Of a DNA stretch of 43,164 nt, positions 1 to 43,164 are shown piece after piece; the first letter of the stretch is position 1; every line of letters starts with the position of its first letter. The position numbers and the translations under genes were made by a program. Source of the stretch: an uncultured Pedosphaera sp. (GTDB taxonomy: Bacteria; Verrucomicrobiota; Verrucomicrobiia; Limisphaerales; Pedosphaeraceae); assembly GCA_903918755.1 (NCBI GenBank), contig CAIXFN010000077.1:1-43164 (forward strand), written 5' to 3'. The notes beneath the pieces are model-generated. The model saw only the letters and a program-made list of their open reading frames with translations. It searched no databases and was not told the origin of the DNA.

Positions 1-90
1 CTCCTCGCCGAAATCAGCGACGAATGGCTCAGCGAGAAAATTTACCTCAACATGGATAACCAATACCCAGCTCTCAGTTCAAAATGCTAA
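1..90 (+). CDS. 3' end of a probable transposase (IS256-like?), partial
   Basis: An open frame enters from the left edge and ends at a TAA at 88-90, giving about 29 C-terminal residues that include EISDEWLSEKIYLNMDNQ. The short acidic/aromatic tail, with no further gene-like sequence before an A-rich stretch, resembles the C-terminus of IS256/mutator-type transposases. That resemblance is from memory and weak, and no catalytic residues lie inside the window. The bases just after the stop contain TTTTACAGAAAAAAACTTGC, which could be the right terminal inverted repeat of the element. Another identity is possible because only the tail is visible. Confidence 0.4.
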   Translation, partial: LLAEISDEWLSEKIYLNMDNQYPALSSKC

Positions 91-118
91 AACATTTTAC
101 AGAAAAAAACTTGCGCGG
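91..118. mobile_element. possible right end of an insertion sequence
   Basis: An A/T-rich stretch (ATTTTACAGAAAAAAACTTG at about 94-113) directly follows the stop codon of the partial transposase-like gene. IS256-family terminal repeats often carry a TTTTACA-type core close to the transposase stop. The matching left end and the target duplication lie outside the window, so this is inference from position and composition only. Confidence 0.25.
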
Positions 119-133
119 CCTTGCTGGGCGATC

Positions 134-484
134 GTGATGGGTTTCGTCGCGCAGTCGGGATCGTTTGGTGACGCCATCTATCACTTGTTCAAGGACCCTC
201 CCCCATTCGGCTATTGCGGCAATATGGTCACCGATTCACTTGGATTGATTCTCAGTATCGGTCCTCCACTGAGCGCTGTCGCAGTTCTCTTGCTGGGTGC
301 TCTTTGGTCGCGGGGGATGGGTGGCGTGTGGTCGGTTGCAACAACTGCGGCGCTGACCCTGGTTTGCACTGCGGCGTTGATCATTTTTGGCGTTTACTAC
401 TATCGCGGTGCCTTGGCCGGGTCGTATTTGCTATCCGACACGGTGTGGTGGATGAGACCGGTTGGGCGATGGTTTGGAATATGA
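134..484 (+). CDS. small membrane protein, possibly 5'-truncated
   Basis: Encodes about 116 residues with two clear hydrophobic segments: roughly residues 36-57, with a LGLILSIGPPLSAVAVLLLG core, and residues 68-88. It ends in an aromatic tail, DTVWWMRPVGRWFGI. GTG at 134 is followed at once by ATG at 137, and neither has a convincing Shine-Dalgarno sequence. The frame stays open further upstream, into the presumed IS end. The true N-terminus may therefore have been removed by the insertion, or translation may start inefficiently at 134/137. It precedes the Imm30-like gene in the same direction, with an 82-nt gap. I do not recognise the family. A role as the membrane part of a toxin/immunity cassette is possible but not shown. 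Confidence 0.5.
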   Translation: MMGFVAQSGSFGDAIYHLFKDPPPFGYCGNMVTDSLGLILSIGPPLSAVAVLLLGALWSRGMGGVWSVATTAALTLVCTAALIIFGVYYYRGALAGSYLLSDTVWWMRPVGRWFGI

Positions 485-566
485 CGGACTTGCCCAAGCC
501 GCGAATTGGATTTCCCAGCGCGTCGAAATCCAACCGTCTACCAGAATATTCCGGAGGAGCCTCAAA

Positions 567-1070
567 ATGAGCAAACTCGACGATCCATTAAACCGTTTGC
601 GCGCGGCACTTGCCGCAAAGCAGGATGGATTCTTCGCTGAAGCGGAGTCTTGTTTGGCAGACCTTTCTCAGCTCAATGACCCAGCCGCGATACCCGAACT
701 TCTTCAACTGTTGGATGCATCCGGTCCTGACGAATTGATGTTTTCCATCCTACACGCGGTTGAAAAATGGGATGATCGCATTTATGGCAAAGCATTGCTC
801 GATTCCGTTGAACGCTTGTGGGAAATGACTCCCAGCTGGGCGCAAATCTTGCATATCAGGGTAATGAATTCGCCAAGTACCGCGGCTGTATATTTCGACC
901 TGGTAAAGTCGGCGCCGAGTGCGACGCGAGGAACAGTTTGTAGTATCTATGAGGCAATTTGCGGACAACGGCCAAGATTAACTGACAAGGTTTCGCCAAT
1001 CCTCGTGGAATTGAAAAACGGCCTGGCTCAGGCAGACGAAGCTTTACGAAACAGGCTGCCAGCGCCCTGA
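567..1070 (+). CDS. probable Imm30-family immunity protein
   Basis: Encodes 167 residues, predicted to be all alpha-helical and cytosolic (no signal peptide). I recall the pattern DPAAIPELLQLLD, then a motif around VMFSILHAVEKWDD-type residues (here ELMFSILHAVEKW), then WAQILHIRVMNSP, from the Imm30 family (PF15565). Members of that family sit beside polymorphic toxins and neutralise them. The start at 567 is chosen because GGAGG lies 8-12 nt upstream and residue 1 begins the folded part. An in-frame start at 462 would add 35 residues that do not look like the family and overlap the previous gene. No toxin gene is visible; the membrane protein upstream and the IS remnant are the only neighbours. 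It converges on the formylglycine-generating enzyme gene, with 38 nt between them. Confidence 0.7.
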   Translation: MSKLDDPLNRLRAALAAKQDGFFAEAESCLADLSQLNDPAAIPELLQLLDASGPDELMFSILHAVEKWDDRIYGKALLDSVERLWEMTPSWAQILHIRVMNSPSTAAVYFDLVKSAPSATRGTVCSIYEAICGQRPRLTDKVSPILVELKNGLAQADEALRNRLPAP

Positions 1071-1108
1071 TAGGTTGCTCCGGAGGGTCCGCAATCCGAT
1101 GTGGATAA

Positions 1109-2251
1109 TCACCGCCCGGTCGCCGGACCGCCCGCGGCGCAACGGAATCCGGAGTGGGACAATCCCGTGTCCGGGGTGCATTTCATGCGCGCACCCGGCC
1201 GATAGCCGCCACAATACGAATCATTGCAGAGGTAGGAACCGCCGCGCTGCACCCGCTTCTTCGTGCCCGGCTCTTCCGGATCAAAGCTGTCGGTCGGCCC
1301 CGGCGGATCCTGGGCCGGACTTTGCGCGTAATAATCCGAGCGGTACCAATCACTGCACCACTGCCAGACATTGCCGGCCATGTCGAACAGGCCAAAACCG
1401 TTCGCGGGAAATGAAGCCACCGGGGCCGTCCCGCCAAAGCCATCTCCGGCGGTATTTTCCTTGGGAAAACGGCCCTGCCAAATGTTCGCCAGCCATTTGC
1501 CGCCGGGGGTTTGCTCGCTGCCCCAGGCAAATTCCTGGCGATCCAATCCGCCCCGGGCGGCGTATTCAAACTCCGCTTCCGTGGGCAGGCGCTTGCCCGC
1601 CCACTGGGCGTACGCCACGGCATCCAGCCACGCCACTTGCACCACGGGGTGCTTTTCGCGTCCCAAAATGCTCGAATTCGGGCCTTCCGGATGCCGCCAA
1701 CTCGCCCCGGGCACATAACGCCACCAAGACATCGCATCGGTCAGGGCCACTTCATTTTCCGGGGGGGAAAAAACCACCGCCCCCGGCACCAGCAATTCGG
1801 GTGGCGCCCCGGGAAAGTCCTTGGGATCGGGCTTGCGCTCGGCCACGGTCACATAACCGCTGGCCGTGACAAATCGCTCAAACTCCTCGTTGGTGACCTC
1901 GGTGCGATCCAGCCAGAATCCGGAAAGGCTGACGCGGTGTTGGGGCATCTGGTCCGAGCGCCCGTCCGCCGTTCCCATCCAAAACTCGCCGGCGGGGATC
2001 CAAACCATGCCGTTGGTGCTGAAGCCAGTGGCATTGGTGCGTACGGGAGAAATCGCGGGCGCATTAGTGGGGCGCCCCAGCGACGCTGGGGTAGGTTCGC
2101 TGCGAGGAATGGCGTAGCTGTTTTCCCGTTGTTCCCGGGTTTGCCGGACCAACCGGATCATCCACACGCCCCACAGCACCGCCCCGAGCCCGAAGGCCGT
2201 GATGATGACGGTGGGCACCAGTTGCCACGATTTGCCGGATTCTTTGGTCAT
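1109..2251 (-). CDS. membrane-anchored formylglycine-generating enzyme (SUMF1/FGE family)
   Basis: Encodes 380 residues. One transmembrane segment lies at about residues 11-33, followed by a polar linker and an FGE-sulfatase domain from about residue 80 (MVWIPAGEFWMGT, then HRVSLSGFWLDRTEVTNEEF) to the end. The C-terminal motif SYLCNDSYCGGYR keeps both cysteines, C342 and C347. They match the copper-binding, catalytic pair of human FGE (C336/C341), so this is likely a true formylglycine-forming enzyme and not merely a SUMF-fold protein. Such enzymes oxidise a Cys in CxPxR motifs of type I sulfatases. No sulfatase, and no CxPxR in the three upstream secreted proteins, is visible here. The enzyme domain should face the periplasm. 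It follows the 969-residue secreted protein by 91 nt on the same strand, so co-transcription is plausible. A hairpin and a mini-ORF lie in its leader. Confidence 0.88.
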   Translation of the reverse strand: MTKESGKSWQLVPTVIITAFGLGAVLWGVWMIRLVRQTREQRENSYAIPRSEPTPASLGRPTNAPAISPVRTNATGFSTNGMVWIPAGEFWMGTADGRSDQMPQHRVSLSGFWLDRTEVTNEEFERFVTASGYVTVAERKPDPKDFPGAPPELLVPGAVVFSPPENEVALTDAMSWWRYVPGASWRHPEGPNSSILGREKHPVVQVAWLDAVAYAQWAGKRLPTEAEFEYAARGGLDRQEFAWGSEQTPGGKWLANIWQGRFPKENTAGDGFGGTAPVASFPANGFGLFDMAGNVWQWCSDWYRSDYYAQSPAQDPPGPTDSFDPEEPGTKKRVQRGGSYLCNDSYCGGYRPGARMKCTPDTGLSHSGFRCAAGGPATGR

Positions 2252-2255
2252 GCCA

Positions 2256-2280
2256 GGGGAGGATTATTTCATTACTCCCC
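2256..2280 (-). promoter_or_regulatory. leader hairpin with a three-codon mini-ORF ahead of the FGE gene
   Basis: Read on the minus strand, GGGGAG (2280-2275) is followed two bases later by ATG AAA TAA (2272-2264). A complementary CTCCCC (2261-2256) then precedes the FGE start at 2251 by four bases. GGGGAG is the only good Shine-Dalgarno sequence near the gene and is too far (about 24 nt) from the FGE ATG. It is ideally placed only for the mini-ORF, and it can pair with CTCCCC. Reinitiation or mRNA-structure control of FGE translation is inferred. Confidence 0.35.
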
Positions 2281-2342
2281 GGCGGAACACAACAGGCAAT
2301 TCGACTGCCCGGTAAACGCCCCGCCCTTTTCCCCGCACCAGC

Positions 2343-5252
2343 TCAGGGGCCGGTGTACCGCAACCGGAAGAACTTGGCGTCCGCCAGGCTGCCCAGCGGC
2401 TCCGGATGCTCAAAATAAAATCCGGCCGCCGACATCGCGTAGGGCCCGGGGATGGGCGTCCAAGTCGCTGGTGGATTGAGATCCAGCGTCGATTCCAAGG
2501 TGTATTTGGCAAAATTCGCGCCCCAATAAACCACCACCGCATCCGGGTCCATCCGGATGGCCAGGGGCGCCCGGGTGATCGACTGCGGCAACGGCGGCGC
2601 CACAACGACAGTACCGGCGAAGTCGATGGGATCGCCGGCCGTGGTGGGCAGGCGGGTGGGGAAATCCAAACAATCGCAGGAAGTGAGATCGGCCGTGAGC
2701 GGAATCACCCACAGGCCATTCGTGCCGAAGATGGTCCCCGCCCCCACCAGGGCGTTGCCGCCGGGCGACCAAAGCGTGCCGTGCGGAAAGCCATCGCCGC
2801 TCCGCTGGAAGGCGGTGATCTGGCTGAGGGGCGTCCCATTAGTGCCCGCCACATAAATGTCGTGGCCAATGTCCAGCGAAGAGTAGGTGTTGGCTTGCAC
2901 CAAACTGAAATGCGCTCCATCCGGTGCCCAGGCTGGCCAGCGGCCGCCCGTGATGCTGAGCGGCAGAATTTGCACAGCGGCTAGGTCCGGGGTGGTCACC
3001 AGGACTCCCCCCGTGCTGTGATCAAAAAAGGCCACCCGCCCATCGGCCGGACTGACCGCGGGTGCGTATTGACTGCACTGCGTGGGGAACCCGACCGGGG
3101 TCGCCGCGCCGGTCAGATCAATCTGTTTCAAGCCACAACCATTGTCGAAATAAAGCAACGTTCCCGTCCGGTCCCAATCCAAGCCCACCACCGTGGTCGC
3201 ATTCGAGTAGAGCAACATTTCGTCGCCCGTGCCGAGATTCCGCACCCACAAATCGCCATAGATGCCATAGTTGTCCAGGGGTGGCGTGGTGCTGCGGAGG
3301 AAGGCCAGCCACTTCCCATCGCGGGAGGCGCGCGGCCGGGAACCGGTGGTAATCAGAGCATCCCCGGTGCCGTCCAGATTGATGGCCCAGATGGAGAAAT
3401 TTGTTCCGGCTTTTCGGCCGTAGAAAACGGTGCCTTCGCTGGAATATTGCACCAGCCCGGGATTGGTTGGGGGTACGGCGTTCGTGTCGGGCGGATTGAG
3501 CGTAAAAGCCGGTTGCGGTGTGGGGGTGCCACCCGCCGCAAAAGTGTAGCGGGCGGATTCCAGCCGGGAACGTCCCACCAGGCTGTTCGGAATGGCATAG
3601 TATTCCACAGTGGTGTCCTTGCTGACGGCGAAGGGCACGGTGTAATTCTGCCAGCCTCCGCCTGCCCCGCCCGCCTGTCGGTAAAAAACGTTGTCACTGT
3701 GCGGCTGCGACACGAGCGAGACGGTGATCGGACCCGCATATGCTCCGGGGGGAGGCGTGATCGTGACCAGCAGTGGATCAGCGGCTTGCGGCGCGGAATA
3801 GGTAAAGATGGAAATGTCCTCGCGATATTGTTCCGCCAGGGCAAAAACCGTTCCGGTCGGCGGAGTGCCAAGGTCCGTCGTCACATCATTCCCCAATCCC
3901 GTGGCCGGACCGCCGTCGGTTTCGGTGAGCACCGAAAGACCCGCCGGCAGTCCGCTGATCATGATGCTCCAATCAGCCGCATTCAGGGACGCGAGCAGTC
4001 CGGGAGTGGGGCTCACGAAGGGCTCCCCTTGAAACACCCAGACATTGGCGCGAGTGGTGTTCCGGGTCACCGGTGTCAGATCGCCCGAACTCAATTGGGT
4101 GTAGTTGACCCCATCGAACTGGACCACCTGACCATGGCTCGAAACTCCCCCACTGGTCGGAGCATCGAGCAAAGCAAACTTACCGTCCGCCAAAGGAACA
4201 ACGCCGCTGAAGCGAGCCCCCGCACTGCCAGCGCCGCTGCGATACGCCGGTGCCAGCGTTGGCACCCCGCCCGCCACCGTGAGACCTTGCACGCCATCCC
4301 CAAATTGAATCATGGCGGTGCCATCTGTCCCCATGGGCACATAATAAACCCGCTCCACGGCCTCATCCAAAGTCACCGCCACCTCTGGACCGAAGTCGTA
4401 ACCAGTCCCACTGTTCACCAGGGCCTGCATCACCAGATTGGACTGGCCCGGAACATAAAAGAAAATGCGGGGCATGGTCTCCCCATCGAACAGGCCGAAA
4501 ACATACTCCGTGCCGGAAGCCAGGTTGGTTTTCGTTAACACCTGGGCAAAAGCATCATTGGGCGAGAAAACTTGAAATTGATCGTTCGAGCCCCGCTGCA
4601 TCATCGCCGCCAGGGTCGCGGGATTATCACCAGGATTCAGGGCATTCCCCCGGGCCACCGGACCTGGCGCTGACCGGCTCCCTTGCTGGGTGGGGGGAGT
4701 TCCGGCGGCCAGACCAAACAGTTCCAGCAACGCGGCCCCACCTGGCAGATCATTGTCATTAGAACCCGCGAGCAGAAAATCATAAGTCGCCACCGCCCCG
4801 AACGGCGCCGGCATCCCAATCAGCAACGCCAGCCCGACCCCCGCCGGAGTGATCGTGACCGGCGCCGGGGCATGGTTGGCATCCGCCAGCCCCACGAGAT
4901 TCACATTATTGAGTTCGGGCGAGGTCAGAGCCACCGCATCCAGGGTTGAATCCAGAAACCGCCCCACCGCGATGGCACTGGGTCGCGCTACCCCGGTCGC
5001 CGCGCCCCCGGCCCACGTCAATTGACCGCTGGCATCTTGATAGCCGACCCGGGCGTTGCCCGTGAGTTTGTCCACCACCAGCACATCGGGAATGCCGTCG
5101 CCATTGAAATCCCCGGAGGCCAGGAATTCGGTGGCGGTTTCATAGACGAAACCGCCCGCCTGCGCGGGTGCGGTCAGGGCCACGGCCGCGCCAACCAACC
5201 CGGCCAGGCACCCCGGCCAGACCCGCAAGAAAGAGGTAATTAATGCCTTCAT
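2343..5252 (-). CDS. secreted FG-GAP / chitobiase-C / TolB-type propeller protein
   Basis: Encodes 969 residues with a classical signal peptide (about residues 1-32, ending AQAGG). An FG-GAP/VCBS-like repeat follows at once: FLASGDFNGDGIPDVLVVD, with an acidic DxNxDGxxD loop that could bind calcium. Residues of about 497-575 (ITPPPGAYAGP to ESARYTF) look like the chitobiase/beta-hexosaminidase C-terminal Ig-like module common in Verrucomicrobiota exoproteins. Residues of about 600-850 carry TolB/PD40-like blades (IWAINLDGTGDALITTG, SRDGKWLAFLRS). The C-terminus (YTLESTLDLNPPATWTPIPG onward) resembles small C-terminal beta modules seen in this phylum. No enzymatic residues are apparent. It lies 12 nt downstream of the FN3 protein gene, with an AGG ribosome site before ATG 5252. 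It is probably a structural or binding partner of the two preceding proteins. Confidence 0.8.
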   Translation of the reverse strand: MKALITSFLRVWPGCLAGLVGAAVALTAPAQAGGFVYETATEFLASGDFNGDGIPDVLVVDKLTGNARVGYQDASGQLTWAGGAATGVARPSAIAVGRFLDSTLDAVALTSPELNNVNLVGLADANHAPAPVTITPAGVGLALLIGMPAPFGAVATYDFLLAGSNDNDLPGGAALLELFGLAAGTPPTQQGSRSAPGPVARGNALNPGDNPATLAAMMQRGSNDQFQVFSPNDAFAQVLTKTNLASGTEYVFGLFDGETMPRIFFYVPGQSNLVMQALVNSGTGYDFGPEVAVTLDEAVERVYYVPMGTDGTAMIQFGDGVQGLTVAGGVPTLAPAYRSGAGSAGARFSGVVPLADGKFALLDAPTSGGVSSHGQVVQFDGVNYTQLSSGDLTPVTRNTTRANVWVFQGEPFVSPTPGLLASLNAADWSIMISGLPAGLSVLTETDGGPATGLGNDVTTDLGTPPTGTVFALAEQYREDISIFTYSAPQAADPLLVTITPPPGAYAGPITVSLVSQPHSDNVFYRQAGGAGGGWQNYTVPFAVSKDTTVEYYAIPNSLVGRSRLESARYTFAAGGTPTPQPAFTLNPPDTNAVPPTNPGLVQYSSEGTVFYGRKAGTNFSIWAINLDGTGDALITTGSRPRASRDGKWLAFLRSTTPPLDNYGIYGDLWVRNLGTGDEMLLYSNATTVVGLDWDRTGTLLYFDNGCGLKQIDLTGAATPVGFPTQCSQYAPAVSPADGRVAFFDHSTGGVLVTTPDLAAVQILPLSITGGRWPAWAPDGAHFSLVQANTYSSLDIGHDIYVAGTNGTPLSQITAFQRSGDGFPHGTLWSPGGNALVGAGTIFGTNGLWVIPLTADLTSCDCLDFPTRLPTTAGDPIDFAGTVVVAPPLPQSITRAPLAIRMDPDAVVVYWGANFAKYTLESTLDLNPPATWTPIPGPYAMSAAGFYFEHPEPLGSLADAKFFRLRYTGP

Positions 5253-5264
5253 AAGCCTGCGATG

Positions 5265-8200
5265 TTACTGGGCTGGAATCTCCACTTCGCCCGCGTTGAT
5301 TGTTTCCACAATTTCCTTCTTGTCATCCATTCGCAGGACGAAATAGCGATACCGGGCACCGGCCACGACGGGTTGCTGATCGCGCAAGTAGAAGAATGCC
5401 CGGGTCTGGTCGTTCGCCGTTTCATAACTGACCGCGATCAGCTTGTCCGGAATCGTGATGAAAACGGCGTTGGGTAAGGTTCCTTGCTGCTTCCAAGGGA
5501 TGCTTTCCAGCAAGGGACTCACCTGGACCACGTTGCCCGAAACCCGCGGGAAGGCGGCGTTGGCCACTTGTTGACGATAGAGCACAATCGGAAGCAAAGG
5601 TTGATTCTGGCGCGCCGGATCCATCGACAACCGTTTGAACACAAACCCGTTCGGATCGATTAACGGGGCATCCGAGGGCTGCGGACCGAGGGTGTACTGA
5701 ATTTGGTTTGTGGTGCCCACGGTCGTCATCTGCCCGATGGAGCGGGCCAATTCGGCGAAGCGCACCCCCACCGGATAACGCCGATCCAATCTTTGAAAAC
5801 TCTGGGCATCATAATAATACATCAGGACTGCGGCCACCCGGGGATAGATGGGCGGGAGGCTGTCCGGAGCCGGATTGTCAAACCCGGTGATATCGGGCAG
5901 CGGTCGCTCCGGCCAGGGCACCGTCGGTAATTGGACCGGCGGCTTCCAGGTGAACTTCCATTCCGGGCTGGCGTCCCAGACCTTGCCCTGGGCGTCCACG
6001 GACGCCACCGTGATGCGATAGGTCACATTGGGCACCACCCCGACCGATAGGGAGAATTGCGGGCCCGGTCCAAAACCGGATCCGATCAAAGGCGTCAATT
6101 GCGCCGCGCCATAACTGCTGGATTTCCCGGAACCGAGCCCTGGCACAAGACCAAGGAAGCTGGCATGGGAATTCCAGGTCACCACATCGGTCAGCAGTTT
6201 GTCCGCCACGAAGACATTCTTCTTGCCATCGTTGCGGTCCACCATGACTTGAAACCGGGCCACGCCACTGGTCGGACAAAACCAATTCAACCGGACTTGG
6301 GGGTTGCTCAGGTCGCCAGCTTCCGTTGGCTGGGCCAGGACCGGACGCGGCGGTGGCGATGGCGCCAAAGGTTTGCAACCCAGGAAACTCATGGGACTTC
6401 CATTACCGTGCTCATCCAGCAATTGCACAAAATAGCACAACTGGGCCGCGGCCGACGGCATGGCATCGTCCTTGCAAACGATTTGCTTGGTGGGGTTCGC
6501 CGAATCAAAAGGCGCGGCGGATTGCGCCAGCAACAGCAGCGGCCCGCCATTGACACTGCGATAGAGCCGGTATTCCCGGGTGCGCGGGGTCAGGCCAAAC
6601 TGGATATTGATCGGGGCGACCGGCCCGTTATCCGCCGCCCGGGCGACATGTTGTTCGCAATCCGGCAAATGCGGCAATTTCATGACGCAACCACGGATGG
6701 GCGGCAGTGGCCCCAAAATGCACGCGGGATAGGAAACCCAGTACATTTGGTTGGTATCGGGCCAGACCACGCCATAAGAGGTCCAAACCGTGTTGCTGGT
6801 CATGATCTCCACCAGCATCGGCGTGCCGGCCGACACGGGAAATTTCATCCCCACCGTCCCGCTGGGATCGGGCGTGGGATTCATGGCGTAATAGCAGGCA
6901 ATGCCTCCGTTTAAGGTTGAGAGCAGCGGATCGTTGGCGCTAAGCGCCGTCTCCAGGATTTGCCCGCCGTAAAAAACATACTCCCGCCGCTGGCCGGAGG
7001 GCACGACGGTCGTGATGCTGGCGAGGGTGGGAGCGGAGGTCAGGCCGGTGAAAGTGCCCACCACACAACCAATGTCGTAGCTGGGCGCCGCGCCCTCGAC
7101 CCGCACGCTGTAATCCATCTGGGCCGTACTGGCACCGGGGGCGAAATAAATGGGCCCGTATGTTCCCACATACAGCCCGGAATTGGTCACCGAAAACTGG
7201 ACCCAGGCCACCCCCAAATCCCGCCGCTGGCAGGTGAAGCGAAAATTCCAGTTATTCGCGTCCGGAGGGTTGGTCAGATTATTGACCGCCTGAAATTGAA
7301 CCACCGGCGTGCCGCAACTGCCAAAGATCGCCCCTGTCGTCGCCGGGGGTGCCTCGCGCTGCCGGAGCACGCCCCAAGCCGGAGCGCTGTGCGGGGACAG
7401 CAAAGGATCGCATTTTCCCACGCTGACCGCCCGCACCGTGTACCAGTAATTGCTCACTCCGGCCGTCGCCGGTGAATCGGGCCCGTTATCGAGAAATACC
7501 CCCGTGTTGGTCCCGGCCACATCCGCCACGATCCCCACGCGGTTGGCCGTGGGATCAGCGTCATTCCGCAACGCCCCCGCGGGGTTTTGCCAGCGGTAGA
7601 TCCAATAGTGGGTGATGAAGTTGGTGCGATCCACATTTTGCTGCCAACTGATTTGAAAGCGTTGTTGATTCGTCACCCCGTCACCCGCCAGCGGCAGCAC
7701 TTGCACGTTGTTCAGGACCTTGGCGCCGGTGGGCGCGAGCGGCGGACGCCGCCGACACGCTTGGGCCAATCCACCGGGCGAAACGAGGCCATCGCGGCCC
7801 AAAACATCGCGGGCCGTCACAAAATAGTAGTACTGCGCGCCATCCTCAAAGGCCGTGCCGCCGCGCGAAAACCCATTGTCATCCGAAAAGAAATAAGTGC
7901 TCAAATCAGCCGGATCATCCGCCGCCCCGGCGCCTGAACCCGCGGAGAAATCCTTACCCGCCGTGACCGGCGCCCGATTGACCTGGATAAATTTGCCACT
8001 GTTTTGCAGATCGGTCAGCGCGGGCGGATTGACATCGTAGCCGGCGGCGACCGCGTCCGCCTGGGGAATGCGCCACAGATTGTAACCGAAACTCAAGAGC
8101 GAAAGCCGGCGTAATTCATCCGGCGAGCCCCACCGCAGGCGGATCTTCAGATGGTCGGACGGGGCATTGGTGACCACTTGGAAAGGCTTCCCGGGCGCCG

Positions 8201-8861
8201 GAAGGGTAACCGGGAAGCCAGGATTGATGGTGACTCGTCCCGCCACATCACCGGCGGCGCCCGTCGCCGGATTCACCTCGCGAATTTCGTAGGTGGTAAC
8301 GCCGGAAATCGGCTCGGCAAACCCCTGCCCGAGGCTCAAGGTCATCCCGGGATTGACCCGGGCCAGTAACGCCACCACCTGGGCCACCGCGGGATCCGAT
8401 CGACTGCGATCAAGGGCCGTCACTACTTTTTGCGCCAGGGTTTGGTTGGTAATCCCCGGAATCGCGTGCAAAAGCACTTCCAAAGCATGATTCAGGCCCG
8501 TCAAATCCTGTCCCAGGAAAACCGATTGATTCAGCAATGCATCCGCCGTCGCCGCATCGCCCGCTGGATAAATCTGACCGTGTTGCGTAAACGCCCCGGC
8601 ATCGGCCGGGCGCCCGGATTTGCCGTAAACAGCGAAGCGGCGGCCTGCCAACAGGCCGGGCTGCGGCGAGCCCACCAATACGTAAGACCAATCGCGGCCC
8701 GTGTTGTCGCGGATGGTCGTCCCCACCGAAAACACCAGGTTGCTGAAGAGATTCTGGGCCAATCCGGTTCCCGGCAGCAGGAGGATCGCGGCCAGGAAAC
8801 ATCCGGACCACCAAGCCGCCCCGAACCGGGCCCTCCCTTGCCTCAAGTTTTTCGTTTGCAT
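5265..8861 (-). CDS. large secreted FN3-repeat protein
   Basis: Encodes 1198 residues with a signal peptide (about residues 1-35, hydrophobic AAILLLPGTGLAQ). FN3-like beta sandwiches are visible at about 374-497 (FQISWQQNVDRTNFITHYWI to NYWYTVRAVSVGKC), 744-837 (TREYRLYRSVNGGPLLLL to CYFVQLLDEHGNG) and 838-970 (VRLNWFCPTSGVARFQVMVD to YRITVASVDAQGK). A repeat-poor N-terminal region contains a Leu-rich part (about 90-175). The C-terminal 200 residues have no recognised domain. Its ATG shares one base with the stop codon of the 2093-residue gene (TGATG), and there is no separate ribosome site. The two products are therefore probably made by coupled translation in a fixed ratio, which suggests they act together outside the cell. 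Function unknown. Confidence 0.78.
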   Translation of the reverse strand: MQTKNLRQGRARFGAAWWSGCFLAAILLLPGTGLAQNLFSNLVFSVGTTIRDNTGRDWSYVLVGSPQPGLLAGRRFAVYGKSGRPADAGAFTQHGQIYPAGDAATADALLNQSVFLGQDLTGLNHALEVLLHAIPGITNQTLAQKVVTALDRSRSDPAVAQVVALLARVNPGMTLSLGQGFAEPISGVTTYEIREVNPATGAAGDVAGRVTINPGFPVTLPAPGKPFQVVTNAPSDHLKIRLRWGSPDELRRLSLLSFGYNLWRIPQADAVAAGYDVNPPALTDLQNSGKFIQVNRAPVTAGKDFSAGSGAGAADDPADLSTYFFSDDNGFSRGGTAFEDGAQYYYFVTARDVLGRDGLVSPGGLAQACRRRPPLAPTGAKVLNNVQVLPLAGDGVTNQQRFQISWQQNVDRTNFITHYWIYRWQNPAGALRNDADPTANRVGIVADVAGTNTGVFLDNGPDSPATAGVSNYWYTVRAVSVGKCDPLLSPHSAPAWGVLRQREAPPATTGAIFGSCGTPVVQFQAVNNLTNPPDANNWNFRFTCQRRDLGVAWVQFSVTNSGLYVGTYGPIYFAPGASTAQMDYSVRVEGAAPSYDIGCVVGTFTGLTSAPTLASITTVVPSGQRREYVFYGGQILETALSANDPLLSTLNGGIACYYAMNPTPDPSGTVGMKFPVSAGTPMLVEIMTSNTVWTSYGVVWPDTNQMYWVSYPACILGPLPPIRGCVMKLPHLPDCEQHVARAADNGPVAPINIQFGLTPRTREYRLYRSVNGGPLLLLAQSAAPFDSANPTKQIVCKDDAMPSAAAQLCYFVQLLDEHGNGSPMSFLGCKPLAPSPPPRPVLAQPTEAGDLSNPQVRLNWFCPTSGVARFQVMVDRNDGKKNVFVADKLLTDVVTWNSHASFLGLVPGLGSGKSSSYGAAQLTPLIGSGFGPGPQFSLSVGVVPNVTYRITVASVDAQGKVWDASPEWKFTWKPPVQLPTVPWPERPLPDITGFDNPAPDSLPPIYPRVAAVLMYYYDAQSFQRLDRRYPVGVRFAELARSIGQMTTVGTTNQIQYTLGPQPSDAPLIDPNGFVFKRLSMDPARQNQPLLPIVLYRQQVANAAFPRVSGNVVQVSPLLESIPWKQQGTLPNAVFITIPDKLIAVSYETANDQTRAFFYLRDQQPVVAGARYRYFVLRMDDKKEIVETINAGEVEIPAQ

Positions 8862-11800
8862 CAGTAATCAATGTGAAAGTCCAAACCACCATCCGTCACC
8901 ACCCCCCGGATTGAGATCCCCTTGCAACCGGAGACGCAGAAGGGACAATAACCGATGGAACCGCAAACCTCGGCGGACCCACTGAAATCCAATTCCGGAC
9001 CGCCCGGACCGATGCCGGCCGCGACTCCCATCGTCGTTTCCACGTGGCCGCTCAGCAGACACAACAGGGATAGATCAATCGAATCCTTCTGGCGGAAACC
9101 GATTTTTCCCGTGTGCGCCCCGCCTTCATAGTATGTGGCGCACGTCACCTCGGCTTCGATATCCAATAGGCAGCTGGAGATGCCAAATAATATTTCTGAG
9201 AGCGACAACCCGCCGCCATATTCAATGTAAATACCCGTGAAACTCACCGGATTACCCAGCACATCGCCCACCTCCGGATCCACAAATTTCAAGGTATTCA
9301 GGTCGCACGCGTGGCCCGCAAAAATTCCCGCGTGCACATCCACCGGCACGCCAAAGACCACCACGCTGCCCGCCACTTTGGCGGCCAGATAATTCTCGAT
9401 TTCCCCGATGGAAAATGTGGCCCCCACTTCCTTGATACTGCACCCCTTGAAGTCGGCCTTGCCCTTGATGTCGATCAAGCCGCCGACCCCCAGCACCGCG
9501 CCGCTTTGGAGAGTCCAGCGGGCTTCAATGGTGAGTTTGAGGGGCGGACCGCCACCACTGACTCCCGCCCAGTTCAGCGGGATGTCCTTGGCCCCCAAGG
9601 TGACTTCCGCCGCGGGGGCTCCCGGGGGAATGCAATCCAATGGCGTGGACGCCGAATCCAGTTCCTTGATGTCCAGGTAGGCCTGAAAGGTCATGGCGTC
9701 CGGCAAATTCACCTGAATGTTCCCATCCAGGTGGATGCGCCGGAGGGAATCACCCTCAAAAGTCGGGGCGCCGCGGATTTTGGCCGAGGCCAGCGATTTC
9801 GTCATTTGGCCAATGCCCTTCAGCGCCTGAAGCACCCCGTCATTGCCTTGTCCCACCTGCTTCTCAATGCCATCGCGAATGGCCCGATTGATTTGATCAA
9901 AGAGCACATCCAGCAGTTGATCCAGCAAAGAGCTGCCCTCGCCAAAGAATTGCCGAAAATCCTTCTGATAGCTCCCCACGATGGGCGACCCCAGGAAAGC
10001 CATCGTGAGACGTTCGCGAATGGCGTCTTTGGCAGCGATGGGATTGGCCGTGAAGTAATCCCCCGTCGGCGTCACGGAAGTGGCGCACAGATCAGCCACC
10101 GCGCTCCCTGCCGCCTGCAGGAACGGCTGCACATTGACCGTGTTGTGCACGACATCATCCAACGCCCGCGGCAGGTCGCCCGTGGCGGAATTCAAGGTGG
10201 CCTTCACCTCCGCGAACTGCGAACGCAGATCTTTGAGTTCCAACTCAATCTGGGCGAGCGTAGGTTCCAACTCCGCCGTCAGGTCCGCCGCCGCCTGATC
10301 GGCAATATCTCCAATCAATCCCAACTCCGGCAATTGGTCCTCGACCAGCTTTTTCACCAGGGTGCTGATGACATGCCGATCCCCCTGCGCGTCCTTTTCC
10401 ACCACGCGCAGAAACAGTCCGATCGTGTCGTCGACATCGGAATAGGTATGCTGAATTTTCCCGAGCACCCCGTTGACCTGGCCGATGGCCCCGTTAACGG
10501 TGCTGATGGCACTCCCCAAACCGTTGACGGGATCGGTGACAATGCCACTCACCTTGGCTTGAAAACCGCCCGGATCGTTTTTGTAGGCGGTCGCCAATTG
10601 ATTGTAAATTTGGTCCACGACGGATCCCCCCGGTCCGGAGGAAGACAACAAGGGGCCGGCGGGATCCGCCAGCAACGGGCGGAAGAAAGGTCCGGCATCC
10701 TCCCGCAGCACGGCTTGCAAACTCTGGAAACCGCTGCTGGCGCCGGAAGTATCCAGATCTTTCGAAATAGCCTTGTGCAAGGCGTCCGTCAGCGAGTTGA
10801 TCGGTGAAAATGCCTCATCCACGGCATCATTCACAAAATCCAACACTTTGATCCGCGGCAGGGCCAGGGTGATATCCTGGGCAAAATCAAAATCCACCTT
10901 GCCCGGGGTCAGTTCCTTCAAGTTGCTATCGACATCAATCACCGGCAGGTAGGCGGTGTCCTTATGTAAACCGGTAAATTTGTGCAACAACGGACTCCAG
11001 GAAAGCGCGTAATCAAACTTCGCCACTTCGATCCAATCGCGCTGCGCCCGTGGGTGGTAATCCTCTGTTTTGGAATTCCGGTAGGCGTCTACATTCGCCA
11101 GGGTCTGGGGAAAACCGTCATGGTTCAGATCAAATTTGGCCCCGGTGAAAAAGTCGTAATTATTGCTGTCGCGCCAGCCCAGGTTGAGCCCTGAGCCGTC
11201 GGCTTTCGGCCAGCCGCCCATGACATAGACTTCGGACGAGTTGGTCCCGGTGGGCCGCACATGCAAATGCACCTTCACTTCCCCGAAAAAGGGCGTTTTG
11301 ATTTTGCCGGCGATATTGTAAAAGCCTTCATCGGGCCGGTGCGGGCTGGCATAATTGTTAAAATACGAATCCCCCGATGTGGCCAGTGTAAAGGTGCTGT
11401 TGCCCGGCCCTTGGAGGTTCAAAGCGGGTGGCGGCGCGAACCGCGAATTGCAGCCTTGCAACGCCATTGCCGCCGTCGTCAGGTTGCCATCCGCCTGGAA
11501 ACCCAGGAGGGCATGGAAGGCCTGCGGGATAAACGGCAGTTTGGTTTCGACGCCCAGCACCAAAAAGCGGGTCGCCGTGTCGCACACTTCGGTGGCCAGC
11601 GGACGGAAATCAATGGTCTGCGGAACGATGTCCGTGTTCCAGTAGGCCATGTGGTCGGGGGGGCTATTCGCAGGCACGCGGGCGGAATCCAGCCCTCCCC
11701 GGCAAAAGAACTGCATGCGCTCAAAATTCTGGGTAAAGTCCGCCGGATACGGCAGTTTCACGCTGCCATCAGTCCGGGACTCGTGGGTCTGGCTGTCCAA

Positions 11801-14800
11801 AAAGGAGAGGCGATAGCTGGTGAAGGTGAATTTATAGCCATACAGCGTAAGGTTCGGCGGAAAGGAGGCGGCTTCATGAATGCCACTGACCCCGCCATAC
11901 CGGACATAATACTTGGCCCGATCGGTTAGCGGATACGAGTCGATTTGGACGCCGGCGAGGTAACTCCGGCCGGTGGCGGGACGGCGGAAATTCAAGCCCG
12001 CGTAATTCGCCTGGCCGTTCGCGTAGTCGGCCGGATGATCCGGACTTTCGCGTAAATCGGGCGTTGTCGCATTACCCACCCCGGTGAAAAGCATTGCGGG
12101 AGCCTGTTCCTCCGGTGGCAGAGCAAACTGCCCCCCCAGAACGAAGGTTCCTGGCATCCGGTACACGCCGGCACTCACGGGACTGGTTTCCTGGGCATAG
12201 CTGGTCCCGCCGGCGAATCCCCACTTCAGTCCGGCGGGCGGGATCGCTCCAAATCCTAGCAATCCGCCTTCCGGAGTGAATTGCAAACTTCCGCTGTCCG
12301 AGGTGAATGCCAGTGAGGTCTTCCCGATGGTTGCCCCGCTGCAATTGGTGTCGCCACAATCCTGCGAATAGACCACCGGCACCGCTCCCACCACCGGCAA
12401 ACTGCTGGCACTGGGGTCAATCTTATCATTCAGGATGCTCAAAAAGGCCCCCGCTCCCACAGTGATCTGGTTCCCGGAGACCCGGCCCGCATACGGGAAA
12501 TGCGGACGCAATTCCGGGGGATTCAAGGCCACTTGCGTGGTCAGTTGCGCCACGCCGTTGGTGTCAGCCGTCACCACGACGGAGGCGCCGGCCGCCAGGC
12601 TGAGATTGCGGTAGTAACCGTCGTTGGAAACCCGCGTCGCCGAGCTGGGATCCGTGAGGGTGGTGCGCACCCCATCCAGAAAGTCATCCTCACTTTGGCG
12701 GGCAAAATACAGCGGATTGGGCCCTGGCAACAGAATCTGGCCGCCGTTCACCACCCAATGCAGCGAGGAGGCGCCAACCCAAAAGGGCTTGGTTTCCTCA
12801 ATCGCCCAAAGGGGTCCCGCCATGACCAGTTCGGCCGACTGCGGATGCAGACTGGCATCCAAAGTCTGGTTGAAAAAAGTGATTTGATTGGTGGCCACAT
12901 GATTCGTTACACCGTTGGCCACCGCCAGACCCAGGGGCAATTGCAGTTGTACGGTCCCGTGGATCCCCACCCCGCGCGCCATGACCACATTGGTGCGGAT
13001 ATAGCAGATGTTCTGGCTGCAATCCACATCTGGGATTGGCCCGAACAAGCTGATGCCGGGCAGCAATTCCGTGGCATTCCCATCGTCCCCCAGCACCGCC
13101 ACCAAAGTCGTGCCGTTGCCATAGTGGTAGGCGGGATTGGCTACCAGGGTGCCGGAATTCGCATTGACCGCAAGTTGGGTGTCGAAACCGCCGATGTCGT
13201 TGTTGCCTCGCGCCGGATTGTTTCCCACGGAGGTGAAGGTGGTGTCGTTGCTGTCGAAAAACAGATGTCCGTTAAAATGCAACCAAGTGCTCAGCGTCAA
13301 GTCATTTTCCTCGTCGGTTACCATCGTGCCACCATCGGGCAGGTGCGAAAAGACCACGCTCGCGGAATAGCGATCGCTCACGGATTGCAACTGGTTCGCC
13401 GGCGTCACATTCAACACGGTCGAGAAGGTCACCACAGCACCCGGATTTGGCGGTGCGGAGGCATTGTATGCGCTCAGGGTCAGCGCATTCACCAACGCCG
13501 CGGGTGTTTGCAAGGGCACCGCAACACTCCCGGCATCCTGCACCGTCGCGGCCAGCGTGGCGGTCACCCCCAGAGGCGCAGGGGCATCGCCGTAGTCGTA
13601 AAAACGCCGGAGCGTCGCCTGCGCGGGCACCGGAAAGGAACTGTAAGCGGGACTGTTCTGAATCGACCACAGCCGCCCGTAAGCCGCGTAGTCGAGGGAA
13701 CCCAGCAAATACTGGCTGCCGTCCCCAATGCGGGCGAGCGATCCCGTCCGGGTCAACACCCCGCTGGCAGTGCCATCGGACAATCCCGCCAAATCCGTGG
13801 CTACATTTCCACCGGCTTCATCAAATTCATAGGCGGATACCAACCCTGGCTCGGTGCCAGTCAGGGGTAAATGCGCATACTGGTTGATCTGGGCGGGCGT
13901 CAGGGCGGTATTCCAAATGGACGCGTGGTCCAGTTGCCCATTGAAAAATTGCCCGCTTCCCCCCACATAAGTGCCCAGGCGCACATCAGTCAAAGTCATG
14001 GTTGGCCCGGGATTATTATTCCAAGGTTGGGTGTTCACCAACTGACCATCGATGAACGTGCGACCGGAGGTGGTATCCACCACGAAGGCCACATGATGCC
14101 ACTGGCCATCCGCGACAAACCGGTCGCTCGCGCTGGAAAAACCGGGCTCCACATAGTCCGTCAAATCCGCGTAATACCACGGCGCGAGTCGTCCCGCGTT
14201 CAAGGCCAGCGCCCAACCGGCTCCGACTCCTCCCTGGTATTTGGTCATGATGCCGGGATAGGCACCAACGGCTTGGCTGGTCTTGATCCACGTCATCAGC
14301 GTGATCGGAAGCGAATTCTGGGCGTCTTGATGCGGAATATCGATCTGATCGGAGATTCCATTGCATTTGAGGGCCGTGCCCGCCACCGGCGCCAGCACGA
14401 CGGGTGCAGTGGAGGGGATCCAGGGCGGTGTTCCCGCGAGACTGAGCGGGTGGGCATTGTTCACCGCATCCCGGGCGACATTCCCCAACCCGTCGTCCAA
14501 ATGCCACAACGACAGCAACCCGGCTTCCTGGCCCGAAAGCACCCGGTGCTTCATATAATTCAGCGCATCCAAGCTCAGCGCCTCGCTCCAAATGGAAACC
14601 TCATCGATTTCGCCCCGGAAGGATGGAACAAAATTATCCAAACGACCGATCAGCAGGGGTTCGGTCGATGTCGAAACTCCCGGTGAGCGGGTCCACCCGC
14701 GGGCATCCCGCTGGCCGCCATCCACCACCACCCGCGCTCCATTGCCATCCACCACGAACGCCACGTGATGCCAGGCGCCATCGGCAATCAGCCCCCCGTC

Positions 14801-15142
14801 CAAGCCCTGACCGCCATCCCAGACATAATCGGAAGGATCCCGAAAATACCACGCGCGCACGTGCCCATTGTAAAGGTAAACCGACCAACCGTTGAGGGAG
14901 GAGGATTTGTAATGGCTGGCAATGCCCCGGATGAAAGTGTCCTGATTGGTGGTGCGGACCCAGGCCGTAACGGTGAGTGGAAAGGAGTTGAACGCGGCGC
15001 CCGCGGTGATTTGCGCGAACGCATTGGTGCCATCAAACCTCAAAGCAGTGCCGGCCGCCGCGGCGCCCTCGCCCATCCAAAAGCATCCGCAAATGAGAGC
15101 GCTGATGGCAAAACTTCGAAACCATATTAATTTCTGTTTCAT
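8861..15142 (-). CDS. giant secreted protein with two LamG domains, helical core and Cys-containing beta tail
   Basis: Encodes 2093 residues. The signal peptide is about residues 1-30. Two concanavalin-like LamG domains lie at about 30-245 and 250-455. Both carry the typical WVRTTNQ/WIKTSQ strand, the WHHVAFVVD strand, and an IDEVSIW or LDHASIW strand. Residues 455-1430 are beta-rich without a recognised family. Residues of about 1430-1790 are strongly helical, with long amphipathic stretches such as LTAELEPTLAQIELELKDLR that could form a coiled coil. The last 300 residues return to amphipathic beta strands and end with several cysteines (GYCPFCVSGCKGI). No catalytic motif is seen. It is the first gene of the block, preceded by an AT-rich region that it shares with aroE. 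The LamG modules suggest glycan or protein binding; the whole could be a surface structure or adhesin. Confidence 0.8.
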   Translation of the reverse strand: MKQKLIWFRSFAISALICGCFWMGEGAAAAGTALRFDGTNAFAQITAGAAFNSFPLTVTAWVRTTNQDTFIRGIASHYKSSSLNGWSVYLYNGHVRAWYFRDPSDYVWDGGQGLDGGLIADGAWHHVAFVVDGNGARVVVDGGQRDARGWTRSPGVSTSTEPLLIGRLDNFVPSFRGEIDEVSIWSEALSLDALNYMKHRVLSGQEAGLLSLWHLDDGLGNVARDAVNNAHPLSLAGTPPWIPSTAPVVLAPVAGTALKCNGISDQIDIPHQDAQNSLPITLMTWIKTSQAVGAYPGIMTKYQGGVGAGWALALNAGRLAPWYYADLTDYVEPGFSSASDRFVADGQWHHVAFVVDTTSGRTFIDGQLVNTQPWNNNPGPTMTLTDVRLGTYVGGSGQFFNGQLDHASIWNTALTPAQINQYAHLPLTGTEPGLVSAYEFDEAGGNVATDLAGLSDGTASGVLTRTGSLARIGDGSQYLLGSLDYAAYGRLWSIQNSPAYSSFPVPAQATLRRFYDYGDAPAPLGVTATLAATVQDAGSVAVPLQTPAALVNALTLSAYNASAPPNPGAVVTFSTVLNVTPANQLQSVSDRYSASVVFSHLPDGGTMVTDEENDLTLSTWLHFNGHLFFDSNDTTFTSVGNNPARGNNDIGGFDTQLAVNANSGTLVANPAYHYGNGTTLVAVLGDDGNATELLPGISLFGPIPDVDCSQNICYIRTNVVMARGVGIHGTVQLQLPLGLAVANGVTNHVATNQITFFNQTLDASLHPQSAELVMAGPLWAIEETKPFWVGASSLHWVVNGGQILLPGPNPLYFARQSEDDFLDGVRTTLTDPSSATRVSNDGYYRNLSLAAGASVVVTADTNGVAQLTTQVALNPPELRPHFPYAGRVSGNQITVGAGAFLSILNDKIDPSASSLPVVGAVPVVYSQDCGDTNCSGATIGKTSLAFTSDSGSLQFTPEGGLLGFGAIPPAGLKWGFAGGTSYAQETSPVSAGVYRMPGTFVLGGQFALPPEEQAPAMLFTGVGNATTPDLRESPDHPADYANGQANYAGLNFRRPATGRSYLAGVQIDSYPLTDRAKYYVRYGGVSGIHEAASFPPNLTLYGYKFTFTSYRLSFLDSQTHESRTDGSVKLPYPADFTQNFERMQFFCRGGLDSARVPANSPPDHMAYWNTDIVPQTIDFRPLATEVCDTATRFLVLGVETKLPFIPQAFHALLGFQADGNLTTAAMALQGCNSRFAPPPALNLQGPGNSTFTLATSGDSYFNNYASPHRPDEGFYNIAGKIKTPFFGEVKVHLHVRPTGTNSSEVYVMGGWPKADGSGLNLGWRDSNNYDFFTGAKFDLNHDGFPQTLANVDAYRNSKTEDYHPRAQRDWIEVAKFDYALSWSPLLHKFTGLHKDTAYLPVIDVDSNLKELTPGKVDFDFAQDITLALPRIKVLDFVNDAVDEAFSPINSLTDALHKAISKDLDTSGASSGFQSLQAVLREDAGPFFRPLLADPAGPLLSSSGPGGSVVDQIYNQLATAYKNDPGGFQAKVSGIVTDPVNGLGSAISTVNGAIGQVNGVLGKIQHTYSDVDDTIGLFLRVVEKDAQGDRHVISTLVKKLVEDQLPELGLIGDIADQAAADLTAELEPTLAQIELELKDLRSQFAEVKATLNSATGDLPRALDDVVHNTVNVQPFLQAAGSAVADLCATSVTPTGDYFTANPIAAKDAIRERLTMAFLGSPIVGSYQKDFRQFFGEGSSLLDQLLDVLFDQINRAIRDGIEKQVGQGNDGVLQALKGIGQMTKSLASAKIRGAPTFEGDSLRRIHLDGNIQVNLPDAMTFQAYLDIKELDSASTPLDCIPPGAPAAEVTLGAKDIPLNWAGVSGGGPPLKLTIEARWTLQSGAVLGVGGLIDIKGKADFKGCSIKEVGATFSIGEIENYLAAKVAGSVVVFGVPVDVHAGIFAGHACDLNTLKFVDPEVGDVLGNPVSFTGIYIEYGGGLSLSEILFGISSCLLDIEAEVTCATYYEGGAHTGKIGFRQKDSIDLSLLCLLSGHVETTMGVAAGIGPGGPELDFSGSAEVCGSIGYCPFCVSGCKGISIRGVVTDGGLDFHIDY

Positions 15143-15286
15143 AGGACACTGAATTCAGAACTGCCTGGCACGGCCCTTCACCTAGGTAAGAAGATTAGCG
15201 AATCATTGATTACAAAAAATTTCAAGTTTTTTGCTTTTGCCGCTGCGCTCCGCCCCGGGCGTACCGGGCGGGCGACAATTTGCCCT
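15143..15286. promoter_or_regulatory. divergent intergenic region between the giant secreted gene and aroE
   Basis: The AT-rich stretch at 15190-15235 (for example ATTACAAAAAATTTCAAG) is the natural place for the promoter of the minus-strand secretion block. I could not pick out a convincing -35/-10 pair for that direction. A GC-rich self-complementary patch (CCCGG GCGTA CCGGG, near 15254-15268) separates it from the aroE promoter. Confidence 0.35.
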
Positions 15287-15314
15287 TTGAACTTCAATTT
15301 TCCGGCCTTATAAC
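15287..15314 (+). promoter_or_regulatory. candidate sigma-70 promoter of aroE (leaderless)
   Basis: TTGAAC (15287-15292), a 16-nt spacer and TATAAC (15309-15314) form a good sigma-70 promoter. Transcription would start about 7 nt after the -10, at or beside 15321, which is the A of the aroE ATG. The message would have essentially no 5' leader, which fits the absence of a ribosome site there. Confidence 0.55.
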
Positions 15315-15320
15315 CAACGC

Positions 15321-16244
15321 ATGTCCACCGGGACCATGCCACCGCTGAATGCCGCCACGCGCTATTGCGCGGTCTGGGGGCATCCCATCCGCCATTCGGC
15401 GTCGCCGGCCATGCAAAACGCCGGTCTCGCCGCCCTCGGCTTGGACTGGCGCTATCTGGCTTTCGATGTCCGACCGGAACAACTGGCGACCGCGCTGGAG
15501 GGCGCCCGGGCCATGCGATTTATTGGCCTCAATCTCACCGTTCCCCACAAACTGCTGGCTCTGGAATTGGTGGATGTGCTGGACGAGTCGGCGCGGATTT
15601 GGGGCGCGGTCAACACCATCCGCTTTGAAGGCCGGGATGAAGCCGGCATCTGGCGGCCTTTGGCCGCCTTCGCCGACGCGCTCCCGGAGTCCGTGCGCAG
15701 TCACGGGTTCAATACGGACGCCGGCGCCCTCGCCACCTCGCTCCGCGAGGATCTGGGCATCGCCCTGGCAGGCGCCCGGGTGCTGCTCCTCGGTGCCGGC
15801 GGCGCCGGCCGGGCGGCGGCCTTGAAACTGGCGTCGGAAAACGTCGCCTGCCTCTACCTGGTGAATCGCACCATTACCAAAGCCACCGAACTGGCGTCGG
15901 AGATTCAGACGCGTCACCCAGGCCTGCGAGTCCAGGTGGGGTATCCGACGGAAACCGTGGATTTGGTGATCAATGCCACCTCTTACGGCCTCAAACCCGG
16001 CGATAGATCGCCGCTGGAGGGCGCGGATTTCCGACTGACCCAGACGGGTGCGGTTTACGACATGATTTACCGCCCGGCCGAAACCCCCTTGCTGCGGGCC
16101 GCCCAAGCCGCAGGCTGTCGGACCGCCAACGGACTGGGCATGCTCCTGCACCAGGGCGCTGACGCCTTGGAAATCTGGACTGGTCAACCGGCACCGCGGG
16201 CCATCATGCGCGCGGCCTTGGAAAGGAATATCTATGGCGTTTAG
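15321..16244 (+). CDS. aroE: shikimate dehydrogenase
   Basis: Reduces 3-dehydroshikimate to shikimate with NADPH in the common aromatic amino acid pathway; cytosolic. The 307-residue product has the N-terminal substrate domain (WGHPIRHSASPAMQNAG) and the catalytic Lys at K77 in NLTVPHK. GAVNTI and GFNTDAGAL with catalytic Asp D133 follow, then the Rossmann motif GAGGAGRAAALKLA, NRT, and the late INATSYGLKPGD and MIYRPAETPLL motifs. Roughly 20 extra residues sit between GAVNTI and GFNTD compared with typical AroE. The start at 15321 fits a leaderless message; ATG 15336 (MPPLNAATRY) is an alternative that still covers the domain. The 3' end overlaps the prepilin peptidase gene by 11 nt, implying one transcript. 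Confidence 0.93.
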   Translation: MSTGTMPPLNAATRYCAVWGHPIRHSASPAMQNAGLAALGLDWRYLAFDVRPEQLATALEGARAMRFIGLNLTVPHKLLALELVDVLDESARIWGAVNTIRFEGRDEAGIWRPLAAFADALPESVRSHGFNTDAGALATSLREDLGIALAGARVLLLGAGGAGRAAALKLASENVACLYLVNRTITKATELASEIQTRHPGLRVQVGYPTETVDLVINATSYGLKPGDRSPLEGADFRLTQTGAVYDMIYRPAETPLLRAAQAAGCRTANGLGMLLHQGADALEIWTGQPAPRAIMRAALERNIYGV

Positions 16245-17352
16245 CGCCTACTTCGACCCCGACACCTGGGCCCGTGTCCCGTTTCATTTCTGGTCGGTGG
16301 TTTTTTTTGTTTTTGGCACGGTGGTGGGCAGCTTCCTCAACGTTTGCATTCACCGCATGCCGCTCGGGGAAAGCGTGGTTTTTCCGCCCTCCCACTGTCC
16401 GCATTGCCGGTACGGCATCCCTTGGTTTCTCAATCTGCCGCTGGCCACCTGGCTTTACCTGCGGGGCCGCTGCGCGAACTGTGGGGCCCCCTTCTCCATC
16501 CGCTACTTTTTGGTGGAATTGCTCACCGGCGTGCTCTTCCTGGGCAGTTGGCTGTGTTCCGGTCACGATTCCGCGGCGGTCGCCTTCGTGGATTGCATTC
16601 TGATCGCCGGGCTGATCGTCGCCACCTTCATCGATCTCGAGCACCTGATCATTCCCGATGAAATCACCCTTGGCGGCGTCGGGGCAGGTCTTTTGGCTTC
16701 GTTTCTCGTTCCCCGGTTGCATCAGGTGACTTCTCTGGCGGACTCGCTCCAACAAAGCTTTATCGGCGCGCTCTTCGGGGGTGGGTTGGTCTATGGCGTG
16801 TTACGCGCGGGTAAATGGGCTTTCGGCCGCGAAGTCATCCCCCTGCCCCCCGCCAGCCGGGTCATCTTCAGTGAAACCGCCCTGGTTTTGGATGATCGCC
16901 AGATCCCCTACGAGGAGGTTTTTTATCGGGATTCCGACGTCGTTAAACTGCGGGCGGAACGGGCGGAGTTGTTCGACCGCTGCTATCTGGACGTGGAAAT
17001 CCTGCTCAGCCCCTCAAAGCTGTACATCAACGAAGAAGAATTTGAACCCGAGAACGTCCCTTACCTGGAAGTCACCACCTCAAAACTTTACCTGCCGCGG
17101 GAGGCAATGGGGCTCGGCGATGCCAAGTTCATGGCTGGTATCGGGGCTTTCCTGGGCTGGCCGGGAGTGGTGTTTTCCCTCTTCGCCAGTTCAGTTTTGG
17201 GTTCCATTATCGGGATCACCATCATCGCGGTCCGTCGGCAATCGCGGTCTACGCAGATTCCCTACGGCCCCTATATCGCGCTGGCAGCCCTCATCTGGAT
17301 CTTTGCCCACACGGAAATCGTGCGGCTATTCCACTTGTGGATCGGGCGCTGA
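16234..17352 (+). CDS. pilD: prepilin peptidase / N-methyltransferase (A24 family)
   Basis: An inner-membrane aspartyl protease that removes the leader of type IV pilins or type II secretion pseudopilins and methylates the new N-terminus. The N-terminal methyltransferase-type segment has GSFLNVCIHRMP and the zinc-type pairs C55/C58 and C80/C83. The protease part has D134 in FIDLEHLIIPDE and the GxGD motif GLGDAKFM with D296. The 372-residue length exceeds the usual 250-290. An insert of about 95 charged residues (196-290) lies between the two catalytic aspartates and is presumably cytosolic. It overlaps aroE by 11 nt at its start and the convergent permease gene by 27 nt at its end. No pilin genes are in the window. 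Confidence 0.92.
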   Translation: MAFSAYFDPDTWARVPFHFWSVVFFVFGTVVGSFLNVCIHRMPLGESVVFPPSHCPHCRYGIPWFLNLPLATWLYLRGRCANCGAPFSIRYFLVELLTGVLFLGSWLCSGHDSAAVAFVDCILIAGLIVATFIDLEHLIIPDEITLGGVGAGLLASFLVPRLHQVTSLADSLQQSFIGALFGGGLVYGVLRAGKWAFGREVIPLPPASRVIFSETALVLDDRQIPYEEVFYRDSDVVKLRAERAELFDRCYLDVEILLSPSKLYINEEEFEPENVPYLEVTTSKLYLPREAMGLGDAKFMAGIGAFLGWPGVVFSLFASSVLGSIIGITIIAVRRQSRSTQIPYGPYIALAALIWIFAHTEIVRLFHLWIGR

Positions 17353-19023
17353 TCCCGAACCGACTCGATCCACAATCGCCGGTGATTCCAACTCCCCGGC
17401 AGGTTGGAATTGAAAATCCAGGCCGTAGATCGCGGACACCCGGAAGCGTTCCTCCAGCAAAGTCATCGCCCGGCCACACAGCACCGCATCCGTGAGGTAG
17501 CCGACCGCAAACCAGGTCGCGGTCAACGCGCCCAGCGGCAGCCCATAGCCGGCCGCCAAAAATCCCACCAGGGCAAACACGCCCGCGCAGATCAGCATCG
17601 GCAGCAGCAGCACATAAAGCAGGGTGTTCAAGGTGGCCCGCATGGGATTGCGAGCCGTCAAACCCTGCCACAATCCCACCCAGCAAAGCGCGTAAGTATC
17701 CGCGAGGAAAAGCCCCATCCCGGCCGTGAAAGTCACCCCCCAAGCCCCTTCCCCGCCCCACCATCCACTGGCCCCGATGCCGGCATTCACCAGCAGTATG
17801 TCCACCAGTAACAAGCCGAGGATCGGCGCGAGGAAGCGGCGCTTGAGGTAGGTCAACCATCCCTGCAAAAGGAATGCCTCGTCCAACGGGGTGCACAGCA
17901 GCAGTTCGAGCGCCCCACTTCCGCGATCATCCGCAAATCGGCGTCCCGCCTCCCAGCCGATCCATAGTTTCAACACTGCATGGAGCGCGTACATCACAAA
18001 GAAAACGCTGAAAGCGTTCAGCCACTTCTGGTGCATTCCATAGGCCCCTCCCAACCACACGCCCAAGGTGCCCACTAAAAATAGCCAGATGCCGCCGTTC
18101 CCGCTCCCGCTACGGGCCGCCAGCCAGAGAATCGGGTTTTTCGCCAGCAACCGTTCCCGCCGGGCCCGGGTCATGGGCCGCCGCCAGTCCCACCACGGCC
18201 GTCGCGACCATCCCGGTACCGCCGGCAACACCGTCGGAGCATCCTGCCAACTGCGCGACAGCAAAAACCCTGCCAGCAAAAAAGCCGTCCAGATCAAAAT
18301 CTGGTGCACCACCATTGTGGCCCAAAACTCGCCGCCATGACCGACATAATGCGCTTCCGGCACCAACCAAACCGCATACGCCGGACTGGCCGTCAATATC
18401 CAGGAGTGGGCCGGCATCACTCCACCGGCGAAAAACAAGGCTAGGCCCGGCAAACCAATGGTCAATCCCAGCAGGGCCAGCACCGCTCCCGCCAGCGCCT
18501 TCCGGCCATCGTGACACAGCGACGAGGCCAGCATCCCCCCCGCCAAAGAAAGCAGCAGCGTGCCGCCCAAGACCACCGCCGTCCGCAAAAACTCCCCGCC
18601 GGTCACTCCGCCCATGAAAAAGGAAATCGCCAGGATGGGCAGGATGGCCAGCAGGCAATGCACCGCCGGCAGCGCCATGGCGACCAACTTGCCGGTGACC
18701 ACATGAAATCCGTTGAGATTGGTAAGGAACAACAACCCCATCGTCCCCGCCCGCTTCTCTTCGCTCAGGCAATCTCCCGTCAAAACCGGCCCGGTCATGA
18801 GGCTGAAGCCGAACGCGAGCAACGCCAGCGGCACGAACAAGGCGCGCCCCAAAGTCACCGGCGTGCCCCCGGAGGACACATTCACCGCCACCACCCCGAG
18901 ACTGATGATCGCCGCCCCCACCGCCGCCGCCGTGCGAACCCGATAGGTCAACGACCGCCGCGCCAGCCGCCGCAACTCCCGCCCCACAATGGGCAAAAAA
19001 CTGATTTCCAGACTCCAATTCAT
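17326..19023 (-). CDS. ABC-2 type transporter permease
   Basis: Encodes 565 residues, a polytopic membrane protein with at least ten hydrophobic segments. It begins with PIVGRELRRLARRSLTYRVR, a typical amphipathic entry of ABC-2 type permeases. SEEKRAGTMGLLFLTNLNG follows, the EExxGT-like coupling region of this family. A second similar half starts near residue 275 and contains DDRGSGALELLLCTPLDEAF, so the protein is an internally duplicated permease. ATG 19023 is preferred over an in-frame TTG at 19041; no strong ribosome site precedes either. The ATPase partner is not adjacent, which is unusual, so substrate and direction of transport cannot be told. The 3' end overlaps pilD by 27 nt. Confidence 0.8.
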   Translation of the reverse strand: MNWSLEISFLPIVGRELRRLARRSLTYRVRTAAAVGAAIISLGVVAVNVSSGGTPVTLGRALFVPLALLAFGFSLMTGPVLTGDCLSEEKRAGTMGLLFLTNLNGFHVVTGKLVAMALPAVHCLLAILPILAISFFMGGVTGGEFLRTAVVLGGTLLLSLAGGMLASSLCHDGRKALAGAVLALLGLTIGLPGLALFFAGGVMPAHSWILTASPAYAVWLVPEAHYVGHGGEFWATMVVHQILIWTAFLLAGFLLSRSWQDAPTVLPAVPGWSRRPWWDWRRPMTRARRERLLAKNPILWLAARSGSGNGGIWLFLVGTLGVWLGGAYGMHQKWLNAFSVFFVMYALHAVLKLWIGWEAGRRFADDRGSGALELLLCTPLDEAFLLQGWLTYLKRRFLAPILGLLLVDILLVNAGIGASGWWGGEGAWGVTFTAGMGLFLADTYALCWVGLWQGLTARNPMRATLNTLLYVLLLPMLICAGVFALVGFLAAGYGLPLGALTATWFAVGYLTDAVLCGRAMTLLEERFRVSAIYGLDFQFQPAGELESPAIVDRVGSGSAPDPQVE

Positions 19024-19209
19024 TGGCAATAACGGGAGCAACCTGACCCCAGCTCCACTGAAACGACACCGACCGGTATCGAATTTGTATAATTATCCCG
19101 CATTGTAGCACCGTTTTTCCCGGAAGCCAAAACCGGTTCTTCAACCTTGGCAATGCGGGAAACTGCTTCCAATGCTGTGGATGCACCAGGCGCTGCGCGC
19201 GCCGCTCGT

Positions 19210-21135
19210 TCACGGCCCGGTGATCGCCCCTACATACCGGCCCAGCCAGTACCCCAGCAAATACTCATCGCCCGGAAATTCCGTGGTGTCGTCGCCCTGA
19301 TCGAGGATGAAGGGCTGGGTGTTGATGCGGGCCATGAGCCGCTCACCGGGCGGGAGCAATTCCATCAGCTCACGCCCCCTGAAATTTGCCGGCAACTTCG
19401 TCACATCCTGTCGCTGGGAGTTTTGCACCCGCCAGGCGATGGTGTCGCGGGGAGTGCCGCGCAGGGTCCAAACGGAGCCGGCGGCGTCCACCTCCTTCAC
19501 TCCACAGGCGGCCGCGATGAAGTTCCAAATGGGATAGCGCTCCGGACTTTCAATCTCCAGATGCTCCCGCACCACGGTTAAGTATTGGGCGCGCAGTTCA
19601 TCGGTGAAAGCGAAACGGACGAGCGGCCAATACGTGAAGAAAGCCAGTTCGTCATCACTGTGATTCCATTCGTTACCCATGTCGTTTCCTTCGTGCACAA
19701 ATCCGACGGTGGGACCGATGAGTCGCAGCGAGCTGATAATATTGGTAAGGTAGCCGTATTTCGTGAACATTTCGAATGCTTTGTCCCGGTAACGCGCCTG
19801 GCCGGTCATCGCATAGGCGAGCTGCAGGCTCGCCGTGAGTTCGGCGCTGTTGAGCTGCCGATCGTGGATCGTCGGCGGAAACCAATTCACGTAGGCGGGA
19901 TTCCAACGTCCCCAGAGAGTCGGCTTGCCGTCCACGTCCACCAAATAGAGGTCATGGGCCAGGATGTGGTCCACGATTCGCACGTAGTTGGTCGCGATCC
20001 GGGCGCGTTCGGCGGCGTTGGTCGCCACCAACTCCCACATCACCGCGTGCGCATAGGTCTGGGAGCAGATCTCATCGCTGCTGGTATGCCCTTTCCATTC
20101 CCAGCCGGGATCGGGGGCGTCGCGCCACCGGTCGGGATCCGAGAACTTGAAGCCCTTGCGCTCCATAGTCCGCGCGGGAAAGCCCGTGTTGGTATGGATG
20201 CTCTGCAGGCGCTCCAGCGCGGCGAAGGACTGCCAGGCCTGCGCCCGGATTTCCTCTTCATGGGTTACCGCGTACCGGGCGCCCAGTGATCCGATATAAT
20301 AGCTCGTCCAACCGCCATCGTTATCGGTGTCGATCATCTCGCTCGAAGTGATGTCGCCGGGCACCAACATCCGGCGCTCGGCGGTCAGTCCATATCGAAT
20401 GTTCCGCGTCCGGATTTTGCGGTGAAACCATTCGGCCTTGGCGGCCAGCGTGGTTTGGCGGAACTCGATCTTGTTGAGGCCCGTTTGCGTCAGCACCCAA
20501 ACCTGCCCCTCCCGGTCCACACTCAACCCGACCACGTGATCGTCGCGCAACCAGCGTTTGCCAGCGTAATAGCGAAAGTACGGCGGCGCAATTCCCGGGG
20601 CCGCTGGCGTGGCGTAAGGGGAGTTGGTCCCCTGTCGCTCGAAAAATGCGCCGCGGGTGGAACCATACCAAACCCCGTCTGGAACTTTCGCCCGGGCCGT
20701 CAATTCGGACCACGGCATGCCCGGCTGGGCTTTCAGGGGTGGCGACTGGTTTGACCAACCCGCGCCGGGGTCGGGCTTCAGCGCGCCATCGGCGCCATTC
20801 GATAACCAACCATCGTCAAACCGGTACGCCAGATCGCCCTGCGGGGTCAGGGCAATTTCTTTCGGGACCTTGCCGGTGAGCGGTCGGTAGCTGCGGTCCA
20901 GCGCCAGAATATCCCCGTCATAAATCCGGGCTACCCCCTTGTCGGTCAGCACGTAAACCGTGCCTTCTTTATCCACGCAAACCTGCTTGAAGGCCGCGTT
21001 GGTGAGTTCCGGAGCATGGCGGATGCGCACCGCGACATCCTGCCAGAAAGGAGCATCAGGAATGGTCTCCGCCCCACCGGCCGCGGACAGCATCCCAACC
21101 ACAAACCAGCAAAAACCCAGTTTCGCGATTGTCAT
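19210..21135 (-). CDS. secreted two-domain protein: beta-propeller plus six-hairpin glycosidase-like domain
   Basis: Encodes 641 residues from ATG 21135; a GTG two codons earlier is also possible. The signal peptide is about residues 1-22 (GFCWFVVGMLSAAGGA). Residues 40-220 contain short propeller-like repeats (VCVDKEGTVYVLTDKGVARI, GLSVDREGQVWVLTQTGLNK) of the two-component-regulator-propeller or SMP-30 type. Residues 230-640 are helical, with paired-helix signatures (SAELTASLQLAYAMTGQARY, RDKAFEMFTKYG) typical of the (alpha/alpha)6 barrel of glycosidases and lyases. A possible acid pair lies in GNEWNHSDDELAF. The exact family is unknown; secretion and fold suggest polysaccharide degradation. 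It is transcribed away from the next glycosidase-like gene. Confidence 0.7.
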   Translation of the reverse strand: MTIAKLGFCWFVVGMLSAAGGAETIPDAPFWQDVAVRIRHAPELTNAAFKQVCVDKEGTVYVLTDKGVARIYDGDILALDRSYRPLTGKVPKEIALTPQGDLAYRFDDGWLSNGADGALKPDPGAGWSNQSPPLKAQPGMPWSELTARAKVPDGVWYGSTRGAFFERQGTNSPYATPAAPGIAPPYFRYYAGKRWLRDDHVVGLSVDREGQVWVLTQTGLNKIEFRQTTLAAKAEWFHRKIRTRNIRYGLTAERRMLVPGDITSSEMIDTDNDGGWTSYYIGSLGARYAVTHEEEIRAQAWQSFAALERLQSIHTNTGFPARTMERKGFKFSDPDRWRDAPDPGWEWKGHTSSDEICSQTYAHAVMWELVATNAAERARIATNYVRIVDHILAHDLYLVDVDGKPTLWGRWNPAYVNWFPPTIHDRQLNSAELTASLQLAYAMTGQARYRDKAFEMFTKYGYLTNIISSLRLIGPTVGFVHEGNDMGNEWNHSDDELAFFTYWPLVRFAFTDELRAQYLTVVREHLEIESPERYPIWNFIAAACGVKEVDAAGSVWTLRGTPRDTIAWRVQNSQRQDVTKLPANFRGRELMELLPPGERLMARINTQPFILDQGDDTTEFPGDEYLLGYWLGRYVGAITGP

Positions 21136-21668
21136 GGGCACAAGTGTACCAGATTCGCCAGGCGCTTAAACAGGCGAAACCCACCGCCCCACTCAGGTGG
21201 TAGGCGGAGGCGCGAAGGGGAAATTATGTCAAAGCGCGAGCCGCCCGGAGCAAGGAAAACGCTGCCGGGCGGGCGCAAGCCACGACTGGCGGCTCTGGCT
21301 GCTTTCTCTCCAGCAGGCCGGGCCAGCCGCCGGTTGGTTTTTAGCACGGGATTTTGCAAGAACTTCAAATAAGCAGACGAAGGTAACCGGGAAGCTAACC
21401 GGAACGATTCCAGCTCACAGGGGCACCGGTCAGCATCAGAGACTTGGGCAGGCCACAAATCGCGCTCGCCATCCTATCGTCGATTGGAGCAACCCATTGC
21501 GGCAATCAAAAGCGAACCATACTGTGGTTTGACGCGTTTTACGTTTTACGCGCCGTTCGATTCGTGGGGCCAGCGAGCGGCGGAGTCGGTCGCCAGGCGT
21601 AACGGACTCGCTTGGACCCTTCGTATAGGCGCGTCTAAAAATGTCCGCAAATCGTTCCCCAAAAAAAC
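21136..21668. other. intergenic region with a GC-rich hairpin, otherwise empty
   Basis: About 530 nt between divergent secreted-protein genes. A strong hairpin lies at 21241-21272: CCGCCCGGAGC, nine-base loop, GCTGCCGGGCGG, with one bulged G. No T-run follows on either strand. No open frame here has coding character. Composition changes from GC-rich to AT-rich towards the right side. Confidence 0.4.
21241..21272. repeat. GC-rich inverted repeat (hairpin)
   Basis: CCGCCCGGAGC (21241-21251) can pair with GCTGCCGGGCGG (21261-21272) across a nine-base loop with one bulge. It lacks a T-tract, so it is not a standard intrinsic terminator. It could act in the leader of the minus-strand gene starting at 21135. 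Confidence 0.45.
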
Positions 21669-21697
21669 TTGCGAAAAGGCCTGCATCGTTAGATATT
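21669..21697 (+). promoter_or_regulatory. candidate sigma-70 promoter for the downstream secreted protein
   Basis: TTGCGA (21669-21674), a 17-nt spacer and GATATT (21692-21697), with an A-tract (AAAAAAAC) directly upstream that could act as an UP element. The expected start is near 21704, which leaves a leader of about 105 nt to the chosen start codon. Confidence 0.45.
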
Positions 21698-21808
21698 TAC
21701 CCGCAAATTGTGCTACAGTTGCGCGACCACATCTTTCAACCATAAGAAGATTGCGTGCTCTTGGATGAGCCAACCGCGAAACAAAATTCCAATAACGAAA
21801 GAACTCAT

Positions 21809-23284
21809 TTGAATACACTCGGTTATCTATTCGCCGCAAGTTTCATGTTTGCGACTATGGCTCATTCGGCAACGAGCGATTTAACCCTTACTTCGTCAAG
21901 TCAATATCTTGTTGATGCGTTCAATTGGAATAAAAGCAAGGCATTAAGCTGGGTTGTAACAGGTCAATCGAACAATATTCCATGTTTCCGGGCCGCCTAT
22001 GCCGACAGAGATTGCTTTTGCATAAGGGATGCCTGCCATCAATGCGAAGGCGCGGCTTTGTTGGGGCTTAATAATGAAACTCTAACCATGTGGAAGACAT
22101 TCGCCCGCTTACAAACAGCGACACGGGGATATTTTACGATTTGGGAAGTAAATTTCTCCGGCGGCATATATCCTTGTGGCGGTGGAGATTATCAGAGCGA
22201 CACGGTTTTTATTCGCATGATACCCGGAATGCCTGAATTGGTTGAAAAGGCATATACCCTCTATCGCTGGAGTGGCGACGAGAGCTGGATAAAGGACACT
22301 GCCCTGACGGACTTCTATGAATTCTCGCTGAACAAGTGTATCGGGTTAATCGACGATAACAATGATGGAATTGGCGAGGGACATTTTAATGATATTCAAG
22401 GCCCCAATGGGTCATATTGCGAAGGATCCGCGCATGGCTACGGTGTCGGCGGAGATAATATCTCTGCTACCTGGGCGGCTTATAATGCGTACGCAAAACT
22501 GTTGACGGCCATGGGGAAAACCCGGGAGGCGAATACTTACCAAGAAAAGGCGAAGAATGTCAAGGCACACTACGACAAGGATTGGTGGAAGGCCGGTGAA
22601 AACTGTTATTATTCCGGTCGGAGCATAGGTCTTGACCGATGGTTTACCGAATTTAATCAGTGGAGCAAAGAAACCTTCATGTTCCAAGCGACCAAATGCA
22701 TCGCAGAACCAGGCGCGAGAGCCAATGCATTACTTGATAGAATACATAATAACTATTTGTCCTGCCGAACAAATTATAATTTTGAATCTTTTACCTACTT
22801 GCCGGAATCTTTTTATAAATACGGACAAAATGACCGTGGCTGGTATTGGCTGAAATGCATCATGGATTCTCATTATAACTATCCAGAAGTCTCAATGACG
22901 TCCATAGGATTCATCGCCACCGGCATGATGGGAATAGAGCCGGACGCCCCCAGGCACGCAGTGGCGACTTTGGGTCGTCTCACTTCAGACGTTACCTGGG
23001 TTCGGCTGGATGGCATCCCGGTGGGCTCGCATAAGGTGCAAGTAAAGCATGAAAACAATAACAATAAAACCACTCTTGTCCATCGTTCAGGAACCCAGGA
23101 TTTAATGTGGGAAGCTTGTTTTCCGGGATCGTACGCTGCCCTACAGGTTGACGGGGTCTCTACGGCTGCGCGTCAGAAAACTATCAACGGTGTGCCTGTT
23201 AGTTATACCACCATAACCATGGCCGTCGGCCAGCAGAAAACTGTAAGTGTCCCGAACAATCCAAGGGGAAACAAGGCGCCCTGA
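21809..23284 (+). CDS. secreted six-hairpin glycosidase-like protein, probably acquired
   Basis: Encodes 491 residues from TTG 21809, where residue 1 begins a good signal peptide (NTLGYLFAASFMFATMAHSA) and GAAAGAA lies about 7 nt upstream. A GTG at 21755 would add 18 polar residues in front. The mature part starts LTSSSQYLVDAFNWNKSKAL and has cysteine-rich DRDCFCIRDACHQCEG, where FCIRDACH resembles the substrate-facing RD motif of (alpha/alpha)6 glycosidases such as GH63-, GH78- and GH37-like enzymes. Acidic DDNNDGIGEGHFND and paired helices (SATWAAYNAYAKLLTAMGKT) follow. The last 130 residues look like a beta-sandwich. Codon use and base composition are clearly AT-richer than all neighbours. 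Exact family unknown; a carbohydrate-active role is inferred. Confidence 0.72.
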   Translation: MNTLGYLFAASFMFATMAHSATSDLTLTSSSQYLVDAFNWNKSKALSWVVTGQSNNIPCFRAAYADRDCFCIRDACHQCEGAALLGLNNETLTMWKTFARLQTATRGYFTIWEVNFSGGIYPCGGGDYQSDTVFIRMIPGMPELVEKAYTLYRWSGDESWIKDTALTDFYEFSLNKCIGLIDDNNDGIGEGHFNDIQGPNGSYCEGSAHGYGVGGDNISATWAAYNAYAKLLTAMGKTREANTYQEKAKNVKAHYDKDWWKAGENCYYSGRSIGLDRWFTEFNQWSKETFMFQATKCIAEPGARANALLDRIHNNYLSCRTNYNFESFTYLPESFYKYGQNDRGWYWLKCIMDSHYNYPEVSMTSIGFIATGMMGIEPDAPRHAVATLGRLTSDVTWVRLDGIPVGSHKVQVKHENNNNKTTLVHRSGTQDLMWEACFPGSYAALQVDGVSTAARQKTINGVPVSYTTITMAVGQQKTVSVPNNPRGNKAP

Positions 23285-23677
23285 AACGAACCCCCTCGCT
23301 CCCGTTCAGGTGTCATAAAATTGGGAGTGAATGGAAAATGAAAATTGCACTGAATCCGTGGTGGGTGTTTTAGGGCGCACGGAGGATTGGTCTAATCAAG
23401 TTGGTTGGCGGATGCCCTTTCCTTATCTGTGTGTTTGATGATGTTTATTTGCTTCATCAGGCCGGACAGCGATGGTCGACGGGCAATTTCGGAATCGGCT
23501 GATTATACCGGGGGTGTCGCTTCGCTCGGAGGCTATACAGGGCACGCCGGAATGGCGGGCGGTTCTTTGGAACCCGGAGAGTTCACCACCCAGCATAATC
23601 TCCCCCTCTCGAAGGCGGCGGGAATCGTGCCCCCCGCCTTATGCTCGCTTCTCGCCCACCCCCGCCTTACCCAAACC
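23285..23677. other. intergenic region, no gene seen
   Basis: About 390 nt between convergent genes. No coding-like frame and no clear T-tailed terminator. It contains the interrupted palindrome GGTTC-TTTG-GAACC at 23561-23574. A similar one lies upstream of the AsmA-like gene. Confidence 0.4.
23561..23574. repeat. interrupted palindrome GGTTCTTTGGAACC
   Basis: A perfect 5+5 inverted repeat with a 4-nt spacer. A close relative (GGGTTC-TTG-GAACCC) occurs at 26933-26947, on the other side of the AsmA-like gene. GTTC-N4-GAAC resembles the LexA box shape of some bacteria, but it sits at the gene's 3' side, so an operator role is doubtful. Confidence 0.3.
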
Positions 23678-26600
23678 TCATTTCGGCTTCTTGAACAGAT
23701 CAAACAATTTACCGACCGGCGTGGCATTGGTGCTGGCATTTGTACTGGTGTTGGGCACCGGCGCATTCGTGGCACCCGCATCCGGCTTGGCTTTGCTCCC
23801 ACCAAACAGATCGCCCGCCGCGTTCAGCAGAGAGCCAACCTTATCCACTCCCGCCCCACCAATCTCCTTGGTCATGCCCCCACCCACCTTGGCGGCGAGT
23901 TTCAGAATCGCGAGTTTGTCGAGATCCGTCTTGGGTTTGCCCAAGGTTCCTTTCATGGTGACGAAATCTGGCAGGCTGACATACGCGGTGTTGGTGACAG
24001 TGACGGCGTTCGCCAAACCGATTTTTCCCGCCGGTCCCGGTGCCAGGGCCACCTGGACGGGAATTTGGATGGCCGAATCGTTCAGGATCTCCGCCAGGGT
24101 AATGTCTCCCTTGGCGAGCACCTGAAAAATCGCGCTGCGAATCTCGGCCGGCTGCAACTGGACCTTTCCATTCGCGACCCGGGCTTGTAAGGAAAGGACA
24201 TCAATCGGTGTGGCCGTCAATTGATCCGCCCAACCACCCTTGGTGCCACCGGTCCGTCCGATGATCCCGCCGATGATGTTGTCCACGGTCCCGAGGGGAT
24301 TGCGAATGAGGTCCGGGATGCTTACCACGACATTGATCACGGAATTCAGCAGCGGTGAACGTACGTTCGCAACCGACAAATTCAGGTTCGTGGCCTGCAA
24401 ACTCAAGTCCGCGCCCAAATGACTCTCCCAACCGGCGGGCGTGACTCCCGCGCCTTGCAGATGCGTCGCCACCGTCGCCGCGCCCGACAACTGCCCCTTG
24501 CGGTCGGGCACGAAGGAATTCACCAGGGGTGCCAGCGGAACCGCCGTGGCCTTGAAGGTAATGTCATACTTGTAGCCCGGCACGCTCAGGTCCAGATCCA
24601 CCCCGGCGCCCACCGGCGCCTGATTCAGTGTCAATTCGCAGGGCTTGACCTGCACATGACTGCCGTCCAGTAGCACGGTGGTCTTCCAGTTGGCGATGTC
24701 CACCTCCTCCAGAAATAAATGCCCGATGCTCAGATCCAGCGTGAAATTCTTCACCGGCAACGTGACAGCATCCGGTTCCTTGGCGGGGGCGGACGCTTTT
24801 GCAACCACCGCCTCCGCGGGCGGCCGATTCGTCAACGCGCTCTTGGCTCCGGTGATCAACTCAAAGTAGTGACTCACATCAAGGGCCTCTGCCGTGAATT
24901 TCACATCCCCGGTGATGGCGGCGGGAACGGAATAGTCCACCTTGCCGGCCAGTTGCAACTCGTTCTTCGCGCGCGCGGTGGGCGGCAAAACCAGCTTGGC
25001 GGTCAGGGTCGCCTGTTTCTTTTGCGTGGTCAAACGGCCTTGGAAGTCCAGCGCCCCATTAGTGCCGCGGGTGGCGGGAGAATCCAGGAGCGCGGCGAGC
25101 GCGGCTTGCAATTGGAACTGGAGATCGGCGTCCTGGGTCTGGGCTTCGAAGGAACCACTCCCGGATACTTTCAGCGCCGATTGGCCATTGCGGGTCAACT
25201 CCAGTTGGTAATTGTCCAACTTGGCATGTTGGAACTCGCCGAGACTGCCCTTCGCCTGGATGCGCATATCCCCCTGCTTCACCCGGGCGCCCATCGGGCC
25301 GGTCGCGATCTGGTCGATACGCGTATCCACCTCGAATCCGAGTTGCCTGCCGGCTTTTTGGGCGAGCAATTTCACCGTCACATTCGCCACGGCCGTGGGC
25401 GCATTGGAGCCCGTGAACGCCGCCCAATCCGCCAGGGCAAAGTTTGTCACCACCAAATTGAGTGCCGCATCTCCCACCGCACTGGTGTTGCCCCCCCAAC
25501 CCAAAGTCATGGGACTCGAAAGCCCCGCCTGCAGAAGCTGACGCGCGTTCTGCGTGCCGGCGAGATTCAAAGTCCTTACGACAACGGACGAGGCGGCCCG
25601 ATCCACCGCAATCGAGTAATCGCCCTGCAGTTCCAGGGTGGGTGAAGTCTGGCTTTGGCGGGATACCTGGAAGTGGGCGACATTCCAGCGCCCCAGCGTG
25701 TTGATCAGGGCTCCACCCTTGGTGAACTCCACTTCATTGGTGGCACTGATCGTGGTGGTCCCAAAGTCCAAACCGCTGGCCGCCCCCGCCAGATTCAAAG
25801 CCCGCTTGTCCACTCCGACAATTTCCAACCGCAGTTTCCCCTCGGACTTGGCGGTGTCGAAGGGACCGCTCAACCGCACTTCCCCCAGGACCGCGTCGGC
25901 CCGGGTCAACCGCACCGCCAGTTGTTTCAATTCCGTGGGCGAAAGTTCGCAATCCAGCCGCACCGCCGCCGTGCCCAAATCCGCGAGGGACCCGCTGGCC
26001 TTTTCCACTGTCAGGGTGGTATTGCCGCGCGCCAGGGCGGGTTTCAAATCCGGGGTCAGGGTAATATCAAAAGCCCCCGCCAACTTCGCTTGCAGGGCGC
26101 CAGCCGGCGCGGCGGGTTGGGCGGCCTTGTCCATGACCACGACGGCCCCGATTTCCAACTTGCCAGCCTGGCCATTCTTGAGCCCGCTGACCTGGAAATT
26201 GAGTCCGCTCATTTCCGTGAGATCGCGCCCCCCGCCTTTGTAGCTCTTCGTCATCCGAAAGGTGCCATTATTGATGGCCACCTTTTTGATATCCACTTGC
26301 AAGGCTTTGCCCGACTGGCTGGGCTGCTTCGAGGGCGCTTTGCTCCCCTGGGCCAGGGCTTTCAGCACCGCATCCAGATTGCTGGTGCCATCCGCGTTCT
26401 CGATCAATGTCACCATGGGCGTCTCCACGCTCACTTCCTCCACGAGCAGATTACCGTGCAAAATGGCCCAAAGCCCATACACCGCCCGCACTTCCTTCAC
26501 GGTCACCAAGGGCTCGCCACCATGGGGCTGGACTTTCAAATCCTTCAAAAGGACCCGACTGAACGGGCTGATCTGCGCCTCCGCCACTGTCACTTCCGAC

Positions 26601-26770
26601 CCGATGGCATTGCCAACCCGCGGCAAAATCACGCTCTTAAAAAACGCACTGCTCGTCCCCACGAAATAGCCGATCAGCAGCAAAATCACGAGCCCGCCCG
26701 CGACCCCGCCGAGGATGCGCAGCCACTTCTTTTTCTTCACCACCGTCGGCTTGTTATTGGATTCAGACAT
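23678..26770 (-). CDS. AsmA-like inner-membrane anchored protein
   Basis: Encodes 1030 residues. A basic N-terminus (VVKKKKWLRI) leads into one membrane segment at about 18-42. A long beta-rich periplasmic part follows, with the AsmA/YhdP-like entry: amphipathic SAFFKSVILPRVGNAIG, then VTVAEAQISPFSRVLLKDLK and LLVEEVSVETPMVTLIENAD. The AsmA-like C-terminal signature is visible as LQARVANGKVQLQPAEIRSA. Proteins of this superfamily are repeating-beta-groove bridges thought to move phospholipids between inner and outer membrane or to tune envelope assembly. The Ala/Thr/Asn-rich C-terminal tail (about 990-1020) is low complexity. It is isolated on its strand, with 292 nt to the M16 gene upstream. 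The function is family-level inference. Confidence 0.82.
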   Translation of the reverse strand: MSESNNKPTVVKKKKWLRILGGVAGGLVILLLIGYFVGTSSAFFKSVILPRVGNAIGSEVTVAEAQISPFSRVLLKDLKVQPHGGEPLVTVKEVRAVYGLWAILHGNLLVEEVSVETPMVTLIENADGTSNLDAVLKALAQGSKAPSKQPSQSGKALQVDIKKVAINNGTFRMTKSYKGGGRDLTEMSGLNFQVSGLKNGQAGKLEIGAVVVMDKAAQPAAPAGALQAKLAGAFDITLTPDLKPALARGNTTLTVEKASGSLADLGTAAVRLDCELSPTELKQLAVRLTRADAVLGEVRLSGPFDTAKSEGKLRLEIVGVDKRALNLAGAASGLDFGTTTISATNEVEFTKGGALINTLGRWNVAHFQVSRQSQTSPTLELQGDYSIAVDRAASSVVVRTLNLAGTQNARQLLQAGLSSPMTLGWGGNTSAVGDAALNLVVTNFALADWAAFTGSNAPTAVANVTVKLLAQKAGRQLGFEVDTRIDQIATGPMGARVKQGDMRIQAKGSLGEFQHAKLDNYQLELTRNGQSALKVSGSGSFEAQTQDADLQFQLQAALAALLDSPATRGTNGALDFQGRLTTQKKQATLTAKLVLPPTARAKNELQLAGKVDYSVPAAITGDVKFTAEALDVSHYFELITGAKSALTNRPPAEAVVAKASAPAKEPDAVTLPVKNFTLDLSIGHLFLEEVDIANWKTTVLLDGSHVQVKPCELTLNQAPVGAGVDLDLSVPGYKYDITFKATAVPLAPLVNSFVPDRKGQLSGAATVATHLQGAGVTPAGWESHLGADLSLQATNLNLSVANVRSPLLNSVINVVVSIPDLIRNPLGTVDNIIGGIIGRTGGTKGGWADQLTATPIDVLSLQARVANGKVQLQPAEIRSAIFQVLAKGDITLAEILNDSAIQIPVQVALAPGPAGKIGLANAVTVTNTAYVSLPDFVTMKGTLGKPKTDLDKLAILKLAAKVGGGMTKEIGGAGVDKVGSLLNAAGDLFGGSKAKPDAGATNAPVPNTSTNASTNATPVGKLFDLFKKPK

Positions 26771-26932
26771 AATGACAGTTTACGGGGACACTTTGGGCAT
26801 GGCAACTGGTTCAATTTCGCCCGCCAAAGCCCAACATCATGCCAAAGTGGCGTTTTGCAATGGGCTGGCGCGGAAATTCTTGGGGGAAAATGGCCGTTAC
26901 TTGGGGCCAAACAATCAGGCTGCCGCTGGGAG

Positions 26933-26947
26933 GGGTTCTTGGAACCC
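26933..26947. repeat. interrupted palindrome GGGTTCTTGGAACCC
   Basis: A perfect 6+6 inverted repeat with a 3-nt spacer in the 292-nt gap between the M16 peptidase and AsmA-like genes, upstream of the latter on its strand. It is related to the palindrome at 23561-23574. Confidence 0.3.
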
Positions 26948-26984
26948 AGTTTCTGTCGTTCGTCTGGCCATAAGAGCTCCGAGG

Positions 26985-27016
26985 AAGCACACCCGCCGAG
27001 TTCGCCGGGCGTGCTT
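26985..27016 (-). terminator. hairpin downstream of the M16 peptidase gene, weak terminator candidate
   Basis: AAGCAC (26985-26990) pairs with GTGCTT (27011-27016), and CCCG (26992-26995) with CGGG (27006-27009), around a ten-base loop with one mismatch. It lies about 47 nt past the M16 stop codon. On the minus strand no U-run follows, so it may only protect the 3' end. Confidence 0.35.
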
Positions 27017-27062
27017 GCTTTGCTGGTTAGCCGATAAAACCTGTAGCCCTTTCCCAGCCGGG

Positions 27063-29870
27063 CTATTTTGCCGCCTCCGCAGCCTTGGCCTCAAAATCAC
27101 CCGCGGTGACAATCACCAGCTTTTTCGGATCAAAGTATTTGCGCGCCGCGGCGTCCACTTGCTCCTTGGTCAACGCACTGATCTTCTTCTCCTGGTCCGC
27201 GTAATGGGTCATCGTGCGACCGGTGCGGGTGTATTCGGCCAGCAACCCGGCGATCGCGGCATCCGTGGTCAGGCGCACCTTTTGGGCCTGCAAATAGCCT
27301 TGTTTGGCCTTATCCAACTCCTCGGGCGTAACGCCGTCCCGCAATAGCTTCTCCAATTCCTCCTGCACATCCTTGGCCACATGCACAATGTTCTGCGGAT
27401 TGCAGATGGCCGAAATGGTGAGCATGGCGCGCTGGTCATACGAGGAAACCGCCAGGGCGGAACCCACCGAGTACGAGAGACCATCCTGCTGCCGGATGCG
27501 GTTGGCCAGCCGGGAAGACAACGAGCCGCCGCCGAGCACATAGTTAGCCATGACGGTCGCCGGATAATCCGCATCATCATCTCGCATGGCAAACTGCAGC
27601 GCCCCCGTGTAGGTGGCGTTCGCCTTGTCGGGCGTGTTGATCTTATGCTGCGTGCCCGCCACCGGATCGGTTAGGGGCATGGCGATGCGGGCATAAGGCT
27701 TGGGCGCTTTCCAGCCGGCCAGCATGTCTTTCAACAAGGGCAGGCTCTTGTCGGGATCGAAATCGCCGATGATGGTCAATTCCCCTTCCCCGGATCCCAA
27801 ATAATCGCGATAGAGCTGCACGACCTGCTCGTATTTGACCGCTTCCAGGCGCGCAATGGCTTCCTCTGTGGTGGGCACATACCGGATGTCATCCGCCGAA
27901 TACGGCGACAGGGTCCGGCTCAACCAACGCCCCGCCAGCGTGGCGGGTTCGGAACGGTTTTGCTCCAACCCGGCAATGCGTCCGCGCTTCATGACCTCAA
28001 ATTCCGCCGCCGGTAACGCTGGTTCATGGAGGACCTGACGCAGGATTTCCAGCACCGCGGGGAGAGTCTCGCGTTTGGCCTGAATGGAAAAGCTCACGGA
28101 CCCCAGCGCGCCACCGCCGCCGCCGCCGCGACCGCCCCGGCCGCCTCCCCGCCGTCCGCCCCCACCCCCGCCACCGCCGAGGGTCGCTTCCAAACGGTCG
28201 AGTTCATCCCGCATCTCCTGGTAACTCAGCTTCTTGGTGCCCCGCAGCATTAGTTCCGAAAGGAAACCGGCCGCGCCTTCGACTTCTTTGAGATTCTTTT
28301 CATCGCCGTAGTGCAGCGTCAGGGAGAGTTGCACTTCCCCGCCGCGATTCTTTTTGGGCAGGAGCACGACCTTGACGCCTTCCGGCAGATCCATCCGCTT
28401 GACCCGGGCCTCGATGTTCTCGGGCGTGGGATCGAACGCTTCCCCCTGAGCCACCAGCGCGCGTCCCTTATAGTCGGCCACCAACCCGCTGAGTTCGGGC
28501 GTCGGCGGAATCGGCACCCGTTCGGGCTTCTCGGTGGGGAGGAAATAACCCACGGTACGATTGTTCCGCTTCAAATACTTGGCGGCCACCGTTTTCACCT
28601 GCTCCGGCGTCACCTGTTCGATGCGGTCCCGGTGCAGAAAATAAAGCCGCCAATCACCCTGCGCCGCCCATTCGCTCAGGGACACCCCCATTTGCGCGGT
28701 GTCCGCGGCCGCGCGTTCGCGGTTCTTTAAAATCTGCTGCTTGGCCCGGTTCACCGCCTCTTCGGAGACCCCGTTCGTGGCCACCCCTTCGACGGTGCCC
28801 AACAGGATATCCCGCACCTCATCCAGGGTCTGGCTGTCCCGCACCGAGGCCGAGGTGGTAAACAGGCCGGGATCATGATCGGCACTCGACCGGGCAAAGG
28901 CGCTGGTCGCTTTCTTGGTTTCCACGAGCGCCTTGTACAACAACCCGGAGGGTTGGGAACTGAGGACACTGCCGAGAATCTCCAGGGCGGCGGAATCCGG
29001 GTGCGGACCAGCCGGCTCATGATACGCCACCCCCACCTCGCCGCCATCCCCCACCCGCCGCAGCGTGACAAACCGCTCGCCGTCCTGCTCAGGTTCCTCC
29101 GTGTAGGTGGGATAGAGCTTGCGTTCGGGCCGGGGCAACACCCCGAAATATTTCTGGACCAACTCGAGCGCCTTCGCCTCCTTAAACTTGCCGGCCACAA
29201 TCAGCACCACATTGTCCGGCTGATAAAACTTGCGGTAAAAGGCCTGCAAATTGTCGATCGGCACGCGCTCGATGTCGCTCCGGTTGCCGATGGTGGACTT
29301 GCCGTAATTGTGCCAATCATAGGCCACCGAGCTGATGCGCTTCATCAGCACTCCGGCAGGGGAATTCTCCCCGCGCTCAAATTCGTTGCGCACTACGGTC
29401 ATTTCGGAGTCCAGGTCGGATTTCCGGATGTAACTGTTCACCAGCCGGTCGGACTCCAGATCCAGCGCGGATTCCAGGTTGCCTTCATCCGCCGGTTCGG
29501 TTTCGTAGTAATTCGTCCGATCATCGGAAGTGCTGCCGTTGAACTGCGCGCCATGTTCCTGGAGGAATTTGGGCACGTTCGCGTGGCGCGGCGTGCCTTT
29601 GAATACCAAGTGCTCCAACAAATGCGCCATGCCGGTTTCCCCGTAGCCCTCATGCCGCGAGCCCACGAGCACGGTCATGTTGACGGTGAATTTGGAGCGC
29701 GAGTCATCGGGATACAACAGCAGTCGCAACCCGTTGTCGAAATCGTATTCCGTGATGCCTTCGACCGAGGCCACCTTTTTGGGCGGACCCGGCTCGGCAA
29801 ACAAGGTGGCGGTGGAGAGCAGCATGGCAGCGGAAGCCAGGCCGGGCAGGAGGACAGGCAAATAGCGCAT
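27063..29870 (-). CDS. secreted/periplasmic M16 family zinc metallopeptidase
   Basis: Encodes 935 residues from ATG 29870, with GGAG six bases upstream; an in-frame TTG at 29891 is less likely. The signal peptide is about residues 1-25. The first M16 pair has the inverted zinc motif HLLEH (H83, catalytic E86, H87) and the distal ligand E163 in VVRNEFERG, spaced 76 residues from H87 as in pitrilysin-type enzymes. The second half (from about 500) repeats the fold without the zinc motif, giving the usual active plus inactive two-half clamshell. A Gly/Arg-rich stretch at about residues 560-583 (GRRGGGRGGRGG core) interrupts the second half. The likely role is degradation of peptides in the periplasm. 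It stands alone on its strand, about 100 nt downstream of the glycoside hydrolase gene. Confidence 0.92.
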   Translation of the reverse strand: MRYLPVLLPGLASAAMLLSTATLFAEPGPPKKVASVEGITEYDFDNGLRLLLYPDDSRSKFTVNMTVLVGSRHEGYGETGMAHLLEHLVFKGTPRHANVPKFLQEHGAQFNGSTSDDRTNYYETEPADEGNLESALDLESDRLVNSYIRKSDLDSEMTVVRNEFERGENSPAGVLMKRISSVAYDWHNYGKSTIGNRSDIERVPIDNLQAFYRKFYQPDNVVLIVAGKFKEAKALELVQKYFGVLPRPERKLYPTYTEEPEQDGERFVTLRRVGDGGEVGVAYHEPAGPHPDSAALEILGSVLSSQPSGLLYKALVETKKATSAFARSSADHDPGLFTTSASVRDSQTLDEVRDILLGTVEGVATNGVSEEAVNRAKQQILKNRERAAADTAQMGVSLSEWAAQGDWRLYFLHRDRIEQVTPEQVKTVAAKYLKRNNRTVGYFLPTEKPERVPIPPTPELSGLVADYKGRALVAQGEAFDPTPENIEARVKRMDLPEGVKVVLLPKKNRGGEVQLSLTLHYGDEKNLKEVEGAAGFLSELMLRGTKKLSYQEMRDELDRLEATLGGGGGGGGRRGGGRGGRGGGGGGALGSVSFSIQAKRETLPAVLEILRQVLHEPALPAAEFEVMKRGRIAGLEQNRSEPATLAGRWLSRTLSPYSADDIRYVPTTEEAIARLEAVKYEQVVQLYRDYLGSGEGELTIIGDFDPDKSLPLLKDMLAGWKAPKPYARIAMPLTDPVAGTQHKINTPDKANATYTGALQFAMRDDDADYPATVMANYVLGGGSLSSRLANRIRQQDGLSYSVGSALAVSSYDQRAMLTISAICNPQNIVHVAKDVQEELEKLLRDGVTPEELDKAKQGYLQAQKVRLTTDAAIAGLLAEYTRTGRTMTHYADQEKKISALTKEQVDAAARKYFDPKKLVIVTAGDFEAKAAEAAK

Positions 29871-29974
29871 AAAAACTCCAATCTTGGTCAACCGTCGAAT
29901 TCCGAACGTGGCGCAACGCTAGACAACCCGCCGTTCCGGTTCAAGCAGAATTCCCACGCTGGCAAATCGGGGAT

Positions 29975-32827
29975 CTAATTATCCGCGCTCAGCTCCGCGG
30001 TGTAGCCCGCCTCTACCGTATCCAGAAACAGTCCCTGAAAGAGACCCGGAGCCAGTTTGGGCAACTCCACGGTAAAGATGTGTTCGCAATCCGGCGTCAG
30101 CGCCGTCAAATCCGCGTACCAGCCCACAAATGTGTTTTTGGGATTACTGCGCACGATGGACGAATAGGCCGGCACCACCGGCACCGCTACTCCGTCTACC
30201 TTGAGCGTCACTCCGGTCATTGTTTCATCGTTGGGTTCGGCCACGTTGATGAACAGCAGGAGGCGGTCGGAATTCAGCCAGGTCGCGGCCCGCTCGGTTG
30301 CGGTGTAGTCCACCGGCCATTGGCGTTTCCGCGCGGCGAGTTGGTCCCAAAGTGCCTTGGGTAGCGTGTTGGTGGCGGAATAAACGCCCCCGGCAAATGA
30401 AGGCTCATACCGGCCGATCGGCATCCGGGAAGGCATCCGCACACCAGCGAAACGCACGTTCAGGCTGGCAAATGAGTTGGTCTGTTTGAACGGGACCGCT
30501 TTGCCATTCACTTGGACGGAACTAATTGCTTGGCCGGCCGGTAGCGCGACCCCGAGCGCCCGTCCGGAACCGGTTTCACCCGTCACTCCGCTGATTTCCA
30601 ACACCCCATCGCGCAAGGCAACTTTCCCCGCACTCCCCAAAAGGAGCGGTTGCCCGACAGTTGCCGGCGCTGGCACAACCTCCAGCACCATCGCTTCATT
30701 ACCGGCCATTTCCAGGTTGACCAGGTCTCCCATTTTCCAGTCAGGCCGACCCGGCGGTAGCAGGGTGCGCCCCTGTTCCGCAGTTGGGTAAAGTTGGTGA
30801 ATTTCAAAATGCTCACCGGCGATCAAGCCGATCGAGTCGTCCAACCGGAAGTGGACCGGCAGACGGCGGTAATTGGGATTGAACAGAAAGACGAAACCAT
30901 GGCCCTTATCAAAGGCGGCCGTGCCATCCACCAACCCAACCTGCGGCGGTCCGAGAATGGGTTTGAGGTGGCGCAAGACGTCCAGATTCTTGTCCGTCCA
31001 ATCGAACCAGTCGCGAAACCATTTTTGGTCGGTGGCGCTGAACGCCGCAAACTCCCGTTCATCGCGGGCGGGAATAAAGTTGATGACGAGGTTAAACGGC
31101 GCGGTGGCGATGGCGGAAATGACGGAATATTTCCAGCCGAGCAAATCCCAGTCCGCCGCGCGAAAACGATCCCGCGGACAGTCGCCGCCCAACTGGAGTC
31201 GCGGGGTCTGGTGGGTCATATAGCCCGGGATGATCTCAATCGGCGCAAAACACTCCTGCCGGTAGTGCCAGGCGGCGCGCCGCTGGCGATCGGCCGAGAC
31301 ACGGCTCCAGTGCAGATCGGGAAACGCCGGAAAGCTTTCCGGTTGCTCGTCCGTCACCAGCGGATGCGGGTAGGTGCCCGCCAGCCAGGTCCAAATGCCA
31401 AAACCATGATATTGCTGCCGGCCGTCCACGACCACGTCCGGAATTTGGCGGCGCAATTCCGCCAGGATCCGGCGGCAACCGTCCCACTGGGCGTATTTGC
31501 TGCTGACGGTTTCATCATAGGCGATCCACCAATGATCGAAGGAGAATCCGCCGGCCCCCGTGTGCTTTTGAAAGTCCACCAACTTGCCCACGAACCAGTC
31601 CTGAAAACTCCGTTGGCCGGTGTCCGCGCCCAGATACCCGCCCGGTTGGCCATTCGGCACCCAACTGGTCCATTCCTTTTGCTGCAAAAACGGCAGCGAA
31701 GGGTAAACGTAAGCCAGGAGGCGGAGATCCTTCGTGCGGGCGTAATCCACCAGTTGCTGGACGGTGGCCGGCAATTTGTCCTTCGCCGGATCCCATTCGC
31801 CCTTGCGCAGTTTCTGGCCCATGCCGAACCAGAGCAAATTCTCCCAACCCCACGCGTCGCGGTTTTCCGCCAGCGAAGACTCGGCGCTATTGGCCGGCGC
31901 AAAGAGTATGTTCCGCGCACCGACCGCGGCCGCTTGATCAATGATGCGCTGGTATTCCGCGCGTCCGGTCGGCGTGGCGACGTCCACCTGGTAATCGTTC
32001 ACACACCAGCCCACCATGACGCGTTCGGAACGGTGCGGCCGGACCAGCAGAAACTCCCGCACGCAGGCAATCGCCGCATCCACTTCCGCCACATCCAGAC
32101 GTGGACCAACTTCGAGACTGTCCGTCTGCAAACGCCATTCGGGAACCATGTGCGCGGGTTGCGAGGGACCGGCGGTGTGGTAAGGTCCTACGCACAAACG
32201 ATCCGAAACGTAGGCGTTGGTCCCCGCGGGCCAGACCACGTCGGGTGAATAGCCCAGCGCCACCTGGGTCCCCTGCCGTTTCCACTGGCCGAAAGGGTTT
32301 TGCAGCGTGGCAAACACCCCGTGCTTACCGTCCCCGCTCGCATTGGTGTACCGCAAAAAAGCGAATTCCCGCTGGCGCAGTTCATCCCCGGGGAGTTGCG
32401 CCAGTTGATTGCGCAGGAGGTCGAAGCGGCGCACCCGGAAGCCGCGCTCCCCGGAACCACTCACCGTGACCTGTTTGGAAACAAAGCGCCAACCCGGCTG
32501 CAGTTCGTAGTTCACGCGCACCGTCCAGCGGCCCGAATCCATCCGGTACACCCGGTTCGTCGCGGAGGACGCCTCCAGGACCGGCTGGAGATACTCGCTC
32601 TCCACCACGTCATCCCCCACGAACACCGCCACCTCGTCGCGCGACCACCGCACTTCTCCCGGGGTCCCGACTTCCCGGATCGCCAGCAGTCCTCGAGAAT
32701 TAAAATCGGCGCGCACGAGTCCGTTATCCAGCGCCACGGCTCCGTGGAGCGCCGCGGTTTGCCCGGCGAGAAAAAGTGCGGCGGCGACGGTGCCGAAGCG
32801 GCGGAATGAGCTTTGGAAAGGATTCAT
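29975..32827 (-). CDS. secreted putative (beta/alpha)8-barrel glycoside hydrolase
   Basis: Encodes 950 residues from ATG 32827; an in-frame start at 32890 would place 21 polar residues before the signal peptide. The signal peptide ends near residue 30 (AALFLAGQTAALHGA). An N-terminal beta-sandwich (30-270) is followed by a barrel with strands such as ERVMVGWCVNDYQVD, ARNILFAPAN, LRLLAYVYPSLPF and GFSFDHWWIAYDE. D431 in FSFDHW is positioned like the nucleophile at the end of beta-4 in clan GH-D enzymes (alpha-galactosidase-like). DVVVDGRQQYHG and FNLVINFIPARDE follow. The C-terminal third is beta-rich. I cannot assign a GH family number. It lies 69 nt downstream of the SPFH pair on the same strand. 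Confidence 0.65.
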   Translation of the reverse strand: MNPFQSSFRRFGTVAAALFLAGQTAALHGAVALDNGLVRADFNSRGLLAIREVGTPGEVRWSRDEVAVFVGDDVVESEYLQPVLEASSATNRVYRMDSGRWTVRVNYELQPGWRFVSKQVTVSGSGERGFRVRRFDLLRNQLAQLPGDELRQREFAFLRYTNASGDGKHGVFATLQNPFGQWKRQGTQVALGYSPDVVWPAGTNAYVSDRLCVGPYHTAGPSQPAHMVPEWRLQTDSLEVGPRLDVAEVDAAIACVREFLLVRPHRSERVMVGWCVNDYQVDVATPTGRAEYQRIIDQAAAVGARNILFAPANSAESSLAENRDAWGWENLLWFGMGQKLRKGEWDPAKDKLPATVQQLVDYARTKDLRLLAYVYPSLPFLQQKEWTSWVPNGQPGGYLGADTGQRSFQDWFVGKLVDFQKHTGAGGFSFDHWWIAYDETVSSKYAQWDGCRRILAELRRQIPDVVVDGRQQYHGFGIWTWLAGTYPHPLVTDEQPESFPAFPDLHWSRVSADRQRRAAWHYRQECFAPIEIIPGYMTHQTPRLQLGGDCPRDRFRAADWDLLGWKYSVISAIATAPFNLVINFIPARDEREFAAFSATDQKWFRDWFDWTDKNLDVLRHLKPILGPPQVGLVDGTAAFDKGHGFVFLFNPNYRRLPVHFRLDDSIGLIAGEHFEIHQLYPTAEQGRTLLPPGRPDWKMGDLVNLEMAGNEAMVLEVVPAPATVGQPLLLGSAGKVALRDGVLEISGVTGETGSGRALGVALPAGQAISSVQVNGKAVPFKQTNSFASLNVRFAGVRMPSRMPIGRYEPSFAGGVYSATNTLPKALWDQLAARKRQWPVDYTATERAATWLNSDRLLLFINVAEPNDETMTGVTLKVDGVAVPVVPAYSSIVRSNPKNTFVGWYADLTALTPDCEHIFTVELPKLAPGLFQGLFLDTVEAGYTAELSADN

Positions 32828-32896
32828 AAAACAGCGTAAAACCCGGTTAATACCAACCCGATTTTCCGCCGCTATCGCTCCCCTTGTCAAGTTCGC

Positions 32897-33799
32897 TTAG
32901 CCCGTCGGCAATGCGGCGAGGAATTCGCCCAACCGTTCGCTCTTGGGAGGGACCAGGGTGATCCGGGCCTCGCCGGCCAGGAGACTTTGCGTTTCCAGGA
33001 TGTCAAACAAGGCCCGGGACACCTCGGGATCCCGCGACAACCGGTGCAATGCCTGGCCGACGATCTCCGGACGCATGGCGGCGGCCTTGGCAAACTCGAT
33101 CGCCGCCTGGCGTTCCGCCGTGCTGGTGATGATGCTGACCTGGTTGGCCCCGCTCTGCTTGATGGCGGAGGTCACCTGCCGGAGCCGGTTCACCACCTTT
33201 TCCTCGATCTGCCGGATCATCCCCAAATCCCGGAAATGTACCTTCCGGATATAGACCGAGCCCAATTGATAACCCCATTCGTTCGATTGCGCTGAAACCT
33301 CCGCCCGCACCGTCTGGCTCATCGCATGGCGATTTTCCAGCATGTCCGCCAGCTTCATGTTGCTCAGGCAGCGGACGGTGGAATTGCTGACGTTCGCGGC
33401 CAGGGAACATTGTGGGTCCGTGTTCTTAAACAAGTAAGCGACCGGATCGCTGATATACATTTCATACCAGATGCCGATGCCCATGGGCGCACCCTCCTCG
33501 GAATTAACCGGTTGACTGCGCAGATACTCCTGATCCAGCCGGAGATCGATGATATGGCGGGAACCAAATAAGCGCACAATCGGCGCCTTCCAGCCCAGCT
33601 TGAACAGCAGGATGTGCAAACCCGGCTCATCAATGATGGCCACGACTTTTCCGAAGAGAACGTAAACGTGGCAGCGCTGTTCCCCCACGGTGGTGAATAC
33701 GCCCAGCAGCCGCAACAGCAGCAGAGCAGAGGGCAGGAGAATAAATCCCGCCACGAAGGTTATCCCCGCGGCGATCAGGAATTGGAGCATGGCATTCAT
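32897..33799 (-). CDS. SPFH/band-7 membrane protein, HflC-like
   Basis: Encodes 300 residues. An N-terminal membrane segment at about 5-35 (FLIAAGITFVAGFILLPSAL) is followed by the SPFH domain (TTVGEQRCHVYVLFGKVVAI, IWYEMYISDPVAYLFKNTDP, VRAEVSAQSNEWGYQLGSVY). A coiled-coil arm comes next (IRQIEEKVVNRLRQVTSAIK, then AERQAAIEFAKAAAMRPE). Such proteins form large membrane rings; HflC pairs with HflK and controls the FtsH protease. Its ATG overlaps the stop of the upstream SPFH gene by 4 nt (ATGA), so the two products are probably made in equal amounts. No FtsH is nearby. The match is to the superfamily, not specifically to HflC. Confidence 0.82.
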   Translation of the reverse strand: MNAMLQFLIAAGITFVAGFILLPSALLLLRLLGVFTTVGEQRCHVYVLFGKVVAIIDEPGLHILLFKLGWKAPIVRLFGSRHIIDLRLDQEYLRSQPVNSEEGAPMGIGIWYEMYISDPVAYLFKNTDPQCSLAANVSNSTVRCLSNMKLADMLENRHAMSQTVRAEVSAQSNEWGYQLGSVYIRKVHFRDLGMIRQIEEKVVNRLRQVTSAIKQSGANQVSIITSTAERQAAIEFAKAAAMRPEIVGQALHRLSRDPEVSRALFDILETQSLLAGEARITLVPPKSERLGEFLAALPTG

Positions 33800-34785
33800 A
33801 TTTGCGCCTCCACGATGGCTTGCTTGGCCTGCCGGAATAGCTTCAACCGCACATTACGCACGTACGAGGGCAAAGCCTCCGGTCCATTTTGTTTGAGTTC
33901 CGCCAACTGGCCCGCCAGAGAATTCAACGGCTCCACTTCGGCTTGTGCGTTGAGGGTTTCGATTTCCACGGCGCGCTTGGACTGTTCGATCCGCTGATCG
34001 GCCCCCGCCTGGGCCAGACTGATGTCCGAGGAAACGGCGTTGTGGGCCGTGTTGATCGCCGCCAGCGCGGATTCAACTTCCGGCGGTGGATCGATGCCGG
34101 TGATGAGTGAGGCGTCCAGCACCACCCCGTAACGGGCGGACGAGCAGACGCACTCACGATCCATGTGCTCGTTGAGGTCGCGCAGGTTCTTGCGCAGATC
34201 ATTAATGGAAATGCCGGTAACCGCCCCCGATTCGGTCGCGGCCACTTCCGCACCCTCCGCCGGCTTCGGCGCCTCAAAATTGGCAATCCGTTCCCGCAGC
34301 ACGGACACAAAATACCCCATGATATGGGCGATGGGCTGCTTTACCCCGAAGATGTATGCGTAGAGGTTCCGTTCCGATACCCGGTAACGAATCTGCCCGG
34401 TCAATCCGGTATTTAGTTGATCCTTCGTCACCGCCTCCAACAGCGTGCCGCTTTGGTTGGCGTCCGGATTACTCGGATCATACGCCATGTTCAGCGTCTC
34501 CGTGGCAATGGAAACCTTGTGGATCCGCTCCCAAGGCCATTTGAAATACGGCCCACCGGGAGGAATAACCCGCACTTGGGGATAGCAATAGCGCTGCCGC
34601 TCTTCCTCATTCAGCGATTCCGCGATGGGGTCTTCGATGGAAGTGGCTCCCTCGAGTCGCTCGGCGCGGCCAAAACGCGTTTTGACCGCCCGCTCGTTTT
34701 GGGCCACGGAATAAAAGCCACCCAGAATATACTGCACAATAAACCAGGCGGCGAAACCGACCAGACAACCAAGTAGTATAGGCAT
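33796..34785 (-). CDS. SPFH/band-7 membrane protein, HflK-like
   Basis: Encodes 329 residues. A single N-terminal membrane segment (LLGCLVGFAAWFIVQYILGG) leads directly into the SPFH domain: FYSVAQNERAVKTRFGRAER, VRVIPPGGPYFKWPWERIHK, and LNTGLTGQIRYRVSERNLYA. A helical arm rich in Ala/Glu follows (KRAVEIETLNAQAEVEPLNS). VxTRFGR and PGxxxKxPW are the classic HflK/stomatin strand motifs. It carries a CVCSS element near residue 210 not typical of HflK. First gene of a coupled pair. The terminator of the next upstream gene (34932-34968) isolates it, so its own promoter should lie in 34786-34930. Confidence 0.85.
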   Translation of the reverse strand: MPILLGCLVGFAAWFIVQYILGGFYSVAQNERAVKTRFGRAERLEGATSIEDPIAESLNEEERQRYCYPQVRVIPPGGPYFKWPWERIHKVSIATETLNMAYDPSNPDANQSGTLLEAVTKDQLNTGLTGQIRYRVSERNLYAYIFGVKQPIAHIMGYFVSVLRERIANFEAPKPAEGAEVAATESGAVTGISINDLRKNLRDLNEHMDRECVCSSARYGVVLDASLITGIDPPPEVESALAAINTAHNAVSSDISLAQAGADQRIEQSKRAVEIETLNAQAEVEPLNSLAGQLAELKQNGPEALPSYVRNVRLKLFRQAKQAIVEAQI

Positions 34786-34931
34786 AGGCTTGAATGGTTA
34801 CTGCGTGTTGAATGGGAAACCAAGGAGCTGCATGGACAAAGCTTACCCGCATTGGAAAGGCTCATCCATTGTAAAAAAAGCCCCCATTTGTAACCATCCC
34901 TGGGAGCGCCGATGCCCCCCAGAAAATCAAA

Positions 34932-34968
34932 AAGGCGGAAAGGGGTAAACCAGCCCCCTTTCCGCCTT
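34932..34968 (-). terminator. rho-independent terminator of the DUF3857/transglutaminase gene
   Basis: A perfect 14-bp stem (AAGGCGGAAAGGGG at 34932-34945 with CCCCTTTCCGCCTT at 34955-34968) and a nine-base loop. On the minus strand the stem is followed by TTTTTG. It lies about 30 nt past the stop codon of the gene ending at 35000. It could also act weakly in the other direction. Confidence 0.85.
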
Positions 34969-34999
34969 GGTTTATCAACGACTTCCGAGTCGATCCGGC

Positions 35000-37900
35000 T
35001 TAATCCTTCTCGAGCAGAAACACCTTCGCGGACTTGCGGCCCAGCGTGGATTCCAAGTCCTGCAGCGAAGCATACTGCGCCGGACTCACCACCGCCGGGG
35101 AAACGTCCAATTCATGGGTGATCACCCGGCGACCCGGGGTATCCTGGGATTTCACGCGGGCCATTCCGCCCCCGGCGGGAGCCGTGAGATTTTGATCCTC
35201 CGGCGAAATGATGATCCGGCGAAAACCGGGCGGCAAATCAATCGTGGTGCGGATGGTCTCCTCATTCTGCCAGGAGATGAAATAAGGCAGGCTGCGATGA
35301 TCCGTGCCGCCGGGAAAGAGCGAGGGCGCGAAGGGCAGATCAAAATAGAAGTACTTGCCATCCGCCACGCCGTAGCTGTCGAGCTCGACCGTGAACGACT
35401 CCACCCCGGGGTAGCCCTCGAATGAGGTTTGCAAATCCGCCACGGGACGGGCGCCTTGGGCCACCCCGGAGACTTGCTCCTGGAAATAGCGGCGGCGTTC
35501 TTCGGGCGGCAGTTCCGAGAAAAACCGGTTCCGGGACCCAAATTCCGCTCCAAAATAGCGTCGGGTGATGCCGATGCGGGTTTTGCCATCGTCAGCGAGT
35601 TTCAGCGCATAGTCGACTTCCACTCGCGACCCGGCGCCCGCGACGGGATGGATGACTTCATAGTCCTGGCTGTCCAGGGCTATGGCCAGCCGGTCTTGAT
35701 GCGCTGTGGCGCCCAGCCGGGAATATTGGTCCGTGTCATTCAGATAATAGGTCTCCCCCGCCACCTTCACCCGGATCAAGGGCACATTGAAGGTCTGGGG
35801 CAGCGGGAAAACCAATGCAGTGTTCGTGATCCCCGCAACCGCGGGAAGCCCGGATGCCAGCACAAACTCGGGCGCAAATCCCGCCGCCTGCAAGAGCGAA
35901 TGCAGGAGAATGGCCTGGTCGGCCACATGCCCATAGCCATCCGCCAGCGTGGTGTCCGCCGCGGACAATTCGCTGAGTGGCAGGTCGGTGAAGGTGGGGC
36001 CGGCGCGGCGGATGGACTTGGCCACAAAATCGCGGATGGCCACGACGGCGGCCCGGCGATCCGCCGCCCCGGCGGTGAGCTTTTTGGCCAACTCCGCCGT
36101 TTTGGCGTTCTGCCCGGAGCACCGGACCAGGGTCGTCTTCAATTCCGTCAGGTAGGTCTTCAGGTCGCCGGCGAAATATTCCACGCCCGGCATGAAATTC
36201 CATTCGGGTGGCTGTTGCCTTTCCGCAGGCAAAGCGGCGACGTGCTCCACCCGCCATTCGATAGTGCGGATGCCCGCGTTGGTGGTCGCCTCTTCGTGGA
36301 CGGCCCCGGTGTCCCCGGTCAGCAGTTTTTGGAGCGGCAGGTCGGCCGGCAGGGAGAGTCGGAAAGACTTCTTCGCCAGGTTGTCAAACAATTGGAACGA
36401 CTCGAAGCCCGATTGATATGGCCGCCCTTTTGAGGTGATTTCAAATTCCGCCTCAATGGTGGAGCCAATGTCCACACCCGGGAGATTGGCGACCAGGGTC
36501 TTGCCTCCGGTATAGCGTTTCGCCGAGGCATTCCAGCCCGCATCCATCCTATTGATTTCGCCCGCGGAGATCTCCTGCCGTTTGCCGTCCTTGGAGGTGA
36601 CCACCGCGCTGACCAGCCGCGCTTCCTGGCATGACGGATTGTAATCAAATTTGATTTCCGCCTCATTCTTCTTGCCGGCGTAATTCAGGACTTTCTTGGT
36701 GTATTTGATCCGGGAAACCGAGGTTTGGGTATCCTTGATTTCCAGGGATTTACGGCTTTCCAAAACCTCCGCGTTGGAATCCACCGGCGGGGCAGCTGTG
36801 CCCGCCGTCCTGATCGGCTTGCCGGCGGACGGGGTTCCCGAGGTGTTCATAATAGGGGCCTTGCGCTGGTCATAGTCCATCACTTGCAAGGTTTTCTTCA
36901 GGCTCTGGTATTCCGAGGGGCTGAACTCCACGCCTTTCAACTTGAGCTCCCCGGTACCCACCAAGGTCTGGTCCTTGAATTCCACCCGGCGGGAATAGGC
37001 CAGAGTGGGATCCTCCACGGGCACGCAACTGGGCATGGACGCGGCCCCGGAAAACTCGGGGCTCAATTTGACCGCCACATCTTCGCGCAGTCCGCAGGCG
37101 ATCATCGTGCGCAGGGGATATTTCCGCTTTTCCAACCCCGCCCCCTCCAGAATGAAACTGACAATTCCGACTCCCTTCCCGATCCAGGGCATGTTGACGA
37201 CCGCTTTTCCCCCGCCAGCCGCGGTCATTCCCGGAACGGAAAACTCCAATTCCACCTGCAACGCCGTGGAGATATCCGCCATATCGGCCGGGCTGATTTT
37301 GACGTTTTTCAATGTCGCTCCGGGCATGGCCTGCTTGATCCGGGTCTCAAAAAACCGCCGCTGATCATCCGGCTTCATCTGGGAAAAAGCCTCCCGGTAC
37401 GCGTTGTCGTTAATGCCATCAAAGCCCAATTGGGATTTGGCCTGCACGGTGCCATCGGCTGTCAGCACCGCTTCGGTTTTGATCCGCATGAGGTTCTCAT
37501 CCGCCGGAAAAATCTTGCTGGTCTGCAATTTTTCCCCTTCCGGCCGGCAAACCAGGAAACTTTGATCGCATTCATAGGAAGGCAGGAGGTCCTTGGTGTT
37601 TTCCGCGGTGGGGTCCATTAATTGGTATTCCCCGGGCCGGGTTTCCACGGCCACGATCGCATGATTGAAACCCGGATCCGGGTTTTCGCCGTCCATCTTC
37701 GTCCCCACGTTGACCAGGATGGGATAGGCCGGGAGGCCGGAAAGCCGGAGCATGGAGACCAGCAGCGCGGCCTTGTCGCGGCATACCCCGTATTTGTTGT
37801 CAAAGGTGAGTTTGACGTCATGGGGTTCGAAGCCGGGGCGATCCTTTTCCGGCGTCAATCCCATGTAACGGACGTCCCGGGAGACATAATGAAACAACGC

Positions 37901-38845
37901 CTTGATCTTGTCGGAATCCGATTTCGCGCCCGCTGTCAATTCCGTCACCTTTTGCTTCATTTCCGGCGAAGTGGCTTCCAGGTGGGGCTTGGAAAGTTCC
38001 CAATACCATTTCGAAACGGCCTGCCAGTCCGGGGTGGTGCTGATGGCCAAACGCTGCAGCGTGTTGGCGTAGGGAGGCATGCCGGGCTCGTCAAACATCC
38101 GCGACACATTGTTGACTTCCCAGTGGTGGATCATCCCCTGCCCCTCCAGAGTCTGCGCCGAGTAATGGACGGTTCCCGGCACTTCGTCCCGCATCAGGGT
38201 GTGCTTCAGCGGCTTGTCCGCCGGAGCATGCACTTCGTAAACCGAGTGCCGGATGAAACCGGAGCCTTCAAACAGGCTCGTCTCGGAATATTCTCCCGGA
38301 ATAATCGACCGCTGAATGGTCGTGCGGACGACGGAGTGGACCACCACGCCGATTTCCACCTGGGGGATGTTCACTTCGAGAATCTTGCTATTGGGATCGA
38401 AGATGTTCATCGCCATCTGGCTTTGATCAATCATCTCCTTGGAGTTGGCCGCCACATCCACCGTCTGGACCTCTCCGTTGGGCTTGATCACCTCCAGTTT
38501 AACCACCTCGACAGTGTTGTACGGGATCTGGAAACCCAGCTTCAGGGTCCGGTCACCCCGCTTGCCCTTTTCTGTCAGTACTTTTGTGTAGGTCTCGTCC
38601 TGGCACTCCGCCGTCCCGTCGCTGTGGTAAACCCGGATACTCTTCTGCTCCACGGTGGCGTCATCACAATCCGGATATTTGGCGACGGTGACTTCCCCCG
38701 CTGCCTGCAGACACAGTTTGGGGTCGAGCAAGGCCCACTTGGGGCCATCATAAGAGCCCGGGGCGTCGGCGCGGAGCGACGTGGCCAAGCCGAGCAGGGC
38801 GAAGCCGCAGACTGCCCGGTATAAAAACCAATGATTCATCTTCAT
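35000..38845 (-). CDS. periplasmic DUF3857 protein with tandem transglutaminase-like domains
   Basis: Encodes 1281 residues from ATG 38845; an in-frame start at 38890 adds 15 non-signal residues. The signal peptide is MKMNHWFLYRAVCGFALLGL and onward, ending near residue 27. A DUF3857 domain (about 60-240) precedes a transglutaminase-like domain. The latter has a complete triad: C355 in YGVCRDKAALL, H395 in FNHAIV and D411 in LMDPTAENT. The second half repeats this order: a DUF3857-like part (about 720-900), then a transglutaminase-like part. In that copy the Cys is replaced by V974 (YGHVADQAILL) and the His by Asn (FNVPLIRV). An active plus a degenerate copy is therefore present. Related proteins are secreted peptidase or cross-linking-like enzymes of unknown substrate in Bacteroidota and Verrucomicrobiota. 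Single gene with its own terminator. Confidence 0.88.
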   Translation of the reverse strand: MKMNHWFLYRAVCGFALLGLATSLRADAPGSYDGPKWALLDPKLCLQAAGEVTVAKYPDCDDATVEQKSIRVYHSDGTAECQDETYTKVLTEKGKRGDRTLKLGFQIPYNTVEVVKLEVIKPNGEVQTVDVAANSKEMIDQSQMAMNIFDPNSKILEVNIPQVEIGVVVHSVVRTTIQRSIIPGEYSETSLFEGSGFIRHSVYEVHAPADKPLKHTLMRDEVPGTVHYSAQTLEGQGMIHHWEVNNVSRMFDEPGMPPYANTLQRLAISTTPDWQAVSKWYWELSKPHLEATSPEMKQKVTELTAGAKSDSDKIKALFHYVSRDVRYMGLTPEKDRPGFEPHDVKLTFDNKYGVCRDKAALLVSMLRLSGLPAYPILVNVGTKMDGENPDPGFNHAIVAVETRPGEYQLMDPTAENTKDLLPSYECDQSFLVCRPEGEKLQTSKIFPADENLMRIKTEAVLTADGTVQAKSQLGFDGINDNAYREAFSQMKPDDQRRFFETRIKQAMPGATLKNVKISPADMADISTALQVELEFSVPGMTAAGGGKAVVNMPWIGKGVGIVSFILEGAGLEKRKYPLRTMIACGLREDVAVKLSPEFSGAASMPSCVPVEDPTLAYSRRVEFKDQTLVGTGELKLKGVEFSPSEYQSLKKTLQVMDYDQRKAPIMNTSGTPSAGKPIRTAGTAAPPVDSNAEVLESRKSLEIKDTQTSVSRIKYTKKVLNYAGKKNEAEIKFDYNPSCQEARLVSAVVTSKDGKRQEISAGEINRMDAGWNASAKRYTGGKTLVANLPGVDIGSTIEAEFEITSKGRPYQSGFESFQLFDNLAKKSFRLSLPADLPLQKLLTGDTGAVHEEATTNAGIRTIEWRVEHVAALPAERQQPPEWNFMPGVEYFAGDLKTYLTELKTTLVRCSGQNAKTAELAKKLTAGAADRRAAVVAIRDFVAKSIRRAGPTFTDLPLSELSAADTTLADGYGHVADQAILLHSLLQAAGFAPEFVLASGLPAVAGITNTALVFPLPQTFNVPLIRVKVAGETYYLNDTDQYSRLGATAHQDRLAIALDSQDYEVIHPVAGAGSRVEVDYALKLADDGKTRIGITRRYFGAEFGSRNRFFSELPPEERRRYFQEQVSGVAQGARPVADLQTSFEGYPGVESFTVELDSYGVADGKYFYFDLPFAPSLFPGGTDHRSLPYFISWQNEETIRTTIDLPPGFRRIIISPEDQNLTAPAGGGMARVKSQDTPGRRVITHELDVSPAVVSPAQYASLQDLESTLGRKSAKVFLLEKD

Positions 38846-38961
38846 AATTCTTGTGGTGCGAGGTGCAACTATCCCCCGCCAGACTGGCAAAACCAGGATT
38901 GCCCTGTCCAGTCAAATGGGAGCGTTGCCCGGGGGCTAACATCGCCTTTTATCCCCGCCCG

Positions 38962-40527
38962 TCAAATCCCTGCCGACCGCAAATTGATCGTGACCGCCAG
39001 CCCTTTCGGGACGCGGTTATGGCAAGTCACCGAACCCTGACAGGATTCGATGCAGGTTTTGACAATGGACAATCCCAATCCGACTCCGCCGGTCTCCCGC
39101 GCCCGGGCCAATTCCGGTCGGTAAAAGGGGTCAAAAAGTTGGGCCAGGGATTCTTCCGGCACCCCGGGACCGCAGTCGCTCACCACGATTTCCACGAATC
39201 CTTCCGGCTGTGCCCGGGCGGCGATGGTGATCGGCCCGCCTTCGCCCGCATAGCGGATGGCATTGCGGATCAGGTTGGCGACGGATCGCTGCAATAAATC
39301 CGGATCGGCCTGGACCGTCAGTTCCTGTGGAATTTCCAAATTGATTTGCGCCGACGGCGTGCTCTCGCGCCGAACCGCCAGGGAAACGATTTCGCTCACG
39401 TTGACCGCCCGCAGTTTGACGGCCGCCGGCTCCAAAGATGCTTTGGAAAACGAAAGCAATTCATTCACCAGATTGGTCATCTGTTGCACCTCATCCCGTA
39501 AATCCTCCAAATACACCTTGTCCGGATCATTGACCCGCTGTTCCAGAATCCCCAAAGCCAGTTGGATGCGCGCAATCGGGGAACATAGTTCATGGGCAAT
39601 GTCGCCCAGGAACCGCTTTTGCCCGGTCACCAGGCCGGATAATCTTCCCGCCATTTGATTGATTGCGAGTCCCAGCCGGCCCAATTCATCCCGGCGCCCA
39701 TCGGCGACTCGGGCCTCGAATCGTCCGCGGGCGATTTCCTCCGTCGCCGACGTGATCTGGGAGATGGAACGGGTGATGCCCCGCACCAAAGGCAGCCAGA
39801 ATAAAAGCGAAACCAGGATCACCGCGCACCCCACCTCCACCCACGGCAAAAAATCAATGAATAACCCATGGCCCCGAATCGAATCGGAAACCGCCAGCAG
39901 CGTCATGGGAATCGGCCCCATCCGGTCCCCTTGCGCATGCCGCAGGCGAACACCCACCCAATAGCGACTCGGATTTTTTGAGTGAACCATGAACATCGGC
40001 CGCCCGGCGCCTGGAGGCGCATCCTCCAACTCGGGTCGGGGGCCCAGGTTTCTCCCCCCCGGGGGCCCGAATCCCGGCCCGCCGGGGGGCCCCTCCCGGT
40101 CTTCAAATCCTCCCCCGGGGGGCGGGCCTGCCCCAGGCGGGGGTCCGCCTCCCGGACCACCTGGCGGAAATCCGGCACGGCGCGGTGGCAGTCCGCCCTT
40201 GAGATGCTCCACCACCACGGGCGGCAAAAGCGTTGGCTCTCCGCCGATCTGCACGCCGGTGTTGTAGAAAAGCAGAAACCGCACCTGATAATTCGTGCTA
40301 TACTGCTCGAGCACGGCATTCCATTGGGACTTCTCCTGGCGGTTCAACTCGCCCCCGATGATCTGCGAAAGATCCTGAATCGGGTTGCCGGCGCGCCCCA
40401 TCAATAAGGAATCCAGCCCGAACCGGAATTGCACGCCCACAAACGCAAAGCAAATCAAGCCGAGCAAAAGGATGTTCAGGAAGAACCAGAGCAGAATCTT
40501 CGCGTACAATGGAAAGGCGACTCTCAT
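38962..40527 (-). CDS. sensor histidine kinase, CpxA-like
   Basis: Encodes 521 residues from ATG 40527; upstream in-frame starts lie inside the response regulator and are rejected. TM1 is about residues 10-35. An extracytoplasmic domain spans about 36-230. Its 112-176 stretch is very rich in Pro and Gly (PPGGPGGGPPPGAGPP). TM2 is about 230-252 and leads into HAMP. The H-box has H312 in DIAHELCSPIARIQ. The N-box is NLIRNAIRYA and the G-boxes are SDCGPGVPEE, FDPFYRPE and GGVGLGLSIVK. HELCSPIARIQ is close to CpxA. It follows the response regulator by 10 nt on the same strand, so the pair is one operon. Confidence 0.93.
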   Translation of the reverse strand: MRVAFPLYAKILLWFFLNILLLGLICFAFVGVQFRFGLDSLLMGRAGNPIQDLSQIIGGELNRQEKSQWNAVLEQYSTNYQVRFLLFYNTGVQIGGEPTLLPPVVVEHLKGGLPPRRAGFPPGGPGGGPPPGAGPPPGGGFEDREGPPGGPGFGPPGGRNLGPRPELEDAPPGAGRPMFMVHSKNPSRYWVGVRLRHAQGDRMGPIPMTLLAVSDSIRGHGLFIDFLPWVEVGCAVILVSLLFWLPLVRGITRSISQITSATEEIARGRFEARVADGRRDELGRLGLAINQMAGRLSGLVTGQKRFLGDIAHELCSPIARIQLALGILEQRVNDPDKVYLEDLRDEVQQMTNLVNELLSFSKASLEPAAVKLRAVNVSEIVSLAVRRESTPSAQINLEIPQELTVQADPDLLQRSVANLIRNAIRYAGEGGPITIAARAQPEGFVEIVVSDCGPGVPEESLAQLFDPFYRPELARARETGGVGLGLSIVKTCIESCQGSVTCHNRVPKGLAVTINLRSAGI

Positions 40528-40537
40528 TGCGGGCGCC

Positions 40538-41308
40538 TTATTCCGGGGTTTCCCCAGGCCGGATGAACATGTAGCCCGCGGACCGGACGGTCTTGATAAA
40601 GTGGGGCGTCTTCGGATCATCCCCGAGCTTTTTGCGCAATGCGGAAATATGCACGTCAATGGAACGATCAAAAACGTCGTAATTCCGCTCCCGAATCTCA
40701 TCCAGCAACTGTTCGCGGGTCTTCACCCGGCCGCGCGCCCTGGCCAGGGAGGCCAATAGATCGAATTCCACCGGCGTCAGGTCCAGCGTTTGTTCCCCCA
40801 ATAGCGCCGTGCGGGAATCGGTATTGACCCGCAGGGCTCCCACCACCAACTCCGCTTCCGCCAGCTCCTCCGTTCGCGCCGCCGTCAGGGTGGCCCGGCG
40901 GGTCACCGCCCGCAGGCGCGCGAGCAATTCCCGCGTGGAAAAAGTTTTCGGCAGATAATCGTCCGCCCCCACCTCCAACCCCACAATGCGGTCCGATTCA
41001 TCGCCCCGGGCCGTGAGCATCAGCACCGGAATGTCGCTCTTTTGCCGGATGCGCTTCAACACCTCAAAACCGTCCATGCCCGGGAGCATGACGTCCAGAA
41101 TGATGGCTTGAAAATTGCCCCCCAACGCCTGCTCCAACCCCTCCGGTCCCGTATGGGCCAGCGCGATTTCATAGCCCATCGGTTCCAGGTAGGCGGAGAT
41201 CAGCCGGCACAACTTGCGGTCGTCATCGATGACCAGCAGGCGGGTCTTGTCGTAGGACCCGGCAGTGGCGTCCTTCGCCTTGCCGGAGTTGGGTGCGGTT
41301 GGTTGCAT
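40538..41308 (-). CDS. OmpR/PhoB-family response regulator, CpxR-like
   Basis: Encodes 256 residues. The receiver domain covers about 22-135: acidic pocket VIDDD, phospho-acceptor D72 in LDVMLPGMDG, T99 in MLTARGDES and K121 in DDYLPKTFS. The lysine is followed by Thr, where nearly all regulators have Pro. A winged-helix DNA-binding domain covers about 150-250 (LDLTPVEFDLLASLARARGR, NYDVFDRSIDVHISALRKKLG, IKTVRSAGYMF), as in OmpR-type regulators. Its closest look is CpxR (envelope stress). It is transcribed divergently from the EF-hand protein, and the shared intergenic region carries CpxR-like repeats, which suggests autoregulation plus control of that neighbour. Confidence 0.93.
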   Translation of the reverse strand: MQPTAPNSGKAKDATAGSYDKTRLLVIDDDRKLCRLISAYLEPMGYEIALAHTGPEGLEQALGGNFQAIILDVMLPGMDGFEVLKRIRQKSDIPVLMLTARGDESDRIVGLEVGADDYLPKTFSTRELLARLRAVTRRATLTAARTEELAEAELVVGALRVNTDSRTALLGEQTLDLTPVEFDLLASLARARGRVKTREQLLDEIRERNYDVFDRSIDVHISALRKKLGDDPKTPHFIKTVRSAGYMFIRPGETPE

Positions 41309-41356
41309 ATTCTGTATGCGGCTGACCTTAGCTCTGCCGCCCGGGAAAGACCCGAA

Positions 41357-41406
41357 CTTTTACAAGGCCTTAACAATTCTCTCCGCCAGGCAAACACAAA
41401 CTTAAC
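41357..41406. promoter_or_regulatory. CpxR-like direct repeats between the two-component system and the EF-hand gene
   Basis: On the minus strand GTTAA (41374-41370) and GTAAA (41363-41359) are separated by six bases. This is a near match to the E. coli CpxR box GTAAA-N(4-8)-GTAAA, with an 11-bp repeat period as expected for OmpR-type dimers. On the plus strand another CTTAAC (41401-41406) follows 32 nt after the CTTAAC at 41369-41374, about three helical turns. The position upstream of both divergent genes suits autoregulation. Binding is inferred. Confidence 0.5.
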
Positions 41407-41429
41407 CTGCGCGCAGTCTGATGTAATGA
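41402..41429 (+). promoter_or_regulatory. candidate promoter of the EF-hand gene
   Basis: TTAACC (41402-41407), a 16-nt spacer and TAATGA (41424-41429). The weak -35 overlaps the CTTAAC half site, as expected for activation by an OmpR-type regulator. The start would fall near 41436, giving a leader of about 45 nt to ATG 41480. This argues against the in-frame ATG at 41426. Confidence 0.4.
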
Positions 41430-41479
41430 AAGCAGTCACCAAAACGGTGCTGTCGGAAACTTGCAAAAACAAAAATAAT

Positions 41480-42445
41480 ATGCAAACAAGAACGCTCGCC
41501 TTCATGACCGCGGTCACCCTCGGAGTCACCGGACTTCTGGCCACCGCGCAGGACAATGATACCCCATCACCCGCGGCCAATGCTGCCACGGACGCTCCCG
41601 CCGCCCACCCTGGTCCCGGCCCCCGGAACCAGCGTCCGGCAAATCGCCCTCCGCGTTCCCCGCTCGAAGCCGCGCTCGATACCAACGGGGACGGCATCAT
41701 CTCGGCCGACGAAATTGCGAATGCGCCTGCGGCGCTGCGGAAGCTTGACCGGGACGGAAACGGAAATCTGATCATCGCCGAATTTGCCCCGCATCATCCG
41801 CATCTCGGGCCGGAGCAGAATCAAGCCGGCTTTAACCCACCGCCTCCCCGCCGGGAGCCCGCCTTGGACGACCCCGCTGGGTTGGCCGCATTCGCGGCTC
41901 ACCGCTTCGCGGGCGGACCGGGTGAACCCGGTTCTGAACAGCGGGGACAAGGGGCCGGACCGCGCCGGATTCCTGGTCCCCAAGGTATGGGCCACGGCAA
42001 CCCGGAAACTGAACACTTCGATGCCCGTGGTTACCAAGGGAAACCATACCCGCCCATTGAACGGCCGGAAGACTTCGGTGGTGACCGCGCTCCCTTCCCT
42101 CCCCGGCCCTCGGCCTTCCCCAGAGGCCCCGGAATACCCCCGCAAGCCCCCGGGTTTGGTCCGGAGCATTTTGGCCGGCCGGGTCCTGGCCCCCGCGACT
42201 TTGGCAATCCTGATCTGAATTTCGCTGACGAAGCCGGTCGTCCTGCTGGCCTCGGCCCTCAAACGCGCCCGTTCCGCGGCGAATATCGCGGAGCGAACCG
42301 TCCGCCGGGCGAACGCGAACACCAACTCCGCGAAGAAGGCCGACCCGCCGATTTTGCTGCGCCCCATCATCCTCCCGGCCCCGCCGGTGACCGAGAGGAG
42401 CTTCCTCCTCAGTCGCCGTCTAACGTGCCCCCGCCCCAGAATTGA
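41480..42445 (+). CDS. secreted EF-hand protein with long Pro/Gly-rich tail
   Basis: Encodes 321 residues from ATG 41480, where the signal peptide begins (MQTRTLAFMTAVTLGVTGLL, then ATAQ). Two EF-hand loops are well formed: DTNGDGIISADE at 67-78 and DRDGNGNLIIAE at 90-101, both with acidic positions 1 and 12, so calcium binding is likely. The remaining 215 residues are disordered-looking and rich in Pro, Gly, Arg and Phe (PRGPGIPPQAPGFGPE). They resemble in composition the Pro/Gly segment in the loop of the adjacent sensor kinase. It stands head-to-head with the CpxR-like gene, the place where E. coli has cpxP, but no LTxxQ motif is visible, so it is not a CpxP homologue. A role as a periplasmic accessory to the kinase is inferred. 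Confidence 0.8.
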   Translation: MQTRTLAFMTAVTLGVTGLLATAQDNDTPSPAANAATDAPAAHPGPGPRNQRPANRPPRSPLEAALDTNGDGIISADEIANAPAALRKLDRDGNGNLIIAEFAPHHPHLGPEQNQAGFNPPPPRREPALDDPAGLAAFAAHRFAGGPGEPGSEQRGQGAGPRRIPGPQGMGHGNPETEHFDARGYQGKPYPPIERPEDFGGDRAPFPPRPSAFPRGPGIPPQAPGFGPEHFGRPGPGPRDFGNPDLNFADEAGRPAGLGPQTRPFRGEYRGANRPPGEREHQLREEGRPADFAAPHHPPGPAGDREELPPQSPSNVPPPQN

Positions 42446-43028
42446 GCCAATAAACCGCGCCAGCCAGCCGCGCTCAACCTGATTCCGCTCGCATCGACAC
42501 CGTGCAATAAATCGCCAATACGGCTTCATTTCCCACGACCCCGGCAGGAACTCACTCCCAGTTCCTCCGGGGTTTGTCCGTTTGTGAGCGCCCGGGGAGG
42601 AGACGGACTACGCCCCAACCGAAAGACCTCAAATTTCACCTGGCCGCAAATCAAAGAAAATATTCTGAAAGGTTTGGAGCGATGCAGCGAATTCTCACCG
42701 AGTGCCAAACAGAATTGAATCAATGGATCATTACCGAACCACCTTCGCTGGGGGAATTTTCGCAGTACCACCAAAGGAGTATTGGAATTATCTTGAACTT
42801 TTCCCGAGGAATTGCTAGCGTGTAAACCATAAACAGAAAGCACTATTGAATCCGATAGAATTACTTCAAGTGAAAGCCATTTGCGCCAGTGAGGAAAAGA
42901 TCTGTCCGTTCGCTTGCCTCATCGTTGCCCCCCGGATGTGGTCTGACAACTGCGCTTGAAACAAATTTGAAGAATTGTCGGTCTTAGCGTAAGCGACGAA
43001 ATTCCGAATCGGAACCTCTCGCGCTAGC
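42446..43028. other. intergenic region, no gene seen
   Basis: About 580 nt after the EF-hand gene. Open frames exist (for example 42574-42825 plus and 42526-42843 minus) but none has a ribosome site, recognisable motif or coding-like composition. The right side turns AT-rich towards the presumed insertion sequence. Confidence 0.4.
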
Positions 43029-43164
43029 AGCCTGTTGAAATAATCGTCAAAAAGCGCGATAATTGTATCGCCTAATACTATAAGTAAGCTAATATGTTGA
43101 TGTGTTTGAAACGCATTGTTTGCCGCCTCAGGAACTCTTCGTTGCGACTTCCCAGCTAGTGCGC
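43029..43164 (+). mobile_element. left end of a probable insertion sequence (IS1182-like?), partial
   Basis: AGCCTGTTGAAATAATCGTC starts at 43029. Many IS elements, including IS1182-type ones, begin with a similar CCTGTTGAAA-type end. About 70 bases later a transposase-like N-terminus begins and runs off the window. Neither the right end nor the target duplication is visible, so the boundary is approximate. Confidence 0.4.
43102..43164 (+). CDS. N-terminus of a probable transposase, partial
   Basis: A frame opening after a TAA at 43090-43092 encodes, from GTG 43102, FETHCLPPQELFVATSQLVR and continues past the window edge. The pattern LPP...(E/D)L...LVR resembles the conserved start of IS1182/DUF4277-type transposases (LPPSLDDLIPENHLVR-like). 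The start codon is uncertain: no ribosome site is visible, and GTT at 43096 or another codon may be used. Only 21 residues are seen, so family assignment is tentative. Confidence 0.4.
   Translation, partial: MFETHCLPPQELFVATSQLVR

Follow-up and report, generated by a model that had tools for sequence, protein, structure and literature searches.

A conserved set of three genes for giant predicted exported proteins in Verrucomicrobiota and its apparent chance neighbour, a formylglycine-generating enzyme gene

In the stretch of DNA analysed here (43,164 nt, referred to as the window), four open reading frames follow one another on the minus strand, and the question arises which of them belong together and what they may do. 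Three were named A (8861..15142, 2093 aa), B (5265..8861, 1198 aa) and C (2343..5252, 969 aa), all specifying predicted exported proteins, and the fourth (1109..2251, 380 aa) specifies a formylglycine-generating enzyme (FGE). The stop codon of A and the start codon of B overlap by 1 nt (...TAC TGATG CAA...), B and C are separated by 12 nt (5253-5264), and 91 nt (2252-2342) lie between C and the FGE gene. Sizes, overlap and gaps are all as described in the original prediction, in which the four genes formed one block. Its interval began at position 2252, which is inside the gap between C and the FGE gene, so that the FGE gene itself was located outside. A weak terminator-like hairpin is found in this gap (2293..2311, minus strand); searching both strands of 2150-2450 yielded two such sites, compared with 0.3 expected.

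Genes for A, B and C were counted across 293 genomes from the order of the window's own genome, the lists being read by hand. A is present in 57 genomes, B and C in 56 of these, and B without A was not found in any of the 293. The set is complete in 54 of 64 loci with A, and in all 54 the order is A-B-C on one strand, which is far beyond chance. The original prediction had proposed a search for conserved co-occurrence across Verrucomicrobiota, and for the three secreted genes these numbers bear it out. Without correction of start codons, both junctions measure 50 nt or less in 34 of the 54 loci, and the overlap of B with C is exactly 4 nt in 23. In genus g45, two sets (G400, G088) are still adjacent but ordered B-C-A.

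The set is also present in other orders and classes of Verrucomicrobiota. When 288 genomes were sampled from the phylum, 19 gave strong matches to A, the genome of the window being one of them. Among the 20 corresponding loci, 15 contain B and C, four contain B with the rest lost at the contig end, and one harbors A alone. A lone A gene, G336:C4 (L158), has neither B nor C nearby, and a full set is located elsewhere in this genome (L119). Some genomes carry several sets, the genome of the window three; in its nearest relative, G001, A is 91% identical. Distances between loci were compared for the 46 of 54 loci retained by length filters (L057 was dropped), and correlations of 0.957 (A/B), 0.914 (A/C) and 0.911 (B/C) were obtained. 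None of 2000 permutations reached these values, in a test that leaves shared species history in and includes several loci that are paralogues within one genome. For some of the paralogues from the same genome, the closest relative differs among A, B and C. A, B and C are co-inherited and constitute a conserved unit.

Sec-type N-termini, claimed for all three proteins, were recognized by eye in the translations, and a heuristic detected such signals in 38 (A), 49 (B) and 41 (C) of 54 proteins each, with start codons uncorrected. A begins with two LamG stretches (Pfam Laminin_G_3, 1.2e-41), the first a Pfam domain at residues 37-192 (14567..15034, minus strand as for all parts of A), the second at residues ~254-421 (13880..14383), with limits taken from an NCBIfam TafC match far below cut-off. 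Of 54 A proteins, 13 match the LamG region, and one of four other A proteins scanned, L102 from another order, contains DUF5122. Judged from the sequences, LamG is accessory to A and exchangeable, while the core (residues ~473-2093) is kept across the phylum. The start of the core (residues 473-893; 12464..13726) belongs to no known family that could be found. A beta-rich part follows (residues 894-1423; 10874..12463) with conserved cysteines 929, 934, 1147 and 1187, then a helical bundle predicted by the model (residues 1433-1763; 9854..10846). The C-terminal part (residues 1785-2093; 8864..9790) comprises some 16 long amphipathic strands, which the model arranges like a barrel, has conserved cysteines at 1837, 1946, 1991, 2028, 2066 and 2069, and ends with an aromatic residue. 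C929 and C1147 are both present in 41 of 46 proteins and both absent in five. The model covers residues 894-2093 and is weak, with a mean pLDDT of 66.6 and a pTM of 0.41. When sequence profiles were compared with solved structures, the best 60 of 121 matches of profile A1 were to proteins of helical or coiled-coil type and seem to reflect composition, and profiles A2, A3, A7 and A8 gave no credible match. The cores of A and B matched none of the sequence families found in Pfam, NCBIfam or the PDB.

The modules claimed for B and C were confirmed in part. LamG in A and FG-GAP in C stand by Pfam, the latter located at the start of C with a value of 1.4e-4, exactly at the cut-off. FN3 domains were not detected by Pfam in B of the window, and fn3 appeared in one of 29 B proteins at 0.0052; the fold is seen only in the AlphaFold2 model of B (mean pLDDT 75.5, pTM 0.38), in which one FN3 match, for example, aligns with Z 11.6 and 2.4 A over 95 residues and from which a string of FN3/Ig-like domains is predicted. 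C809 and C829 of B are both present in 37 of 46 proteins and both absent in nine. In the window copy of C, Pfam did not detect the propeller claimed for the second half. This half varies: of 22 aligned C proteins, four contain PD40, and TSP3 repeats occur in twelve. No cysteine is conserved in half of 46 C proteins. Standalone proteins of about 720-740 aa share the N-terminal third of C, and many of these are encoded in genomes that lack A and B. LamG, FN3 and FG-GAP modules are common in many secreted proteins, and function is not fixed by them.

The three genes, which together encode about 4,000 residues, stay linked in different orders and classes and recur within single genomes, and this strongly suggests one shared machine. 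It is plausible, if somewhat short of probable, that A-B-C is an operon-like module for a multi-protein complex at the cell surface, which would serve in binding, that is, adhesion to or capture of glycan-rich material. The physical complex, its surface location, the disulfides and the binding role are what we infer from the features above. Each protein would be exported by Sec. A could act as the hub. Some 1600 residues would form its core, stapled by disulfides, and the recognition modules at its N-terminus would be exchangeable, being two LamG domains in the window and a DUF5122-type propeller in the relative from another order. Its helical segment would lead to the C-terminal beta-rich domain, which may anchor A at the outer membrane. 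B would be an extended rod of FN3/Ig-like domains, and C a propeller-type protein with variable, PD40-like or TSP3-type modules at its C-terminus. Surface adhesins with LamG, FN3 and FG-GAP occur in many bacteria. The A-B-C proteins resemble them in their accessory LamG, FN3-like and FG-GAP modules, but differ by cores of A and B without a known family match and by the fixed set of three genes.

The C-terminal part of A could have a more specific meaning. It could be a 16-stranded outer-membrane barrel inserted by BAM, with the rest of A, perhaps together with B and C, being displayed in an autotransporter-like export by three partners. This reading is possible, though doubtful. In the model of A, the approximately 16 amphipathic strands of 7-17 residues follow a long helix, and VIA-align superimposes the C-terminus on MOMP with Z 13.6 (4.8 A, 225 residues) and on OpdQ with Z 13.7 (5.7 A, 250 residues). 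Foldseek lists porins with probabilities up to 1.00, but their E values are 0.02 or worse and the confidence of the model is moderate. A phenylalanine or tyrosine is the last residue of A in 37 of 54 loci, compared with two of 54 for B and one of 54 for C. On the other hand, conserved and co-varying cysteines as in A are unusual for outer-membrane barrels, the asymmetry of long loops and short turns is not clear in the strand list, and profile A7 matches no PDB barrel. No Pfam barrel family was found in A, and in the window's A the autotransporter barrel domain was unmatched at E 0.1. A is similar to type V autotransporters and other outer-membrane barrels in its Sec-like signal, the long N-terminal part, the helix ahead of a C-terminal beta domain and the often aromatic end. 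It is unlike type V autotransporters, whose barrel has 12 strands, in the strand number of about 16, the conserved cysteines, the two companion genes and the missing family match.

The giant modular proteins with an FN3 rod, the TSP3 repeats seen in 12 of the 22 aligned C proteins and the several sets in some genomes would also fit a secreted structural matrix, such as a sheath, a stalk, a biofilm or an envelope layer, instead of a binding machine. This is rather unlikely, because the exchangeable N-terminal domains of A better suit recognition and the distribution is patchy. Patchiness and several variable copies, along with three giant exported proteins side by side and a helical bundle between beta domains in the model of A, could be reconciled with a large complex that acts as a toxin or in predation, in the manner of Tc toxins. 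However, RHS, TcA, TcB and known toxin domains are absent from A, B and C of the window in Pfam and NCBIfam, PADLOC gave no match, the fold match to XptA1 is at noise level (Foldseek E 0.18), and no small gene recurred among neighbours of at least 100 aa within 6 kb of the DNA examined. Such a complex is improbable. Still less can be said for the idea that A is a bacterial counterpart, in architecture, of the large lipid-transfer proteins (vitellogenin, ApoB, MTP), in which beta, helical and beta domains follow one another as in A. Of the eight top Foldseek rows, seven belong to this family (E 1e-4 to 0.02), but probabilities are 0.08-0.47, TM-scores 0.06-0.08 on query length and the VIA-align rmsd is 11 A, and Pfam found no match in A, which makes this reading very unlikely.

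The FGE gene had been regarded as the fourth member of the block and its product as a possible modifier of the secreted proteins. It belongs to the FGE-sulfatase family (Pfam 4.7e-80, residues 79-372), and its Cys342 and Cys347 align with SYLCHDSYC and SYMCHRSYC of solved FGEs; we take them to be the catalytic cysteine pair. Read by eye, the N-terminus is transmembrane-like. Against GldK/PorK of type IX secretion the gene scores 134 bits, below the NCBIfam equivalog cut-off of 350. Forty-one other loci extend 1500 nt or more past C, and a six-frame check revealed an FGE-like reading frame beside the set in none of them; in 13 additional loci that include C, the sequence stops too early for this check. 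The orthologues are located on other contigs, including that of G001 (76%), and in three genomes (G005, G007, G031) a sulfatase-like gene adjoins. Twenty-two sulfatase-domain matches, 20 of them above cut-off, were found in the genome of the window itself. The substrate motif C-x-P-x-R is absent from A, B and C of the window. Membership of FGE in the module was rejected on these grounds, and the gene appears, from its placement, to be a chance neighbour of the module only. It resembles SUMF1/FGE genes beside sulfatase genes in the FGE-sulfatase domain and the aligned cysteine pair, but differs in lacking a conserved tie to its neighbours A, B and C and in the transmembrane-like N-terminus. Standalone relatives of the N-terminus of C bear an FGE-like domain; as the cysteine pair is absent at the aligned positions in all nine examined, they do not rescue a link between FGE and the module. 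That FGE modifies A, B and C is hardly credible: the gap of 91 nt on the same strand and the retained cysteine pair are outweighed by the 41 loci without FGE, the sulfatase-like neighbours of its orthologues and the missing motif.

Other genes adjoin the set in some genomes. A kinase-type cluster adjoins 8 of 64 loci, and 5 of 64 have an ECF-type cluster beside them; G007 additionally has both. Six of the reading frames were checked with Pfam. Pairs of kinase and ECF sigma factor are known from PVC bacteria. The genes beside A-B-C are similar to these in type, but are not a constant part of the module, and none was seen beside the window's own copy. Where present, the Ser/Thr kinase and the ECF sigma factor may control the module.

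An origin from phages or plasmids was considered and rejected, since the matches in 11 plasmid and two phage records are limited to LamG or neighbouring parts of A. PHROG matches are confined to residues 18-421 of A, and a scan of viral contigs with two patterns revealed no relative. A viral fold library gave one row (E 9.9e-4, probability 0.33), which was not used as evidence. An anti-phage defence system was also dismissed, PADLOC assigning none of the four window proteins to a family. Scanning genome contigs with two patterns, which miss divergent forms, identified 22 loci. Their titles name Verrucomicrobiota groups or simply a 'bacterium', with one exception, L083 from a Candidatus Solibacter MAG, which is probably mis-binned, as its DNA is 86-89% identical to that of L094, a Limisphaerales contig.

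No description of the A-B-C set was found in the open-access (PMC) part of the literature. Tentatively, A-B-C might represent a phylum-wide, undescribed class of surface machine, with a giant hub anchored in the outer membrane, swappable recognition heads and two dedicated giant partners that would be needed, unlike known autotransporters, two-partner systems and toxin complexes. Verrucomicrobiota, though little cultured, are frequent in soil and water, and to our knowledge little is known of how they contact surfaces, polymers or other cells. Exclusion of FGE from the module removes a false lead, and A-B-C provides a clear, testable target.

Three adjacent genes for giant secreted proteins, A (2093 aa), B (1198 aa) and C (969 aa), are located on the minus strand of the window, an entire contig from a 7.19 Mb assembly, and are followed by a gene for a formylglycine-generating enzyme (FGE, 380 aa) on the same strand. 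A and B overlap by 1 nt, 12 nt separate B from C, and 91 nt lie between C and the FGE gene. Protein sizes and spacings agree with the original prediction, which had proposed a four-gene block including the FGE at positions 2252-15142; this interval ends within the gap behind C and leaves the FGE gene outside. The nearest named relative found, a Pedosphaera sp. MAG, encodes an A protein 91% identical to that of the window. Next to the window's copy of the set, genes for shikimate dehydrogenase and a prepilin peptidase run divergently.

Relatives of A, full-length or core, are present in many of 97 genomes near the window, besides matches to LamG only. The surroundings of such matches, near the window and phylum-wide, were fetched, and their ORFs were scored by profiles of A, B and C. 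In total, 64 loci were selected for carrying A. All three genes were found together in 54 of them, invariably in the order A-B-C on one strand. The remaining ten contain A and B (seven), A only (two) or A and C (one), and eight of these are cut by a contig end. Locus L076 from genome G088 (L159 in a longer fetch) is incomplete because its gene order is different, B-C-A, still contiguous; the same contiguous order is seen in G400 (L156), which belongs to the same genus, g45. A true lone A without B or C nearby is L106 in G336 (L158, contig C4, 9167-14587), a genome which also holds a full set (L119). In a small number of sets, such as L057 and that of G400, frameshifts or stops seem to have disrupted the genes.

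Since the loci had been picked by A, separate searches with each protein were also run over one panel of 293 genomes from the order. Strong matches to A occur in 57 of them and to B in 56, and all 56 genomes with B contain A and C. With 54 of 64 loci complete as well, the conserved co-occurrence expected for the three secreted proteins was borne out. The sole A genome without B, G068, is 66% complete and carries an A fragment only. C-type matches without A were detected in three genomes: G059, which is 57% complete and has its match cut by a contig end, and G421 and G441, in which the matches are partial. A sample of 288 genomes from across the phylum yielded 21 with a match to the A profile. 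Two of these are weak matches to helices; the window's genome is among the 19 with strong matches. The set is thus patchy, yet present in other orders and classes.

Pairwise distances over 46 loci are highly correlated (A/B 0.957, A/C 0.914, B/C 0.911), and none of 2000 permutations reached these values, to which shared species history contributes. The A tree has 31 splits supported at above 0.9, of which the B tree shares 21 and the C tree 16. None of the three sets in the window's genome is the nearest relative of another, a pattern that agrees with each set having been inherited or transferred as a unit. In several paralogues, A, B and C differ in their nearest relative, indicating that some mixing or noise remains.

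The fourth gene of the proposed block specifies a proper FGE, judging from its Pfam family match (4.7e-80), its best PDB match (2q17) and a cysteine pair in place. Among ten other A-bearing genomes searched, six have an orthologue-level match (G001, G005, G007, G026, G031, G047; 61-76% identity), always on contigs other than that of the set, and in the other four matches are weak, partial or missing. The gene adjoining the orthologue resembles sulfatases of the window's genome in G005, G007 and G031; no such neighbour was seen in G026 and G047, and no sulfatase-like ORF in the FGE stretch of G001, where the ORF selection used masked the FGE ORF itself. C is contained in 55 of the 64 loci, 42 of which, the window included, extend at least 1500 nt beyond it. 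In a six-frame check, an FGE-like ORF adjoins the set in the window alone and in none of the other 41. A weak terminator-like hairpin is present between C and the FGE gene, and no sigma-70-like promoter was found in this interval. The FGE is a neighbour of the set, not a member of the block as first proposed. Modification of the three proteins by the FGE is likewise not upheld, the motif C-x-P-x-R being absent from A, B and C. Sulfatase domains are matched 22 times in the window's genome, 20 times above the cut-off, and both of the matched loci that were read on the correct strand carry a sulfatase-type motif.

Clustering of ORFs of at least 100 aa within 6 kb of the fetched loci gave five groups present in three or more of the 64 loci: a protein-kinase type (eight loci), an ECF-sigma type (five), a histidine-kinase-like type (four) and two seen in L107-L109 alone, all from a single genus. 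Kinase-type genes, sometimes with an ECF sigma gene, are near the set in L051, L056, L064, L066, L101, L113, L114, L115 and L160. Pfam confirmed the kinase in L051, L056 and L160, with WD40 repeats in the first two, and the ECF sigma factor in L160 and, weakly, L051; the L064 ORF was not confirmed. In the window, an Imm30-family immunity protein (5.3e-10) is encoded at 462-1070 (plus strand), close to the contig start, adjoining the end of an ORF (1-87) that continues beyond the contig edge; the pair may represent the last part of a polymorphic toxin locus. A run of large genes at 23678-38890 (minus strand) specifies an AsmA/DUF748 protein, an M16 peptidase, two Band 7 proteins, a DUF3857/transglutaminase protein and a 971-aa ORF without Pfam match.

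A consists of two LamG domains and a core of about 1600 residues. The LamG region has a counterpart in 13 of the 54 A proteins, and one of four A proteins from other orders or classes (L102) starts with a DUF5122 propeller. Elsewhere in the window's genome (contig C101, 76484-84552), giant ORFs, each about 1500 aa in length, contain several LamG stretches. The core has ten cysteines, each conserved in 37-45 of 46 proteins. C929 and C1147 vary together perfectly, as do C1991 and C2028; two proteins are devoid of C1991, C2028 and C1187 alike, so C1187 tracks the latter pair as well, and cysteine pairing is suggested, not proven, by these patterns. In the model of residues 894-2093 (mean pLDDT 66.6), a beta region is followed by a helical bundle and then by some 16 long amphipathic strands. 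In VIA-align this final portion comes out close to porins (Z 13.6, 4.8 A over 225 residues), Foldseek ranks lipid-transfer proteins first with low probability, and 37 of 54 proteins have F or Y at the C-terminal end. An outer-membrane barrel in this part is rather improbable, because conserved cysteines and loop lengths fit poorly.

B is modelled as a string of FN3/Ig-like domains (mean pLDDT 75.5); C809 and C829 are both present in 37 of 46 proteins and both absent in nine. C begins with FG-GAP, and 12 of 22 C proteins contain TSP3 repeats and four PD40. Its N-terminal third also occurs in standalone proteins of about 720-740 aa, where it is attached to an FGE-like domain that has no cysteine pair (L144-L146, L148-L151, L154, L155); seven of the nine genomes concerned gave no strong A match. 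A gene that recurs beside some of these loci looks oxidoreductase-like by eye.

No family covering the A and B cores was found in the Pfam, NCBIfam, PADLOC or PDB sequences searched. The view that no system with this set had been described is in line with searches of an open-access literature library, which showed no description of it among the entries listed. The three proteins very probably act together. In kind they are best likened to secreted multi-protein binding complexes; that they are a class of their own appears unlikely. From export, recognition modules and the rod and propeller architectures, it is quite possible, if slightly short of an even chance, that A, B and C form a surface binding complex.
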